NCBI RefSeq assembly: GCF_013266755.1
Contig: NZ_JABRWJ010000005.1
Location: 310,001 to 374,000 of the forward strand
DNA: 64,000 nucleotides
Direction of reading: 5' to 3'
Source of the DNA: Pseudaquabacterium terrae
Lineage (GTDB): Bacteria; Pseudomonadota; Gammaproteobacteria; Burkholderiales; Burkholderiaceae_C
The notes beneath the pieces are model-generated. The model was not told where the DNA came from. It saw nothing but the letters and a program-made list of their open reading frames with translations, and searched no databases. The stretch's first letter is position 1, and each line of letters starts with the position of its first letter. Positions 1-64,000 of the stretch are shown here, piece by piece. Made by a program: the position numbers and the translations under genes.

Positions 1-1
1 G

Positions 2-1495
2 CCGCGCGGCGAGCCCGCGGCCAGCACGGCCTACCGCGACACCGCCGGCACCGCGCTGGCGCGCATCGCCGCCGCCAGCCGGCCCGCCGGCGAAACCGCG
101 CCCTCGGGCTTTCGGCTGCTGCCGAGCGGCGAGTTCGCGTTCAATGCGCGCGTCGCGCTGGCGCAGCGCGCCGAGCGCTCGCTCGACCTGCAGTGTTATC
201 ACATCCAGCGCGACGAGGCCGGTCGCATGCTGCTGCGCGCGCTGCGCGATGCGGCGCAGCGCGGCGTGCGCGTTCGGCTGCTGGTCGACGACTTCTACGC
301 CGCCGAGATCGACGACCTGCTGCTGGGTCTGGCGGCGCATCCGAACATCGAGCTGCGGTTGTTCAACCCGCTGCCGCTGCGCCGCGGCGCGCCGATCGTG
401 CGCCTGCTGCTGTCGCCGGGCAACTTCCAGCAGATGAACCACCGCATGCACAACAAGCTGTTCATCGCCGACAACGCGGCGGCGATCTACGGCGGGCGCA
501 ACATCGCGGACGAGTACTTCATGGGCCACCGCGAGGCCAACTTCATCGACATGGACGTGCTCTCGACCGGCCAGGTGGTCGACGAGCTCTCCACGGTCTT
601 CGATCGTTATTGGAACAGCGAGGTCGCGTGGCCGCTGCAGGCGCTGCTGCCGCCGCCTGAAGACGCGGCGCAGGCGCGCGCCGCCTTCGACGAGGCGGTA
701 CGCGACGCCAAGCCGGTGATGCCGCGCTACCGCCTCGATCCGCTGGGCCACACGCCCGTCGAGGCGCAGCTCTCCGAGGGCCGCCTGGTGCAGGCCCATG
801 CGAGCGCGAAGGTGCATGCCGATCCGCCGGAGAAGGCCACCGTGCGCAGCCTGCTGAACAAGCCCACTGCCGCGATGCAGGGCCTGCTCGACACGATGCA
901 GACCGCGCGCCGCTACGTCGCGATGACCTCGCCCTACTTCCTGCCCAACGACGCCGCGATGCAGCGCATGCGTTACGCCGGCCAGAACGGCGTCAAGCTG
1001 GTGCTGGTGACCAACTCGCTGGGCTCGACCGACGAGCCGCTGGTGCACGACCACTACAGCCGGCGCCGCATCGAGATGCTGAAGATGGGCATCGACATCT
1101 ACGAATTCAGCCCCACGCATGCGCAGCGCTCGCTCGGCTTCGGCTCGTTCGGCCAATCGGTGCCGCGGCTGCATGCCAAGGTGGCGATCGTCGACCATCG
1201 GCATGTGCTGGTCGGCTCGGTGAATCTCGACGCGCGCTCGGCGATCGGCAACACCGAGCTCGGCGTGGTGATCGACAGCCCGCCGCTGGCCGAGGATCTG
1301 AGCCAGCTGGTCACCGGCCGGCAGTTCGCCAACATGTACAAGCTGCGCCTGGCCGACGACGGCGAGCGCATCGAGTGGCTCAGCACCGAGGCCGACGGCC
1401 GGATCACCGCCACCAGCGAAGAGCCCGCCGGCAGCGCCTGGCTGCGCTTCAAGCTCTGGCTGCTGTCGCTGGTGGTCGACGAGCGCCTGCTGTAA
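2..1495 (+). CDS. clsC: ClsC-like phospholipase D / cardiolipin synthase family protein (5' partial)
   Basis: The reading frame is open from the first bases, so the start lies outside the window; the first in-frame ATG (227) is internal, because conserved sequence (FRLLPSGEFAFNARVALAQ) precedes it. Two HKD catalytic motifs are visible: HNKLFIAD at nt 449-472 and HAKVAIVD at nt 1172-1195, each followed by the usual GGRN or GSVNLD stretch. Two HxKxxxxD motifs define the PLD phosphodiesterase fold. The overall pattern fits the ClsC (YmdC) branch, which in E. coli makes cardiolipin from phosphatidylglycerol and phosphatidylethanolamine at the inner membrane. The visible part has 497 residues. Assignment to cardiolipin synthesis rather than another PLD activity is inference. 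The next gene starts 59 nt downstream. Confidence 0.85.
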   Translation, partial: PRGEPAASTAYRDTAGTALARIAAASRPAGETAPSGFRLLPSGEFAFNARVALAQRAERSLDLQCYHIQRDEAGRMLLRALRDAAQRGVRVRLLVDDFYAAEIDDLLLGLAAHPNIELRLFNPLPLRRGAPIVRLLLSPGNFQQMNHRMHNKLFIADNAAAIYGGRNIADEYFMGHREANFIDMDVLSTGQVVDELSTVFDRYWNSEVAWPLQALLPPPEDAAQARAAFDEAVRDAKPVMPRYRLDPLGHTPVEAQLSEGRLVQAHASAKVHADPPEKATVRSLLNKPTAAMQGLLDTMQTARRYVAMTSPYFLPNDAAMQRMRYAGQNGVKLVLVTNSLGSTDEPLVHDHYSRRRIEMLKMGIDIYEFSPTHAQRSLGFGSFGQSVPRLHAKVAIVDHRHVLVGSVNLDARSAIGNTELGVVIDSPPLAEDLSQLVTGRQFANMYKLRLADDGERIEWLSTEADGRITATSEEPAGSAWLRFKLWLLSLVVDERLL

Positions 1496-1554
1496 CTCCA
1501 GGCGCACGGCGCCGCGCTATGCTGCGGGCCCCTCCCGGCCCGAGCGAACCCGCC

Positions 1555-2148
1555 ATGCCTGCGATCAGCCGCTATCCCGTGCCCGACCTGGCCGACCTGC
1601 CCGAGGACATGCGCACGCGCATCCTCGAGGTGCAGGAGAAGGCCGGCTTCGTGCCCAACGTCTTCCTCGCGCTCGCGCACCGCCCGGCCGAATGGCGCGC
1701 CTTCATGGCCTACCACGACGCGCTGCTGCTGAAGGAGACCGGCTCACTGAGCAAGGGCGAGCGCGAGATGATCATCGTCGCCACGTCGGCGGTGAACCAG
1801 TGCCTGTACTGCGTCGTCGCGCACGGCGCGATCCTGCGCGTCTACGAGAAGAAGCCGCTGGTCGCCGACCAGGTGGCGGTGAACTACCGCAAGGCCGACA
1901 TCACGCCGCGCCAGCGCGCGATGCTGGATTTCGCGCTGAAGGTCTGCACTGAATCGCACACCATCGACGAAGCCGACTTCGCCGCGCTGAAGCCGCACGG
2001 CTTCGACGATGAAGACGCCTGGGACATCGCCGCGATCACCGCGTTCTTCGGCCTGTCGAACCGGATGGCCAACCTGACCGGCATGCGGCCGAACGATCAG
2101 TTCTACCTGATGGGCCGCGTGCCGCGCGACAAGTCCGCCGCCAAATGA
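1555..2148 (+). CDS. AhpD-like peroxidase-related protein (carboxymuconolactone decarboxylase fold)
   Basis: A 197-residue protein of the CMD/AhpD superfamily. It carries the redox motif CLYC (Cys83, Cys86) followed by His90 in NQCLYCVVAHGA, the pattern of the 'uncharacterized peroxidase-related enzyme' family. These proteins are thought to reduce peroxides or act as thiol-disulfide oxidoreductases; the substrate is unknown. I chose ATG 1555 (MPAISRYPVPDL) because family similarity begins there; an in-frame ATG at 1519 would add 12 residues. The stop overlaps the start of the next gene as ATGA (2145-2148), so the two are probably translationally coupled. Confidence 0.85.
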   Translation: MPAISRYPVPDLADLPEDMRTRILEVQEKAGFVPNVFLALAHRPAEWRAFMAYHDALLLKETGSLSKGEREMIIVATSAVNQCLYCVVAHGAILRVYEKKPLVADQVAVNYRKADITPRQRAMLDFALKVCTESHTIDEADFAALKPHGFDDEDAWDIAAITAFFGLSNRMANLTGMRPNDQFYLMGRVPRDKSAAK

Positions 2149-3017
2149 ATCATCTGCTATCACCCATTGTCGCCGGCGCCTGGCGCATGGCGAGCTGGAA
2201 CCTGACGCCGCAGCAGCGGCTGCGCTGGATCGAGCAGAACCTCGAGCTCGGCATCACCAGCTTCGACCATGCCGACATCTACGGCGGCTACCAGGTCGAG
2301 CAACAGTTCGGCGAGGCGCTGGCGCTGGCGCCCGCGCTGCGCCACGAGCTGCAGCTGGTCACCAAGTGCGGCATCAAGCTGGTCTCGCCGGCGCGGCCCG
2401 GCCACCGTTTCCACTGCTACGACACCTCGGCCGCGCACGTGCGCGCATCGGTCGACAACTCGCTGCGCGCGCTGCGCAGCGACCACATCGACCTGCTGCT
2501 GATCCACCGCCCCGATGCACTGATGGACGCGGCCGAGCTGGCCGACACCTTCGCCGCGCTGCGCCGCGAAGGCAAGGTGCATCACTTCGGCGTCTCGAAC
2601 TTCACGCCCTCGCAGCTCGAGCTGCTGCACCACCGCTGCCCGCTGGTGACCAACCAGCTCGAGCTGTCGCCGCTGCGCCTCGATGCGCTGCACGACGGCA
2701 CGCTGGACCAGTGCCAGCGGCTGGGCTTAAGGCCGATGATCTGGTCGCCGCTGGCCGGTGGGCGGATCTTCACCGGCGAGGACGAGGCGGCGCGCCGCGT
2801 GCGCCACGCGCTGCAGGCGCTGGCCGACGAGCTCGGCACGACGATCACGACGCTGGTCTTTGCGTGGCTGCTGCGCCACCCGAGTCGGCCGCTGCCGGTC
2901 ATCGGCTCGCAGCGCATCGAGGCTTCGCGCGAGGCGGTGGCGGCGCTCGACCTGAAGCTGACTGCCGAGCAGTGGTACCGGATATGGACCGCCGGCGCCG
3001 GGCACGAGGTGCCGTGA
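2145..3017 (+). CDS. Aldo/keto reductase, YdhF-like
   Basis: A 290-residue NADPH-dependent aldo/keto reductase. The AKR catalytic tetrad can be placed: Asp41 and Tyr46 in FDHADIYGGY, Lys74 in LVTKCGI and His121 in LLLIHRPD. The C-terminal PVIGSQRIE stretch matches the cofactor-binding loop. The closest known type is E. coli YdhF, whose physiological substrate is unsettled. The start codon lies inside the stop of the AhpD-like gene (ATGA overlap), so both form one translational unit. The stop is 3 nt from the convergent LysR gene. Confidence 0.9.
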   Translation: MNHLLSPIVAGAWRMASWNLTPQQRLRWIEQNLELGITSFDHADIYGGYQVEQQFGEALALAPALRHELQLVTKCGIKLVSPARPGHRFHCYDTSAAHVRASVDNSLRALRSDHIDLLLIHRPDALMDAAELADTFAALRREGKVHHFGVSNFTPSQLELLHHRCPLVTNQLELSPLRLDALHDGTLDQCQRLGLRPMIWSPLAGGRIFTGEDEAARRVRHALQALADELGTTITTLVFAWLLRHPSRPLPVIGSQRIEASREAVAALDLKLTAEQWYRIWTAGAGHEVP

Positions 3018-3020
3018 CGC

Positions 3021-3917
3021 TCAACGAGGCAGCGGCATCGCCGCCGCCTCGCGCAACAGCCAGGCGCAGAAGCGCTCGGCCTTGACGCTGCGCTGCGCGC
3101 GCCGCAGCGCGACGTAGCGATGGCCGCTTTCGCAGAAGCCGAGCGGCGCGACGAGCCGTCCGGCGGCGAGGTCGTCGACCACCAGGTGCCAGGGCGCGAT
3201 GCAGATGCCCAGCCCGGCGGCCGCCGCCTGCAGCGTGAACTCGTAGTGCTCGAACAACTGGCCGCCGGGCTTCGGTGCCGGGCAGCCGGCGCGCGTGGCC
3301 CACTGCACCCACGCGTCGGGCCGTGTGCGGGTGCGCAGCAGCTGCGCGCCGCGCAGGTCGGCGGGTGCGCGCAGGCGGATCGACGCTGCGAGCGACGGCG
3401 CCAGCACCGGCCCCAGCCATTCAGGAAACAGCGCTTCGACGACGATGCGTCCGGACGCTGCGGGCGCCTCGTCGTCCAGCGTGATGACGACATCGAAGCG
3501 CTCGCGCTCGACGCTCACCGCGCGATCGGCCGTGCTCAGGCGCACGTCGATCTCCGGGTGCACGGCCTGCAGGCGGTAGAGCCGCGGAAACAGCCAGCGC
3601 AGCGTGAAGGTGCTGAAGCACGACACGTCGAGCGTGCCCGCCGGCTCGTCGGCCACGGCGCGCACGACCGCCTCGATGCGGTCGAAGGCATCGCTGAGCG
3701 GCGGCAGCAGCAGGCGGCCGGCCTCCGTCAGCGCCGGCCGCTGCTTCGGCCCGTCGAACAGCAGCACGCCGAGCGCGTCCTCGAGCTGCCGCACCTGGCG
3801 GCTGATCGCGCCCGGCGTCACGGCGAGCTCGTCGGCGGCGGCGGTCATGCGGCCGAGCCGCCCGGCCGCCTCGAAGGCGCGCAAGGCGTTGAGCGGGGGC
3901 AGGCGGCGCTTCATCAT
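3021..3917 (-). CDS. LysR-family regulator, GcvA type
   Basis: A 298-residue LysR regulator. The N-terminal helix-turn-helix (LNALRAFEAAGRLGRMTAAA to the QLED segment, residues about 9-65) has the GcvA-type PLNALRAFEA opening, followed by a periplasmic-binding-protein-like effector domain. It is divergent from the tautomerase gene, the usual arrangement for a LysR regulator and its target. Two start codons are adjacent (3917 and 3914). An operator-like palindrome (3918-3934) sits directly against them, leaving no room for a Shine-Dalgarno sequence, so translation may be leaderless or start further in. Control of the tautomerase gene is inference. Confidence 0.88.
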   Translation of the reverse strand: MMKRRLPPLNALRAFEAAGRLGRMTAAADELAVTPGAISRQVRQLEDALGVLLFDGPKQRPALTEAGRLLLPPLSDAFDRIEAVVRAVADEPAGTLDVSCFSTFTLRWLFPRLYRLQAVHPEIDVRLSTADRAVSVERERFDVVITLDDEAPAASGRIVVEALFPEWLGPVLAPSLAASIRLRAPADLRGAQLLRTRTRPDAWVQWATRAGCPAPKPGGQLFEHYEFTLQAAAAGLGICIAPWHLVVDDLAAGRLVAPLGFCESGHRYVALRRAQRSVKAERFCAWLLREAAAMPLPR

Positions 3918-3934
3918 TGTGATCGTAGATCACA
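3918..3934. promoter_or_regulatory. LysR-box-like palindrome between lysR and the tautomerase gene
   Basis: TGTGATC-GTA-GATCACA is a perfect inverted repeat with 7-bp arms. It contains the T-N11-A core (TGATCGTAGATCA) typical of LysR boxes. It touches the start codon of the LysR gene and lies about 80 bp upstream of the tautomerase start, a position suited to autorepression plus control of the divergent gene. The palindrome is directly visible; its role as operator is inference. Confidence 0.55.
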
Positions 3935-4015
3935 TAGGCGGGCCGCCAAAATGATTTTGATTCCATGGCAGACAACGGTAGAACTGCGTCTGTCGTCATC
4001 TTCAGCAAAAGTCAC

Positions 4016-4411
4016 ATGCCGTTCATCCACACCGCGCTTCCCCACGACACGCCCGCGCCGCAGCGCGAGGCCATCGTCATGGGCATCCACCATGCGCTGA
4101 TCGAAGCCATCGGCATGCCCGAGGACGAGCTGTTCAACCTGGTGTCCGACTATCAACCGGGGCAGTTCTTCTGCAGCCGCAGCTTCAACGGCATCACGCG
4201 CTCCGATCGCGTCGTGGCGATCGAGATCACGCTGCGCCGCGGGCGCAGCGATGCGATGAAGCGTGCGCTGTACGCGGCCATCGCCGACAAGCTGCAGGCC
4301 GCCGGCGTCGCACCGCCGGACGTGTTCATCTTCATGCACGAGAACGACTACTCCGACTGGTCGGTCGGCAACGGCCGTTTCGCGATGGAGCTGCAGCAGC
4401 AGCGCGGCTGA
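4016..4411 (+). CDS. Tautomerase family protein (Pro1-type)
   Basis: A 131-residue member of the longer 4-oxalocrotonate tautomerase-like family. I set the start at ATG 4016 rather than the in-frame ATG 3965, because this superfamily uses the amino-terminal proline, exposed by Met removal, as catalytic base, and 4016 gives MPFIHTAL. Conserved features include GIHHALIEAIGMPEDELFN and the C-terminal FMHENDYSDWSVG. Such enzymes catalyse keto-enol tautomerisation, often of ring-cleavage products; the actual substrate is unknown. It is divergent from the LysR regulator, which probably controls it. Confidence 0.87.
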   Translation: MPFIHTALPHDTPAPQREAIVMGIHHALIEAIGMPEDELFNLVSDYQPGQFFCSRSFNGITRSDRVVAIEITLRRGRSDAMKRALYAAIADKLQAAGVAPPDVFIFMHENDYSDWSVGNGRFAMELQQQRG

Positions 4412-4418
4412 GGCGCCC

Positions 4419-5192
4419 TCAGGCGCGACGGCGAGCGACGATGAACAGCCGCGGGAAGGCCAGCAGGCGCTGGCCGTCGGCGCGCGCCGGATAGGCGGCG
4501 TCGATGCGGCGCTGGTACTCGGCCAGGTACAGCGCCTGCAGCTCGGGTGACAGCGGATCGACGAAGGGCTTGAGCCCCGTCGCGCGCACCCACTGCACGA
4601 TGGCGGCCGCGTCGGCCATCGGATGCTGGTAGATCGTGCGCCAGACATCGACCTCGGCCAGCGGCGCGAGCAGGTCGTAGTAAGCAGCCACCGGCAGCAC
4701 GCGGGCGCGCAGCTTGTCGGCGTCGCCGATCGCGGCGGCGAAGCGCGCATCGGCGGCCGTCTCGCGCATCAGCACGTGCGATGGCTCGTCGAGGTTGTCC
4801 GGCATCTGCAGCGCCAGCACGCCGCCGGGCGCCAGCGTCGAGACCAGCCGCGGCAGCAGCTGCGCATGGTCGGGCACCCATTGCAGCGCGGCGTTGCTGT
4901 AGACCAGGTCGGCCGGCGCATCCGGCTGCCAGGCGGCGATGTCGCTCAGTTCGAAGCTCAGCGACGGCAGCCGCTCGCGCGCACTGGTGATCATCGCCGG
5001 CGAGTTGTCGGTGCCGACCACCTGGGAATCGGGGAAGCGCTGCACCAGCAGCTCGGTCGAATTGCCGGGACCGCAGCCCAGGTCGAACACGCGCTGCGGC
5101 GACTGCAGTGGCACGCGCGCCAGCAGCTCGACCGCGGGGCGCGTGCGCTCGTCCTCGAAGCGGCGGTACAGCGCGGGGTTCCAGTCGCTCAT
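4419..5192 (-). CDS. tam: Trans-aconitate 2-methyltransferase
   Basis: A 257-residue SAM-dependent methyltransferase. The N-terminal [20 protein letters not shown] and motif [10 protein letters not shown] (residues 36-44) are diagnostic of Tam, and the [11 protein letters not shown] segment also fits. Tam methylates trans-aconitate, an aconitase inhibitor formed from cis-aconitate. The ATG at 5192 follows the stop of the upstream transporter ATPase by 1 nt, so it looks like the last gene of the peptide-transporter operon. The open frame reaches 35 codons further upstream, but that part overlaps the ATPase gene and has no family similarity. Confidence 0.93.
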
Positions 5193-5193
5193 C

Positions 5194-6831
5194 TCAAGCT
5201 CCCGTGCAAGCGGCGGCCGGCGCGGTCGCCGCGAACGCCGGCGTCGCCGCCAGCAGCGCGCGCGTGTACTCGTGGCGCGGATCATCGAAGACCGCATCGC
5301 GGCTGCCCTGCTCGACGATGCGGCCCGATTGCATCACGACCACCCGGTCGGCGATCTGCTCGACGGCGGCCAGATCGTGCGAGATGAACAGGCACGCGAA
5401 GCCGTGCTCGCGCTGCAGCTGCTTGAAGAGCCTCAGCACCTGGGCCTGGATCGTCATGTCGAGCGCCGACACCGGCTCGTCGGCGACCACCAGCGCGGGC
5501 TTGCGCACCAGCGCGCGGGCGATCGCGACGCGCTGGCGCTGACCGCCGGATAACTCGTGACCGAAGCGGCCAGCAAAGCCGGCAAGGCCGACCTCGGCGA
5601 GCATCGTCTCGGTGCGCCGGCGGCGCTCGGCGGCGTCGAGGCCGGGCACGAGGCGCAGCGGCTCCTCGACGATCTCGCCGATGCGCTGGCGCGGGTCGAG
5701 CGACGAGTACGGGTCCTGGAACACCAGTTGGCAGGCCATGCGGAAGGGCCGCAGCGCGCCGCCGCGCAAGCCCCGCATGTCGCGCCCCTGCCAGCGGATC
5801 TCGCCGCCGTGGCTGTCGACCAGGCGCAGCAGCGCGCGGCCGAGCGTCGTCTTGCCGGAGCCGCTGCCGCCGACCACGGCCACCGTCTCGCCGGGCCGGA
5901 TCGCCAGGTCCACCGCATCGAGCGCGCGGAAGCCGGCACTGCGCCGGAACAAGCCCGGGCGCCGGCCCGGGTAGACCACGCTCAGGTCCTTCACCTCGAC
6001 CAGCGGCGCGCCGATCGCCTCCACCGGCGGCTCGGCACCGCGGCGCGGCAGCGCGTCGACCAGCGTGCGCGTGTAGTCGCAGCGCGGTGCGAACAGCACC
6101 TGCGCGGTCGCGCCCTGCTCGATCAGCTTGCCCTTCTCCATCACCACCGCCCGCTGCGCGTAGCGGGCGACGAGGCCGAGGTTGTGCGTGATCAGCAGCA
6201 CGGCAGTCTGCTGCTCGCGGGTCAGCTCGAGCATCAGGTCCAGCACCTCGCGCTGCGTGAGCGTATCGAGCGCGGTGGTCGGCTCGTCGGCGATCAACAG
6301 GCGCGGCTTCAACAGCATCACCGAGGCCAGCATGATGCGCTGGCGCATGCCGCCGGAGAACTCGTGCGGGTAGGCGCGCAGGCACACCTGCGGGTCGCGG
6401 ATCTGGATGCGTTCGAGCATCGCGATGCAACGGCGGCGGCGCTCGGCGGCAGCGAGCCGCGTGTGCAGCTTGAGCCCCTCTTCCATCTGTGCGCCGATGG
6501 TGTGCGCCGGGTTCAGCGAGACCATCGGCTCCTGGAACACCATGCCGATGCCCGGACCACGCAGCGCGCGCAACTGCTCGGGCTTCGTCGCGCCGAGATC
6601 ACGCCCGTCGAGCAGCAGCCGCCCGCCCGTGCGCACGACCCCCGGTGGCAGCAGCCCGAGCACCGAACGCGCGGCCAGCGTCTTGCCGCTGCCCGATTCG
6701 CCGACCAGCGCGAGCACCTCGCCGGCCTGCAGCTCGAACGACACATCGTCGACCAGCTTCAGGCCGCGCGCCGGCGCTTCGAGGGTCAGGCCTTGCACCG
6801 ACAACAAGGGCATCAGCAGTTCTCTCTTCAT
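5194..6831 (-). CDS. Dipeptide/oligopeptide ABC transporter, fused double ATPase (GsiA/DppDF type)
   Basis: A 545-residue protein with two complete ABC nucleotide-binding domains in tandem. The first has Walker A GESGSGKT (residues 44-51) and signature FSGGMRQR; the second has Walker A GGSGSGKT and signature LSGGQRQR, each followed by the DEP Walker B. Such double ATPases energise peptide, glutathione or nickel importers. The start at 6831 overlaps the stop of the upstream permease by one base (TGATG), a typical coupled junction; a second in-frame ATG at 6813 is possible. The frame runs far upstream only because the permease gene lacks stops in it. Confidence 0.93.
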
Positions 6832-7634
6832 CAGCGGACCATGCGGGGGTCGAGGCGGTCGCGCACGGCATCCCCGAGCAGGTTGATACCGAGCAAAGTG
6901 AGCGCAATGCACAGGCCCGGCGCGATGCCCAGCCACATCGCCGACTGCAGGTACGGCCGCGCGCCGGCGAGCATGTTGCCCCAGGTCGGCGCCGGCGGCG
7001 CGACGCCGAGGCCGAGGAAGCTCAGCGCACTCTCGGCGAGCAGCACCCAGCCGAACATCGACGTCGCCAGCACCGCCACCGGTGCGACGCAGTTCGGCAG
7101 CACGTGGCGCAGCATCGTCAGCCACTCGGGGTTGCCGATCATGCGCGAGGCCTCGACGAATTCCCGCTCGCGCAGCGACAACACCGTCCCGCGCACGATG
7201 CGCGCGACCGACGGCGCATAGGCCAGCCCGAGCGCCGCGACGACGCCCCAGCGGCTGGCACCGAGCACGACGATCATGCCCATCGCCAGCAGGATGCCGG
7301 GGAACGCGAGCAGCGCATCGTTGACCGCCATCAGCACCCGGTCGAGCCAGCCGCGCACGAAGCCGGCGAGCACGCCGATCGCCGCGCCGAGCACGACGGC
7401 CAGCAGCACCGTGCACAAGGCAATCAGGCAGCTCGTTGCCGCGCCGGTCATCGCGCGCGACAACACGTCGCGGCCGAACTCGTCGGTGCCCCACCAGTGC
7501 GCGGCCGACGGTGCCGCGAGCTTGACGCCGAGGTTCACGGCCAGCGGGTCGTGCGGCGTCCACAGCGCCGCCAGGCTGGCCATCATCACCACCGCACCGA
7601 CGATCACCCCACCGATCAATGCGTTGCTTCTCAT
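6831..7634 (-). CDS. Peptide ABC transporter permease, DppC type
   Basis: A 267-residue inner-membrane permease with an N-terminal transmembrane segment ([18 protein letters not shown]), the DppC-like N-terminal stretch ([14 protein letters not shown]) and the coupling EAA region ([21 protein letters not shown]). Its start overlaps the DppB-type stop as ATGA (7631-7634), and its stop overlaps the ATPase start. Together with the DppB-type partner it forms the translocation pore of a peptide-type importer. Confidence 0.92.
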
Positions 7635-8575
7635 GCCACGCTCACCCGCGGATCGAAGAGCGGATAACAGAGGTCGACCAGCAGGTTCACCAGCACGTAG
7701 ATCACCGCGGTGAACAAGAGGCAGCCCTGCACCACCGGATAGTCGCGCGCGAAGATCGCATCGACCAGCAGCCGGCCGAGCCCCGGCAGCGTGAACACCG
7801 TCTCCAGCACCGCGATGCCGCCGAGCAGGTTGCCGAGCACCAGGCCGATCAGCGTCAGCGTCGGCGCAAAGGCATTCGGCAGCACGTGGCGCAGCAGCAC
7901 GCGCGATTCACTCGCGCCCTTGGCCCGCGCATGCGTCACGTATTCGAGCCGCAGCACTTCGATCGCGCTGGCGCGTGACATGCGCGTCAGCACGCCGATC
8001 TCGATCAAGGTCAGCGTGACCACCGGCAGCACGATGTAGGTCAGCGCCTGGCGCCAGTCGTCGCCGAACGACACGTAGCCGACCACCGGCAGCCAGCCGA
8101 GCTGCATGCCGAAGACCAGCAGCATCAGCAGGCCGAGCCAGAAGCTCGGCACCGACAGCAGCAGCGTCGCGCCGCCGACGATCGCGACATCGAGCGGCTT
8201 GTCCTGCTTCCACGCCGCCAGCATCCCGAGCGGCACCGCGATCAGCGCCGCGGCAGCGACCGCCAGCAGCACGATCACCGCCGAGACCTGGAAGCGTTCG
8301 AGGATCAGCGGCAGCACCGCCTCGCCATTGGTGATCGACTGGCCGAGGTCGCCGCGGCCGGCGGCCGCCAGCCAGTGGCCGAACTGCAGCGGCAGCGGCG
8401 CATCGAGCCCCATGCGCTGGCGCAATTCGGCGACTTGCGCTTCATCGGCCGCGTCGCCGAGCATCAGCTGCACCGGGTCGCCAGGGATCGCGCGCATCAG
8501 CACGAAAACCGCCAGCGCCACCAGCAGCAGGGTCGGCAGGGTCAGCGCCAGCCGGCGCAGCAGGTAGCCGAGCAT
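7631..8575 (-). CDS. Peptide ABC transporter permease, DppB type
   Basis: A 314-residue inner-membrane permease. It begins with the family hallmark [16 protein letters not shown] and [12 protein letters not shown], and has the EAA coupling region ([21 protein letters not shown]). Several hydrophobic helices are evident. It follows the binding-protein gene by 13 nt and overlaps the DppC-type gene by 4 nt, so it belongs to the same operon. Confidence 0.93.
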
Positions 8576-8588
8576 GGTGTTGTCGCGG

Positions 8589-10145
8589 TCAGCGTGCGGC
8601 GAGCTTGACGTTCCACAGGCGCGGCTGCGCCAGCGCCCAGTTCTTGTAGCCCTGCATCCTCTTGCTGTGGGCCGTGATCTCGAGGCCGTTGTACAGCACG
8701 ATCAGCGGCACCTCGTCGAGCAATCGCTTGTGCAACTCGTCGAACAGCGCCTGGCGCTTGGTCTTGTCGATCGTCTCCATGCTCGCGTTCAAGGCCGCCT
8801 GCGCCTCGGCGCTGTCCCACACCTTGCGCGGCTGCGTGTCCTTCGGGCCGGTGAACATCTCGAAGTTCAGCGACGGATCGAGCCGCGCCGAGTACGAGAA
8901 GCTCATCGCCTGGTAGTTGCCCTTGGTGTAGCGGTCGAGCTGGGTCGCCCAGTCGAGCACTTCGAGCTCGACCTTCATCCCTGCCTGCTGCAGCATCGAT
9001 TGCGCCAGCACCGCGACATCGAACATCGCGCCGTAGCGCTTGTTGGCCATCAGCTTGATCGGCTGCCCGGCGTAGCCGGCCTCGGCCAGCAGCTTCTTGG
9101 CCTGCGCCAGGTCGTGCGTGAAGCCCTGCGCCTGCGCCGCGCTGTAGTACGGGCTGGTCGCCGGGATGGCAGAGTTGTTGCGCCGCGCCAGCGCATTGCT
9201 GACGCCACGCACCAGCGCCGGGTGATCGATGGCCAGCGCCATTGCGCGGCGGATGCGCACGTCCTTCAGCAGCGGATCGCGGGTCTGCAGCAGGATCGCC
9301 GACAGGCTCATCGTCTCGGCCTTGTCGACCGCCAGCAGCGGCGACGCGGCGATCTCGCCCAGGTCGGCGACGTCGACATCGTTGACCAACTCGACCTGGC
9401 CGCTGATCAGCGCGGCCTTCGCCGCCGCGCCGTCGGGGATGACCATGAAGCGCAGGCGCTCGATCTCGGCCTTCTTGCCCCCGGTATTGCCGTCACGCGG
9501 CTCGTTGCGCGACGCGTAGGGGTCGAAGCGTTGCAGCTCGATGTACTGGCCGCGCTTCCATTCGCCGAGCTTGAACGGGCCGGTGCCGATCGGCGCGATC
9601 CATTTGCCGTCGGGGCCGACCGATGCGCGGTGAACGATGCCGGAACCGCCGCAATCGGCGCGCGCCATCATCGCGAGGAACAGCGCCGAGGGCTTGTCGA
9701 GCTGGAACACGACGGTCTTCGGATCCGGCGCTTCGACCGCCAGGATCTTGGTGATGCCGCGGCCGTCGAATTCGTTCAGGCAGCGCCAGTTGGTCGCGGG
9801 TGTCAGGAAGCGCCTCCAGCTCCAGACCACATCGTCGGCCACCAGCGGCGCGCCGTTGTGGAAGCGCAGGCCATCGCGCAGCTTGAAGGTGTAGGTCTTG
9901 CCGTCCTTCGACACCTCCACCTTCTGCGCCAGCAGCGGGCCGACGCTGGTGTCCTCCTTCAGCGCGACCAGGCCTTCGACCAGGTGCAGCATCACCGCAT
10001 CGGTCGTCGCGTCGCGGTTGACGCCCGGATCGGTCGAGCGGATGTCGGCGTTCAAGCGCGCGCGCAGCAGTTGGGCCTGCGCGGGCACGGCCGCGGCGGC
10101 CAGCAGCGCGGCGGCGATCAGCGTCAAAACCTTCGGCATCTTCAT
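8589..10145 (-). CDS. Peptide-type ABC transporter substrate-binding protein (SBP family 5)
   Basis: A 518-residue periplasmic binding protein. It has a Sec signal peptide (cleavage near AQA, residue 25) and family-5 landmarks such as FKLRDGLRFHNGAPLVADDV, GTGPFKLGEW and the VRIRRAMALAIDH segment. Family-5 proteins bind peptides, opines, nickel-chelates or glutathione; the ligand cannot be read from the sequence. The gene lies 22 nt downstream of a C45-family acyltransferase or peptidase gene, which hints at an acylated peptide or amino-acid conjugate as substrate (inference). Confidence 0.92.
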   Translation of the reverse strand: MKMPKVLTLIAAALLAAAAVPAQAQLLRARLNADIRSTDPGVNRDATTDAVMLHLVEGLVALKEDTSVGPLLAQKVEVSKDGKTYTFKLRDGLRFHNGAPLVADDVVWSWRRFLTPATNWRCLNEFDGRGITKILAVEAPDPKTVVFQLDKPSALFLAMMARADCGGSGIVHRASVGPDGKWIAPIGTGPFKLGEWKRGQYIELQRFDPYASRNEPRDGNTGGKKAEIERLRFMVIPDGAAAKAALISGQVELVNDVDVADLGEIAASPLLAVDKAETMSLSAILLQTRDPLLKDVRIRRAMALAIDHPALVRGVSNALARRNNSAIPATSPYYSAAQAQGFTHDLAQAKKLLAEAGYAGQPIKLMANKRYGAMFDVAVLAQSMLQQAGMKVELEVLDWATQLDRYTKGNYQAMSFSYSARLDPSLNFEMFTGPKDTQPRKVWDSAEAQAALNASMETIDKTKRQALFDELHKRLLDEVPLIVLYNGLEITAHSKRMQGYKNWALAQPRLWNVKLAAR

Positions 10146-10167
10146 CGGGAGCCTCTTTCGGAGCGTC

Positions 10168-11331
10168 TCAGACCGGCACCGGCGTGGCCACCGGCGTGTA
10201 GCGCGTGTCGAGCGTGAAGCGGCTGAACTCGCGGTTCAGCGCCGGCAGCATCGCCACATCCATCGTGCCCGCGGCCGGGTCCATCACGATCATCGCCACG
10301 GTGGCGCTCAGGTTGCTCGACAGCGTCTTGCGCGGCGGGCGGCAGACGCTCCACGGGTCGGCGAAGCGATCGAAGAGCGCGCCTTGCACGTGGGCGCGGG
10401 TGATGCAGCCGAAGTGCGGGGATAGCAGCGAATGGACGCGGCGGTCGCGGTACAGGCTGTCGGGCGTGCTCAGGATGCCGGTGTCGCGCAGTTTGGACAA
10501 GGCGACGCCGCTCTGCCAGTGGTTGGCATGCACCAGCAGGCCGTGCTCCGGATGCACGAGAAAGGTCTCGTCGGGCGCGCACTCGAAGTCGATCGCGATG
10601 CCTTGCGCATGGCTGACGATGATGTTGTTCGACGCCGACTTGGCCGTGGTGTAGACCGTGCGCAGCGCGAGCGCGAATTCACTCTGCTCCAGCACCTTGC
10701 GCCGGATCAGTGCCAGCGGCACGCCGAGCTGCGAATAGTCGCGGTCGCATTCGAGGTAGTTCGCGGTGATGGCGATGCCCAGCGCGTTGAAGCCGAAGCG
10801 GCCGAGCGCGCCGGCTTCGGTGAAGGTGATGTAGTCGGGCCCGTCGTCGCGGCGCACCTTCAGCACGATCGCGGTCTCGGCGCAGCCGGCTTTCCAGTCC
10901 CAGTTCTGCGCGTGGATCAGCCGGCCTTCGGCTGCGGCTTCCGGCAGCACGACGACGCCGGTGCAGCCATCCGGATCATCGTCGACCGGCTCACCGTTGG
11001 CACGTTGCTGCTCGCGGGCGCGGCGGCTGGCGATCTGCAGCAGCTCGGTGCGCGCGTTCAGCAGCACGACCTGCTCGAAAGGCACGCCGGCGCCTTCGGC
11101 GATGCCCTGCATCTCGGTCACGTAGTGCGCATCGAAGCCCTCGATCACCGGCAGGTAGCCGGCGACGGCATCGCGCAGCTCGCCCTCGCCGAAGCCGGAG
11201 CGCGCGAGCTGCGCCGAATAATCGGCAATGCCGCGGCGGATGCGATCGGCCGCCTGGCGGCCATGCTGGCGGCCGCGCTCGAGCGGCGGGCCGGACACTT
11301 CGATCAAGGGACAGGGTGCGACGGAGGCCAT
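10168..11331 (-). CDS. C45 family peptidase / acyl-CoA:6-aminopenicillanic acid acyltransferase-like Ntn hydrolase
   Basis: A 387-residue protein of the C45 family. The hallmark is the autoprocessing site Gly122-Cys123 in DPDGCTGVV: cleavage before Cys exposes it as the N-terminal nucleophile. It is followed by the family motif HAQNWDW. Fungal penicillin acyltransferase is the founding member; bacterial members act on amide or peptide bonds of mostly unknown compounds. The start at 11331 is the first ATG where similarity begins; the open frame further upstream overlaps the divergent regulator. It is the first gene of a reverse block with the peptide transporter, and a GntR regulator diverges from it, so it probably processes the imported compound. 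Confidence 0.87.
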   Translation of the reverse strand: MASVAPCPLIEVSGPPLERGRQHGRQAADRIRRGIADYSAQLARSGFGEGELRDAVAGYLPVIEGFDAHYVTEMQGIAEGAGVPFEQVVLLNARTELLQIASRRAREQQRANGEPVDDDPDGCTGVVVLPEAAAEGRLIHAQNWDWKAGCAETAIVLKVRRDDGPDYITFTEAGALGRFGFNALGIAITANYLECDRDYSQLGVPLALIRRKVLEQSEFALALRTVYTTAKSASNNIIVSHAQGIAIDFECAPDETFLVHPEHGLLVHANHWQSGVALSKLRDTGILSTPDSLYRDRRVHSLLSPHFGCITRAHVQGALFDRFADPWSVCRPPRKTLSSNLSATVAMIVMDPAAGTMDVAMLPALNREFSRFTLDTRYTPVATPVPV

Positions 11332-11402
11332 GGTGTTTGCGCTGCAAGAGACGAATCCAGTATCATGTATTTCATAGTCACATGCAACATCAAACAAGCC
11401 TG
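11332..11402. promoter_or_regulatory. AT-rich divergent control region, C45 operon / GntR gene
   Basis: About 70 bp separate the two divergent start codons. The stretch is clearly richer in A and T than its surroundings (around TATCATGTATTTCATAGTC, 11361-11379) and holds two CATG tetramers 16 bases apart. This is where divergent promoters and the GntR operator would have to lie. I cannot assign an exact site. Confidence 0.4.
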
Positions 11403-12302
11403 ATGCGGGACAACCCCGAGACGCCGCTGAGCCCGCTGCAGCGACAGATCGCCGCGCGCCTGGTCGACTGGGTGCGCGACAAGGGCTTCGCGCCGGGCCA
11501 GGCGATGAGCGAGCTGAGCGCCGCGGCCGCCATCGGCGTCTCGCGCACACCGGTGCGCGCCGCGCTGGCCTGGCTGGAGCAGCAGGGCCTGCTCGAGCGC
11601 CGCCCTGGCGTCGGCTACGTGACGACGCGGCCGGCTGCCGCCTTCACGACGCCGGCGCTGGCGCCGGCGAGCGACGAGGCCGACCACCTGTTCGTCGCCA
11701 TCGCCCGCGCCCGCAACGCCGGCCAACTGCCGACCGACATCTCCGAAGCCGACCTGATGCGCCGCTTCGAGGTCACGCGGCCGACGCTGCTGAAGGTGCT
11801 GGCACGGCTCGCCGAGGTCGGCATGGTCGAGCGCAAGGCGGGCCACGGCTGGGCCTTCCAGCCGATTCACAGCGACCTGGCCGCTGAACAGGAGAGTTAT
11901 CGGTTCCGGCTGCTGATCGAACCGGCCGGGCTGCGCGAGCCGGGTTTCGCGCTGCCGCCCGGTTGGAGCGCGCTGATGCGCGAGCGCCACCAGGCGATGC
12001 TGAAGCAGCGCTGGCACGATGATGCGGCGGTCCAGCTCTTCGAGATGAACGCCGCCTTCCACGAGGGCCTGGCCGCGGCCTCGGGCAACCGCTTCCTGCT
12101 GATGGCGATGCAGCAGCAGAACCGCATGCGGCGCTTCGTCAACTACGACTGGGGCCATGGCCGCGAGCGCATGGTGGTGTCGTGCACCGAGCACCTGGAG
12201 ATCCTCGACCGGCTCGATGCCGGCGACGGCGAGGTGGCCGCCGTGCTGTTGCAGCGCCACCTCGACAAGGCGCGCCAGCTCAAGCGCGAGGATCCGATCT
12301 AA
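11403..12302 (+). CDS. GntR-family regulator with two winged-helix modules and an FCD domain
   Basis: A 299-residue regulator. Residues about 10-76 are a classical GntR winged helix (AMSELSAAAAIGVSRTPVRA, GLLERRPGVGYVTTRP). Residues about 95-156 repeat the pattern (ISEADLMRRFEVTRPTLLKV, GMVERKAGHGWAFQP), giving a second apparent winged helix, and residues about 163-295 form an FCD-like all-helical effector domain (FHEGLAAASGNRFL). No clear Shine-Dalgarno sequence decides between ATG 11403 and ATG 11382. It is divergent from the C45/peptide-transporter operon and probably controls it. Its stop codon overlaps the convergent flavoprotein stop by 2 nt. Confidence 0.85.
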   Translation: MRDNPETPLSPLQRQIAARLVDWVRDKGFAPGQAMSELSAAAAIGVSRTPVRAALAWLEQQGLLERRPGVGYVTTRPAAAFTTPALAPASDEADHLFVAIARARNAGQLPTDISEADLMRRFEVTRPTLLKVLARLAEVGMVERKAGHGWAFQPIHSDLAAEQESYRFRLLIEPAGLREPGFALPPGWSALMRERHQAMLKQRWHDDAAVQLFEMNAAFHEGLAAASGNRFLLMAMQQQNRMRRFVNYDWGHGRERMVVSCTEHLEILDRLDAGDGEVAAVLLQRHLDKARQLKREDPI

Positions 12303-13972
12303 ACCGTGTCTTTTGAATCGACGAAAGACAATCCGAGCAACTGCGTCGCCAGCGCCTCGGCGACCTCGATGCCGTCGACGCCGGCCGACATGATGCCGCC
12401 GGCATACCCCGCACCCTCACCCGCCGGGTACAGCCCGCGCACATTCAGGCTCTGGTAGTCGCGGCCGCGCGTCACGCGCAGCGGCGACGAGGTGCGCGTC
12501 TCGACGCCGGTCAGCACCGCGTCGGGCATCGAGAAGCCCTTGATCTGGCGCTCGAAGGCGGGCAGCGCTTCGCGGATCGCCGCCAGCGCGTAGTCCGGCA
12601 GGCTGCCGCGGCCCGGCAGTGCCAGGTCGGTCAGGTGCACGCCCGGCTTGTACGAGGGTTGCACATCCCCGAAGGCGCTCGATCGCTGGCCCTTGACGAA
12701 GTCGCCGACCAATTGACCCGGCGCGATGTAGCCGCCGCCACCCAATTCGTAGGCGCGCGACTCCCAGAAGCGTTGGAAGGCAATCCCATCGAGCGGGTTC
12801 ACCGGGCCTTCGTAGCTGCCCTGGCGGTAATCGTCCGGCATCAGGCCGACGACGATGCCGGCATTCGCATTGCGCTCGTTGCGCGAGTACTGGCTCATGC
12901 CATTGGTGACCACGCGCTCGGGCTCGGAGGTCGCCGCCACCACCGTGCCGCCCGGGCACATGCAGAAGCTGTAGACCGAGCGGCCGTTGCGCGCGTGGTG
13001 CACCAGCTTGTAGTCGGCCGCGCCGAGGATCGGATGGCCGGCATTCGGACCGAACCGCGCGCGATCGACCAGCCCCTGCGGATGCTCGACCCGGAAACCG
13101 ATCGAGAACGGCTTGGCCTCGAGGTAGACGCCGCGCCGCTGCAGCATTCCGAAGCTGTCTCGCGCACTGTGGCCGAGCGCGATCACCGCATGGTCGGCGC
13201 GCAGCGTCTCGCCGGAGGCGAGTACCGCGCCGCGCAGGTGTCCGTCCTCTACAACCAAATCGTCGACCCGCTGCTGGAAGCGCACCTCGCCGCCCAGCGC
13301 CTCGATCTCGGCGCGCATCTTCTCGATCATCGAGACCAGGCGAAAGGTGCCGATGTGCGGCTTGCTGACGAAGAGGATCTCTTCCGGTGCGCCGGCCTTG
13401 ACGAACTCGGTCAGCACCTTGCGCGTCAGATGGCGGCGGTCGCTGATCTGGCTGTAGAGCTTGCCGTCGGAGAAGGTGCCGGCGCCGCCTTCGCCGAACT
13501 GCACGTTCGATTCGGGATTCAGCTCGCTGCGCCGCCACAGTCCCCAGGTGTCCTGCGTGCGCTCGCGCACCGCCTTGCCGCGCTCGAGCACGATCGGCCG
13601 CAGGCCCATCTGCGCGAGGATCAGCGCTGCGAACAGGCCGCAGGGGCCGAAGCCGATCACCAGCGGGCGCGGGCGCTCCTCGGCGTAGAAATCGGCCGGC
13701 GCGTGGGCGAGCAATCGGTAGCGCGTATCGGGCGCCGGGCGCAGCTGCGCATCACCGGTGTGGCGCGCCAGCACGGCGGCCTCGTCGGTGACTTCGCAAT
13801 CGATGGTGTAGGTCAGCACCACCGCGGCCTTCTTGCGCGCGTCGTAGCCGCGGCGGAAGACCGTGTGGTTCAGCAGCTCGGCATCGCTGACGCCCAGCCG
13901 CTCGAGGATCGCGCTGCGCAGCGCCGCTTCAGGATGGTCTAGCGGCAGCCGCAGCTCGGTGATGCGCAGCAA
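12299..13972 (-). CDS. FAD-dependent dehydrogenase of the COG2509 family
   Basis: A 557-residue flavoprotein. It has the N-terminal extension typical of COG2509 (LRITELRLPLDHPEAALRSA), a dinucleotide-binding fold (PLVIGFGPCGLFAALILA), then NVQFGEGGAGTFSDGKLYSQ and a C-terminal GEGAGYAGGIMSAGVDGI. The start is TTG at 13972, supported by the match of the first residues to family N-termini and a GAGAGG element upstream. The family is widespread but functionally uncharacterised; oxidation of an unknown substrate in the cytoplasm is the best statement. Its stop overlaps that of the convergent GntR gene. Confidence 0.88.
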   Translation of the reverse strand: MLRITELRLPLDHPEAALRSAILERLGVSDAELLNHTVFRRGYDARKKAAVVLTYTIDCEVTDEAAVLARHTGDAQLRPAPDTRYRLLAHAPADFYAEERPRPLVIGFGPCGLFAALILAQMGLRPIVLERGKAVRERTQDTWGLWRRSELNPESNVQFGEGGAGTFSDGKLYSQISDRRHLTRKVLTEFVKAGAPEEILFVSKPHIGTFRLVSMIEKMRAEIEALGGEVRFQQRVDDLVVEDGHLRGAVLASGETLRADHAVIALGHSARDSFGMLQRRGVYLEAKPFSIGFRVEHPQGLVDRARFGPNAGHPILGAADYKLVHHARNGRSVYSFCMCPGGTVVAATSEPERVVTNGMSQYSRNERNANAGIVVGLMPDDYRQGSYEGPVNPLDGIAFQRFWESRAYELGGGGYIAPGQLVGDFVKGQRSSAFGDVQPSYKPGVHLTDLALPGRGSLPDYALAAIREALPAFERQIKGFSMPDAVLTGVETRTSSPLRVTRGRDYQSLNVRGLYPAGEGAGYAGGIMSAGVDGIEVAEALATQLLGLSFVDSKDTV

Positions 13973-13992
13973 TCCGGATCAACCTCTCGGAA

Positions 13993-14163
13993 TCAGCCGC
14001 CACCCTTGTGCGGGCGCTTGCCCGGGTTCTTCTTGCTGCGGGTGTGGGCACCCCGCTCCTTGCTGCTCTTCTGGCCGCGGTGGGTGGCGAGCACGGCGCC
14101 CGGCAGGGCGGCGGGCCGCGGCGTGGCGCGGCGGTCGGCTTCGGTGATGATCTTGTTGCCCAT
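13993..14163 (-). CDS. Small basic protein of unknown function (56 aa)
   Basis: A 56-residue protein starting MGNKIITEADRRA, with a C-terminal half almost entirely basic and polar (SSKERGAHTRSKKNPGKR). There is no signal peptide or membrane segment. The composition suggests nucleic-acid or ribosome binding, but I recognise no characterised family. The ATG at 14163 sits about 90 nt from the next gene. Coding is supported by the contrast between a plain N-terminal half and a coherent Lys/Arg/Gly-rich tail, and by my recollection of similar short proteins in Burkholderiales; neither is proof. Confidence 0.6.
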   Translation of the reverse strand: MGNKIITEADRRATPRPAALPGAVLATHRGQKSSKERGAHTRSKKNPGKRPHKGGG

Positions 14164-14252
14164 GGCGGGACTCCGATAGTGCGTGGACGAAAAACCGCGC
14201 ATTATCGCCTGAGACTGACCGAACGCGCCCAAAGGCATCTCGGAGCCTCGAC

Positions 14253-14990
14253 TCAGCCGCGCTGCACGTGCCAGCGTGCATTGGTGCGCTCGACGCGCCA
14301 GCGCTCGCCGTCGGCGGGCTGCAGGCTGACCGGCTCGGCATCGCCCGGCAGACGCAGCACCAGGCGGGCCGCGCGACACTGCTCGTGCGTGCGCGTCACG
14401 CGCGGCGGCAGCTCGAAGGACTGCTCGTCCAGCACGTAGTGCACCGTGGCGTTGCCGCGGTTGCCGATCTCGAAGCGGATGCGCAGCGCCTGCGGCCGGG
14501 CGAACAGCTGCACCGCGTAGTAGCGCCCGCTCTTCGGGCTGCGCGCCACCGCGACACCGGTCTCGGTGGCGTCGGGGTCCAACATGTTGCGGCGGTGGCC
14601 GGGTGAATCGCGCCAGCCTTGCACGAACTGATCGGCCAGCTCCTCGCTGCGAAAACGCGCCGAGCTGAACTGGTAGGCGATGTTCTCGGCCATCATGCAA
14701 TGCGCGTAGCCGCGTTCCTGCGTGCGCTGCGCCGCCTGGCGGCCATCGGCCTGGTGGCCGTACTGATCGGTGCGGGCCATGAACTCGGCGAAGCCGCGCG
14801 CGGCGGCTTCGAGCTGCGCATTCGGGGCGGCGGCGCCACGGCCGGCGGCCTGGCGCAGGCGGTTGGTGCCATCGACGATGCGCTGCTCGATCTCGGGCAG
14901 CGCGGGTTGCCGAGCCGGCGGGCGCGCGGCCGCGGGTGCTGCCAGCGCACAGGCCGTGGCAGCGATCCAGGTGCAGTGCTGCAGCTTCAT
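14253..14990 (-). CDS. Secreted CAP (SCP-like) domain protein
   Basis: A 245-residue exported protein: signal peptide (residues 1 to about 22, AAPAAARPP), then a CAP/SCP domain (about 35-170) with the motifs ENIAY, GWRDSPGHRRNMLDPD and a C-terminal AVQLFARP strand. A further beta-rich stretch of about 70 residues follows. Bacterial CAP proteins are periplasmic or extracellular and of mostly unknown function. The gene is 7 nt downstream of the LysR gene on the same strand. Confidence 0.87.
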   Translation of the reverse strand: MKLQHCTWIAATACALAAPAAARPPARQPALPEIEQRIVDGTNRLRQAAGRGAAAPNAQLEAAARGFAEFMARTDQYGHQADGRQAAQRTQERGYAHCMMAENIAYQFSSARFRSEELADQFVQGWRDSPGHRRNMLDPDATETGVAVARSPKSGRYYAVQLFARPQALRIRFEIGNRGNATVHYVLDEQSFELPPRVTRTHEQCRAARLVLRLPGDAEPVSLQPADGERWRVERTNARWHVQRG

Positions 14991-14997
14991 GGTCGAA

Positions 14998-15903
14998 TCA
15001 TGGCGCGGCAGCAGGCGCCGTGCCTGCCAGCGTTTCGAGCGCGCGGATCGTCTCGGCCAGCGGCCGCTGCAGGCGCTTGTCGCGTCGGACGACGACGCCC
15101 AACTGGCGCTGCAGCTTGGGCGCCAGCGGGCGCACGACGAGCGAGCCCCGCGCCTGCTCGTGCCGCACGGCCATCTGCGGCAGCACCGCGCAGCCCAGGC
15201 CCGCGGCCACCAGCGCCTTGATCGCCTCGACGCTGCCGAGCGACATCACCGGCTTGAGCGTGACGCCGGCGCGCGCGAACCAGGCGTCGACGATGCGCCG
15301 CGTATTGCCGCCCGGCTCGAACAGCAGCACCGGCTGGCGCGCCAGCGCCGCCGCCGTCAGGCGCGTGGGCAGCTCGGTGCCGCGCGGCGCCGCGACGACG
15401 AAGGGATCATCGAGCACCGGCGTCACGACCAGCGAGCGGCCGGCCGCCGGCAGCGTCACCAGGCCGACATCGATGCGGTTCTCGTCGATCGCCTTGACGA
15501 TGTCTGCCGTGTTGCCGGTGGTCACGGTGAGCTCCAGCCCGGGGTAGCGGCGGCGCAGCTCGCGCAGCAGCGGCGGCAGCAGGAAGATGCAGGCGGTGGC
15601 ACCGGTGCCCAGCCGCACGCGCCCCATGACGCCGGCCGCATGCTGGCCGACGGCGCCCAGCGCCGTGCCGACGGCCTCGTCGATGCGCGCCGCGTGCGCC
15701 AGCAGCTCGGTGCCCGCGGCGGTCGGCGTCGCGCGGCGGCCGACACGCTCGATCAGCAGCGTGCCCAGCCGCTTTTCCAGCTGCCGCACCTGCAGGCTGA
15801 CCGCCGGCTGCGTCAGCGCCAGCCGCTCGGCGGCGGCCGAGAAGCTGCCGTGCTCGATCACCGTCGCGAAGGCATGCAGATGGTCCAGGTTCAACCGGTG
15901 CAT
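14998..15903 (-). CDS. LysR-family regulator
   Basis: A 301-residue LysR protein with an N-terminal helix-turn-helix (HAFATVIEHGSFSAAAERL, LTQPAVSLQVRQLEKRLG) and an effector-binding domain. The CysB/Cbl-like opening (LNLDHLHAFATV) is common and does not identify the effector. It diverges from a GNAT acetyltransferase gene across a short region holding an inverted repeat at 15915-15942, which suggests control of that gene and possibly of itself. Confidence 0.9.
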   Translation of the reverse strand: MHRLNLDHLHAFATVIEHGSFSAAAERLALTQPAVSLQVRQLEKRLGTLLIERVGRRATPTAAGTELLAHAARIDEAVGTALGAVGQHAAGVMGRVRLGTGATACIFLLPPLLRELRRRYPGLELTVTTGNTADIVKAIDENRIDVGLVTLPAAGRSLVVTPVLDDPFVVAAPRGTELPTRLTAAALARQPVLLFEPGGNTRRIVDAWFARAGVTLKPVMSLGSVEAIKALVAAGLGCAVLPQMAVRHEQARGSLVVRPLAPKLQRQLGVVVRRDKRLQRPLAETIRALETLAGTAPAAAP

Positions 15904-15914
15904 GGCAAAGAATC

Positions 15915-15942
15915 GCTCATGATTTGCATAAAGTGCATGAGC
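15915..15942. promoter_or_regulatory. Inverted repeat in the lysR / acetyltransferase divergent region
   Basis: GCTCATG (15915-15921) and CATGAGC (15936-15942) are perfect 7-bp arms separated by 14 bases. The repeat begins 12 bp upstream of the LysR start codon; a TTTATA element (15947-15952) could be a -10 box for the acetyltransferase gene. A role as LysR-binding site is inferred from position and symmetry. Confidence 0.45.
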
Positions 15943-16001
15943 TTCCTTTATACCCGGCGCGCTCCGACACTGGGCATCGACCTTGTTGCCGGAGGAGAAC
16001 G

Positions 16002-16541
16002 ATGAAGCCCACCGTGCGCGATGCCGCCGACCACGACATGGCCGCCGTCCAGGCCATCTATGCCCACCATGTGCTGCACGGGCGCGCCAGTTTCGAAGAA
16101 CAGCCGCCGAGTGTCGACGAGCTGCGCGTGCGCCGCGCCGCGGTGCTGGCCGCCGGCCTGCCCTACCTGGTTGCCGAGCTCGACGGCCGCATCGCCGGCT
16201 ACTGCTACGCCACGCTGTACCGGCCGCGCCCGGCCTACCGCCACACGATCGAGGATTCGGTCTACGTCGCGCACGAGCTCGGCGGCCGCGGCATCGGCCG
16301 CGCGCTGCTGCAGTCGCTGATCGAGCGCTGCGAGCGCGGGCCCTGGCGCCAGATGCTGGCCACCGTCGGCCACAGCGGCAATGCCGGCTCGCTGGGGCTG
16401 CACCGCAGTGTCGGCTTCGAGACCGTCGGCACGCTGCGCGCGGTCGGATTCAAGCTTGGAGAGTGGACCGACACGGTGCTGATGCAGCGAATGCTCGGCG
16501 TGGGCGACGGCGCGCCGCCGGGGCTTCAGGCCCTGACCTGA
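16002..16541 (+). CDS. GNAT N-acetyltransferase, phosphinothricin/methionine-sulfone acetyltransferase type
   Basis: A 179-residue GNAT enzyme of the Pat/MddA group, which transfers acetyl from acetyl-CoA to phosphinothricin, methionine sulfone or sulfoximine. Family features are ADHDMAAVQAIYAHHVLHG, YRPRPAYRHTIEDSVYV, the acetyl-CoA loop GGRGIGRALL, and SLGLHRSVGFETVGTL near the end. ATG 16002 is preceded by a strong GGAGGAG (15991-15997), which settles the start. Its 3' end overlaps the convergent TOPRIM gene by 16 nt. Confidence 0.9.
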   Translation: MKPTVRDAADHDMAAVQAIYAHHVLHGRASFEEQPPSVDELRVRRAAVLAAGLPYLVAELDGRIAGYCYATLYRPRPAYRHTIEDSVYVAHELGGRGIGRALLQSLIERCERGPWRQMLATVGHSGNAGSLGLHRSVGFETVGTLRAVGFKLGEWTDTVLMQRMLGVGDGAPPGLQALT

Positions 16542-17146
16542 GCCAGCACCCGATCGAGCGCGCTCGGCACGCGGTCCGGCTCGAGCGCCTCGACCAGCAA
16601 TGAACCGTAGCGGATCTTCCTGCCGGCACGCGTGCCCATGAATCGCCGCAGCTGCGCTGCGAGGTCGCGTCCGCGCTGTACGGGCTGGGCCTGGAAACTG
16701 CGGAAAGAAGCGAGCTCGCCTTCGGCCTCGATCACGCGCTCGACCGCGGCCGGGCCGAGGGCGCGGATCAATTCGTCTTCCAGATCGGCATTGCAGACGA
16801 AGAAGCCGAGCGCTTCGGTGCCGGCCTCTGTGCGGCTCACGCCGAAACCCACCTGCTCGAGCGCGCGCCGCACGTACGTCCATTCGGCCGCGTCGTAGAG
16901 CCCGGCCAGCCGCAGACCGAGCCCCTGCGGACCCAGCGCCCGCACGAACTTGCGCAAGTTCGTCACGCCACCGATCGGCACCACCACGATGCCTTCGGCG
17001 CGCAGGTCCCAGCCCCTGCGCCGCGCCAGCGCCTCCAGCGCGGCCTGGTCGCTCCAGCCCTCGACGAGGATCACCGCCACGGCGTGCGCCGCGACCAGCA
17101 TCTCGCACGCGGCGAGCACCGTCAGGGGCAGCAGCGGACCGTTCAC
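16526..17146 (-). CDS. Stand-alone OLD-type TOPRIM domain protein
   Basis: A 206-residue protein that resembles only the C-terminal TOPRIM half of OLD-family nucleases (COG3593). Visible motifs are the metal-binding VEGWSDQAALEAL near residue 30, VVVPIGGVTNL, an Asp in AGLYDAAEW and FFVCNADLEDELIRALG. No ABC-type ATPase domain is present in the gene or next to it. OLD nucleases normally couple ATP binding to TOPRIM cleavage; a bare TOPRIM protein may be a nuclease, a regulator, or need a partner elsewhere. The start is GTG (17146). It is divergent from a nitrilase-family gene across a 17-bp palindrome. Confidence 0.75.
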   Translation of the reverse strand: MNGPLLPLTVLAACEMLVAAHAVAVILVEGWSDQAALEALARRRGWDLRAEGIVVVPIGGVTNLRKFVRALGPQGLGLRLAGLYDAAEWTYVRRALEQVGFGVSRTEAGTEALGFFVCNADLEDELIRALGPAAVERVIEAEGELASFRSFQAQPVQRGRDLAAQLRRFMGTRAGRKIRYGSLLVEALEPDRVPSALDRVLAQVRA

Positions 17147-17154
17147 CTAGGTAG

Positions 17155-17171
17155 TTGCACCAGTGGTGCAA
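17155..17171. promoter_or_regulatory. Operator-like palindrome between the TOPRIM and nitrilase genes
   Basis: TTGCACCA-G-TGGTGCAA is a perfect inverted repeat with 8-bp arms around one central base. It lies 9 bp upstream of the TOPRIM GTG start, with an AT-rich TTATAAAA (17181-17188) between it and the nitrilase gene. This is a good candidate binding site for a dimeric repressor. The cognate regulator is not evident nearby. Confidence 0.5.
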
Positions 17172-17239
17172 TTGATTGATTTATAAAACAGTACGACAAC
17201 TCGCTGAACCATCATCGGCAGGCGGCGGCGAATCCGACC

Positions 17240-18145
17240 TTGAACCTCAAACCCACCGGGCAGTCGTCCATGTGCAAATCCCTTCTGAGATTAAAGGTCG
17301 CCGCCTGCCAGCTGATGACCACCGAGGACATCGAGTTCAGCAAGAACCGCGTCATCTCGTTCATGGAGATCGCTGCGACCCAACGGGTCGACCTGTTGCT
17401 GTTCCCGGAGGCCACGCTCTCGGGCTACAGCAACCGCGCGGAATTCTGGGCCACGGCGGATCCGCAAGCCTTCCTGGCCGCCGAACGCGACATCGCCGCC
17501 GCCTGCAAGCGCCTGAAGCTCGCCGCTGTCGTCGGTTCGGCATTTCAGGGTTCCGGGGGCTGGATCAACGGTTTGGCCGTCTTCGAAAAGGACGGGCGGC
17601 TGATCGGGCGCTACGGCAAGACCTTCCTCGGCGGAGATTCCTGGTGCACGAACTTCGCCGCCCGCATTCCGCTGATGGAGGTAGCGGGCGCCAACGTCTG
17701 CTTCCTGATCTGCCGTGACGTCCGCTACCCGGAGCTCGCACGCCTGCCGGCAGCGATGGGCGCCGAGATCTGCCTGATCAGCTCCTGCGAATCGGGCCTG
17801 CTGGCGGAGCGCAAGATGAACGCCTACCGCGCGATGGCGATCGCCCGCGCATTCGAGAACGGCATCTACGTCGTCAAGGCCAATACGCCGGCGGATCCGG
17901 ACAACCTGCGCCGCCATGGCTCGTCGCACGGCAAGTCAGTCATCGTCAGCCCGGAAGGGGAGGTGCTGCAGGAAGCCGGCTACTTCGAGGAATGCATCAT
18001 CAGTGAGGAAATCAGACTCGGCGCGGCGCATGGCCACACGGCCAAGCGAACCCTGATCGAAAAAACCGTGCTGAACGAGTGGTACCGCGAAGGTCTCAAC
18101 CATGTTGAACGCATCGCTGCCGACGAGCCCGACGGACTCCATTGA
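17240..18145 (+). CDS. Carbon-nitrogen hydrolase (nitrilase superfamily)
   Basis: A 301-residue member of the nitrilase superfamily with the Glu-Lys-Cys triad: Glu57 in LFPEATLSGY, Lys127 in GRYGKTFL and Cys158 in FLICRDVRYPE. These enzymes hydrolyse amides, nitriles or N-carbamoyl compounds in the cytoplasm; the RDVRYPE context points to an amidase-like member rather than a true nitrilase. An in-frame ATG at 17270 (MCKSLLRLKVAACQ) is an alternative start. The gene overlaps the following GGDEF-EAL gene by 44 nt, so expression of the two is linked. Confidence 0.85.
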   Translation: MNLKPTGQSSMCKSLLRLKVAACQLMTTEDIEFSKNRVISFMEIAATQRVDLLLFPEATLSGYSNRAEFWATADPQAFLAAERDIAAACKRLKLAAVVGSAFQGSGGWINGLAVFEKDGRLIGRYGKTFLGGDSWCTNFAARIPLMEVAGANVCFLICRDVRYPELARLPAAMGAEICLISSCESGLLAERKMNAYRAMAIARAFENGIYVVKANTPADPDNLRRHGSSHGKSVIVSPEGEVLQEAGYFEECIISEEIRLGAAHGHTAKRTLIEKTVLNEWYREGLNHVERIAADEPDGLH

Positions 18146-19925
18146 TCTGAAGGACCGCGAGGGCGCGATCGGGCGCGGCACCGCGGCGGGAGTCCTGTTC
18201 GAGGAAGCGGTCGAAGGGCTCGCCCTCAGCGCCAGCGCGCGCCTGGCGGCGATGCGAAGCTTTCTGCGCCAGCTCTATGGCCATGCGGACTACTGCGTGC
18301 TGCTGCTCGGTTTGGACGGCGAGATCATGTGGGAAAACGCCACGGCGACGAGATTCCTCGCCGCCGAGTTCGATACGCTGCAGGGCAGGCTGTTCGGCGA
18401 ACTGCTGGGCCCCGATCCGCGCCGCTACGAGAACGTGATGGGCCTGAACCGGCTCCTGAGCGGCGCGCTGACATCGCTCAGGCACGAGGCCGAGTTGCAC
18501 AACCCGCGCGGCGAGGAGCGGGTCTTCGAGTGGTGGCACACGCGGGTCGATCCAGGCACGTGGGGGCTGGGCGAGGAGTTCGCATGCCTGACGGTCGGGT
18601 TCGAGATCACGATGCAGAAGGCCGAGGAGCGCCGCCTTGTCGGGCTGGCCGACCGCGACCCGCTGACCGGCCTGTACAACCGCCGCCGCTTCGAGGAGAA
18701 CTTCGAGAAGATCCTGACGCGCGCGTCGCGCTACAACCACGGCGTGGCACTGCTGTATTTCGACATCGACAACTTCAAGCTGATCAACGATCTGAGCGGC
18801 CACAAGGTCGGCGACGAGATCATCCAGAAGGTCTCGCAGGTGCTCAAGGAATCGATCCGCGCGACCGACCTGCCGGTGCGGCAGGGCGGCGACGAGTTCG
18901 CCGTCGTGATGGACGAGGTCGACATCGATGTCGTGCATGCCGCGGTCGCCCAGTTCAGCGAGCGCCTGAGCAACGTGCGCTTTCGCCGCAACGACCGCCT
19001 GAACAGCATCTCGTGCAGCATCGGCGTGGCGCTCTACCCGGAGCATGGCTCGACGGTGGGCCAATTGATGGCCAATGCCGACATGGCGATGTACCGCGCC
19101 AAGTCCGAAAGCCGCTCGAGCACGAACTGGGTGATCTACGACCCGTCCTTCACCGACCTGCAGATGCTGTCCGAGCAGGTGAAGTGGAAGGACCGGCTGC
19201 AGACCGCGCTGCGCGAGGAGCGGCTGCTGCTGTTCTATCAACCGATCCAGCAGCTCAAGGACGGCAGGATCACCCACTGCGAAGCGCTGATGCGCATGAT
19301 CGGCGAGGACGGGCATCTCGTGCTGCCCGGCGCGTTCATCGCGCACGCCGAGCACACCGGGCTGATCAACCAGCTCGATCGCAGGGGCGTCGACATCGCG
19401 CTGATGCACATGAGCCAGATGCTCGTGCAGGGCCGCAAACCGCGCGTCTCGGTCAACGTGTCGACCAAGACCTTGCAGGCCGGCGGCTTTTGCGAGTTCC
19501 TGCAGCAGCGGCTGCGCGACAGCAACGTACCGGGCGAGCTGCTGACGATCGAGATCACCGAGACGGCGGCGATCGAGGGCATCGAGAAGATGGCCGAGCT
19601 GCTGCATCGCATCAGCGCATTGGGCTGCCAGTTCAGTCTCGACGACTTCGGCGCCGGCTTCTCGTCGTGGCTCAACCTGCGCAAGCTGCCGATCAGCTTT
19701 CTGAAGATCGACGGCAGCTTCGTGCGCCATGTCACCGACAGTCCCGACGATCCGCTGTTCGTGCGGGCCATCAACGAGGTCTCGCAGGGCCTGAACATCA
19801 AAACCGTCGCCGAATGCGTCGAGGACCGCCAGACCTTGAACACCTTGAAGTCGCTCGGCGTGGACTACGTGCAGGGCTTCCTGATCGGCCGGCCGATGCA
19901 GCGGCTGAGCGACATCTTCAAGTAG
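18102..19925 (+). CDS. PAS-like sensor GGDEF-EAL protein (c-di-GMP cyclase/phosphodiesterase)
   Basis: A 607-residue cytoplasmic protein without membrane segments. Residues about 55-180 look like a PAS-type sensor. A GGDEF domain follows with an intact active site (GGDEF, 262-266) and an RxxD inhibitory site (253-256) five residues upstream, so diguanylate cyclase activity with product inhibition is plausible. The C-terminal EAL domain has EALMR (394-398) and the catalytic DDFGAGFSSW and KIDGSFV stretches, so phosphodiesterase activity is also possible. The start (ATG 18102, weak GAAGG upstream) lies 44 nt inside the nitrilase gene. The 3' end overlaps the convergent VOC gene by 8 nt. Confidence 0.92.
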   Translation: MLNASLPTSPTDSIDLKDREGAIGRGTAAGVLFEEAVEGLALSASARLAAMRSFLRQLYGHADYCVLLLGLDGEIMWENATATRFLAAEFDTLQGRLFGELLGPDPRRYENVMGLNRLLSGALTSLRHEAELHNPRGEERVFEWWHTRVDPGTWGLGEEFACLTVGFEITMQKAEERRLVGLADRDPLTGLYNRRRFEENFEKILTRASRYNHGVALLYFDIDNFKLINDLSGHKVGDEIIQKVSQVLKESIRATDLPVRQGGDEFAVVMDEVDIDVVHAAVAQFSERLSNVRFRRNDRLNSISCSIGVALYPEHGSTVGQLMANADMAMYRAKSESRSSTNWVIYDPSFTDLQMLSEQVKWKDRLQTALREERLLLFYQPIQQLKDGRITHCEALMRMIGEDGHLVLPGAFIAHAEHTGLINQLDRRGVDIALMHMSQMLVQGRKPRVSVNVSTKTLQAGGFCEFLQQRLRDSNVPGELLTIEITETAAIEGIEKMAELLHRISALGCQFSLDDFGAGFSSWLNLRKLPISFLKIDGSFVRHVTDSPDDPLFVRAINEVSQGLNIKTVAECVEDRQTLNTLKSLGVDYVQGFLIGRPMQRLSDIFK

Positions 19926-20313
19926 TCAGCGCATCTGCCAACTCCTCGCTGGCCTCGAAGTCCAGTTCCACCTTCGCGCCGTTCGGATCGTGGCTGAACA
20001 GCTGCCATGTGCCGGCGCCGGCCTGTCGTCTCAGGTCGTACGGAATGGCGCGCTCGTCGAAGCGTGCCCGGATGGCCCGCAGGCCCCGGGCCGTGAAGGC
20101 CATGTGGTCGATCACGCCTGCGCGCGTGGGCGGCAGCGGGCGACCGAAGTAGAGGTGCAGCACGGCCTGCGGGCCCTCGCCGTACAGCCAGGCGCCGGCA
20201 AAGCCCAGGTCCGGCCGCGCACCGACCTTCAGGCCGAGCACGCCGACGTAGTAGTCCAGCGTCTTGGCCTCGTCCTCGGCGATGACGGTGAAGTGGTTCA
20301 TCCCGACAATCAT
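19918..20313 (-). CDS. VOC family (glyoxalase/dioxygenase fold) protein
   Basis: A 131-residue vicinal-oxygen-chelate protein with GMNHFTVIAEDEAKTLDYYV at the start and the second half-site DHMAFTARG and DPNGAKVELDF. Two paired beta-alpha-beta-beta-beta modules are expected, with metal ligands His7 and a Glu near residue 118. The fold serves glyoxalases, ring-cleavage dioxygenases and epimerases; the reaction here is unknown. It is the last gene of the long reverse-strand catabolic run, 31 nt after the SRPBCC-oxidoreductase fusion. ATG 20313 follows an AAGGAG element. Confidence 0.87.
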   Translation of the reverse strand: MIVGMNHFTVIAEDEAKTLDYYVGVLGLKVGARPDLGFAGAWLYGEGPQAVLHLYFGRPLPPTRAGVIDHMAFTARGLRAIRARFDERAIPYDLRRQAGAGTWQLFSHDPNGAKVELDFEASEELADALTT

Positions 20314-20344
20314 GGGACGCTCCTTTTGTGTGTTGGCATTGCCT

Positions 20345-21835
20345 TCAGGCGCGCAGCACCAGCGCGCCGACGGTGCGGCGCGACTCCAGCCGCGCGTGCG
20401 CTTCGGCGGCCGCCTCGAGCGCATGAGTCTCGATCGGCGGCACTTTCAGCGCGCCGGTGTCGATGGCGGCCCACAGGCGCTCGGCGCGCTCGACGAGGGC
20501 CTCGCGGCTGGCGATGTAGTGAAACAGCACCGGGCGCGAGAACGTCAGCGACTTCTGCACCAGCCACTCCGGCGAGATCGGCGCCAGCGGTCCGCTGGCC
20601 TGGCCCAGGCTGATCCAGTGGCCGCAGCGCGCCAGCGCGGCATGGTTCTCTTCCCGCGCCGCTTCGCCGAGGCCGTCGACGATCACTTCGGCGCCGTCGG
20701 GCCAGGCGCCGTGCAGCGCCTGGGCAAAGCGGTGCTCGGGGGTGACGATGACTTCTTCGCAGCCGTGCTCGCGCGCCACGCGCGCCTTCTCGTCGCTCGA
20801 CACGGTGCCGATCACGCGCGCCCCGAGTTGCCGCGCCCACGCGCACAGCAGCAGGCCGACGCCGCCGGCCGCCGCGTGCACCAGCAATCGCATGCCGGGG
20901 CGCACACGGGCCAGGTCGCGCAGCACGACGTCGGCGGTCAGGCCCTTCAGCAGGACCGACGCGGCCACCGTCTCGTCGATGCCGGGCGGCAGCCGCAGCA
21001 CCGACACGGCAGGCACGCATCGCAGGTCCGTGTAGGCACCGGGTGCCGCGGCGACATAGGCCACGCGATCGCCGGGCAGCAGGCCCAGCGCACCCTCCCC
21101 CGCATCGAGCACGGTGCCGGCGGCCTCCAGTCCCGGCACGCCGGGCAGCGGCAGCGCCTGCGGAATCCAGCCCCGGCGCAGGTAGACATCGAAGAAATTG
21201 ACGCCGATTGCGCGCTGCCGGATGCGTACCTCGCCCGCCTGCGGCGCGGCGCACTCGGCGGCCTCCGCTCGCAGCTCGCCGGCCTCGCCGTAGCGTCGCA
21301 CGATGATCTGCCGCGACGGCAGCGGCAGCGCGCGCGGCAGCGGGGTTCCGGCCGCATGCCGGCCCGACGCCGACGGGGCGGGACGCAGGTCGCCGCCCTG
21401 TCGCAGGTGCCGGCGCAGGTTCTCGAAACCCGCCTCGTACACCTGGGTCGCGACCATCTCGCGCAGCGCCCGTTCCTCGCCGGGCGGCGTCGCGAAGGTC
21501 GATTCCCAGTGCCAGAACGTGCGGTTGCCGTCGGTCACCGGCTTGAGCGTCAGCGTCGCGACGTAACGCTGCAAAGGCACGGTGGCCTCGACGATGCAAT
21601 AGGTGCTGCGGTGCTCGCGGTCCGACAGCGCCAGCAGCTGCTCGCGGATGCGGTTGCCGTCCTTCAGCGTGAAGCTGCGTACGCAGCCCACCTGGTCGCT
21701 GCGTTCGCCGCCCTCGATGCGGCTGGCCTCGACCACGCCGTGCCACTGGTCGTGGCTGTTGAAGTCACGCAGCACCGCCCACACGCGCTCGATCGGCGCG
21801 TCGATGACCGTGGAGCGAACGACCTTCTGCAGCAT
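20345..21835 (-). CDS. SRPBCC domain fused to a zinc-free quinone oxidoreductase
   Basis: A 496-residue two-domain protein. Residues 1 to about 150 form an SRPBCC (START/Bet v1-like) ligand-binding domain with DAPIERVWAVLRDF and LKPVTDGNRTFWHWES. Residues about 175-496 form a medium-chain reductase of the quinone-oxidoreductase type (IGVNFFDVYLRRGW, PGLEAAGTVLDAGEG, HAAAGGVGLLLCAWA) that lacks catalytic-zinc ligands. The SRPBCC half is clearly similar to the separate SRPBCC protein encoded 18 nt upstream. Such reductases use NADPH on quinones or enones; the fused domain may present a hydrophobic substrate (inference). The two domains are in one uninterrupted frame. Confidence 0.88.
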   Translation of the reverse strand: MLQKVVRSTVIDAPIERVWAVLRDFNSHDQWHGVVEASRIEGGERSDQVGCVRSFTLKDGNRIREQLLALSDREHRSTYCIVEATVPLQRYVATLTLKPVTDGNRTFWHWESTFATPPGEERALREMVATQVYEAGFENLRRHLRQGGDLRPAPSASGRHAAGTPLPRALPLPSRQIIVRRYGEAGELRAEAAECAAPQAGEVRIRQRAIGVNFFDVYLRRGWIPQALPLPGVPGLEAAGTVLDAGEGALGLLPGDRVAYVAAAPGAYTDLRCVPAVSVLRLPPGIDETVAASVLLKGLTADVVLRDLARVRPGMRLLVHAAAGGVGLLLCAWARQLGARVIGTVSSDEKARVAREHGCEEVIVTPEHRFAQALHGAWPDGAEVIVDGLGEAAREENHAALARCGHWISLGQASGPLAPISPEWLVQKSLTFSRPVLFHYIASREALVERAERLWAAIDTGALKVPPIETHALEAAAEAHARLESRRTVGALVLRA

Positions 21836-21853
21836 CGCGGGGTTCGTTGCTTC

Positions 21854-22324
21854 TCAGGCCCGGCCGGCCACGCGCCAGGCGGCGGCGCCGCCGGCGAACT
21901 GCTTCTTCAGCGCATCGAAGCCGGCCTGGAAGACGCCCTGGCCGATCAACTCCGCCAGCGCGCTCTCGCGCGACGGATCGCAGTCGAACTCGGCGCTCCA
22001 CTCGGCAAAGCAGCGGTTGCCGTCGGTCACCGGCGTGAGCTTCAGCGTGGCGGTGTAGTCGGCCACGCCCATCGGGCTCTCGAGGATCTCGTAGGTGCAG
22101 CTGTAGTCGTAGTCGGACAGCGCAAGCAGTCGCTCGCGGATCAGGCCGCCGTCGCGAGTGTGGAAGTGCCGGATGCAGCCGATGCGATCACTCGGCTCAC
22201 CGTTCTCGATGCGGCTGTCGGCAATGCCCGGGTGCCACTGCGGCAACGCATTGAAATCGCGGATGCGCGACCACACCGAATCACCGCTGGCCTCGATCAC
22301 GCTGGAAACGTAGACGCGGATCAC
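21854..22324 (-). CDS. SRPBCC family protein
   Basis: A 156-residue stand-alone SRPBCC (polyketide cyclase/Bet v1-like) protein with VSSVIEASGDSVWSRIRDFN, LPQWHPGIADS and LKLTPVTDGNRCFAEWSAEF. It is homologous to the N-terminal domain of the following fusion gene. The start is GTG at 22324 with AAGGAG upstream inside the end of the flotillin gene (6 nt gap). Ligand and reaction are unknown; domains of this fold bind hydrophobic small molecules. Confidence 0.83.
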   Translation of the reverse strand: MIRVYVSSVIEASGDSVWSRIRDFNALPQWHPGIADSRIENGEPSDRIGCIRHFHTRDGGLIRERLLALSDYDYSCTYEILESPMGVADYTATLKLTPVTDGNRCFAEWSAEFDCDPSRESALAELIGQGVFQAGFDALKKQFAGGAAAWRVAGRA

Positions 22325-22330
22325 GCAATG

Positions 22331-24031
22331 TCACTCCTTGGCGCGTGTGGTCGTCGGCGCCGGTGGCAACGCGGCAGCGCCGCCGGTCGCACCGTTGACC
22401 AACTGGTGGATGTCGCCGCCTGCCAAGCCGATCTCGCGCAGCAGCTGGTCGACGATCGGCGCCTGCGCGCGGAAGCGCAATGCCGAGTTGACGACGCTGT
22501 CGGAGAAGCTCGCATGGCTGCCGTCGGCACCGTTCGTGACCCCGCCGCCGCCCAGCCCGTCCACGTGCAGGATCTTGATGCCCTCGATGCGCTCCATCGG
22601 CCGCACGGCCTCGCGGATGATGGCCTCGGCCTTCTCGACCAGCTTCAGCCGCAGCACCGACGCGCGCGCCTCCGGCGACAGCACGTTCTGCGCCTCGTTC
22701 ATCAGGCGCAGCGCCTCGGCCTCGATCTCGGCCCGCACGCGCACCGCCAGCGCCTTGATCTTGTCGGCATCGGCATCGGCTTCGGCCTGCGCGCGGATCG
22801 CCGCGCCGCGGTCGTCGCTGGCGTCCTTCTCGGCGCGTGCCGCCGATGTCAGGCGCAAGGCCTCGCGCTCCGCCGACTGCGCGGCGCCGATCAGATCGAT
22901 GGCCTTGCGCCGTTCCGCGGCCTCGACGTCACGCGCGGTGAACACCTTCTCCTCGGCGGACACGGCTTCGGCGCGCGCCTTGTCGGCCGCCGCCTGCGCC
23001 AGCGACTGCACCTCGCTCTCGCGCGCGACGGCGATCGCGCGCTGCTGCTCGGCCAGCTCCATCGCCTGCCGGCGCTCGATCTCGGCGGCCTGGATCGTGC
23101 GTTCCTTGGCGATGCGTTCAGCCTCGGTGCTCTGCTCCGAACGGATGCGCGCGGTGTCGATCGTCTGCTTGGCCGTGATCTGCGCGTGCTCGGCGTCCTG
23201 CTCGCGCTGCGCGCGCTCGGTGGCCACCTCGGCGCGCTGGCGGGCGCGGGCGATCTCGACCTCGCGCTGCTGCTCGAGGCGCGCGTACTCGCTGTCGCGG
23301 TCGATCTCGAGCGAGAGCTTCTCGGCTTCGAGGTTCTTGTTGCGGATGGCCACCAGCGTGTCCTGCTCGACATCGTTGCGCTGCTTCTTGCGGCGCTCGA
23401 TCTGCTCGGTCAGGCGCGTCAGGCCCTCGGCGTCGAAGGCGTTGCTGGGATTGAAGAACTCCATGCCGGTCTGGTCCAGCTGCGTCAGCGACGCCGCCTC
23501 CAGCTCCAGCCCGTTCATCGTCAGGTCGCCGGCCACCGCCTCGCGCACGCGGCGAACATAGCTGCCGCGCTGCTCGTGCAGCTGCTCCATCGTCATCTCG
23601 GCCGCCGCGGTGCGCAGCGCGTCGACGAACTTGCCTTCGACCAGCTCCTTCAGCTGCTCGGGCTCCAGCGTGCGCAGGCCCAGCGTCTGCGCCGCCGCGG
23701 CCACCGCCTCGGGCTGCGCGGCGACGCGCACGTAGAACTCGGCGATGACGTCCACGCGCATGCGGTCCTTCGTGATCAGCGCCTTGTCGCGGCCGCGGCT
23801 GACCTCCAGCCGCAGCGTGTTCATGTTGACCGGGATCACGTCGTGCACGATCGGCAGCACGAAGGCTCCGCCGTCGAGCACCACCTTCTGGCCGCCGAGT
23901 CCCGTGCGCACGAACGCGCGCTCCTTGCTGCTGCGCAGGTACAGCCAGTGCAGCAGCCAGACGGCGATGGCGACGACGATCGCGACGACGAGCAGGCCGA
24001 GGAGGAAGCTGCCGAATTGGGCGCCGGTCAT
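22331..24031 (-). CDS. Flotillin (SPFH domain) family protein
   Basis: A 566-residue flotillin. It begins with one membrane segment (LLGLLVVAIVVAIAVWLLHW, residues about 10-29), followed by the SPFH domain (residues about 35-210, with VVLDGGAFVLPIVHDVIPVN and VEGKFVDALRTAAAEMT). A long Glu/Ala/Arg-rich coiled-coil stalk (about 220-470) and a Gly-rich C-terminal segment complete it. Flotillins form cage-like assemblies on ordered membrane domains and scaffold membrane proteins. No NfeD-type partner gene is adjacent, although flotillins often have one. ATG 24031 has AGGAG at good spacing. Its place inside a catabolic transporter operon is unusual. Confidence 0.9.
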   Translation of the reverse strand: MTGAQFGSFLLGLLVVAIVVAIAVWLLHWLYLRSSKERAFVRTGLGGQKVVLDGGAFVLPIVHDVIPVNMNTLRLEVSRGRDKALITKDRMRVDVIAEFYVRVAAQPEAVAAAAQTLGLRTLEPEQLKELVEGKFVDALRTAAAEMTMEQLHEQRGSYVRRVREAVAGDLTMNGLELEAASLTQLDQTGMEFFNPSNAFDAEGLTRLTEQIERRKKQRNDVEQDTLVAIRNKNLEAEKLSLEIDRDSEYARLEQQREVEIARARQRAEVATERAQREQDAEHAQITAKQTIDTARIRSEQSTEAERIAKERTIQAAEIERRQAMELAEQQRAIAVARESEVQSLAQAAADKARAEAVSAEEKVFTARDVEAAERRKAIDLIGAAQSAEREALRLTSAARAEKDASDDRGAAIRAQAEADADADKIKALAVRVRAEIEAEALRLMNEAQNVLSPEARASVLRLKLVEKAEAIIREAVRPMERIEGIKILHVDGLGGGGVTNGADGSHASFSDSVVNSALRFRAQAPIVDQLLREIGLAGGDIHQLVNGATGGAAALPPAPTTTRAKE

Positions 24032-24041
24032 GGCGGATCTC

Positions 24042-24872
24042 CTAACGGGTCATCTCGATGAACTGCCGCGTGGTCGCGGTCAGCGCGGTTTCGGTGGGCA
24101 GGCGTTCCATCGAGCTGGCGCCGTAGAAGCCGTCGATGGTCGGGCACTGGTTCAGGATGAACTGCGCATCGGCCGGCGTCGCGATCGGGCCGCCGTGGCA
24201 CAGCACCAGCACCTGCGGATTCACCGCGCGCGCAGCCGCCGCCCAGGCGCGGATGGGTTCGACGCAGTCGGTGAGCGTCAGCGCTGTGCCGGCGCCGATG
24301 GCGCCCCCGGTGGTCAGGCCCAGGTGGCAGACCACGATGTCGGCACCGGCCGCGGCCATCGTGCGCGCCTCGGCCTCGTTGAACACGTAGGGCGTGGTCA
24401 GCAGGTCCAGCGCGTGGGCGCGTTCGATCAGCTCCACCTCGAGGCCGTAGCCCATGCCGGTCTCCTCGAGGTTGGCGCGGAAGGTGCCGTCGATCAGGCC
24501 GACCGTCGGGAAGTTCTGCACGCCCGAGAAGCCAAGCTCGATCAGCTCGCGCAGGAAGCGGTCGCGCACCATGAACGGGTCGGTGCCGTTGACGCCGGCC
24601 AGCACCGGCGTGTGCTTCACGACCGGCAGCACCTCGCGCGCCATCTCGAGCACGATGTCGTTCGCGTTGCCGTAGGCCAGCAGCCCGGCCAGCGAACCGC
24701 GGCCGGCCATGCGGTAGCGGCCGGAGTTGTAGATCACGATCAGGTCGATGCCGCCCGCTTCCTCGCACTTGGCCGACAGGCCGGTGCCGGCGCCACCGCC
24801 GACGATCGGCCGGCCCGCAGCCACCTTGGCGCGCAGGCGCGCGAGCAGCACGTCTCTAGCGATGCGTGGCAT
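24042..24872 (-). CDS. TIM-barrel protein of the phosphoenolpyruvate hydrolase-like family (Tm-1 C-terminal type)
   Basis: A 276-residue TIM-barrel protein (PF09370-type) with [53 protein letters not shown] and [11 protein letters not shown]. This family forms the C-terminal half of the plant Tm-1 virus-resistance protein, whose N-terminal half is UPF0261. Here the UPF0261 domain is encoded by the immediately upstream gene, which overlaps this one by 17 nt, so the two proteins very probably work together. The bacterial biochemical function is not established. Confidence 0.87.
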
Positions 24873-27156
24873 GGGGACGCTCCAGCGGACGAACCGTGTG
24901 CGGCGCGACCTCGCGCCAGGCGGCGACCAGCGCCAGCGCGAAGGCCTCGTCGTTGATGTGGTGCGGCAGCTTCAGCAGTTGGCGGTCGCTGCCGCCGCGG
25001 AACTGCTGCTCGATGGCCGTGAAGAGCGCGCGGTCGGCTTCGGGATCATGGAACGGCTGCCCGGGCGCATCGATCGCCGACACGCCGCCCTCGGGGATCA
25101 GGAAGCGCACCGGCCCGCGCATTGCATTGAGCTTGGCCGCCAGGAAGTCGCCAATGCGGCGGCACTCGTCGGGCGTCGTGCGCATCAAGGTGACGTTGGG
25201 GTTGTGGCGGACCAGGCGCCGGCCGCGAAAGCGCTCGGGCACGGTGTCCCAGCCGCCGAAGTTCACCATGTCGAGCGCGCCGCAGGACCCCACGTAGGGC
25301 AGCGCATGGCGCGCGAAGACGTCGAGCCGGCCGGGGCCGGCCGACAGCACGCCGCCGACGATCTGATCGGCGATCTCGGTGGTCGAGACATCGATCACCC
25401 CGGCCAGCAGGCCGGAGTCGGCCAGCTTCTCCATCGACTGCCCGCCGACGCCGGTGGCATGGAAGACCAGCGCATCGACCTCGTCGCCCAGCGCCTTCGT
25501 CACCGCCTGCACGCAAGGCGTGGTAACGCCGAACATCGTCAGCCCGATCGCCGGCTTCGTCGCCTGCGACTGCGGCGGCGGGTGCGCGATCATCCCGGCG
25601 AGCGCATGGGCCGCATTGGCGAGCACCTTCTCGCTGATGCGGTTGATGCCCTGCACGTCGGTGACCGAATACATCATGCAGATGTCGCTCGGGCCGACGT
25701 AGGGGCGCGTGTCGCCGCTGGCCATCGTCGACACCATCACCTTGGGTATGCCGACCGGCAGCGCGCGCATGCCCTGGGTGGCCAGCGTGGTGCCGCCGGA
25801 GCCGCCCGCGGAGATCAAGCCGCCCAGGTCGCGCCGCGTCGCGATGAAGCGCTCGAAGGCCAGTGCCATCGCCGTGACCGCGCTGCCGCGGTCGCTGCTG
25901 AAGACGGCTGCCTCGCCCTCCGGATGGTGGCGCGCCACCTCGCGCGGGTGCACGCTGGCGGGCGACGGCTTGCCCGAGGTCGCCAGATCGACCGTGACGA
26001 CGCGCAGGCCCAGCTTGTCCAGGCACTGGCGCAGGTAGAACAGCTCGCGCGCCTTGGTGTCGAAGGTGCCGGCGACATAGGCCGCGCGCGCGCTGCTGGC
26101 GGCGACGGGGAAGTCGAACACCTGTGCCGACGATGAGGCCGGGATGTCGGCCCTTTCGGCGGGGCGGGGCATCGCCGCCTGATCCGCTGGGCCGGCCTGG
26201 ACGCTCATTTCGCGCGGCAGGTCCGTGACCGGTCCGGACACGCCGCCGGTGTTCCAGCGGTTGAAGCCGCGCACGCTGCGCGGCGCCAGCTCGTCCTGCA
26301 CGGTGGCGCCGTCGCCATGTGCGCGCCGGACGGTGAAGACCCGCACGGCACCGTCGTCGCTTGCCGCGTCGGCCGCCACGTCGTCGCCCGCCTCGCCTTC
26401 CTCGTCGGCCGAGCGCACGCCGAGCAGCCGCTCCTGCAGCGGCCGGTCGGCGGCGAGCTGGCGTGCCGGCATCTCGTGCGCGATGCGGCCATTCACCATC
26501 ACCCCGATGCGGTCGGCGACGTCCATCGCCACGCCCATGTTCTGCTCGATCAGCAGCACCGCGATCTCGCCCTGCGCGGCCAGCGTGCGCAGCGCATCGG
26601 CCACCTGCTGCACGATCACCGGCGCCAGGCCTTCGGTGGGCTCGTCCATCACCAGCAGCGTCGGGTTCAGCAGCAGCGCGCGGCCGATCGCCAGCATCTG
26701 CTGCTCACCGCCGGACAGCTGCGCGCCGCCATGGCCGCGGCGTTCGGCCAGGCGCGGGAACAGCGTATAGACGCGCTCGGTGTCGCGCTTCTTCGCCGCC
26801 ACCAGGCGCAGCGTTTCGTCGACGCTCAGCGAGGGCCAGATGCGCCGACCCTGGGGCACATAGGCGATGCCCCGGCGCGTGATGCGGTGCGCGGCCAAGC
26901 CCAGGATCTCCTCGCCCGCCAGCTTCACGCTGCCGCGCGCCGGCACCAGGCCGGTGATCGCGTTGCACAGCGTCGTCTTGCCCATGCCGTTGCGGCCGAC
27001 GATGCCGAAGACGCCGCGATCCAGCACCAGGCTCACACCCTGCAACGCGTGGGCCCGGCCGTAGAACACGTCCAGGCCCTCGATGGCCAGCACCGGCCCT
27101 CGACGCGCGCCCGCCGCGCCGCGTTCGACGGCTGCGCCGTGCGTGCGCCCGGCCAT
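24856..27156 (-). CDS. LivF-type ABC ATPase fused to a UPF0261 (Tm-1-like ATP-binding) domain
   Basis: A 766-residue fusion in one uninterrupted frame. Residues about 21-247 are a LivF ATPase (Walker A GRNGMGKT 54-61, [10 protein letters not shown], signature LSGGEQQ, Walker [12 protein letters not shown]). A linker of about 100 residues follows. From about 350 to the end is UPF0261: [47 protein letters not shown] and [11 protein letters not shown]. The start at 27156 overlaps the LivG stop by one base (TGATG). An internal ATG at 26208 (MSVQAG) could also give a separate UPF0261 protein. The gene overlaps the TIM-barrel gene by 17 nt. The linkage suggests the UPF0261 pair acts on the imported compound. 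Confidence 0.88.
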
Positions 27157-27974
27157 CAGTGGCGGCTCCCCATGTAGATCGCCTGCACCTGCGGATCGGA
27201 CTCGATCTCGGCCGGCGTGCCGGCCCGCAACACGCGGCCGTTGTGCATCACCGTGACGTGTTCGACGACCCGCAGCGCGATGTCGAGGTCGTGCTCGATC
27301 AGCACGAAGCTCATGTGCGCCGGCAGCGAGCGCAGCAGCAGCACCAGCTCGCGCCGTTCGGCCGGCGACAGGCCCGCGGCCGGCTCGTCGAACAGGATCA
27401 GGCGCGGCGCGCCGGCCAGCGCCATGCCGATCTCGAGCTGGCGCTGCTGGCCGTGCGCCAGGTTCGCGACCAGCTCGTCGGCCAGGTGCGTGAGCCGCGC
27501 GCGCTCGAGCAGGTCCTGCGTCATGCGGCGCGACGCGTGCGACGGGCGTGGCCGCCACAGGCTGAAGCGCCCACTGGCGACGCCGCGCACCGCCAGGAAC
27601 AGGTTGTCGCGCACCGACAGGCCGCGAAACAGCAGCGACGACTGGTAAGTGCGGCGCAGCCCCTTGCGGATGCGCTCGTGCGGCGGCAGCTCGGTGATGT
27701 CCTCGCCGAAGAAATGAATGCGCCCCGCGGTGGGCGGGAAGTCGCCGGTGATCGCATTGAACAGCGTCGTCTTCCCGGCCCCGTTCGAGCCCAGGATGGC
27801 TGCCTTCTGCCCCGCCGCGACGGTCAGCGACACCTCGTCGACGGCGCGCAGCGCGCCGAAGGCCCGCGTCACGCCGTCGAGCACGAGCGCGTCGTTCGAC
27901 GACAGCGGCGCGCGCGCCGACGGCGCCGCCACCGCGGCGCGCCGCAGGGCCGTGGAAGGCATCAACGAAGCCAT
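27156..27974 (-). CDS. livG: Branched-chain amino acid-type ABC transporter ATPase LivG
   Basis: A 272-residue nucleotide-binding subunit with Walker A GSNGAGKT, the variant signature [15 protein letters not shown] characteristic of LivG proteins, Walker [12 protein letters not shown] and switch His in LIEHDLD. A 25-residue low-complexity N-terminal extension precedes the domain. It follows the livK-like gene by 12 nt and overlaps the LivF fusion gene by one base. LivG/LivF pairs energise import of branched-chain amino acids, amides, urea or aromatic acids. Confidence 0.93.
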
Positions 27975-27986
27975 CGGTCGGGCAAC

Positions 27987-29240
27987 TCAGGGGCAGGCCG
28001 GGACGTCGCGCGAGCCGATCTGGAAGTCCTCCTTCTTCATGCCCAGCATCTGCTCGACGCCGTCGACCTTGCTGTGCACCTTGTTGAAGAGGTTGCCCTG
28101 TGCGTCCTTGACGACCTCGGTCACGAAGGTGGTGCCGATGGCCTGCCGGTTGCCGTCCAGCCGGACGTCGCCGTTGGGGGTCTTCAGCGTCATCTTCGAC
28201 AAGGCCTCGCGCAGCTTGGCCTGGTTGTTGGACAGGTCGCCGTTGACGGCAGCCAGGCCGTCCAGCGCCGCCTTCATGTTGACGTAGTAGACATAGGCGA
28301 ACAGGCTCGGGCTCGGGAAGCCGCCCTGCGCCACCGGATAGGTCTTCTGGTAGTCGGCGACGAAGGCCTTCCAGTCGGCCCCGTCGTAGGCATCGGCCAG
28401 CGGCCCGGCCGACAGCGTGCCGACGAGCGACTCGCGGCGCTTGCCGCGGTAGTTCAGCACGTCCTGGCTGACGGTGATCGAGCCGCCCATGATCGGCTTG
28501 TCGCCGCCCGAGGCCTCGTACTGGTTCAGGAAGTTCACCGCATCGGCGCCGCCCAGCACCACCAGCAGCGCGTCGACGTCGTTCGGGATCTTGGCGATCA
28601 CCGACGAGTAGTCCTTGCCGCCCAGCGGCACCCACGCCTTCGCAGGCACCTTGCCGCCCGCCCTGCAGTACTCGGACATGAAGCCCTGCACCTGCGAGTA
28701 GGGGAACGCATAGTCCTCGGCGATCACCATCGTGCGCTTGTAGCCCTTGGCCATCGCGGCCTTGCCGAGGCCCACCATCCACTGCGCGCCCTCGGTGTTG
28801 AAGCGGAAGAAGTTGCTGCTGGGGTTGACCAGCGTGGTGGCCTGCGCGCCCGATCCGCCGTTGATGAAGGTCACCTGCGGCTGCGTCTTCGAGTAGTCCT
28901 TGACGGCGATGCCCTCGCCGCCCGACAGCGGGCCGACCATGATGTCGACCTTGTCCTGCTCGACCAGCTTGCGCGTCGCATTCACGGCGACATCGGGCTT
29001 GGCGTCCGACGAGGCCTTGATGATCTCGATCTTGCGGCCGGCGACCACGCCGCCGCGCTGCTTCACGGCCAGTTCGGCGCCGCGCATGCCGTCGGCGCCG
29101 CCGGCGGCGAACGGCCCTTCCAGCGTCGCCAGCAGGCCGATCTTCACCGGCTGCCCCTGGCTCCAGGCCGCGCCGCCCACCGCCGCCATGGCCGCGGCGC
29201 CGAGGATCGATCGAATCCAGATTCGCTTTGTCAGGTTCAC
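27987..29240 (-). CDS. Periplasmic substrate-binding protein, LivK type
   Basis: A 417-residue type-I periplasmic binding protein with a signal peptide (cleavage near AWSQG, about residue 23) and the LivK-like opening [20 protein letters not shown]. The start is GTG 29240 with AAGGAG at good spacing. This subfamily serves many compounds besides leucine, so the ligand is open. The enzymes encoded upstream (amidohydrolases, FAHD) suggest a cyclic or amide-containing organic acid (inference). Confidence 0.9.
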
Positions 29241-29251
29241 GGTTGTCTCCT

Positions 29252-30373
29252 TCAGGGGGAATGGGCGCCTGGGTTGGACGCGAAGCGCGAGCGCAGCTTC
29301 GCCCACAGACCGAGCAGGCCGTCGGGGGAAAACAGCACGATGGCGAGGAACACGACGCCGATGACGAGGTTGAAGCGTTCGCGGTCGATCAGGTCGATCG
29401 CGAAGGTCTGCAGCAGCACGAAGACGATGGCGCCGAGGAAGGCGCCAATCGGGTGCCGCATGCCGCCGAGCACGGCGATGACGAGGATGTTGATCAGCCA
29501 GGAGGTGTGCACCGACCCCGGCGTGATCAGGCCGTTGTACCAGACCAGCAGCACGCCGCCGACCGCGGCGATCAGGCCCGCCAGCGCGTAGGCGGCGACG
29601 CGGTGCGCGACGACGTGGAAGCCTAAGGCGGCCATGCGCCGCGGGTTGTCGCGGATGCCCTGCAGCGCGATGCCGAAGGGCGTGCGCACGGTCCAGCGCA
29701 CCAGCGCATAACCCGCGAGTGCACAGGCCAGCGACAGGAAGTAGAACGGCAGCGGGCTGCGCCAGTCGATGCCCAGCACCTTCGGCGGATACACCTCGCG
29801 CAGGCCCTGGAAGCCGTTGAAGAGCGTGTAGTTCTGCAGCACCAGGTAGTAGAACGCCACGCCGATGGCCAGCGTGATCATGATCGTGTAGATACCCTCG
29901 GTGCGCACCGACAGCCAGCCGATCAGCGTTGCTGCGGCAGTCGCGATCAGCAGCGTGGCCGGAATCGCGGCCCACCACGGCCACTGATGGCTGATGTCGG
30001 CGCCGCTGCTGGTGCCGAGGATCGCGAGCGAATAACCCGCAATGCCGGCGACCGTCATCTGCGCCAGCGACACCATGCCGCCGTAGCCGCCGAGGAAGGT
30101 CAGCGACAGCGCGACGAGGCCGAGCACCAGCGACTGCCCAGCGACCTGGAAGGTGATGAAGGGCGTCGCGACGAAGGGGAACACGAGCAGCGCAAGCAGC
30201 ACCAGCACGCGGCGGGGATTGAACACGCGGCGCCACGACTCGAGCCGGCTCGCGGGTGCGACCGGAGGCAACTGGACCGCAGCAAGCGGCACACGCGGCA
30301 TGCCAGGCCGCGACCGCGCCGCCGACGCGGCCGCGCCGCTGTTCATCGCCTTGCGCCAGTCGGCCGCGGCCAT
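29252..30373 (-). CDS. livM: ABC transporter permease LivM
   Basis: A 373-residue inner-membrane permease with about nine hydrophobic segments. It has the LivM landmark [17 protein letters not shown], the EAA-like region [20 protein letters not shown] and a C-terminal [13 protein letters not shown]. An N-terminal cytoplasmic extension of about 50 residues is present. It starts 1 nt after the LivH stop, consistent with coupled translation. Confidence 0.93.
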
Positions 30374-30374
30374 G

Positions 30375-31322
30375 TCAAGCTGCTTTCCCCATGATGCCGC
30401 GCGGCCGGAACGCCAGCACCAGGATCAGGATGATGAAGGTGAAGACCACGCTGTAGGTCGGCGCGTAGGCCAGGCCGTAGGTCTCCGCCAGCCCCAGGAT
30501 CGCCGCGCCGATGGCCGCACCGATGACGCTGCCCATGCCGCCGACGATCACCACGATCAGCGACGCCAGCAGCAGGCGCGTGTCCTCGCCCGGCACCATC
30601 GACAGCTCCACCGCGCCGATCACGCCGCCAAAGCCCGCGAGCCCCGCGCCCAGCATGAAGGTGATCGCGAACACCAGGTTCACGTTGACGCCGGCCGCCG
30701 CCAGCATGCCGCGGTCGTCGACGCCGGCGCGAATCATCATGCCCACGCGGGTGCGGTTCAGAAGCCACCACAGCCCGACGCCGATGGCCAGGCCGAAGCC
30801 GAGCAGGCTGAGTCGGTAGGCCGAATAGGCCTTGATCAGCGGGATGTCGCGGATCGGTCCCTGCAGCCAGGCCGGCGCTTCCATCTGGTGTACCTGGCCG
30901 GTGAAGATCCACATCAGCACGTCGGCGATGACGATGGACAGGCCGATCGTCACCATCGTCTGCCGCAGGTCCTCGCCCTGCATGTGGCGCAGGATCAGCC
31001 ACTGGATCAGCAGGCCGGCGATGGCCGCCGCCGCGAAGCCCGCCGCCAGCGCCAGGATCCACCAGCCGGTCTTCTCGGCGACGATGAATGCGACGTAGCC
31101 GCCCAGCAGGTACAGCGAGCCGTGCGCCAGGTTGACGTTGCGCATCAGCCCGAAGACGAGCGTGAAGCCGCTGGCCACGATGAAGTACAGCGAGGCCAGT
31201 GTCAGGCCGTTCAGCATCGTGATCAGGTAGAGGCGCGGATTGTCGAACAGCGCCCAGGCCGAGAAGGCCAGCAGCGGTCCGCCGACCAGCAGCCACGTGA
31301 GGATCGCAGCGCGAGACGTCAT
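30375..31322 (-). CDS. livH: ABC transporter permease LivH
   Basis: A 315-residue inner-membrane permease with the LivH hallmarks LYFIVASGFTLVFGLMRNVN, AHGSLYLLGGYVAF, and VVIVGGMGSVIGAAIGAAIL in the C-terminal half. The coupling region is TRVGMMIRAGVDDRGMLAA. The start overlaps the stop of the upstream amidohydrolase as ATGA (31319-31322), tying transport to catabolism. Confidence 0.93.
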   Translation of the reverse strand: MTSRAAILTWLLVGGPLLAFSAWALFDNPRLYLITMLNGLTLASLYFIVASGFTLVFGLMRNVNLAHGSLYLLGGYVAFIVAEKTGWWILALAAGFAAAAIAGLLIQWLILRHMQGEDLRQTMVTIGLSIVIADVLMWIFTGQVHQMEAPAWLQGPIRDIPLIKAYSAYRLSLLGFGLAIGVGLWWLLNRTRVGMMIRAGVDDRGMLAAAGVNVNLVFAITFMLGAGLAGFGGVIGAVELSMVPGEDTRLLLASLIVVIVGGMGSVIGAAIGAAILGLAETYGLAYAPTYSVVFTFIILILVLAFRPRGIMGKAA

Positions 31323-32602
31323 GCCGCACGACTCCAGCGCCGTTCGTCAGCGATCTCCGGCGACTTGGCGAAGACGCCGTCCTTCATCACCGCCAGGATG
31401 CGCTTCGGGTCGCGCAGGATCGCGATGTTGGCCAGCGGGTCGCCATCCACCAGCAGCAGGTCGGCCAGGTGACCTTCCTTCACCTGCCCGAGCTCGTGCG
31501 CGCGCATCATGATCTGGCCGCCGTAGAGGGTGGCGCTGCGGATGGCCTCGGCCGGCGTGAAGCCGAGGTACTTGACGAAGAACTCGAGGTCGCGCGCGTT
31601 CTGGCAGTGCGGCGTGAACGCGAAACCGTAGTCGCCGCCGGGCAGCACGCGCACGCCGCGCCGATGCATGGCTTTGAGCGACTCGATGGCCGCGTCCCAT
31701 TCGCGCTGGTAGCCCATCGCCACCGCCTTGGCGTTCGTGATGCCCCAGGGCTCGGCCTCGTGCAGCATCGCGTACAGGATGGCGATGCCGGGCGCGACGA
31801 AGACGCGGTCCTTCGCCGCCTCCAGCATGTCCAGCGTCTCCTCGTCGGTGTAGCTGGCGTGGTAGATCACGTCGATGCCATGGCGCAGCGCCTGCTTCAC
31901 CGACGCCGCCGAGCGCGCATGCGCGGTGCCGCGCTTGCCGCGAACGCGCACCTCGTCCATCGCCGCGGCCACCTCGGCGTCGCTCATCCAGGTCGTCTCG
32001 GCGGGCGACTGCGGCGTGAAGTTGTCGCCCGACAGGTTCAGCTTGATCGAGTCGACGCCGTACTTGAGGAACAGGCGCACGACCTTGCGCATCTCGTCGG
32101 CCGAGTTGACGTTGACGCCGAAGCTGAACTCGGGAAACGGCAGGTGCGGCAGCGTCTCGTCGCCCAGGCCGCCGGGCACCGTGATCTCCTGGCTGGCCGC
32201 GAGGTAGCGCGGACCGGGGATCTGCCCGGCATTGATCGCGTTGCGGATCACGACGTCGAGCCGCGGCTTCGCGCAGGCTGCGCCGACGCAGGAGGTGAAG
32301 CCGGCTTCCAGGTAGCGCCGCGCCACCTTGGCGCACCACAGCACGTGCTCCTCCAGCGGCATGCGCTGGATGGCGTCGAGCGTGGCGGCATCGTTCCACG
32401 AGAAGTGCGTGTGCGCCTCGCACATGCCGGGCATCAGCGTCGCGCCGGCGCCGTCGATCACGGTCGCGCCGGCCGGCGCCGCGGCGGCCAGCGAGCGCCC
32501 GACCGAGCGGATGCGCTCGTCCTGCACCAGCACGCTGCCGGCATAGGGCATGGCGCCACTGCCGTCGAGGATGCGGACATTGGTGAACAGCACCGTGGCC
32601 AT
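31319..32602 (-). CDS. Amidohydrolase family protein (imidazolonepropionase-like), copy 1
   Basis: A 427-residue metal-dependent hydrolase of the COG1228 type. The metal-binding HxH is in EAHTHFSW, followed by a Lys in SIKLNLSG, His in TAHARS and YHAS, and the Asp of GGDYGFAF, the expected order of ligands around the TIM barrel. A beta-sandwich is formed by N- and C-terminal parts (DGSGAMPYAG, GHLADLLLVDGDPL). It is closely similar to the next upstream gene, with long identical runs such as TSCVGAACAKPRLDVVIRNA. The family hydrolyses cyclic amides, dipeptides or esters; the substrate is unknown. It overlaps livH by 4 nt. Confidence 0.9.
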   Translation of the reverse strand: MATVLFTNVRILDGSGAMPYAGSVLVQDERIRSVGRSLAAAAPAGATVIDGAGATLMPGMCEAHTHFSWNDAATLDAIQRMPLEEHVLWCAKVARRYLEAGFTSCVGAACAKPRLDVVIRNAINAGQIPGPRYLAASQEITVPGGLGDETLPHLPFPEFSFGVNVNSADEMRKVVRLFLKYGVDSIKLNLSGDNFTPQSPAETTWMSDAEVAAAMDEVRVRGKRGTAHARSAASVKQALRHGIDVIYHASYTDEETLDMLEAAKDRVFVAPGIAILYAMLHEAEPWGITNAKAVAMGYQREWDAAIESLKAMHRRGVRVLPGGDYGFAFTPHCQNARDLEFFVKYLGFTPAEAIRSATLYGGQIMMRAHELGQVKEGHLADLLLVDGDPLANIAILRDPKRILAVMKDGVFAKSPEIADERRWSRAA

Positions 32603-32615
32603 CGAGAGCCTCCCT

Positions 32616-33905
32616 TCAGGCCGCCCAGCGGGTCGTGCGCGCCGCGCGCACGGGCGGTGCGCGGTGGAACTCGCCGTCCTTCATGACGGCCAGGATGCGG
32701 GCCTTGTCCTGCAGCACCGTGATGTCGGCCAACGGATCGCCGTCGATCAGCAGGATGTCGGCCAGGCAGCCCTCGCGCAGGTAGCCCAGTTCCTTGCCGC
32801 GGCCCATCATCGGGCCGCCCCACGCGGTGGCCGACAGCAGGGCCTCCATCGTGCTCATGCCCACGTATTTCACGAAGTATTCGAGGTCCTTCGCATTGGT
32901 GCCATGCGGCGTCCAGGCGAAGCCGTAGTCGCCGCCAGGCAGGATGCGCACGCCGCGCCGGCGCAGCGCCTTCATCGTCTCGACGGCCGCCTCCAGCTCG
33001 CGGTGGTAGCCCATCTTGCGGGTCACCTCGGGCGTCAGGCCCCACGCGGACGCGTGGTGGCAGGTGTTGATCAGCCAGGCCAGCCCGGGCGCGATGAAGT
33101 GCGCCATCTTGTGCGCTTCCAGCAGGTCCAGCGCTTCCTCGTCGGCGAAGCTCGCGTGGTAGATCACCTCGATGCCGTGGCGCACGCACTGCTTGATCGA
33201 CCGCGTCGAGCGCGCATGCGCCGCGACGCGTTTGCCCCAGGCCTTGGCCTCCTCGACGCAGGTGGCGATCTCGGCCTCGGTGAACTGGCTCATCTCGCTG
33301 GGCATGCCGGTGATCGATTCACCGGACAGGTTGATCTTCAGCGAGTCGACGCCGTACTTCGCGAAGATGCGCACGCACTTGCGCATCTCCTCGCAGCCGC
33401 TGACCACGGCGCCGAACGCGAACTCGGGCTGCGGCAGGTGCGGCTGCGTGGTGTCGCCCAAGCCCCCGGGCACGGTGATCTCCTGGCTCGCCGCCAGGTA
33501 GCGCGGGCCGACGATGGTGCCGTCGTTGATCGCGTTGCGGATCACGACGTCCAGCCGCGGCTTGGCGCAGGCCGCGCCGACACAGGAGGTCCAGCCCATG
33601 TCGAGGTAGATCTTCGCCACCTCGGCACACCACAGGATGTGCTCCTCCGGCGGCATGCGCTGGATCGCGTCGAGGCTGGGCTGGTTGTTCCACGAGAAGT
33701 GCGTGTGGGCCTCGACCATGCCCGGCATCAGAAAGGCGCCAGCACCATCGACCACGGTCGCGCCGGCCACCGGCGCGCTGCGCAGCCCGGCACCGCTCTT
33801 CACGACGTGCGTGATGCGGTTGCCCTGCACCAGCACCTCGCCATTGAACGGCCTGTCGCCGCCGCCGTCGAAGACCCGCACGTTGGTGAAGAGCACGTTG
33901 GCCAT
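32616..33905 (-). CDS. Amidohydrolase family protein (imidazolonepropionase-like), copy 2
   Basis: A 429-residue paralogue of the preceding amidohydrolase, with the same order of ligands: EAHTHFSW, SLKINLSG, AAHARS, YHAS and GGDYGFAW. I chose ATG 33905 (MANVLFTNVRVFDGGG) because it matches the N-terminus of copy 1 and follows GGAGATCC; the frame stays open upstream only as shadow of the alpha/beta hydrolase gene. The two copies may act on different stereoisomers or successive amide bonds (inference). Confidence 0.9.
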   Translation of the reverse strand: MANVLFTNVRVFDGGGDRPFNGEVLVQGNRITHVVKSGAGLRSAPVAGATVVDGAGAFLMPGMVEAHTHFSWNNQPSLDAIQRMPPEEHILWCAEVAKIYLDMGWTSCVGAACAKPRLDVVIRNAINDGTIVGPRYLAASQEITVPGGLGDTTQPHLPQPEFAFGAVVSGCEEMRKCVRIFAKYGVDSLKINLSGESITGMPSEMSQFTEAEIATCVEEAKAWGKRVAAHARSTRSIKQCVRHGIEVIYHASFADEEALDLLEAHKMAHFIAPGLAWLINTCHHASAWGLTPEVTRKMGYHRELEAAVETMKALRRRGVRILPGGDYGFAWTPHGTNAKDLEYFVKYVGMSTMEALLSATAWGGPMMGRGKELGYLREGCLADILLIDGDPLADITVLQDKARILAVMKDGEFHRAPPVRAARTTRWAA

Positions 33906-33916
33906 GCCGGATCTCC

Positions 33917-34714
33917 TCAGGAACGCACCGAGGCCAGGAAGTCGCGCAGCTCGCGAGCGCACTCGTCGGGGCGCTCGATCGGCGTCCAGTGACCGCAGCG
34001 ATTGAGCACCACCGTGCGCACACCGGCGCTGCCGCCGAGGCGTTCGGCCATCGCCCGCACGGCCTGCGGCGGCGCGACGGTGTCCTCGTCGCCGGTGACC
34101 AGCAGCACCGGCGCGCGAATCTCCTCGACTGCGGCGGCGGGCGCGTCGGCCAGGGCCTCGCAGCTGCGCGCGTAGCCGTCCGGGTCCTGCCGCATCAGGC
34201 TCTCGCGCACGAAGGCCGCGACCGCCGGATGGCGGCGGCGCGAATCGGCCGACGTGGCGCCGTTCATCAAGGTCTGCGCGATGTCCTGCATGCCGGACGG
34301 CCCCTCGCTGCGCGCCTTGCCGGCCCGGGTCCGGATCGCCGCGCGCGCCGCTTCGGCCGGGCTGATCAGCGGTCCGAACAGCGCGAGGCAACGCACCAGC
34401 TTCGGCGTCTCGACCGCCAGGTGCTGGCAGACGATCGTGCCCATCGAGTGACCCACCAGGTGCGCCCGCGTGATGCCCAGCCTCGCGCACACCGTGCGCA
34501 CGCATTCCGCGAAACGCGCGATGCTCAGCACGCCGCTGACGGCCGACGACCGTGCGCTGCCGGGCAGGTCGAGCCGCAGCACGCGCTGGCCGGCCAGCGC
34601 AGGCATCAGCGCAGTGAACGAGTTGCTGCTGCCACCGAGGCCATGCACGCAGACCACGGCGTCGCCCTCGCCTTCATCCTCGACCGCGACCTTGTCGACC
34701 CAGTGCAGCGTCAT
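33917..34714 (-). CDS. Alpha/beta hydrolase
   Basis: A 265-residue alpha/beta-fold hydrolase. The nucleophile elbow is GHSMG with Ser90; the acid is in TGDEDTVAP (Asp209 or Asp211) and the base is His242 in GHWTPIERPDE. The oxyanion region is CVHGLGGSSNSF. Sequence type is close to 3-oxoadipate enol-lactonases and ring-fission product hydrolases, so hydrolysis of an ester, lactone or C-C bond in the pathway is likely. It lies 6 nt downstream of the FAHD gene. Confidence 0.88.
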   Translation of the reverse strand: MTLHWVDKVAVEDEGEGDAVVCVHGLGGSSNSFTALMPALAGQRVLRLDLPGSARSSAVSGVLSIARFAECVRTVCARLGITRAHLVGHSMGTIVCQHLAVETPKLVRCLALFGPLISPAEAARAAIRTRAGKARSEGPSGMQDIAQTLMNGATSADSRRRHPAVAAFVRESLMRQDPDGYARSCEALADAPAAAVEEIRAPVLLVTGDEDTVAPPQAVRAMAERLGGSAGVRTVVLNRCGHWTPIERPDECARELRDFLASVRS

Positions 34715-34720
34715 CGTGCG

Positions 34721-35611
34721 TCACCCGACGTGGTCGAACAGGTTCTCGATCGCACCGATGCCGTCGATCTCGATGCGGAAGCGGTCGCCCGCGACCAGCC
34801 ATTTCGGCGGCTGGAATCCCATGCCGACGCCCGAGGGCGTGCCGGTCGCGATGACGTCGCCGGGGTACAGCGTGATGCCGCGCGAGCAGGTCTCGATCAG
34901 CGTCGGGATGTCGAAGATCATGTCCTTCGTGCGGCCGTCCTGGCGCAGTTCGGGCTCGGCGTTGCGGGCCATCAGCCAGCCGCGCACGCGCGTGTCGCGG
35001 CCGTCGAGCTCGTCGGCGCTGACGATGCACGGGCCCATCGGCAGGAAGGTGTCGAAGCTCTTGCCGAGGTCCCACTGCTGGTGCCGCACCTGCACGTCGC
35101 GCGCGCTGACATCGTTGACCACCGTGTAGCCGAACACGTGGTCGATCGCCCGCGAGCGCGGAATGTCGCGACCGCCGCGGCCGATGACCACCGCCAGCTC
35201 GGACTCATAGTCGATCTGCAGCGTCACCTGCGCGCCCGGCAGGCGCACGGTGTCGTACGGGCCGGCGATGCACTCGCCGAGCTTGGTGAACACGATCGGC
35301 CAGGTGTCCTTCTCGGGCAGGCTGTCGCGGAAGACGGTGGTGGCCAGCTCCTCGGCATGCGCGCGGTAATTGCGGCCGGCGCAGAACACGCTGCGCAGGG
35401 GCCGGGGCAGCGGCGCGCCCAGCGTGACGGCGGCGGTGGGCAGTCGCGCGCCGGAGGGCGGCGGCAGCGGCTCGCCGCGGGCCAGCGCCTGGATCAGCGG
35501 CAGCGCGCCGAGCGCGGGCTGCGCTGCGCCCAAGGGCGTCACTTCGCGGCCGTCGCGTGACAGCAGGCCGACGTGCGGCCGTCCGCCCCAATTCCAGTGG
35601 GCCAAGCGCAT
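34721..35611 (-). CDS. Fumarylacetoacetate hydrolase (FAHD) family protein
   Basis: A 296-residue FAHD-family enzyme with the metal-binding core: FCAGRNYRAHAEE, IDYESELAVVIG (acidic ligands), GYTVVNDVSARD and the C-terminal TGTPSGVGMG. Members hydrolyse fumarylacetoacetate, acylpyruvates or 2-hydroxyhepta-2,4-diene-1,7-dioate-type ring-cleavage products, or act as isomerases or decarboxylases. It is the first gene of the reverse catabolic run and diverges from a TetR-like regulator over an operator-like palindrome. Confidence 0.9.
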   Translation of the reverse strand: MRLAHWNWGGRPHVGLLSRDGREVTPLGAAQPALGALPLIQALARGEPLPPPSGARLPTAAVTLGAPLPRPLRSVFCAGRNYRAHAEELATTVFRDSLPEKDTWPIVFTKLGECIAGPYDTVRLPGAQVTLQIDYESELAVVIGRGGRDIPRSRAIDHVFGYTVVNDVSARDVQVRHQQWDLGKSFDTFLPMGPCIVSADELDGRDTRVRGWLMARNAEPELRQDGRTKDMIFDIPTLIETCSRGITLYPGDVIATGTPSGVGMGFQPPKWLVAGDRFRIEIDGIGAIENLFDHVG

Positions 35612-35720
35612 GCAGTTTGTCTCCTGACGTCCGCCGCGGGCCTTCGGTCCGGCGATGGGTTGCGTGCGCCTTGCGCGGCTGCCGGGAAACTGCTGGTGGC
35701 CGTGAGACGCCGTGCCGCAA

Positions 35721-35738
35721 TTGAGACTTGCGTCTCAA
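35721..35738. promoter_or_regulatory. Palindromic operator candidate between the FAHD gene and the TetR gene
   Basis: TTGAGAC-TTGC-GTCTCAA is a perfect inverted repeat with 7-bp arms, typical in size for a TetR-family operator. A further half-site-like TGAGACG is at 35703-35709. It lies 110 bp upstream of the FAHD start and 34 or 82 bp upstream of the two likely TetR starts, so a bound regulator could repress both directions. Palindrome seen; function inferred. Confidence 0.6.
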
Positions 35739-35819
35739 ATCGGAACCGGCGCATCATACGGGCCGCCGCCGATGCCCATCAAGAGAAGGGCCCGCCGCAA
35801 AGCACCCGGAATAACCCGC

Positions 35820-36572
35820 ATGGCCCGACCCAAACTGCGCGTCACCGAACCGCCCCAGCCGCCGGCACGGGGCGTCAAGGCGGCCACCTGGAACCTGCTG
35901 CTCGACACCGGGATGCGCCTGATCCAGGAGCTGGGCCACATTCCTTCGGTCGCCGAAGTGGCGGTCCGGGCCAAGGTGTCTCGCGCCACGGCGTACCGCT
36001 ACTTCCCCAGCCGAAGCGCGCTGGTCACGGCGGTGATCGACACCTCGCTCGGGCCGGTGCGGCGTTTCGCGTCCGACGCGCCCGATGGCCGGGAGCGCGT
36101 GCACGAGCTGTTCGTCAAGACCTTCCCGCGCTTCAAGGAATTCGAGGCGCAGCTGCGCGCGGCCGCGCAGCTGACGCTGGAGCAGTGGGCGCTGGAGCGT
36201 GCCGGTCTGCTGGAAGAGGAGCCTTACCGCCGCGGCCACCGGGTGCGCATCCTGGAACACGCCATCGCGCCGCTGGCGGCGCAGCTGTCGCCCGCCCTGC
36301 ACGACCGGCTGCACCGCGCGCTGTCGGTCGTCTACGGGATCGAGCCGTACATCATCCTGAAGGACATCTGGGGCCTGGGCGACCGCGAGGTCGAGCGCAC
36401 CGCGCTGTGGATGGCCGACGCACTGATCGATGCCGCGCTGCGCGAAGCCGCACCGGCGGCGCGCTCGCCGCGGCCGAACGGTGCGCGTACCGCCGCGCGC
36501 GGCAACGGCGATGCGCGGCGTTCCTCATCGACTGCGCCGGCAACCGCCGCGCCGGCCCGGCGCATGAAATGA
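35820..36572 (+). CDS. TetR/AcrR-family regulator
   Basis: A 250-residue regulator with an N-terminal TetR helix-turn-helix (SVAEVAVRAKVSRATAYRYF, residues about 43-62) and a variable helical ligand domain. The low-complexity C-terminus (about 30 residues rich in Ala, Arg, Pro) is probably disordered. ATG 35820 and ATG 35772 are both possible; an ATG at 35712 is unlikely because the coding region would then contain the palindrome at 35721-35738. Position and operator suggest that it represses the divergent catabolic run and responds to its substrate. Confidence 0.82.
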   Translation: MARPKLRVTEPPQPPARGVKAATWNLLLDTGMRLIQELGHIPSVAEVAVRAKVSRATAYRYFPSRSALVTAVIDTSLGPVRRFASDAPDGRERVHELFVKTFPRFKEFEAQLRAAAQLTLEQWALERAGLLEEEPYRRGHRVRILEHAIAPLAAQLSPALHDRLHRALSVVYGIEPYIILKDIWGLGDREVERTALWMADALIDAALREAAPAARSPRPNGARTAARGNGDARRSSSTAPATAAPARRMK

Positions 36573-36608
36573 CCTGGCGACGCCCTCGCGCCAGGGCCCG
36601 GCCACGCG

Positions 36609-37304
36609 TCAATCGCCGACCCAACGCAGTGCAGAGGCGTGCAGGTGAGCCCGCATCGCCGCTTGTGCGGCAATCGGGTCGCGCAGCTCGACGGCCCTCA
36701 GCACGGCTTCGTGTTCCTGGAGGGCGACTTTCCAGGTGCGCTTGCTCTCGAAGCGCGAGCTGATCTTGGCCGAGATCGGGCTGTGCCGCTCGTCGAACAA
36801 CTCTCCGACGAGTCTGATCAGGACCGCGTTGCCCGTCACTTCTGCCAGAGTCAAGTGGAACTGGCGATCGAGGTCGACGCGCGTCTGACGGCGATCGATC
36901 TCCGACGTCATGCCCTTCAGGATGTCGCGCAGCCGCGCCAATTGCATGTTATTGATGCGGGCGCAGGCCAGGACCACCACTTCGCCCTCGATGACCGAGC
37001 GCGCCTCCATGAGCTGACTCGGGCTCTCGCCCATCGCGGCGGTCCTGGCTGGCGCGGCGCCCGGCTTGGCGGCCGAGACATAGACGCCTGACCCACCGCG
37101 CACCTCGACGCGCCCTTCGACGTCCAGAGCGATCAGCGCCTCGCGCAGCGAGGGGCGCGAAACGCCGAGCTGCACGGCCAGATCGCGCTCCGGCGGCAGC
37201 CGCATGCCGGTCTCGAAACCGCCCTGATCGATCAGTTCGCGAATCTGGTCTGCGATCTGCTGATAGAGCCGACGCGACTCAACCGCCTTGAACTGGAACG
37301 CCAT
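36609..37304 (-). CDS. FadR-subfamily GntR regulator
   Basis: A 231-residue regulator. Residues 1 to about 75 are a GntR winged helix (LYQQIADQIRELIDQGGFE, LPPERDLAVQLGVSRPSLRE, VEVRGGSGVYVS). The rest is an FCD domain with the usual acidic and histidine ligands (DLDRQFHLTLAEVTGN, HEAVLRAVELRD, AMRAHLHAS). FCD regulators of this type (UxuR, ExuR, LgoR, LldR) often sense sugar acids or hydroxy acids. The ATG at 37304 is favoured over an upstream TTG/GTG-rich stretch. It diverges from the transporter operon, whose control region holds FadR-like sites. Confidence 0.88.
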   Translation of the reverse strand: MAFQFKAVESRRLYQQIADQIRELIDQGGFETGMRLPPERDLAVQLGVSRPSLREALIALDVEGRVEVRGGSGVYVSAAKPGAAPARTAAMGESPSQLMEARSVIEGEVVVLACARINNMQLARLRDILKGMTSEIDRRQTRVDLDRQFHLTLAEVTGNAVLIRLVGELFDERHSPISAKISSRFESKRTWKVALQEHEAVLRAVELRDPIAAQAAMRAHLHASALRWVGD

Positions 37305-37386
37305 GACGCTGCGACGAAGTGACCGACGCCGCATTATCGGCGCGCGCTGGCCGCAGTCACCGCGCCAGCCCTGCGGCCAGTGGTGG

Positions 37387-37403
37387 AACTGGTAAGACCT
37401 CTT
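37387..37403 (+). promoter_or_regulatory. FadR-like operator site 1
   Basis: AACTGGTAAGACCTCTT matches the E. coli FadR operator consensus AACTGGTCNGACCAGTT at 13 of 16 informative positions. It sits between the divergent GntR gene and the transporter operon. A weaker, inverted relative (TGGCCTTACCC, 37420-37430) and a second good site at 37448-37464 follow. The match is by eye against a remembered consensus. Confidence 0.55.
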
Positions 37404-37429
37404 TACAACGGCGGTAAAGTGGCCTTACC
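37391..37429. repeat. Nested inverted repeats with one centre in the GntR control region
   Basis: Two inverted repeats share the centre 37410: GGTAAG (37391-37396) with CTTACC (37424-37429), and CTTTAC (37401-37406) with GTAAAG (37414-37419). Both have perfect 6-bp arms. The structure overlaps FadR-like site 1 and may be a composite operator for cooperative dimers. Confidence 0.5.
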
Positions 37430-37447
37430 CTGCGTCGGGTCTCGGCC

Positions 37448-37464
37448 ATCTGGCCAGACCAATT
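37448..37464 (+). promoter_or_regulatory. FadR-like operator site 2
   Basis: ATCTGGCCAGACCAATT matches the FadR operator consensus at 13 of 16 informative positions and lies 61 bp (about six helical turns) downstream of site 1, some 85 bp before the first permease gene. The spacing puts the two sites on the same face of the helix. Binding by the adjacent GntR protein is inferred. Confidence 0.5.
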
Positions 37465-37548
37465 CCGCAACCACCGGGGAGCTGCCCATGTGCGCTGGCA
37501 GAGGTCTCGATCGCCATCGCCGCTGGCCTGCCGAGCGAAGCTGACCGC

Positions 37549-38232
37549 ATGCGCTACGAGCTCGCGTTCTCGGCACCGCTGGCGTACTGGCAGGAACTGC
37601 TGGCGGGCGCAGTGACCACGCTGGGCCTGTCGGTCGCCGCCACCGTGCTCGGCTTCGGCCTCGGGGTGGCCTGCGCCATTGCGCGCACCGGTCGCTCGCG
37701 CGCCGCTTCAGCCGTGGCAAGTGCCTACGTGGAAGGGATCCGCAACACACCGCTCCTGGTGCAGATCTTCATCGTCTACTTCGGCCTGGCTTCGCTCGGC
37801 ATCAGGCTCGGCGCGTTCACGGCGGCGATCCTGGCGCTGGTCGTCAACGTCGGTGCCTACACCGCGGAAATCATCCGTGCGGGGATCGAGTCGGTTCCGC
37901 GCAGCCAGCGCGAAGCCGGCGAGTGCCTGGCGCTCGGGCGCTGGCAATTGCTGCGTCACGTGATCCTGCCGCCGGCGATCGAGCGCGTGTGGCCGGCGCT
38001 CACGAGCCAGTACGTGCTGCTGATGCTCGCCTCGTCGATCACCTCGCAGATCTCGACCGAGGAGTTGACGGCGGTCGCCAATCGCGTGCAGTCGGACACC
38101 TTCCGCTCGATCGAGACCTACCTGATCGTCGCCGCCGCGTACCTCGCGTTGTCGCTGTTGCTCCGCGCGTTGTTCTGGGCGGCGGCAAGCGCGGCATTCC
38201 CGCGCCGCCGCCGCCTGGGGACACCGCTGTGA
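37549..38232 (+). CDS. Polar amino acid-type ABC transporter permease 1 (HisM/HisQ family)
   Basis: A 227-residue inner-membrane permease with the family stretches AYVEGIRNTPLLVQIFIVYF and the EAA loop REAGECLALGRWQLLRHVILP. About five transmembrane helices are evident. Its stop overlaps the GTG start of permease 2 (GTGA, 38229-38232). The family imports polar amino acids, opines and small charged compounds; the neighbouring enzymes point to a sugar acid or amino-sugar acid (inference). Confidence 0.92.
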   Translation: MRYELAFSAPLAYWQELLAGAVTTLGLSVAATVLGFGLGVACAIARTGRSRAASAVASAYVEGIRNTPLLVQIFIVYFGLASLGIRLGAFTAAILALVVNVGAYTAEIIRAGIESVPRSQREAGECLALGRWQLLRHVILPPAIERVWPALTSQYVLLMLASSITSQISTEELTAVANRVQSDTFRSIETYLIVAAAYLALSLLLRALFWAAASAAFPRRRRLGTPL

Positions 38233-38879
38233 CCGGCCTGACCAGCGATCAGTTGCTGTTCCTGCTGCGCGGCTTCGGCTGGACCATCGTGCTGTCACTG
38301 CTGGCCTTCGCGGGTGGCGGGGCGCTCGGCTTCGTGCTGGCGCTGACCCGGGTGTATGCCGCACGGCCGCTGCGCACGCTGGCGATGCTCTACATCAAGC
38401 TGATCCAGGGCACGCCGCTGCTGATCCTGCTGTTCCTGACCTACTTCGGGCTGCCGGCCCTCGGTCTGGCCGTCGAGCCGCTCGTGGCCGCGGCGATCGG
38501 CCTGTCGACCTACGTGTCGGCCTACCTCGGCGAGATCTGGCGCGGCAGCCTCGAAGCGGTTCCCCGCACGCAGGAGGAGGCGGCCGCCTGTCTGGCGCTC
38601 AGCTGGCACCAGCGCCTGGTCCACGTGATCCTGCCCCAGGCCGTGAAGATCGCCACGCCGCCGACGGTCGGTTTCATGGTGCAGATCGTCAAGAACACTT
38701 CGCTGGCATCGGCGATCGGCTTCGTCGAGATGGTGCGCGCCGGTCAGATGATCAACAACGCGACCTTCCGCCCGTTCATCGTTTTCGTGCTGATCGCGGC
38801 GCTGTACTTCGTGCTGTGCTATCCGCTGTCGGCCTGGAGCCGGCGCCTCGAACGGAGCTTCGATGTCGCCCATCGTTGA
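38229..38879 (+). CDS. Polar amino acid-type ABC transporter permease 2
   Basis: A 216-residue permease with YIKLIQGTPLLILLFLTYFG and the EAA loop EEAAACLALSWHQRLVHVILP. The start is GTG 38229, placed by the 4-nt overlap with permease 1 and by the conserved N-terminal length. Its 3' end overlaps the ATPase gene by 17 nt. It forms a heterodimeric pore with permease 1. Confidence 0.92.
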   Translation: MTGLTSDQLLFLLRGFGWTIVLSLLAFAGGGALGFVLALTRVYAARPLRTLAMLYIKLIQGTPLLILLFLTYFGLPALGLAVEPLVAAAIGLSTYVSAYLGEIWRGSLEAVPRTQEEAAACLALSWHQRLVHVILPQAVKIATPPTVGFMVQIVKNTSLASAIGFVEMVRAGQMINNATFRPFIVFVLIAALYFVLCYPLSAWSRRLERSFDVAHR

Positions 38880-39813
38880 GGTCGAGGCGGTGTGCAAGCG
38901 CTTCGGCATGGCCAGCGTGCTCGAGGGCGTGTCGTTCCAGGTGCGCGCCGGATCGGTGGTGGCGATCATCGGCCGCAGCGGCTCGGGCAAGAGCACCGCG
39001 CTGCGCTGCATCAACCGCCTCGAGACCATCGACTCAGGCCGCATGCGGGTCTGCGGGCACGACCTGAGGTCGCCCGCGCTGGACGTGAACCGCCTGCACC
39101 GCGACGTCGGCATCGTGTTCCAGAGCTACAACCTGTTCCCGCACCTGACGGCCGAAGAGAACGTCATGCTCGCGCCGCGTCTCGTGCTCAGGCTGCCGCG
39201 CACCGAGCAGCGCGAGCTCGCCGCGCACGTGCTGTCGCAGGTGGGCCTGGCCGACAAGGCGCGGTCGTACCCGTCGCAACTCTCCGGCGGCCAGCAGCAG
39301 CGCGTGGCGATCGCACGGTCACTGGCGATGACGCCGAAGCTGATGCTGTTCGACGAGATCACCTCGGCGCTCGATCCCGAGCTCACCGGCGAGGTGCTCA
39401 AGGTCATCGAGGGCCTGGCCCGCGACGGCATGTCGATGATCCTCGTCACGCACGAGATGGCCTTCGCGCGCCAGGTCGCCGACCACGTGATCTTCATGCA
39501 CCGCGGCAAGGTGTGGGAAGAAGGTCCCGCCGCCATGCTCGATGCACCGCTGACCGACGAACTGCGCCAGTTCCTGGGCAAGACGGTCTCCGAGGCCGCG
39601 CCCCTGCTCCACCACCCCAAGGAGACTGCCGATGAACCGCCGTTCCACACTATTGAAGGCCGCGCTGGCGCTTGCCACCATCGTCGCGACGACCAGCGCT
39701 CACGCCGACCTGCTCGACGACGTCAAGGCCGCGAAGAAGATCCGCATCGCCATCGACCTGGGCGTGCCCCCGTACGGCATGACCGACGGACAGATGAAAC
39801 CCACCGGCTCTGA
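38863..39813 (+). CDS. Polar amino acid-type ABC transporter ATPase with an abnormal C-terminal extension
   Basis: A 316-residue ATPase; Walker A GRSGSGKST, Q-loop FQSYNLFPHLT, signature LSGGQQQR, Walker B LMLFDEITSALDP and switch His in VTHEMAFA are all present. Note DEIT where most relatives have DEPT. The family normally ends near residue 245-255. Here the frame runs on for about 60 residues of Arg/His/Asp-rich, non-family sequence, overlapping the binding-protein gene by 182 nt out of frame. Stop-codon loss or a small frameshift near 39620 would explain it. ATG 38863 has GGAG upstream. Confidence 0.88.
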   Translation: MSPIVEVEAVCKRFGMASVLEGVSFQVRAGSVVAIIGRSGSGKSTALRCINRLETIDSGRMRVCGHDLRSPALDVNRLHRDVGIVFQSYNLFPHLTAEENVMLAPRLVLRLPRTEQRELAAHVLSQVGLADKARSYPSQLSGGQQQRVAIARSLAMTPKLMLFDEITSALDPELTGEVLKVIEGLARDGMSMILVTHEMAFARQVADHVIFMHRGKVWEEGPAAMLDAPLTDELRQFLGKTVSEAAPLLHHPKETADEPPFHTIEGRAGACHHRRDDQRSRRPARRRQGREEDPHRHRPGRAPVRHDRRTDETHRL

Positions 39814-40393
39814 CGTCGAGACCGCGCGCCTGCTCGCCAGGGACCTCGGCGTCGAGCTCGAGATCGTGCAGACCACCGGGGCGAACCGGATCCCGTTCCT
39901 GCAGACCGGCAAGGCGGACATCGTGGTCTCGTCCTTGTCGGTGACGCCCGAGCGCGAGAAGGTCATCGACTTCTCGGTGCCGTATGCGCACATCCTCTCC
40001 GTGATCGCGGGCCCGAAGCCGGTGGGCATCAAGGGCTTCGAGGATCTGGCGGGCAAGCGGGTGGCCAGCACGCGCGGCACCACGAACGACAAGCTCGCGA
40101 CCGAAGCTGCCAAGGATGCGCAGATCGTGCGCTTCGACGACGACGCCACGCTGATAACGGCCGTGACGAGCGGCCAGGTGGACATCGTCGCCACCTCGCC
40201 GGCGCTGGTCAAGACGATGCGCGAGAACGCGCCGCAGCGCGACATCGAGGTCAAGTTCGTGATGAAGGGATTCCCGCTGGGCATCGGCATGCGCAAGGGC
40301 GAGCCCCGGCTGCAGAAGTGGATCAACGATTGGATCCAGGCCAATACCGCCAATGGCCAGCTGACGGCCATCCACAAGAAGTTCCACGGCTGA
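39632..40393 (+). CDS. Periplasmic substrate-binding protein (SBP family 3)
   Basis: A 253-residue family-3 binding protein: signal peptide (cleavage after AHA, residue 25), then KIRIAIDLGVPPYGMTDGQM, GSDVETARLLARDLG, SVTPEREKVIDFSVPY and the C-terminal INDWIQANTANGQLTAIHKK. ATG 39632 has AAGGAG (39619-39624) at ideal spacing, so the start is firm despite lying inside the extended ATPase frame. It would deliver a small polar or charged ligand to the two permeases. Confidence 0.93.
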   Translation: MNRRSTLLKAALALATIVATTSAHADLLDDVKAAKKIRIAIDLGVPPYGMTDGQMKPTGSDVETARLLARDLGVELEIVQTTGANRIPFLQTGKADIVVSSLSVTPEREKVIDFSVPYAHILSVIAGPKPVGIKGFEDLAGKRVASTRGTTNDKLATEAAKDAQIVRFDDDATLITAVTSGQVDIVATSPALVKTMRENAPQRDIEVKFVMKGFPLGIGMRKGEPRLQKWINDWIQANTANGQLTAIHKKFHG

Positions 40394-40403
40394 AGACAGC
40401 GTC

Positions 40404-41411
40404 GTGCTGAGCGTCGTCTGCGTCACGCCGGGCACGTTGAGGGCCGAGGACCGGCCCACACCGATCCCGGCCGAGGGGGAGGTGCTGCTGCGTGTCAGGC
40501 GCGTGGGCGTCTGCGGCACCGACCTCCACATCTTCGCCGGGCGCCAGCCCTACCTGGACTACCCGAGGGTGATGGGGCACGAGCTGTCGGGCACCGTCGC
40601 CGAGGCGCCGCGCGGCAGCCGGCTGGCCGCGGGCGACGTGGTCTACGTGATGCCCTACCTGTCGTGCGGCCACTGCGTGGCATGCCGTGCGGGACGAACC
40701 AACTGCTGCACGCATCTGCAGGTGCTGGGCGTGCACCGTGACGGCGCCTTCACCGAGTACCTGTGCGTGCCCGAGCCCTTCGTGCACCGGGCCGAGGGCG
40801 TGACCCTGGACCAGGCGGCCATGGTCGAATTCCTGGCCATCGGCGCGCATGCGGTTCGGCGCGCGCAGGTGAGCGCCGGCCAGCGCGTGCTGGTGGTCGG
40901 CGCGGGCCCCATCGGCATGGGCGCGATCATCTTCTCCAGGCTGCGCGGCGCGACGGTGACCGCGCTGGATTCGCGCACCGACCGCCTGGCGTTCTGTGCG
41001 CAGCGGCTCGGCACCGCCAGCTGCGTGACGCTGGGCGCCGGAGACACCGAACAGCTCGCGGCGCTGTCGTCGAACGAGTTCTTCGACGTCGTGTTCGACG
41101 CCACCGGCCATGCCGCGGCCATGGAGCGCGGCTTCGGCTTCGTGGCGCACGGCGGCACCTATGTGCTGATCTCGGTGGTGCAGTCGGACATCAGGTTCAA
41201 CGACCCGGAGTTCCACAAGCGCGAAACGACATTGCTCGGCAGCCGCAACGCGACGAGCGAGGACTTCGAGACCGTGCTGCGGGCCATGCGCGAAGGCCTC
41301 ATCCCGGCCGGACTGGACACCCATCGCATGGCTCTGGCCGACGTGCCCGCTTGCTTCCCCGGCCTGCTGGATCCGGATGCCGGCGTCGTGAAGGCCATCG
41401 TCGAATGTTGA
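40404..41411 (+). CDS. Zinc-dependent alcohol dehydrogenase, RspB/LgoD-like
   Basis: A 335-residue medium-chain dehydrogenase. Catalytic zinc ligands are in GVCGTDLH and MGHELSG; the structural zinc site is the Cys cluster SCGHCVACRAGRTNCC; the NAD-binding loop is VVGAGPIGMGA. The closest known types are RspB and L-galactonate 5-dehydrogenase (LgoD), which oxidise sugar acids. The start is GTG 40404, 10 nt after the binding-protein stop. With the FCD regulator and the UxaB-like remnant nearby, a role in hexonate or hexuronate use is plausible but not shown. Confidence 0.85.
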   Translation: MLSVVCVTPGTLRAEDRPTPIPAEGEVLLRVRRVGVCGTDLHIFAGRQPYLDYPRVMGHELSGTVAEAPRGSRLAAGDVVYVMPYLSCGHCVACRAGRTNCCTHLQVLGVHRDGAFTEYLCVPEPFVHRAEGVTLDQAAMVEFLAIGAHAVRRAQVSAGQRVLVVGAGPIGMGAIIFSRLRGATVTALDSRTDRLAFCAQRLGTASCVTLGAGDTEQLAALSSNEFFDVVFDATGHAAAMERGFGFVAHGGTYVLISVVQSDIRFNDPEFHKRETTLLGSRNATSEDFETVLRAMREGLIPAGLDTHRMALADVPACFPGLLDPDAGVVKAIVEC

Positions 41412-41503
41412 AACCGGACTCGCGGCGGTTTGTTGCTCGAGGCACCGCCACGCTTCGCCCTCATGCCTCGAGCAGCAGACGATCCACCTGTAGAGGAGCG
41501 CAC

Positions 41504-42532
41504 ATGAAGCGGACAATGAGGAACGGCCTGGCGTGCTGGGCCGCAGCGGCAGCAGCGTTGCTGGGCGTGGCGTGGACCTCCGCGGCGCGCGCGGACGACG
41601 GTGCCGACGACCGGGCGCTGAGCGCTGCGATCGAACAGGCCGAACGCGGCGCCGCGGCGGGCAAGCGGCCCATCGTCGACACCCACATCCACTTCTGGCA
41701 GGTGACGCGGCCCGGCGGCGTGCCCTGGCCGACCCCTGCCGAAGGGCCGATCTTCCGCGACGTGCTGCCGCCCGAGTACACCGCCATCGCGCGGGCCAAT
41801 GGCATCGTCAAGGCCGGGATCGTCGAAGCCAGCGGCATCGTCGAGGACAACCAGTGGATCCTCGACCTGGTCAGGCACGACAGGTTCTACTCGTTCTTCG
41901 TCGGCAACCTCGAGATCGGCGCGCCGACCTTCGCCAAGGATCTCGCGCGCTTCGCACGTGACCATCGGTTCGTGGGAATCCGCGGCTATCTCACCGGTCC
42001 GGCCGAAGGCATCACGCTCAGTCCGGCGCAACTGGCCAGCCTGCGCGACCTGGCACGGCGCGGCATGACGCTGGACATCATCAGCCGGGGAACGAAGAAC
42101 CCGAAGGACCAGGTCATCGCGCTGTGCACCGCGGTGCCCGACCTGCGGATCATCATCGACCACCTCGGCGGCGCCAAGGGTCCCCCGCCGATCGATCCCA
42201 CCTGGGAGCTGGAGATTCGCCGCCTCGCCGACGTCTGCCCGAACCTGCACATGAAGTTCTCGTCGTACTACGACATGTACGCGCCCGGCGACGTCGTCTT
42301 CCCGTCGCCCACGGACCTGGGCGCCTACAAGGCGCACTTCGACGTGCTGATGACCGCATTCGGCCCGGAGCGGCTGGTCTGGGGCAGCAACTGGCCGGTG
42401 ATCACGCTGCATGGAACCTTCGAGGCGCAGATCGCCATCGCCGAGGAGTACCTCGCGCCGTTCGGCCACAAGGTGCGCGACAAGGTGATGTTCAAGAACG
42501 CCCTCGCCTTCTATCGCAGGCACCGGCCGTAG
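41504..42532 (+). CDS. Exported amidohydrolase-2 family protein
   Basis: A 342-residue TIM-barrel metal hydrolase of the amidohydrolase-2 family (PF04909) with a signal peptide (cleavage near ARADD, about residue 30). Visible metal sites are VDTHIHFWQ near residue 59, IIDHLGGAKG and VWGSNWPV. Cytoplasmic relatives include lactonases of sugar-acid pathways and decarboxylases; export to the periplasm is less usual and suggests that substrate is converted before uptake (inference). ATG 41504 has GAGGAG upstream. It ends the forward operon that starts with the permeases. Confidence 0.87.
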   Translation: MKRTMRNGLACWAAAAAALLGVAWTSAARADDGADDRALSAAIEQAERGAAAGKRPIVDTHIHFWQVTRPGGVPWPTPAEGPIFRDVLPPEYTAIARANGIVKAGIVEASGIVEDNQWILDLVRHDRFYSFFVGNLEIGAPTFAKDLARFARDHRFVGIRGYLTGPAEGITLSPAQLASLRDLARRGMTLDIISRGTKNPKDQVIALCTAVPDLRIIIDHLGGAKGPPPIDPTWELEIRRLADVCPNLHMKFSSYYDMYAPGDVVFPSPTDLGAYKAHFDVLMTAFGPERLVWGSNWPVITLHGTFEAQIAIAEEYLAPFGHKVRDKVMFKNALAFYRRHRP

Positions 42533-42559
42533 CGCCGGGCACGCCCCGGCCCCTCCCGT

Positions 42560-43689
42560 TCAGTGCGCAGAGACCGCGGCTCGCAACCGCGGTTGCGCCA
42601 GCGCCGGTGGGAGCGTGCGTGCCAGCTCGATGATGGGTTCGATGCGGCGCGCCTTCTTCTGGGCGTGGTTCAGTGCGATGTCCGCGAGGGCGTGGGCCAG
42701 GAACGGATTCAGCAGGCGGTCGCGCAGCTCGACGAGGTACGCACGCGCGCCCGCGCCGTCACCCACGGCATCGAACACCGGCAGCACCTCCTCTTCCCAG
42801 ACGGCCTCGATCGCATCCCGCAAGGCCGGCGTCTGCATCGCCTGCAGTACCGTCATGTCCGCCGGGTGGCGGTCCGTCATCCATTGCTGCGCCAGCATCG
42901 TGTGGGCCAGGTTGAGCAGGTACAGCTTGCGCCGCTCGAACGGTGCCAGGTCGTCCGTGAGGACGATGGACGCATGCCGGCACGGCAACTGCAGCCGCGG
43001 CTGCATCTCGACGGCCCACAGCGCGTAAGGCTCGGCCACCGCGCCCACCGGATCGAGCGCCTGCGAGACGATGCGGTCGACCAGCGAGTTGGCCCACACC
43101 AGGTGCTCACGCATCCAGCCGACGAATGCAGGACCGAGCGACCACTCGCGCGCGAGTAACATGACGATCTCGCGCAGCCGTTCACCATTGCGCGAAACCA
43201 GCTCGCAGGGCAGCAGCGTCAACTCGGACCCCGGTTGGGCACGCCAACGGTCGTGCAGCAGCACCAGCAGTTTGGCGGGAAAGGAGATCGCCGCCGAGGC
43301 CCGCGCGGCCAGCAGGTGCGGACCGTCGGTCGGATCGAGCAACCAGCCGGCATCGCCGGTGTTGGACACGATCACGCGCACCGGACCCCGCACGCGCTCG
43401 CGTACCGCAGGCCACTGCGCGCGGGCATCGAGCGCCTCGTGCACCGAGCGGCAGGTCTCGTGCCGCTCCAGCGGCATGCCGTCGACGAGCCCGCGCACGA
43501 TCACCTCGTAACCCCGGGCCCGCGCCAGCGCCTGCATGCGTGCCACGCTCGCCGGCTGCCCTGTGGTCTGCACGACGGTGATGCCGCCCAGCGCCTCCCC
43601 GCGTTCAGCGGCCTGCGAGACGAGCAGGTCGACATGGGCCTGCAGGAAGCGGCCGGTGCCGAACTGGAGGATGGGCTGTCCCGTGTCAT
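42560..43689 (-). pseudogene. UxaB-like mannitol dehydrogenase family gene with a broken 5' end
   Basis: Residues encoded downstream of about 43680 form a good tagaturonate/altronate-type reductase: nucleotide-binding ILQFGTGRFLQAHVDLL, VIVSNTGDAGW, SFPAKLL, LLPCELVSRNGERL and the catalytic ERRKLYLLNLAHT. In that frame there is no ATG, GTG or TTG between the preceding in-frame TGA (in the rng stop region) and the nucleotide-binding motif. The well-placed ATG 43689, with GAGG upstream, is in another frame; one missing base between 43689 and about 43676 would join them. The first usable start in frame (GTG 43573) would delete the Rossmann motif. So this is a recent pseudogene, a sequencing error, or a gene with an unusual start. 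Confidence 0.8.
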
Positions 43690-43697
43690 GGCAACCC

Positions 43698-45176
43698 TCA
43701 CATCAAGACGATGTCGTACTGCTCCGGATTCATCGACGGCTCCGCACTCAGCGAGATCGGCTTGCCGATGAAGTCGCTCAGGCCCGCCAGGTGCTGGCTC
43801 TCCTCGTCGAGCAGCATCTCGACGACCGCCGCGCTGGCGACGACGCGGAACTCCTTCGGGCTGAACTGCCGCGCCTCACGCAGGATCTCACGCAGGATGT
43901 CGTAGCAGACGCTGCGCGCGGTCTTGACCTGGCCGCGTGCTTCGCAGGTCGGGCAGGCCTCGCACAGCATATGGGCCAGCGATTCGCGCGTGCGCTTGCG
44001 CGTCATCTCGACGAGACCCAGCTGCGTGAAGCCGGAGACGGTGATCTTGGTGCGGTCCTTGCTGAGCTGCTTGCGGAATTCGGCCAGCACCGCCTGCTGG
44101 TGCTCCTCGCGCGTCATGTCGATGAAGTCGACGATGATGATGCCGCCCAGGTTGCGCAGCCGCAGCTGCCGCGCGATCGCGCCGGCGGCCTCGAGGTTGG
44201 TCTTGAAGATCGTGTCGTCGAAGTTGCGCGCGCCGACGAAGCCGCCGGTGTTGACGTCGACCGTCGTCAGCGCCTCGGTCTGGTCGATGATCAGGTAGCC
44301 GCCGGACTTGAGGTCGACGCGCCGGGCCAGCGCGCGCGCGATCTCTTCCTCGATGCCGAAGAGGTCGAAGATCGGCCGCTCGCCCCGGTAGAGCTCGAGC
44401 TTGGCCGCCGACGACGGCGTGTAGGCCGCGCCGAAGGCCTGCAGCGCCTCGAACTGCAGCTGCGAATCGATGCGCACCGATTGCGTCGCGTCGTTGGCCA
44501 GGTCGCGCAGCACGCGCTCGGCCAGGTTCAGGTCCTGGTGCAGCAGGGTGCCGGGCGGCTGCGACAGCCCCTGCGCCTTGATCGCAGCCCAGGCCTTGCG
44601 CAGGTAGGCGATGTCGTCGCCCAGCTCCTCGTCGCTGGCCTCTTCGGCGTTGGTGCGCAGGATGAAGCCGCCGGGCGGCGAGTCGTCGGGCGTCGCGACC
44701 AGGCGCTGCATGCGAGCGCGCAGCTGCTCGCGCGCTTCGGCCGAGCCGATCTTCTGCGAGATGCCGATGTGCGTGTCCTGCGGCAGGAAGACCAGCATGC
44801 GCCCGGCGATCGAGATCTGCGTCGACAGCCGCGCGCCCTTGGTGCCGATCGGGTCCTTGATGACCTGCACCATCAGCGTCTGGCCCTCGAAGACCTGGCG
44901 CTCGATCGGCACCGGCACCGCGATGTCGCCGCGCGGCGCGCCATGGTGGCCGGCACCGTGCAGATCGGCCACGTGAAGGAAGGCCGCGCGCTCGAGGCCG
45001 ACATCGATGAAGGCGCTCTGCATGCCGGGCAGCACGCGCGCGACCTTGCCGAGGTAGACGTTGCCGACCAGCCCGCGCTCGAGCGCGCGCTCGATGTGCA
45101 GCTCCTGCACCGCGCCGTTCTCGATGAGGGCAACGCGGGTTTCCTGCGGGGCCCAGTTGATCAGGATGTCGTGCAT
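43698..45176 (-). CDS. rng: Ribonuclease G
   Basis: A 492-residue RNase E/G-family endoribonuclease. It has the N-terminal S1-like domain (YLGKVARVLPGMQSAFIDVG), the catalytic DNase I-like region with TTVDVNTGGFVG and IIIVDFIDM, and the Zn-link CEACPTCEARG that holds the dimer together. It processes 16S rRNA 5' ends and degrades mRNA. The length fits RNase G, not E. It is the last gene of the yebC-to-rng reverse block. Confidence 0.95.
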   Translation of the reverse strand: MHDILINWAPQETRVALIENGAVQELHIERALERGLVGNVYLGKVARVLPGMQSAFIDVGLERAAFLHVADLHGAGHHGAPRGDIAVPVPIERQVFEGQTLMVQVIKDPIGTKGARLSTQISIAGRMLVFLPQDTHIGISQKIGSAEAREQLRARMQRLVATPDDSPPGGFILRTNAEEASDEELGDDIAYLRKAWAAIKAQGLSQPPGTLLHQDLNLAERVLRDLANDATQSVRIDSQLQFEALQAFGAAYTPSSAAKLELYRGERPIFDLFGIEEEIARALARRVDLKSGGYLIIDQTEALTTVDVNTGGFVGARNFDDTIFKTNLEAAGAIARQLRLRNLGGIIIVDFIDMTREEHQQAVLAEFRKQLSKDRTKITVSGFTQLGLVEMTRKRTRESLAHMLCEACPTCEARGQVKTARSVCYDILREILREARQFSPKEFRVVASAAVVEMLLDEESQHLAGLSDFIGKPISLSAEPSMNPEQYDIVLM

Positions 45177-45221
45177 GGCGGCGCTTGTGGTCTGCTCTTT
45201 TCGCGGCGCCGCGAGATCGGT

Positions 45222-45824
45222 CTAGAAGCTCACGCGCGCTTGTCTCAGGATCTCGGCCGTCTCGTGGAGGGGCAAACCCATGATACCGGAGTGACTTCCG
45301 GCGATGTGCGAGATCCAGCCGGCGAACGGGCCCTGGATCGCGTAGGCGCCGGCCTTGCCGAAGGGCTCGCCGCTGGCCACGTAACGCTCGATCGCAGCGG
45401 CCGGCAGCGGCGCGACGTGCACGCGCGAGTCGGACAGCGCGGCCAGCGTGCGGCGGCCGGTCCACAGCGCCACCGCCGTCAGCACGCGGTGGGTGCGGCC
45501 CGACAGCGCCTGCAGCATCGCGCGCGCCTCGGCGGCATCGGCCGGCTTGCCGAGGATGCGGCGGCCGAGCGCGACCGTGGTGTCGGCGGCCAGCAGCGGC
45601 CGCTCGGGCAAGCCGCGGCGTTTCCAGCGCGCGCGCGCGGCGGCCAGCTTCAGCCCGGTGACACGCTGCACGTAGGGCCCGGGCAGCTCCCCCGGCAGCA
45701 CCGCCTCGAGCGCCTCGGCATCCTCGCCGTCGTCGGGCAGCAGCAGCTCGTGGCGCACGCCGAGCTGGTCGAGCAGCTGGCGCCGGCGCGGGCTTTGCGA
45801 AGCGAGGTAGATCGTGTCATGCAT
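45222..45824 (-). CDS. maf: Maf family nucleotide pyrophosphatase (YhdE type)
   Basis: A 200-residue Maf protein with the signature start [17 protein letters not shown], the catalytic-site stretch [18 protein letters not shown] and the C-terminal [20 protein letters not shown] and IMGLPLHET. Maf proteins hydrolyse dTTP, UTP or modified pyrimidine nucleotides. ATG 45824 is chosen because [14 protein letters not shown] matches family N-termini. It overlaps the hybrid kinase gene by 8 nt and precedes rng in the operon. Confidence 0.93.
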
Positions 45825-48800
45825 CCGGTGGGCTGGTGGCATGGGGGGCGGCATCGCGGGCGAGCAGTTGGTCGATCTGGTCCAGCGCCGCGCGCAGCGA
45901 CAGCACGACACGGTCGAGCGCCGTCGCGATCGCCGCCGGCTGGCCGGCGGCCAGCGCCGCATGCAGCTGCTGCGCGTCGGCGGCGAGTCCGCGCGCGCCG
46001 ATCGTCGCCGCCAGGCCGCGCAGGTCGTGGGCGCGGCGCTTGAGCTCATCGGGCCGGCCTTCGGCCAGCGCCGTGCGCGCGTGCTCGGCAAAGCCGCGCT
46101 TGGCCTCGCGGAAGCCGTCGAGCAGCCGGCGGTACAGCGCCTCGTTGGCGATGCAGCGCTCGAAGCCGTCGATGGTGTCGATCGGTGCACCCGGCTGCGG
46201 CGGTGGCGGCCAGGTCGGCGCCGGCGGCGCGGCAGGCGGCGGCATGCCGCCGTTGTCGCCGGCGCGCCGGCCGACCCACTGCCCCAGCGTCTGCAGCAGC
46301 ACCTGCACGTTGATCGGCTTGCTGATGTGCGCGTTCATGCCGCTGGCGAAGGCGCGCTCGCGGTCCTCGGCCAGCGCGCTGGCGGTCATCGCGATCACCG
46401 GCAGCGTGCGCCAGCGCGGATCGGCGCGCAGCGCGCGCGTCGCGCTGTAGCCGTCCATCACCGGCATCTGGCAATCCATCAGCACCGCTTCGAACGGCCC
46501 CTGGTCGTCGAGCCGATCGAGCGCCTCCTGGCCGTTTTCGGCGACGATCACCTCGAGCCCGGCGCGGCGCAGCAGCTCGCAGGCCAGCTCCTGGTTCAGC
46601 GGATGGTCCTCGACCAGCAGCACGCGCGCGCCCTGCAGGTCGGGCGCCGCGTCCGCGGCCCGCTGCGCCGCGCCGTCGATGGCCGCCGGCAGGCGGGCGC
46701 CGCGCGTGCGCAGCGGCAGCCGCCGTGCCGTGCCGGGCTGGGCCTGCACCAGGCAATCGAACAGGTTCGACGGCGTCACCGGCTTCTGCAGCACGCCGGC
46801 CAGCGACAGCCCGGCGCTGGCGCGCGCCGCGTCGTCGCGGTTGAACGCGGTGACGAGCAGGATGCAGGCGGCCTTGTCCGGATGCAACGCGAGGATCTGG
46901 CGCGCGCACTCCACGCCGTCCAGCCCCGGCATCTTCCAGTCGAGCAGGATCCACTGGTAGCGCTGCGGCTCGGCATTCACGCGCTGCAGCGCCTCGGTGC
47001 CGCCGGGCACGCGCTCGACCTGCACGCCCAGCCCTTCGAGCATGCGGCCGAGCACCTCACGCGCGGCGTCGTTGTCGTCGGCCACCAGCGCATGGCGGCC
47101 GCCGAGCACGGCGATGCGCTGCGCGAGCGGCGCGGCCTCGACGCGGCCGAAGCGGGCGGTGAAATGGAAGGTCGCGCCCTGCCCCGGCTCGCTGTCGACC
47201 CAGATGCGCCCGCCCATCTTCTCGACCAGCTGGCGGCAGATCGCCAGGCCGAGGCCGGTGCCGCCGAAGCGCCGCGTCGTCGAGCTGTCGGCCTGCACGA
47301 AGGGCTGGAACAGCCGCGCCTGCTCGTCGGCGTCGAGGCCGACGCCGGTGTCGCGCACCCAGCCGTGCAGCAGCACCTGGTCGGCATCGACCCGCTCGAG
47401 CGCGATGCCGACGGTGATCTCGCCGCGGTCGGTGAACTTGATCGCATTGCTGCCGAGGTTCACCAGCACCTGGCGCAGCCGCGTCGGGTCGCCGATCAGG
47501 CGCCGCGGCAGGTCGGGCGCGGCGCTGTACAGCAGCTCGAGGCCCTTCTCGTCGGCTTTCAGCCCGAGCACGTCGGCCATCTGGTCGATCACCGACTCGA
47601 GCTCGAACTCGATCTGCTCGAGCTCGATGTGGCCGGCCTCGATCTTCGAGACGTCGAGGATGTCGTTGAGGATCTGCAGCAGGTTGCGCGCCGCGCCGTG
47701 GGCCTTGTCGACGTAGTCGCGCTGGCGCGGTGGCAGGCCGTCCTCGAGCGCCAGGTGCGTCATGCCGATGATCGCGTTCATCGGCGTGCGCAGCTCGTGC
47801 GACATGTTGGCGAGGAAGCTCGACTTGGTCTGGCTCGCCGCCTCGGCGGCCTCGCGCGCCTGCTGCATCGCCGCCTCGACCTGCTTGCGCTGCGTGATGT
47901 CCTCGATCATCGCGCAGTACTGCGCCTCGCCACCCCAGTCGATCGCGATCACGCTGGCTTCGGCGTCGAAGCAGCGGCCGTCCAGGCTGCAGAAGCGCCA
48001 CTCGGTGGTCTGCACGCGCTGGCCGCTGCCGCGGTGGCGGCGCATGTCGGCCAGTGCCCTGTCGCGGCTGGGCTGGCCGTCCGGCTGCGCTTCAGGCGAC
48101 AGCGGCGGGAACCAGATGATGCGGCCGAGCAGCTGCTCGACCTGCTCGGCGCCGAACAGCGCCAGCGCGGCCGGGTTGCAGTGCGTGACGCCGCGGCGGC
48201 GATCGAAGAACAGGTAACCGTTGGGCGCGTGCTCGTAGACCGCGGCGAAGCGCGCTTCGGTCTCGCGATGGCTGGAGATGTCGAGCCAGTAGCCGCTGTA
48301 GACGACGGTGCCGTCGGATTCGATGATCGGCGTGCTGTGCACGCGGATGCGCCGCGTCGTGCCGGCGCGCGTCAGTCCGAACTCCTGCGGCTGGACCGGC
48401 GGGCGCAGATCGGGGCTGCCGGCCAGGCGCCAGGGCAATTCCGGGTCGTGCGTCAGCGCGCCGCCGCTGGTGCCGAGCAGATCCTCGACGCCGTGGCCGA
48501 CGAAGGCGAAGTGGCCGCGTCCTTCGGGCGGCAGCACGTAGCGGAAGACCGTCAGCGGCAGGGCGCCGGTGAGCTCGAACATCTCGCGCCGCGCCTGCAG
48601 CGCCACCTGCAACGCCTGGTAGCGGCGCCAGCCGGCCCACAGCAGCGCGCCGCCGGCCAGCCACAGCACCAGCGCGCCGGCCGCGGTGTTCATCACGATC
48701 GACGCCTCGTCGGCCAGCGAGCCGAGCACCCAGACGCGAAACGGCCGGCCCTCGAGGGGTGCGTCGAGCGCGAGGTGGTGCCGGCCGGCGAGCTCGACGC

Positions 48801-49671
48801 GGGGCATGCGCCGCTCGCCGATGCGCACGATGTCCCAGCCCCAGTTCACGCTCTCGGGCTCCTGCCGATAGCGCGCCGCGCGCGCCGCCGAGGCCTGCGG
48901 CTCGGCCGTCGGCAAGCGGCGGAACAGCGACTCGGGCCGGCTGCCGAGGATCAGCACGCCAAGGTCGTCGGCGATGAAGGTCTCGTTGCTGCCGGCATCG
49001 CCGAGCAGGCGGTTCAGCCGCTCCGCTTCGAGCTTGATGATCACCGCGCCGATCGGATAACCGTCGTCCTCGACACGGTGCGCGAAGAACAGCCCCGGCA
49101 CCTGCGTGACGCGGCCGGTGATGAACTGCATCGCCTGGCCGTTTTCGAGCGCGTCGACGAAGTAGCTGCGCTCGCGCAGGCTGATCGTCATCCAGGGCGC
49201 GAGCGGTCCGCGCCCGGCGATCGCCACCGCGGCGCTGCGGCCTTCGCCGTCGACCAGTGCGACCACCGGCAGGCCGAAGTCGCGCCGCGGCAGGTCGAGC
49301 CAGCGGTTGATCGCCTGCACCGCCGGCCGCGCGAGGTAGGTCTCGATCGCGGCCGGATCGGCGCGCGGCGTGGTGAAGGTGGTGCCGGCCACCGGATTGG
49401 TGACCAGGAAGTCACGCACGTGCGGCTGGCGCGCGAGGTACGCCGCCAGCGCGGCGAAGTCCTGCAGCGCGACGCCGAGCACGTTCTTCACCGCGGACAG
49501 GCGCGCCTCCGCGCGCGCCAGCGTCTGCTGGCGTTCGGCTTGCACGCGCAGGTTCACCAGCCAGCCGGCGGCGCCGCCGACGACCGCCGTCCACAGCACG
49601 GCCAGCACGGCCAGCAGCCGCAGGCGCTGCCGCGAACGAGTGTCGGGGGTCGAGCCTTGCAGGGGCGCCAT
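45817..49671 (-). CDS. Membrane hybrid histidine kinase with two receiver domains and an Hpt domain
   Basis: A 1284-residue sensor. Transmembrane segments at about 18-40 and 325-347 enclose a periplasmic double-Cache-like domain. Two PAS-like modules follow (about 365-465 and 475-595). HisKA has the phospho-His625 (MSHELRTP); the ATPase domain has [11 protein letters not shown] and DTGVGL and GGTGLGLAI. The first receiver has Asp911 (LLDWKMPG), the second Asp1066 ([11 protein letters not shown]), and a C-terminal Hpt domain has His1215 (RRAHDLRGL), so a full phosphorelay is encoded in one chain. ATG 49671 is the first likely start after rlmH; similarity upstream is absent. No response regulator gene is adjacent. 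Confidence 0.9.
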
Positions 49672-49744
49672 GTCCGCGGCATCTTGCCACGCGGGCGCGG
49701 CAGCGGCGAGGCGCGCGCGTGCAGCGCGAGCCTGCAGCGGCGCT

Positions 49745-50215
49745 TCACTCGCGGTGGTAGGGGTGGCCGGTGCTGACCGACCAGGCGCGGTACAGGCCCT
49801 CGGCCAGCAGCACGCGCACGAAGGCATGCGGCAAGGTCAGGTCGGACAGGCGCAGCGTCTCGTCGGCGCCGGCCTTCAGTGCCGGATCGAGACCGTCCGG
49901 CCCGCCGACCAGCAGCGCGACATCGCGGCCGTCCTGCCGCCAGGCCTGCATCCGCTCGGCCAGCTGCAGCGTCGTCAGGCGGCTGCCGCGCTCGTCGAGC
50001 ACGACGCGGCGCGCGCCTTTGGGGATCGCCGCCTCGAGGCGCTGGGCTTCGGCGGCCATCAGCTGCTCGGCCGTCTTGCCGCCCGAGCGCGGCTCGGCCT
50101 TGACCGCCTTCAGCTCCAGCCGCATCTCGGGCGGGAAGCGCTTCGCGAAGTCCTCGTACGCGGTGTCGACCCAGGCCGGCATGCGCTGGCCGACGACCGC
50201 CAGCACCAGGCGCAT
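49745..50215 (-). CDS. rlmH: 23S rRNA (pseudouridine1915-N3)-methyltransferase RlmH
   Basis: A 156-residue SPOUT methyltransferase. The knot motifs [18 protein letters not shown] and [25 protein letters not shown] and the C-terminal GHPYHRE are diagnostic. RlmH methylates pseudouridine 1915 of 23S rRNA in assembled ribosomes. Its ATG overlaps the rsfS stop by one base (TGATG), fixing the start at 50215. Confidence 0.96.
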
Positions 50216-50934
50216 CAGCCGCGCGCGCCGGCCTTGCGTGCGGCGGTCTTCGGCGCTGCCTTGCGCACCCCGGTCTTCGGCGCCGCCTTGCGCGCCGCCG
50301 GGCGGGCGGCGGACTTGGGCGGCGCTGCCTTGCGCGCGGGCGCCTTCGCGGGTGCCTTGGCCGGCGCCTTGCCAGCCGTCTTGCCAGCCGTCTTGCCGGG
50401 CGCCTTGGCCGACGACCTGGCCGGCGCCTTGCGGGCGGCGGTCTTCGCAGGCGCGGCCTTCGCTGGTGCCGCCTTCTTCGCCGGCGCCTTCCTGGCAGCG
50501 GCCTTCTTCGCTGGCGCCTTGCGTGGCGGGATGTCGTCGTCGGCGTCGTCGAAGCCTTCGGAGGCCTTCACCAGCCCCTTGGGTGCGGCCTCGCCGAACT
50601 TCATCTTCACCGGCTTGCCGCCCCAGATCTCCTCGAGGCGGTAGTACTCGCGGATCGCCGGCTGCATGATGTGCGCGACCGCGGCGCCGCAGTCGACGAT
50701 GATCCACTCGCCGTTGTCGCCGCCCTCCATGCCCAGCACCGGCATGCCTTGCGAGCGCACCGCGTCGCGCACGCTCGACGCCAATGCCTTGGTCTGCCGG
50801 TTACTGGTGCCCGAGGCGATGATCACGCGCTCGAACAGCGGTGACAGGTGCTCGGTGTTCAGGACCAGGATGTCCTGGGCCTTCACGTCCTCGAGGCCAT
50901 CGACGATGGCGCGTTGCAGCTTGCGGATGTCCAT
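50215..50934 (-). CDS. rsfS: Ribosomal silencing factor RsfS with a histone H1-like C-terminal tail
   Basis: A 239-residue protein. Residues 1-120 are a normal RsfS ([60 protein letters not shown]), which binds uL14 and blocks subunit joining. Residues about 139-239 are a Lys/Ala/Pro-rich tail of degenerate KAPAKKA-type repeats, like histone H1 and bacterial AlgP/HctB-type tails. RsfS is usually 105-150 residues, so this is about double. The tail is in frame and ends at the rlmH overlap. Confidence 0.93.
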
Positions 50935-51002
50935 TCAGCTCCTGGGAGTCGCCTGAAATTGGCGGATAGGGTCGGTCAATATGCCGCGACGGGCGGTCGG
51001 CT

Positions 51003-51914
51003 TCAAGCCAGCCAGTCGCGCGGCACCAGGAAGTGGCTCATCAGCAACGCTTCCGGGCTGCCGGGCTCGGGGCGCCAGTCGTAGCGCCACTTCACGAGCG
51101 GCGGCATCGACATCAGGATGCTCTCGGTGCGGCCGCCCGACTGCAGGCCGAACAGCGTGCCGCGGTCGAACACGAGGTTGAATTCGACGTAGCGGCCGCG
51201 GCGCCAGGCCTGGAAGTCGCGCTCGCGCTCGCGGTAGGCCATGTTGCGGCGGCGTTCGACGATCGGCACGTAGGCCGGCAGGAAAGCATCGCCGACCGAG
51301 CGCAGCATGGCGAAGCTGCGCTCGAAGCCGAGCTCGTTGAAGTCGTCGAAGAAGATGCCGCCGATGCCGCGCGGCTCGTTGCGGTGCTTCAGGAAGAAGT
51401 AGTCGTCGCACCACTTCTTGAAGCGCGGATGCAGCTCGTCGCCGAAGGGCGCGAGAGCATCGCGGCAGGCGCGGTGGAAGTGGCGCGCGTCGCCGTCGAA
51501 GCCGTAGCAGGGTGTCAGGTCCATGCCGCCGCCGAACCAGACCACCGGCTCGCCGCCGGCGGGCAGCGCGGCGAACATGCGCACGTTCATGTGCACCGTC
51601 GGCACGTAGGGGTTGCGCGGGTGGAAGACCAGCGAGACGCCCAGCGCCTCGAAAGCCGCGCCGGCGAGCTCGGGCCGGTGCTGCGTTGCCGACGGCGGCA
51701 GCGTCGTGCCCTTGACGTGGCTGAAGTTGCAGCCACCGCGCTCGAGCAGCGCACCGTCCTCGATGACCTGGGTCTTGCCGTCACCCGTCAGCGGTCCGCC
51801 TGGGGGCCGGGTCCAGGCGTCGACCAGGAACGCGCGGCCGTCGAGCGCCTGCATCGCCTCGACGATGCGTTGCTGCAGCCCCAGCAGGTACGCGCGGACC
51901 GCGCCGATGTCCAT
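51003..51914 (-). CDS. hemF: Coproporphyrinogen III oxidase, oxygen-dependent
   Basis: A 303-residue HemF with the conserved core [56 protein letters not shown] and [18 protein letters not shown]. It converts coproporphyrinogen III to protoporphyrinogen IX with O2 in the cytoplasm. It starts 9 nt after the purD stop on the same strand and is followed by rsfS after only 68 nt, without the nadD gene often found between them. Confidence 0.96.
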
Positions 51915-51923
51915 CGAGGTCGA

Positions 51924-53204
51924 TCAGCGCTTGAGCGCGCGGTGGCCGATGTCGCGCCGGTACTGCGCGCCGTCGATCTGGATGCCGCGCAGCGCTTCGT
52001 AGGCGCGCTGCTGCGCGAGCTTGGCCGAATCGCCGAGGGCGGTGACGCAGAGCACGCGGCCGCCGCTCACGCGCAGCGTGCCGTCGTCCTGCGTCGTGCC
52101 GGCGTGGAAGACCATCGCGTCCTCGGCATCTTCCGGCAGGCCGCTGATCGCGTCGCCCTTGCGCGGCGCCTGCGGATAACCGGCGGCCGCGATCACGACG
52201 CCGAGCGCGAAGCGGCGGTCCCACTGCAGTTCGACTTCGGCCAGCTTGCCGTCGGTCGCCTGCAGCAGCACTTCGGCCAGGTCGCTCTTCAGGCGCATCA
52301 GGATCGGCTGCGTCTCCGGGTCGCCGAGGCGGGTGTTGAACTCGATCGTCTTCGGATGGCCGTTGGCGTCGATCATCAGCCCGGCATAGAGGAAGCCGCT
52401 GAACGGCGTGCCGTCCTTGGCCATGCCGGCCACCGTCGGCCCGATGATCTCGTGCATCACGCGGGCATGCACATTGGGCGTTACCACCGCGGCCGGCGAA
52501 TAGGCGCCCATGCCGCCGGTGTTCGGGCCTTCGTCGCCGTCGAGCAGGCGCTTGTGGTCCTGGCTCGAGGCCAGCGGCAGCACGTCGTTGCCGTCGACCA
52601 GCACGATGAAGCTGGCTTCCTCGCCCTCGAGGAATTCCTCGATGACGACACGCGCGCCGCCGGCGTTGTGCTGCACGCCGAGGGTGTTGTCGACGAGGAT
52701 GAAATCGATCGCCTGGTGCGCCTCCTCGAGCGTCATCGCGACGACGACGCCCTTGCCCGCCGCCAGGCCGTCGGCCTTGATGACGATCGGCGCGCCGACC
52801 TTGTCGACATGCGCATGCGCCTCGGCGGCATCGCTGAAGGTGGCGTACAGCGCGGTCGGGATGCCGTGGCGCTGCATGAAGTCCTTCGCGAAGGCCTTCG
52901 AGCTCTCGAGCTGTGCCGCGGCCTTGGTCGGCCCGAAGATGCGCAGTCCGCGGGCGCGGAAGACGTCGACGACGCCTTCGGCCAGCGGCGCCTCGGGGCC
53001 GACGACGGTCAGCCCGACCTTCTCGCTCTCGGCGAAATCGGCCAGCGCTGCCGGATCGCTGATCGGCACGTTGGCCAAGTGCGCATGGCGCGCCGTGCCG
53101 CCATTGCCGGGCGCGACGTAGACGCGCTGCACGCGCGGGCTCTGCGCCAGCTTCCAGGCCAGCGCGTGTTCGCGGCCGCCGCCGCCGATGACCAATACTT
53201 TCAT
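51924..53204 (-). CDS. purD: Phosphoribosylamine-glycine ligase
   Basis: A 426-residue GARS enzyme with the N-terminal [19 protein letters not shown], the ATP-grasp stretch [37 protein letters not shown] and [12 protein letters not shown]. It catalyses the second step of purine synthesis. Its ATG overlaps the yebC stop by four bases (ATGA), fixing both. Confidence 0.97.
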
Positions 53205-53926
53205 TCGGCGAGCTCGGCGTTGTGGAACACGTCCTGCACGTCGTCGAGGTCCTCGATGACGTCGAGCAGCTTCTGCATGCGCTGCGCATCCTCGCCGGCC
53301 AGCTCGATGCTGTTCTCGGCGCGCATCGTCACTTCGGCGATCTCGGCCTTCAGCCCGGCGGCTTCGAGCGCGTTCTTCACCGCCTCGAACTCCGTCGGCG
53401 GCGTCAGCACCTCGATCGCGCCGTCATCGCCGGCGATGACGTCCTCGGCGCCGGCGTCGAGCGCCACTTCCATCACCTTGTCTTCACTGGTGCCGGGGGC
53501 GAACACCAGTTGCCCGCAATGCTTGAACTGGAACGCGACCGAGCCTTCGGTGCCGAGGTTGCCGCCGTACTTGCTGAAGGCATGGCGCACCTCGGCCACG
53601 GTGCGCACGCGGTTGTCGGTCATGCAGTCGACGATGATCGCCGCGCCGCCGATGCCGTAGCCCTCGTAGCGGATCTCCTCGTAGCTGACGCCTTCGAGGT
53701 TGCCGGTGGCCTTGTCGATGTTGCGCTTGACCGTGTCGGCCGGCATGTTCACGGCCTTGGCCTTGTCGACCGCCAGCCGCAGGCGCGGGTTGGCGCTGAT
53801 GTCGCCGCCGCCCTGGCGTGCGGCGACCATGATTTCACGGATCACTCGGGTCCAGACCTTGCCGCGCTTTTCGTCCTGGCGGCCTTTGCGATGCTGGATG
53901 TTGGCCCATTTGGAATGTCCGGCCAT
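53201..53926 (-). CDS. yebC: YebC/TACO1 family protein
   Basis: A 241-residue YebC-family protein starting [20 protein letters not shown], with [16 protein letters not shown] and [18 protein letters not shown]. The family was described as transcriptional regulators; recent work links members to translation through proline-rich stretches. ATG 53926 gives the invariant N-terminus; an upstream in-frame ATG at 53950 is rejected. It is the first gene of the housekeeping run yebC-purD-hemF-rsfS-rlmH-kinase-maf-rng. Confidence 0.96.
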
Positions 53927-53988
53927 GTCGGTCCTGGGTTCACTATGCAACCGGGCATTCTAACGGGCGGGGCGTCTGCATCCGCCCC

Positions 53989-54837
53989 TCAAGCGTGGTG
54001 ACGGACGTGCCCGGCCAGCGCCTGCAGCATCGCATCGAGCGCCTGCTGCACGCGCGCGAAGTCTTCGTGCGGCTGCAGCGTCCTGCGATCCATGTAGCAG
54101 GACTTCTTGACCTCGATCTGCAGCGCGCGCCGCCCTTCGGCCGGCCGGCCCGAGCGGCGGATGATCTCGACGCCCTTGAACGGATCGTTGCGCACGACGC
54201 CGAAGCCGTGGTCGCGCAACACCGTCTCGATGAGCAGCATCGTCGGCTCGTCGGCCGTCGTGCCGTCGAGATCGCCCAGCACGAAGTCGGCCAGCGGTTT
54301 CTCGGGCAGGCCGAGCGTCTTGTAGGCGTCGTCGCCCATCGAGTGCACGTTCAGGTGCCACAGCGCACCGAAGCGCCGGTGGGTGTCGTCGAGCAGCGAC
54401 CGCAGCGCATCGTGATACGGCTGCCAGCACTGGTGAATGCGCCGCTGCACCTCGGCGACCGTCAGCGGCCGGCCGTAGATCGGCCGCTGCTTCATCAGCC
54501 GGAAGACGAGCCCGAAGCCGAGCCGGGTCTTCGGCGACGGAATCACCTCGCCCGGCCACGGCGCATCGAGCAGCAGCTCGTCGATCTCGGTGAGGGCGCG
54601 GTTCGGGTCGATGTACAGGCGCGGGAAGCGCGCCGCCAGCAGCGTCGCGCCGTGCTGCGGCGCATGGGCATAGAGCCGGTCGACGAAGCAGTCCTCGGCG
54701 TCGCGCCGCGCCGTCTCGTCGAGCAGGCTGTCGAAATCGGCCGGCCACTCGGTGCCGCTGTGCGGCGAGTCGAGCACGATCGGCAGCTCGCTGCCGGCGG
54801 CGGGGCGCAGCAGCTGGTAGGCGGGATGCGGGTCCAT
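53989..54837 (-). CDS. N-formylglutamate amidohydrolase family protein
   Basis: A 282-residue member of the HutG-type FGase family with IVLDSPHSGTEWPADF, DPNRALTEIDE, LNVHSMG and the C-terminal ALQIEVKKSCYMDRRT. The family hydrolyses N-formylglutamate in histidine degradation, but no hut genes are nearby, so another N-acyl amino acid is possible. It is divergent from the HerA-like gene over 70 bp. Confidence 0.87.
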   Translation of the reverse strand: MDPHPAYQLLRPAAGSELPIVLDSPHSGTEWPADFDSLLDETARRDAEDCFVDRLYAHAPQHGATLLAARFPRLYIDPNRALTEIDELLLDAPWPGEVIPSPKTRLGFGLVFRLMKQRPIYGRPLTVAEVQRRIHQCWQPYHDALRSLLDDTHRRFGALWHLNVHSMGDDAYKTLGLPEKPLADFVLGDLDGTTADEPTMLLIETVLRDHGFGVVRNDPFKGVEIIRRSGRPAEGRRALQIEVKKSCYMDRRTLQPHEDFARVQQALDAMLQALAGHVRHHA

Positions 54838-54907
54838 CGGCCGATGATGCCAGCGGCGGACCCACTAGACTGCTGCGCAACTGCCACCGCCGTTGCGAGA
54901 AACCATC

Positions 54908-56500
54908 ATGGCCGACCCCCTGCCGATCGCCCGCCACGGCGACATCCTCTGTGAACTGCTGCCCGCGCTGGCCAACCGCCACGGCCTGATCACCGGCGCC
55001 ACCGGCACCGGCAAGACGATCACGCTGCAGACGCTGGCCGAGAACTTCAGCCGCATCGGCGTGCCGGTGTTCATGGCCGACGTCAAGGGCGACTTGACCG
55101 GCATCAGCCAGGTCGGCGCACTGAGCCCGAAGCTCGCCGCGATCATCAAGGAGCGCGCCCTGCCCGAGCCGGTGCACGCGGCCTGCCCGGCGACGCTGTG
55201 GGACGTTTTCGGCAAGGACGGCCATCCGGTGCGCGCGACGATCAGCGACATGGGCCCGCTGCTGCTCGCGCGCATGCTGGCGCTGAACGAAACGCAGGCC
55301 GGCGTGCTGAACCTGGTGTTCAAGATCGCCGACGACCATGGCCTCGCGCTGCTGGACCTGAAGGACCTGCGCGCGATGCTGCAGCACGTCGGCGACAACG
55401 CGAGCGAGTTCACGACCGAATATGGCAACGTCAGCGCGGCCTCGATCGGCGCGATCCAGCGCGGCCTGCTGCAGATCGAGCAGCAGGGCGGCGACCGCTT
55501 CTTCGGCGAGCCGATGCTCGACCTGGCCGACTTCATGCAGACGGTCGAAGGCCAGGGCGTCATCAACATCCTCGCCGCCGACCAGCTGATGAACGCGCCG
55601 CGGCTGTACGCCACCTTCCTGCTGTGGCTGCTGTCGGAGCTGTTCGAGATGCTGCCGGAGGTCGGCGACCTCGAGAAGCCGAAGCTGGTCTTCTTCTTCG
55701 ACGAGGCGCACCTGCTGTTCAAGGATTCGCCGGCGGCGCTGATCGAGCGCATCGAGCTGGTGGTGCGCCTGGTGCGCAGCAAGGGCGTCGGCGTCTACTT
55801 CGTGACGCAGAACCCGCTCGACGTGCCCGACACCGTGCTCGCGCAGCTCGGCAACCGCGTGCAGCATGCGCTGCGCGCCTTCACGCCGCGTGACCAGAAG
55901 GCGGTGAAAGCAGCGGCCGACACGATGCGGCCGAATCCGAAGCTCGGCGATCTGGCCGCTGCGATCACCGAGCTGGCGGTCGGCGAGGCGCTGGTCAGCT
56001 TCCTCGATGCCAAGGGCCGTCCTTGCGTCACCGAACGGGTGTTCGTGATGCCGCCGGGAAGCCAGATCGGGCCGATCGCCACCGAGCAGCGCCAGACCCT
56101 GCGCGCGGGCTCGCTGGTGGCCGGCGTCTACGAACAGGTGGTCGATCGTGAATCGGCCTACGAGCGGCTGAAGGGCCGCGCGGCTGCAGCGTCGGCACCC
56201 GCAGCGGCACCGCAGGGCCCGGCGGCGGCCCCGGCGCCCGGCCGCAGCATGGCCGACGAAGCCACCGCTGCCACCCGCACGCTGCCCGGCGGCCCGGCGC
56301 CCGCGCCGGCCGAGGGCGGCGGCATGATGGATGACTTGAAGGGCGTGCTGTTCGGCCGCACCGGCCCGCGCGGCGGCCGCCACGAGGGGCTCGCCGAATC
56401 GGCCGCGCGCTCGGCGATGCGCTCGATCGGCTCGGCCGTCGGCCGCGAAATCATCCGCGGCGTGCTCGGCTCGATCCTCGGCGGCGGCAAACGCCGCTAA
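54908..56500 (+). CDS. HerA-like P-loop ATPase of the DUF853/YjgR family
   Basis: A 530-residue ATPase with Walker A GATGTGKT (30-37), [15 protein letters not shown], Walker [12 protein letters not shown] and a sensor-like [20 protein letters not shown], as in YjgR and HerA/FtsK-type motors. A Pro/Ala-rich linker (about 425-475) precedes a Gly-rich C-terminal segment ending SILGGGKRR. Function in bacteria is not established. I use ATG 54908 (MADPLPI); an in-frame TTG at 54893 would add five residues. Confidence 0.92.
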
Positions 56501-56512
56501 GTCAGCGCGGCT

Positions 56513-57067
56513 TCAGCGCACCGTGTAGCCGCGGCCCTCGAGGCACGCGCTGCGGGCGCGCGCGTAGTCGGCGCGCCGCGCGGCATCGCCGCTGCCCTGG
56601 CCCGTGGCCGACGCGCTGGGATCGAAGCCGCTCTGGCTGGCCGCCCAGCGATGGCATTCGTAGTCGTCGCTCGCCTGTTGCGCCGAGGACTGGCCCTGGC
56701 GCGGATAGGTGTACTGCCGCGCAGGCGCCGGCTGCGCGGGCTCCTGCGTCGGCGCCGGCACGATGTCGTAGGCGCCGTCGTCGCGGACGCGGTAGTAGAC
56801 GCCCTGCGCGTGGTAGTAGGTGATGCCGCCGATCACGACCGCCGTGTAGACCGCCGGCAGCGTGTGCGCGTACCAGCCGTACCGGTACGGGTAGTAGGGA
56901 TAGCCGATGTGCCACTGCAGGCCGATCGAGTGATGGCGATGGCCATGCCAATGGCCGTGATGGCCGTGCCGGTGTCCACCGTGCCCGCCACCGGCGAAGG
57001 CGCCGGTCGACACCAGCAGCCCGGCGAGCAACCAGGCCAGGCCACGCAAGAGATGTGTCATCGCCAT
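56513..57067 (-). CDS. Exported His-rich protein with a C-terminal Cys-pair domain (DUF6515-like)
   Basis: A 184-residue exported protein: signal peptide (cleavage near AFAGG, residue 25), a histidine cluster (GHGGHRHGHHGHWHGHRHH, residues 28-46) able to bind metal, a Tyr/Trp-rich stretch, and a C-terminal module with YECHRWAASQSGFDP and ARSACLEGRGYTV. That module is shared with the lipoprotein encoded 7 nt upstream. Function is unknown; an envelope role is likely. ATG 57067 or 57061 could be the start. Confidence 0.8.
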   Translation of the reverse strand: MAMTHLLRGLAWLLAGLLVSTGAFAGGGHGGHRHGHHGHWHGHRHHSIGLQWHIGYPYYPYRYGWYAHTLPAVYTAVVIGGITYYHAQGVYYRVRDDGAYDIVPAPTQEPAQPAPARQYTYPRQGQSSAQQASDDYECHRWAASQSGFDPSASATGQGSGDAARRADYARARSACLEGRGYTVR

Positions 57068-57074
57068 GTCCTCG

Positions 57075-57671
57075 TCAGGCGGCGCGGTAGCCGCGCCCCT
57101 GCATGCAGGCCGACATCGCGCGCCGGAAGTTCTCGTGCGGCGCCGTCGCTGCGGCGACGGCGTTCTGGTGCGCCTGCTGCTGGCGCGCCTGCATGCGCTC
57201 GACCGACTGGGCCCGTGACTCCTGCGCGATCGCACCGAGGATCAGCCCGAAGACCGCGCCGATCGCCGCGTTCTCGCCGGCGTAGCGCGGGCGCGAGACC
57301 GCAGCGCCGAGCCACGCGCCGGTCAATGCGCCACCGACCACATCGGCGCCGTCACGCTGCGGCGGCAGCGGCTCGGGCGCGCGCGGCACGCGCAGCGGCG
57401 TCATGCCGGGATCGGCCCCCGTCTGCGCCGAGGCCCAGCGGTAGCACTCGTAGCGGTCGCGGTCCTGTTGCGGCTCGGCCTGGCCTTGCTCGGGGTAGAA
57501 GTACAGCGGGGGTGAGGCCACGGTGGTCGTGGCGGGCGGTGACGAGTAACCGTGATAGCCGCCGTGATAACCCCGGTGCGGGGCGACGACGCAGCCGCCG
57601 AGGGCGACCAGCAGCAGGCACGACACGAGCCGCTGGACGGCCGGCCGGGCAACGGAAGGGCGTGAGCTCAT
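57075..57671 (-). CDS. Glycine-zipper lipoprotein sharing a domain with its neighbour
   Basis: A 198-residue lipoprotein: signal peptide with lipobox LGGC (Cys near residue 27), a His/Tyr/Gly-rich stretch, a Cys-containing YECYRWASAQTGADP, a glycine-zipper membrane segment (GGALTGAWLGAAV and AAIGAVFGLILGAIA), and a C-terminal AMSACMQGRGYRAA. The zipper suggests oligomeric insertion in the outer membrane. The flanking Cys motifs match those of the downstream His-rich protein. ATG 57671 or 57680 could be the start. Confidence 0.82.
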   Translation of the reverse strand: MSSRPSVARPAVQRLVSCLLLVALGGCVVAPHRGYHGGYHGYSSPPATTTVASPPLYFYPEQGQAEPQQDRDRYECYRWASAQTGADPGMTPLRVPRAPEPLPPQRDGADVVGGALTGAWLGAAVSRPRYAGENAAIGAVFGLILGAIAQESRAQSVERMQARQQQAHQNAVAAATAPHENFRRAMSACMQGRGYRAA

Positions 57672-57693
57672 GGCAGCCATCCTGCAGCAACGT

Positions 57694-57717
57694 CGTCAAC
57701 CCCGCTTGGCGTTGACG
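57694..57717. promoter_or_regulatory. Inverted repeat upstream of the glycine-zipper lipoprotein gene
   Basis: CGTCAAC (57694-57700) and GTTGACG (57711-57717) are perfect 7-bp arms with a 10-base spacer, 23 bp upstream of the lipoprotein ATG. It could be a regulator-binding site or lie in the 5' leader. No regulator can be assigned. Confidence 0.35.
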
Positions 57718-57779
57718 TGAAACATTGCAAAGCTGGCAGTGCCTTTGCCACGCCCGGTGGCCCGGCAGTGTTTCAGGCA

Positions 57780-57856
57780 GTCAGCGCCGCCCGGCCGCCC
57801 GAAGGCGCTGACGCGCCCCCTCGGGGGGCAGCGAACGAAGTGAGCGTGGGGGCTCA
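57780..57856. repeat. GC-rich intergenic repeat (REP-like) with strong hairpins
   Basis: The stretch combines three inverted repeats: GTCAGCGCC (57780-57788) with GGCGCTGAC (57804-57812), GCCCCC-TC-GGGGGG (57815-57828) and TGAGC (57841-57845) with GCTCA (57852-57856). The core GGCAGCGAACGAAGTGAGCG resembles an element I recall as frequent in intergenic regions of Burkholderiales. It lies between the 5' end of the lipoprotein gene and the 3' end of the SRPBCC gene and includes the latter's stop codon. It may act as a terminator or mRNA stabiliser; family membership needs a genome search. Confidence 0.55.
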
Positions 57857-58345
57857 AGCAGCTTGCCGGCGCAGCTCGGGCATCACGTAACCGCGCTCCT
57901 CGATGTCGCGCTTGTCCTCGGCGGCGGCGGCCGACAGCTCCTTGCGTATCTGACTTTCCAGCAGCGGGCGCAGCAACGGGCCGATCACCGGCGGCAGCGG
58001 CAGGCGCACGGTCAGGTCGACGGCGGTGCCGGCGCGGCCCGCGCGTGCCTCGTCGCGAAAGCGCGCCTCGATCGAGCCGCCGGCGTTGAAGCCCTCGACC
58101 GAGGTGTCGACCAGACGGCCATCCGGATGGATGCGGCGCTCGAAGACATCGCGCTGCGCGATGCCGAGCAGCCTGACCACCTGCACGTAGCGCGCGCTGT
58201 CAGGCCCCTGCGACAGGATCTCGAAGCTCAGCTTCGGATGCACATTGGCGTGAATGTGGTGTTGCAGGTCGGCGAACTGCGCTTGCACGGCAGCGCGCGG
58301 TGCGGCGATCCATTCCTGGTGTTGGACTTCGACGAAGCGGGGCAT
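57854..58345 (-). CDS. SRPBCC family protein
   Basis: A 163-residue protein with an SRPBCC-like layout: N-terminal beta strand with EVQHQEWIAAPRAAVQAQFAD, a central basic strand region, and a long C-terminal helix (PLLRPLLESQIRKELSAAAA). It is not closely similar to the two SRPBCC domains at 20-22 kb. Ligand unknown. It diverges from the ECF sigma gene over about 170 bp. Confidence 0.75.
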   Translation of the reverse strand: MPRFVEVQHQEWIAAPRAAVQAQFADLQHHIHANVHPKLSFEILSQGPDSARYVQVVRLLGIAQRDVFERRIHPDGRLVDTSVEGFNAGGSIEARFRDEARAGRAGTAVDLTVRLPLPPVIGPLLRPLLESQIRKELSAAAAEDKRDIEERGYVMPELRRQAA

Positions 58346-58455
58346 GAACGGCTCCTTCGGATGGCGTCAATGTCCCGGTCTACGCGGGCGGGCCCTTGCC
58401 GGATGTTGCGAGCCGGTCCCGCGCGGCAACAACCCTCTGGATCGCAGGGTCGGCC

Positions 58456-58481
58456 TGATCCAGGCGGTCCCGCGCGCCGTA
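58456..58481 (+). promoter_or_regulatory. Candidate ECF-dependent promoter upstream of the sigma gene
   Basis: TGATCC (58456-58461) is followed after 16 bases by CGTA (58478-58481). TGATC at -35 is the element recognised by RpoE-ChrR type (ECF11-group) sigma factors, and the gene downstream encodes such a sigma factor with a cupin partner. Autoregulation through this site would fit the family. The -10 part is the less certain half. Confidence 0.5.
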
Positions 58482-58512
58482 GATCCCAACGAACCCCCAC
58501 CATCTCACTCCG

Positions 58513-59295
58513 ATGAGCTCGCTCGCCATCGCCTCCCCGGACTTCGATGCTGTTCGGCCCTGGCTGCCTCTGGCAAGATGCCGGCCGTCCGCGGTCGTCC
58601 GGCCGCTGCGCCTGGTTGCGATGCACCCTGCCCGTTCCGAACCGCTGCCGATGCCGCCGCCCGGCGGGGTGACCGTTGATCCGCGCCAGGCGCGTGACCG
58701 CCAGCTCGCCGGCTGGCTGCAGCAGGCGGCGCAGGGCGACGCCCAGGCCTTCGAATCCTTCTACGACGCGACGATCGTCTTCGCGCACGCCTTTGCGCGG
58801 CGGCTGCTGCGCGAGGCCGATGTCGACGACGTGATCGCCGACGCCTATTTCCAGGCCTGGCGCGAGGCCCCGCGCTTCGACGCCGCGCGCGGCAGCGCGG
58901 CGACCTGGCTGCTGACCCGCGTGCACAGCAGGGCCATCGACCTGCGCCGCCAGCAGCGGCACGACAGCGCTGCGCCCGCCCCCGACAGCGAGGACGACCC
59001 GCTCGCCCGCCAGGCTTCCGACCTGCCGGGGCCCGAAGACCTGCTGGCGCTGGCCGAGGCCGGCTCGCGGCTGTACCGCGCGCTCGCTGCGCTGTCGCCG
59101 CAGGAGCGCTGGGTGCTCGGGCTGGCGTACTTCCGCGAGCTGTCGCATGCCGCGACCGCGCAGGCCACCGGATTGCCGCTGGGCACCGTGAAATCGCTGC
59201 TGCTGCGGGCGCAGCAGAAACTGCGCGCGCTGATGGGCGTGGGGGGCGTGGAGGGCGTGGGGGGCGTGGGCACCGAAACCACCGGACACCGATGA
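58513..59295 (+). CDS. ECF sigma factor, RpoE-ChrR type
   Basis: An ECF sigma factor of up to 260 residues. Region 2 is at about 65-130 (AFESFYDATIVFAHAFARRL, VIADAYFQAWREAPRFD, ATWLLTRVHSRAIDLRRQQ) and region 4 at about 180-245 (LAALSPQERWVLGLAYFREL, GLPLGTVKSLLLRAQQKL). The partner cupin gene overlaps its stop (ATGA), the arrangement of the singlet-oxygen/organic-peroxide responsive RpoE-ChrR group. ATG 58513 and ATG 58621 are both possible starts; the first 60 residues are low-complexity and not family-like. A four-unit repeat lengthens the C-terminus. Confidence 0.88.
   Translation: MSSLAIASPDFDAVRPWLPLARCRPSAVVRPLRLVAMHPARSEPLPMPPPGGVTVDPRQARDRQLAGWLQQAAQGDAQAFESFYDATIVFAHAFARRLLREADVDDVIADAYFQAWREAPRFDAARGSAATWLLTRVHSRAIDLRRQQRHDSAAPAPDSEDDPLARQASDLPGPEDLLALAEAGSRLYRALAALSPQERWVLGLAYFRELSHAATAQATGLPLGTVKSLLLRAQQKLRALMGVGGVEGVGGVGTETTGHR
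59236..59271 (+). repeat. Four 9-nt tandem repeats in the sigma-factor C-terminus
   Basis: Four successive units of GGCGTGGRG (last unit ending GGC) encode GVG-GVE-GVG-GVG between the end of sigma region 4 and the stop codon. Copy-number change by slippage would keep the frame because the unit is 9 nt. Functional meaning is unknown. Confidence 0.8.
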
Positions 59296-59783
59296 TGGAC
59301 GATCGATCCTTCCCCGACGACGACAGCGCCGCCGTGCTGGACGCGGACATCGTCGACCTGCTCAACGACGCCGTCGCCGCGCCGCCGTCGCCGCTCGACC
59401 AGCTGAGCCTGCAACGCGTCAAACGCCGCGTGCTCGCGCGCATCGCCGAGGCGCAGACCACGCGCCACCTGACCGTGCGTGCCGACGAGGGCCAGTGGCA
59501 GCCCTTCGGCCCGGGCCTGACGATGAAGGTGCTGCACGAGTCGGGCGGCATCATGTCCTACCTCGTGCGGCTGGCGCCCGGTGCGGCGTTGCCGCCGCAC
59601 CGCCATCCGGTCGACGAGGAATGCCTGGTGCTCGAAGGCTCGCTGCGCGTCGGCGACCTCGTCGTCGGCCCCGGCGGCTTCCACCTCGGGCGCCAGGACG
59701 TGCTGCACATGCGCGTCGAGAGCGACAGCGGCGCGCTGATCTACCTGCGCGGCGCAGTGCCGGACAACTCGATGCTGATCTGA
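59292..59783 (+). CDS. ChrR-like cupin protein, probable anti-sigma partner
   Basis: A 163-residue protein. The C-terminal half is a cupin with metal ligands in PPHRHPVDEECLVLEGSL (His103, His105, Glu near 109) and a later GGFHLGRQDVLHM. The N-terminal 60 residues are helical, as in ChrR, but lack the His-x3-Cys-x2-Cys zinc motif of the ChrR anti-sigma domain. Start overlaps the sigma stop by 4 nt. A role as sensor/anti-sigma factor follows from gene pairing; the missing zinc site means that binding to sigma must differ or be weaker. Confidence 0.83.
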   Translation: MMDDRSFPDDDSAAVLDADIVDLLNDAVAAPPSPLDQLSLQRVKRRVLARIAEAQTTRHLTVRADEGQWQPFGPGLTMKVLHESGGIMSYLVRLAPGAALPPHRHPVDEECLVLEGSLRVGDLVVGPGGFHLGRQDVLHMRVESDSGALIYLRGAVPDNSMLI

Positions 59784-59796
59784 CGCCCGCTTCGGA

Positions 59797-59931
59797 TCAG
59801 CTCCACGCCAGGTCGCCGCAGAAGACGAAACGCCGCCCCTCGCGCACGAGCGCGACCGACACCGTCACGCACAGCTGCGCGCCCTGCAGCGACAGGTAGG
59901 GCCGCGTCACCTGCACCTGGCCCGGGGCCTC
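59797..59931 (-). pseudogene. Out-of-frame remnant of the EAL protein C-terminal domain
   Basis: In a frame different from the EAL gene, this stretch encodes EAPGQVQVTRPYLSLQGAQL and then CVTVSVALVREGRRFVFCGD-LAWS before a stop. It reads like the natural end of a sensory (PDC/Cache-like) C-terminal domain that follows EAL in some betaproteobacterial proteins. The EAL frame itself stops at 59907 after a short Arg/Ala-rich tail. A deletion with frameshift near 59931-59945 would explain both. Confidence 0.6.
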
Positions 59932-60863
59932 GGCCCCGCGGCCGCGGCCACCGAGCGCCCGGCCTCGATCAGGCTGCCGCCGTGGCCGATCGCATTCAGG
60001 TACGGCGCGATGCGCTCGCGATGGGCACGGCTGCTGTCGCCCGCGCGCCGCTCGAACTGCGACCAGGCGCTGACCAGCGGCCGCGACAAGCGCTCGGTGC
60101 CCTGCAGCTGCGGCATCGGGCGGCCGAAGCGGTAGCCCTGCACCAGGTCGACATCGCAGTCGAGCGCCACGTTGGCCTCGTCGGCAGTCTCGATGCCTTC
60201 CATCAGCACCAGCGCGCCGCACTGGTGCAGCAGCGAGACCATCTGCGCGATGACCCGCGCGACGCCGCCATCGAGCGCGCCGCGCTGCACCAGGCTGCGG
60301 TCGAGCTTGACGATGTCGGGCCGGATGCGCCAGACGCGGTCGAAATTCGAATGGCCGGCGCCGAAGTCGTCGAGCGCGAGCAGGCAGCCCGCTTCGCGCG
60401 CGGCCTGCCCGGCGCTCTCGAACGCGCTCGGATCGGCCACCGCGTCCTCGGTGACCTCGAGCACCAGCTGCTGCGGCGTCAGGCCGTGCTCATGCAGCGC
60501 GGTCGAGAGCTGCGCGATCACCGCCTCGCGCGCGCCGCGCAGGAAGGTGCCCGGCCGCAGGTTCGCGAACAGCCACTGCGCCCCCTGCGCCTGGCGGCCG
60601 AAATTGGCGACGTGCAGCTGCAGGCAGTCGGTATCGAGCCGCGCCTCGGCGGCGGCGCCGGTGGCCAGTGCCAGGGCCTGCAGCGGCGGCACCGCGTGGC
60701 CCTGCGCGTCGGTCGCGCGCAGCAGCGCTTCATGGCCGACGACGCGCCGATGAGACAGGCTGACGATCGGCTGGAACGCGCTGTTCAGGCGCAGGCCGCG
60801 GAGTTCGAGCGTGCGGGCTCCGACTGGGGGCGGCAACGTGGCAACGGCGGCGGTCAAGTTCAC
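59907..60863 (-). CDS. EAL domain c-di-GMP phosphodiesterase, probably truncated
   Basis: A 318-residue EAL protein. Active-site motifs are EALLR (45-49), an Asn in WLFANLRPG, EVTEDAV, DDFGAGHSNFDRV and VKLDRSLVQ, with a final QGYRFGRPM; all look intact, so c-di-GMP hydrolysis is plausible. After the EAL domain comes a helix (FERRAGDSSRAHRERIAPYL, GHGGSLIEAGRSVAAAAG) that should lead into a sensory domain, but the frame ends in PRPRARCR. The expected last part is present out of frame at 59797-59931. The start is GTG 60863, the least certain boundary. Confidence 0.82.
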   Translation of the reverse strand: MNLTAAVATLPPPVGARTLELRGLRLNSAFQPIVSLSHRRVVGHEALLRATDAQGHAVPPLQALALATGAAAEARLDTDCLQLHVANFGRQAQGAQWLFANLRPGTFLRGAREAVIAQLSTALHEHGLTPQQLVLEVTEDAVADPSAFESAGQAAREAGCLLALDDFGAGHSNFDRVWRIRPDIVKLDRSLVQRGALDGGVARVIAQMVSLLHQCGALVLMEGIETADEANVALDCDVDLVQGYRFGRPMPQLQGTERLSRPLVSAWSQFERRAGDSSRAHRERIAPYLNAIGHGGSLIEAGRSVAAAAGPRPRARCR

Positions 60864-61048
60864 TCCTCGTGGGCACGGCGCACCACTTCGGCGCCGCGGC
60901 CCCCCTCTTCGCAAGCGGCGTGCCGCGCATCTGGCGCCTGCCGGCGCCGTCTCGCGACAAGCGGCGGCGTTTCGTCGCCCGGCTGCGGCGCCGCGACCCC
61001 CCGCTGCGCAGACTGCGGCCACTTCCACCCCCTGCAAGAGGTCCGCGC

Positions 61049-61708
61049 ATGAACACCCCGCTCCCATCCCGCCTGTCGACGCTCGCCGCCGCGCTGCTGC
61101 TCGGCGCCACGCTGCTCGCACCGCTGGCGCCCGCGCACGCCGCCGACACCGCCGCCTACGTCGCCGCGCTGAACGAATTCCTGCGCGGCAACGAAGGCGC
61201 CGAAGCGGCGATCGACGCCGCGGCCGAGCAATTCAACAAGCTCTCGCAGGCCGAGCCGAACGACCCGGTGCTGCGCGCCTACGCCGGCGCGTCGACCTCG
61301 ATGCGTGCACGCACGACGCTGCTGCCGTGGAAGAAGATGGGCCACGCCGAGGACGGCCTGGCGCAGATCGACAAGGCGCTGGCACTGCTGACGCCGCAGC
61401 ACGACGCGCCCGGCTACCGCGGCGTGCCGGCGAGCCTGGAGACGCGCTTCACCGCTGCCGGCACCTTCCTCGCGCTGCCGTCGATGTTCAACCGCCAGGC
61501 ACGCGGCGCGAAGCTGCTCGACGAGGTCGCGAAGAGCCCGCTGCTCGACGGCTCGCCGCTGCCCTTCAAGGCCGCCGTGTGGCTGCGCGCCGGGCAGGAA
61601 GCCGCGAAGGGGCAGAACGCGGCCGAAGCGCGGCAGTGGTTCGAGAAGGTGGTGGCCAGTGGCGCGCCGCAGGCGGCGGCCGCTCAAGCCAAGCTGAAGG
61701 AGCTGTGA
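61049..61708 (+). CDS. Exported helical-repeat protein of a Lol-like operon
   Basis: A 219-residue protein with a signal peptide (cleavage after AHA, residue 31) and an all-helical body with TPR-like spacing (DTAAYVAALNEFLRGNEGAE, GLAQIDKALALLTPQ, EARQWFEKVVASGAPQAAA). The specific family is not recognised. ATG 61049 follows AAGAGG. The stop overlaps the ATPase start by one base (TGATG), so it is probably a periplasmic accessory of the export system. Confidence 0.82.
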   Translation: MNTPLPSRLSTLAAALLLGATLLAPLAPAHAADTAAYVAALNEFLRGNEGAEAAIDAAAEQFNKLSQAEPNDPVLRAYAGASTSMRARTTLLPWKKMGHAEDGLAQIDKALALLTPQHDAPGYRGVPASLETRFTAAGTFLALPSMFNRQARGAKLLDEVAKSPLLDGSPLPFKAAVWLRAGQEAAKGQNAAEARQWFEKVVASGAPQAAAAQAKLKEL

Positions 61709-62376
61709 TGGACGCGCTCTCACTGCGCGGCGTGCACAAGACCTACCGGCTCGGCGAGCACGTCGTGCCGGCGCTGCAAGGCGTCGATTTCGGCCTGGCG
61801 CCGGGCGAGATGCTGGCGCTGACCGGGCCGTCGGGCAGCGGCAAGAGCACGATCCTGAACCTCGCCGGCCTGATCGACACGCCCGACCAGGGCGAGATCC
61901 TGCTGCGCGGCGAACCGGTCGCCAGCCTCTCGGGCAACGCCGCGACGCTGCTGCGCCGCGACGCGATCGGCTTCGTCTTCCAGAGCTTCAACCTGGTGCC
62001 GGTGATGACGGTGGCCGAGAACGTCGACTACCCGCTGTTCATCGCCGGCGTGCCGGCGGCCGAGCGGCGCGAGCGCGTCGCGGCGATGCTGCGCGCGGTC
62101 GGCCTGCACGAGCATGCGAAGCACCGGCCCGATGCGCTGTCGGGTGGCCAGCGCCAGCGCGTGGCGATCGCCCGCGCGCTGGTCAAGCGCCCGGCGCTGG
62201 TGATCGCCGACGAGCCGACCGCCAGCCTCGATTCGCAGACCGCCGACCAGGTGCTGGCGCTGATGCGCGAGCAGGGCCACGCGCACGGCGCGGCCTTTCT
62301 CGTCGCGACCCATGACGCGCGGCTGCTCGGCCGCTGCGATCGCGTGATAGCCCTGCTCGATGGGAGGATCCAATGA
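61708..62376 (+). CDS. LolD/MacB-type ABC transporter ATPase
   Basis: A 222-residue ATPase with Walker A GPSGSGKS, Q-loop FVFQSFNLVPVMTVAENV, signature LSGGQRQR, Walker B LVIADEPTASLD and the switch His in VATHDARL. This is the type VII ABC class (LolD, MacB, FtsE) that drives mechanotransmission rather than pore transport. It overlaps the preceding gene by one base and the permease gene by four. Confidence 0.93.
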   Translation: MDALSLRGVHKTYRLGEHVVPALQGVDFGLAPGEMLALTGPSGSGKSTILNLAGLIDTPDQGEILLRGEPVASLSGNAATLLRRDAIGFVFQSFNLVPVMTVAENVDYPLFIAGVPAAERRERVAAMLRAVGLHEHAKHRPDALSGGQRQRVAIARALVKRPALVIADEPTASLDSQTADQVLALMREQGHAHGAAFLVATHDARLLGRCDRVIALLDGRIQ

Positions 62377-63656
62377 GCGTTCACCAACCGCTGTCCGCGG
62401 GCACGCTGCCGATCGGCGCGGCCAACCACGGCACGTCCTTCGCGTTCTGGCCATGGCTGAAGTTCGCCTGGCTCAACACCCTGCGCAACCGCCGCCGCTC
62501 GGCCGTCACGGTGACGATCGCCGCGCTCGGCACCGCGGCGATCCTGCTCGCCGGCGGCTTTGCGCTCTACACCTATCAGGGCCTCGCGCAATCGTCGGCG
62601 CGCTCGACCGGCCACCTGATCATCGGCAAGCCCGAGCAGTTCTCGAAGGACGAGGACACGCCGCTGCAGCACGGGCTGGACAACGTCGCCGCGCTGAGGG
62701 CCAAGCTGCTGGTCGACGACCGCGTGCGCCAGGTGCTGCCGAAGATCGAGTTCTCGGGGCTGATCAGCAACGGCGACAAGTCCACCGTGATGATGGCCGC
62801 CGGCATCGACCCGGACGCCGAGTTCGCGGTCAAGGGCCCGTTCCTGAAAATCCACGCCGGCCAGGTGCTCGCCAGCGGCGAGACCCTGCGCGTGATGCTC
62901 GGCGAGGGCCTCGCGCGCAGCCTGAAGGCGACGCCGGGCAGCAGCCTGACGCTGCTGGCCAGCACCACCGACGGCGCGCTGAACGCGCTCGACGTGACGG
63001 TCGCCGGCGTCTTCTCGACCGGCATCTCGGACATCGACAAGCGCCTGGTCTACACCGACATCGCCACCGCGCAGAAGCTGCTGGTCACGCAGCGCGTGTC
63101 GAGCCTCGGCGTGTTCCTCGACCGCATGGAATCGACCGAGCCGACGCAGGCGCGGCTGCGCGGCGCCCTGCCGCAGCTCGAGGTGCGCACCTGGATCGAC
63201 CAGGCGAGCTTCTACCGCAGCGTCAAGGAGCTCTACAACCGCATCTTCGGCGCGCTCGGCCTGATCATCGGCGTGATCGTGGTCTTCGTCGTCACCAATG
63301 CGATGGCGATGGCGATCATCGAGCGCACCCGCGAGATCGGCACCTTGCGCGCGGTCGGCACGCTGCCCTCGCAGCTGGTGCGTGGCTTCGCGCTCGAAGG
63401 TTTGCTGCTCGGCGGTGCCGGGGCGCTGGTCGGTGCGTTGATCGCGCTGGGCGTCGCGATCGCGCTGCTGGTGTTCCCGGTGCAGATGCCGCCGCCGCCC
63501 GGGCGCAACGTCGGCTACCCGCTGCAGGTGGCGATCGACGCGCCGCTGTACCTCGGCACGCTGGCGGCGATGGTGCTGCTGGCGACGATCGCCTCGGCGC
63601 TGGTCGCGCGGCGCACGGTCAACAAGCCGATCGTCGATGCGCTGGCCCATGTCTGA
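62373..63656 (+). CDS. FtsX-type ABC permease (LolC/E-MacB family)
   Basis: A 427-residue permease. One transmembrane helix lies near residue 40-70 (TIAALGTAAILLAGGFALYT), then a large periplasmic domain (about 70-280), then three helices in the C-terminal FtsX domain (GLIIGVIVVFVVTNAMAMAI, EIGTLRAVGT, LVGALIALGVAIALLVF). One MacB/LolE-like topology unit is present, so a homodimer is expected. The start overlaps the ATPase stop as ATGA. With the LolA-like gene next door, extraction of a lipid or lipoprotein from the inner membrane is likely. Confidence 0.9.
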   Translation: MSVHQPLSAGTLPIGAANHGTSFAFWPWLKFAWLNTLRNRRRSAVTVTIAALGTAAILLAGGFALYTYQGLAQSSARSTGHLIIGKPEQFSKDEDTPLQHGLDNVAALRAKLLVDDRVRQVLPKIEFSGLISNGDKSTVMMAAGIDPDAEFAVKGPFLKIHAGQVLASGETLRVMLGEGLARSLKATPGSSLTLLASTTDGALNALDVTVAGVFSTGISDIDKRLVYTDIATAQKLLVTQRVSSLGVFLDRMESTEPTQARLRGALPQLEVRTWIDQASFYRSVKELYNRIFGALGLIIGVIVVFVVTNAMAMAIIERTREIGTLRAVGTLPSQLVRGFALEGLLLGGAGALVGALIALGVAIALLVFPVQMPPPPGRNVGYPLQVAIDAPLYLGTLAAMVLLATIASALVARRTVNKPIVDALAHV

Positions 63657-63666
63657 AGGATTCATC

Positions 63667-64000
63667 ATGAAGAAGCTGTTCACTGCGCTGGCGCTGGCCG
63701 CCGCCGCACTTGCCGCGCAGGCGACGACCGACGTCGGCGCGCTGCTGAAGACCGCCGACCGCTACCGCACCGGCGGCGGTGCCGACCTGCAGGTCGAGAC
63801 CCAGGTCACCGTGTTGAACCGCGACGGCTCGCCCGACAAGGAGCGCCGCTACACGGTGTTCGCGCAGGCGCAGCACAAGTCGCTGGTGCTGATGCGCTCG
63901 CCGGCTGAAGCCGGGCAGAAGGTGCTGATGCTCGGCGACGACTTCTGGCTGCTGCTGCCCGGCAGCCAGCGGCCGCTGCGCATCACGCCGTCGCAGAAGC
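63667..64000 (+). CDS. LolA-like outer-membrane lipoprotein-sorting protein (3' partial)
   Basis: The first 111 residues are visible: signal peptide (cleavage after AQA, residue 19), then DVGALLKTADRYRTGGGADL and YTVFAQAQHKSLVLMRSPAEAGQKVLMLGDDFWLL. This matches the 'outer membrane lipoprotein-sorting protein' family with a LolA/LolB fold, which carries acyl chains across the periplasm. It starts 10 nt after the permease stop and completes the ATPase-permease-carrier set. The gene continues beyond the window. Confidence 0.83.
   Translation, partial: MKKLFTALALAAAALAAQATTDVGALLKTADRYRTGGGADLQVETQVTVLNRDGSPDKERRYTVFAQAQHKSLVLMRSPAEAGQKVLMLGDDFWLLLPGSQRPLRITPSQK

Follow-up and report, generated by a model that had tools for sequence, protein, structure and literature searches.

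The question raised by this locus is what a bacterium gains by joining the ATPase of an ABC importer, in one polypeptide, to UPF0261, a little-understood relative of Tm-1, the tomato protein that confers virus resistance. The window analysed here, a stretch of 64,000 nucleotides, comes from a genome of 8.04 Mb (56 contigs) with one UPF0261, one PF09370 and one Flot (PF15975) match, all within a single run of genes. The features of the region are the following.

24856..27156, minus strand: LivF::UPF0261 fusion gene, 766 aa (open frame of 766 codons plus stop)
26419..27093, minus strand: LivF-type ATPase part of the fusion, residues about 22-246 (Pfam/NCBIfam and ATPase patterns)
26095..26418, minus strand: fusion linker, residues 247-354, about 105 aa, predicted disordered
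26254..26262, minus strand: Asn-Arg-Trp, residues 299-301, the window copy of the [TN]RW linker motif (sequence pattern)
24901..26094, minus strand: UPF0261 N- and C-terminal domains, residues about 355-752, Tm-1-like (Pfam)
24042..24872, minus strand: PEP_hydrolase-like TIM barrel (PF09370), a relative of Mll9387 (2p10) (Pfam)
22331..24031, minus strand: flotillin (Flot and Band_7), 566 aa
21854..22324, minus strand: SRPBCC (Polyketide_cyc2) protein, 156 aa (domain match)
20345..21835, minus strand: SRPBCC fused to a quinone-oxidoreductase-like dehydrogenase, 496 aa (Pfam/NCBIfam)
19918..20313, minus strand: glyoxalase/VOC protein; a VOC gene is likewise next in Variovorax paradoxus
27156..27974, minus strand: LivG-type ATPase
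27987..29240, minus strand: LivK-type periplasmic binding protein (Peripla_BP_6), GTG start inferred
29252..30373, minus strand: LivM-type permease (Pfam)
30375..31322, minus strand: LivH-type permease (Pfam)
31319..32602, minus strand: amidohydrolase A (Pfam)
32616..33905, minus strand: amidohydrolase B (domain match)
33917..34714, minus strand: alpha/beta hydrolase; nearest NCBIfam models PcaD-like, under cut-off
34721..35611, minus strand: FAA_hydrolase-family enzyme (Pfam/NCBIfam)
35712..36572, plus strand: TetR-type regulator, divergent (Pfam)

The genes from FAA_hydrolase (35611) to SRPBCC::quinone-oxidoreductase (20345) form a tightly packed minus-strand run, which we infer to be an operon with the order FAA_hydrolase, alpha/beta hydrolase, two amidohydrolases, LivH, LivM, LivK, LivG, fusion, barrel, flotillin, SRPBCC and SRPBCC::quinone-oxidoreductase. 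The 766-codon frame uniting LivF with a complete UPF0261 had been predicted from the sequence with the right coordinates and sizes; it lies on the minus strand, and the Pfam domain search agrees, placing ABC_tran (residues 39-174, 3e-26), UPF0261 (359-524, 1.7e-60) and UPF0261_C (534-750, 1.8e-89) in that order. The product scores 204.5 bits against PF06792 and 299.2 bits against PF23189, above the curated cut-off of 27 for each, and its UPF0261 part has the Tm-1 fold by the test applied here. Its ATG start and the LivG stop have one base in common (TGATG). Among NCBIfam ABC-family models UrtE and LivF match best, both below their curated cut-offs (212.1 bits against 285.8 and 158.5 bits against 441, respectively), and the fusion is therefore classed as a HAAT-type ATPase with a substrate not assignable from models. 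The locus has the two permeases, the binding protein and the LivG expected of a HAAT importer. The full LivHMKGF set and the intact ATPase motifs are shared with the Liv and Urt systems; the C-terminal enzyme on LivF and the scores below the LivF and UrtE cut-offs set the window apart from them. The next gene, predicted to encode a PEP-hydrolase-like TIM barrel, is one indeed: residues 10-273 of 276 align to positions 3-266 of the 267 of PF09370 (2.2e-129), and residues 3-272 match Mll9387 (PDB 2p10; E 9.7e-121), from which the window gene differs in overlapping the fusion by 17 nt (24856-24872) in a different frame. The flotillin gene carries both diagnostic domains, Flot (1.2e-34) and Band_7 (2.6e-15).

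How far the fusion extends was examined in a discovery set of 160 loci, reduced to 156 by dropping four duplicates before all counts. Twenty loci came from the window and a family search, and 80 from a scan of GTDB contigs (the best 80 of at least 589, a choice biased to near relatives). A phylum sample (UPF0261 match in 38 of 398 genomes) supplied 50 regions, and a class sample ten (match in 13 of 369 genomes, 12 above cut-off, ten of these 12 places taken). LivF and UPF0261 are fused in 79 of the 156, spread over soil- and water-dwelling groups of Beta-, Alpha- and Gammaproteobacteria and including Burkholderiales, Bradyrhizobium, Mesorhizobium, Azospirillum, Reyranella, relatives of Rhodobacteraceae and Rhodospirillales, and some Gammaproteobacteria; the phylum sample contributes 13 fused regions out of 50. 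The search of 200 genomes of the same family returned a match spanning both parts in 13 genomes including the window's own, the other 12 being 59-80% identical to the window fusion, and a UPF0261-only match in seven further genomes among the matches listed. Within the genus, a UPF0261 match (E up to 1e-20) occurs in 6 of 21 genomes, three of which (the window genome, G954 and G955) reach the Tm-1 type, defined as a profile score over 540. G954 is fused, with motif and flotillin, and G955 is represented by a 3043-nt contig that starts inside the linker (the same record as locus L058). The UPF0261 scores of G945, G947 and G952 are far lower than those of the Tm-1-type three, and the UPF0261 frame of G945, the one locus of these inspected, has no LivF match; G011 and G143, two same-genus genomes from the family search, have no UPF0261 match. 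The public-genome search proposed with the original prediction, counting the 19 held-out loci described below, shows a genuine, conserved link of UPF0261 to the importer and not a property of one assembly. Assemblies with the fusion include single-contig genomes and one plasmid record, and the fusion is no assembly error.

The two halves of the fusion appear to be kept with equal care. The LivF and UPF0261 parts both have a pN/pS of 0.28, indicating equal purifying selection, and the linker (residues 250-345) has 0.63, indicating weaker constraint; these values are from 12 of the 13 aligned family fusions, the most distant row, L043, being excluded. Walker A, signature and Walker B patterns are present in 79/79 fused discovery loci, as are the DTK and HN-type patterns of the UPF0261 part. 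The intact fold and motifs of LivF indicate that it should still drive import, and since no second LivF-profile gene was found in any of the 79 loci, the fused ATPase is probably the working subunit of the importer.

The linker is 64-163 residues long in the fused discovery loci (median 87), and in the window (residues 247-354) its pLDDT is under 50, with ten-residue means of 23-29 over most of its length. Near its middle a [TN]RW motif recurs in 75 of the 79 loci (74 strict, one with Q for R) and in 26 of 28 non-redundant ones; 1000 shuffles gave 0.97 of 79 on average and never more than 5. Beyond this motif there is almost no linker conservation across classes, and the flanks follow lineage: Burkholderiales have GFNRWNAG, Mesorhizobium has LPNRWNVP, and Bradyrhizobium, like several others, has PPTRWS or LPTRWS. 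Disordered tethers with a single anchored motif often dock a partner through it, and [TN]RW is a candidate docking site of this kind.

The fused state is accompanied by flotillin, encoded at 74/79 fused versus 2/77 unfused discovery loci. Four of the five fused loci without it have less than 950 nt of contig downstream, and the fifth is L043. The two unfused rows with flotillin are L058, cut inside the linker, and L097, in which LivF and UPF0261 lie in different frames; as these are also the only two of the 77 unfused rows with the linker motif before UPF0261, they are read as fusions in disguise. SRPBCC genes accompany 71/79 fused and 27/77 unfused loci, and barrel genes 67/79 and 51/77. Counted by non-redundant group (28 fused, 56 unfused), the barrel is found in 26 versus 33, SRPBCC in 25 versus 17 and flotillin in 25 versus 1, the last through its member L097. 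The recurring block is LivG, fusion, barrel, flotillin, SRPBCC; the order of the importer genes varies by group, LivHMK forming one cluster in some and LivK standing separately, ahead of LivHM, in others. Overlap of fusion and barrel is seen in 24 of the 64 loci with measurable spacing. That UPF0261 and the barrel belong together, as had been predicted, is borne out by the barrel in 31/31 unfused non-redundant Tm-1-type loci, in 28 of them adjacent on the same strand. Of the 12 fused loci without a barrel in the examined stretch, L056 lacks it because the contig ends. Mesorhizobium-type loci have no barrel gene in that stretch, and all nine genomes of this type that were checked (eight fused rows and L097) encode one elsewhere, in G609 and G672 within the stretch examined on either side of another UPF0261, which is unfused. 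Adjacency of barrel and fusion is accordingly not obligatory. The interpretation first placed on the locus was sound in pairing UPF0261 with the barrel and in the conserved joining to the importer, and incomplete in missing flotillin, SRPBCC and the linker motif.

A held-out set was drawn after these patterns had been seen. Two further samples gave 41 new regions (15 and 26), being all places with E below 1e-56 that were new to the analysis, with more distant places excluded; a Variovorax paradoxus plasmid locus and G954 were added, and three of the 43 had already been seen, leaving 40 loci. Nineteen are fused, and flotillin, barrel and SRPBCC are each present in 19/19. The motif is found in 18 of the 19, the exception being L229 with a linker of 206 residues. 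The 21 unfused loci, three of which have less than 1600 nt downstream and four of which score low as Tm-1 type (305-437), show flotillin in 0/21, the motif in 0/21 and the barrel in 20/21. In the fused L220 a further gene matches the LivF profile; it lies about 8 kb upstream of the fusion and is not one of the operon's own Liv genes.

In a FastTree run on the 156 UPF0261 rows, which has long branches among distant rows, a single group (support 96) takes in every fused row, its 84 members being 79 fused and 5 unfused. The fused label changes five times on this tree, three changes being forced by well-supported branches; on a reduced set of 145 rows, which excludes L058, L097 and rows with less than 3500 nt downstream and no flotillin, it changes twice, with one independent pair on well-supported branches. 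A single origin of the fusion with few losses fits the tree. Burkholderiales rows are interspersed with those of Alphaproteobacteria, in part on branches of weak support, which makes transfer between classes likely. The few label changes imply that the linkage to flotillin is probably one event kept since and not a repeated invention, so that the locus counts are not independent. The held-out comparison makes fusion with flotillin a single derived state of an older association of importer, UPF0261, barrel and SRPBCC.

Parts of this association are already known. According to PMC5028733, UPF0261 and the PF09370 barrel occur in bacteria, archaea, fungi and land plants, they have co-evolved, and in plant Tm-1 they make up one chain, as the original prediction held. 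Plant Tm-1 and Tm-1-like proteins (PDB 3wrw, 3wrx and 3wry) differ from the window, where UPF0261 is carried by the importer ATPase, the barrel has a gene of its own that overlaps in another frame, and flotillin and SRPBCC stand alongside. Plant-type Tm-1L also binds a tobamovirus replication protein, an activity not to be expected of a bacterial protein. The statement that the cellular role of UPF0261 is not known is probably out of date: PDB 9mpy, as summarised in its entry, is the UPF0261 protein Saro_1862 of Novosphingobium aromaticivorans with bound acetovanillone, a lignin aromatic. Saro_1862 is a shorter chain (406 aa) lacking the ATPase part and is more distant in sequence than Tm-1. 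MarK-type aromatic kinases are defined by ATP-dependent phosphorylation of acetovanillone-like phenols. On the Variovorax paradoxus VAI-C plasmid (CP063167) the genes from FAA hydrolase through VOC follow one another as in the window. The fusion, its motif and flotillin are all present, the architecture does not differ, and the public record annotates the fusion merely as 'ABC transporter permease'. Among the matches listed in the open-licence literature, where UPF0261 is named in five papers, we found no paper on the LivF-UPF0261 fusion, the flotillin link or the motif; a term search of PMC5028733 for 'ABC', 'transporter' and 'LivF' gave no occurrence, and one for UPF0261 in PMC11996625, PMC11837543, PMC13406360, PMC12607616 and PMC12911418 gave none either. 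The operon is thus already visible in the public record, and the fusion, its tie to flotillin and the motif appear undescribed among the matches listed.

The near-constant position of the fusion beside flotillin suggests that uptake and an initial step of processing are kept in one place at the membrane. We propose, as on balance the probable reading of these gene patterns, that the operon encodes a complex for uptake and catabolism that is tethered to the membrane and whose substrate is probably a plant compound of aromatic or similarly hydrophobic nature; in it LivF is a working importer subunit with an enzyme on a leash. The LivF part would pair with LivG and power the passage through LivHM of ligand delivered by the binding protein LivK, and the disordered tether with its [TN]RW motif would, judging from its length, hold the UPF0261 enzyme on the cytoplasmic side near the importer. 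The TIM-barrel protein may join UPF0261 there in the way the fused form does in plants, and flotillin from the same operon may cluster or confine several such complexes in the membrane; uptake and conversion would be coupled. One or two SRPBCC proteins could carry or present the hydrophobic ligand. UPF0261 would probably bind ATP and the plant-derived aromatic or hydrophobic compound and activate it on arrival, by phosphorylation or a like step; the barrel would act on the activated product, and the operon hydrolases, or a molybdenum hydroxylase in the Bradyrhizobium type, would complete the breakdown. Several observations count against this proposal. Only 60/79 fused loci keep the GG[ST][GM]G pattern in their UPF0261 part; L060, L065 and L067 have flotillin and lack the motif; and L043 (fused, 59% identical, from a genome 55% complete) lacks the motif and has no barrel, flotillin or SRPBCC in 4116 nt downstream. 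The enzymes of the fused operons also differ (amidohydrolase B in 48/79, amidohydrolase A in 31/79, a Mo-hydroxylase in others), so that one substrate cannot serve all.

A plainer account holds that the fusion merely fixes a 1:1 supply of ATPase and UPF0261, with enzyme and importer independent and flotillin a bystander. LivHMK is kept beside unfused UPF0261 in 8 of 31 non-redundant groups, and six of the 21 held-out unfused loci (L219, L221, L230, L233, L237 and L241) keep the whole LivFGHKM set with the barrel, five of them with SRPBCC too, and have neither fusion nor flotillin. These relatives manage with importer and UPF0261 as separate proteins, so the pathway does not depend on fusion and the stoichiometric account, to which the long, fast-evolving linker also lends itself, is a real competitor; it leaves unexplained a conserved [TN]RW in an otherwise free linker and the near-perfect tie to flotillin, and we consider it rather unlikely. 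Another account, by analogy with the C-terminal domains of MetN and ModC, makes UPF0261, with or without the barrel, a sensor of the imported compound or a metabolite that switches the ATPase. A UPF0261 protein does bind a small aromatic (9mpy, per its entry), and in L083 a member of the barrel family is attached to a sigma-54 activator. Known trans-inhibition domains lie near the ATPase, whereas the fusion has about 105 predicted-disordered residues in between, and unfused UPF0261 adjoins catabolic enzymes, which leaves a regulatory role a poor prospect. It is highly improbable that the fusion is not the functional form and that free UPF0261 is made from the internal ATG at 26208 (Met317): the codon is present in the window, as had been claimed, but considering ATG starts (GTG and TTG being left aside) Met is absent at that column from the other 12 of the 13 aligned fusions, six linkers (L033, L036, L037, L039, L041 and L042) have no Met at all, and the conserved motif lies upstream of it. 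An assembly or sequencing artefact, for which the window offers no sign and of which the split frames of L097 may be an instance in a relative, is practically negligible against 98 fused loci in many assemblies.

A more sharply drawn and tentative version of the membrane-tethered complex is a flotillin-organised, substrate-induced metabolon. A HAAT importer would present, via the Trp-anchored docking motif, a UPF0261 kinase-like enzyme and the barrel at the channel exit, while SRPBCC carriers would capture a hydrophobic plant aromatic that is activated before leaking back. If this is true, importer, enzyme and flotillin would form a complex from one operon. The chemistry of the UPF0261/barrel pair, which plants fuse in Tm-1, is barely known, and a compact operon in common soil bacteria now ties it to one importer, one flotillin and one enzyme set, so that knock-outs and growth tests offer a way to its substrate. 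The bacterial clients of flotillin are disputed, and in this operon flotillin would gain a specific, testable partner and a short motif to mutate.

The fusion of the LivF ATPase to UPF0261 lies intact in the window. In Mesorhizobium sp. AR07 (L097:8902-11224) LivF and UPF0261 occupy separate reading frames, and the [TN]RW linker motif is kept upstream of UPF0261 despite the frame split; the cause is either mutational or an error in the sequence. The fused operon also occurs on a contig labelled as a Candidatus Rokuibacteriota MAG (L069; 75% identity in the UPF0261 part), which reflects either misbinning or transfer.

The operon of the window contains two unusual fusions, LivF::UPF0261 and the SRPBCC gene listed below; past its end, on the opposite strand, lie two genes that overlap by 44 nt.

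Genes at and beyond the operon end (window coordinates)
20345-21835 (-), SRPBCC domain and quinone-oxidoreductase-like dehydrogenase in one gene
17240-18145 (+), carbon-nitrogen hydrolase
18102-19925 (+), GGDEF/EAL

Whereas this SRPBCC domain is dehydrogenase-fused, the second SRPBCC of a Bradyrhizobium-type locus is a separate gene (L118:15426-15878). The operon flotillin differs widely in size among lineages, for example 566 aa in the window (22331-24031) and 962 aa in L118 (12093-14981), with Band_7 and Flot domains both retained despite the length differences. L118 also has its Mo-hydroxylase large subunit split over two genes (MoCoBD_1, MoCoBD_2), an arrangement matched by gene sizes in L123, L143, L156 and L085.

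Mo-hydroxylase large-subunit genes of L118
17189-18781, first gene
18806-19804, second gene

Distant-branch UPF0261 genes in L161, L163 and L167 lack the barrel, and their gene runs include aldehyde dehydrogenase, LigB-type dioxygenase (L161) or CHMI (L167), and a tripartite tricarboxylate transporter, the L163 identities resting solely on look-alike protein starts. Close to a UPF0261 locus, the PF09370 barrel is fused with a sigma-54 activator domain (L083:903-2597); because of this fusion, the barrel may have an additional role as a sensor.
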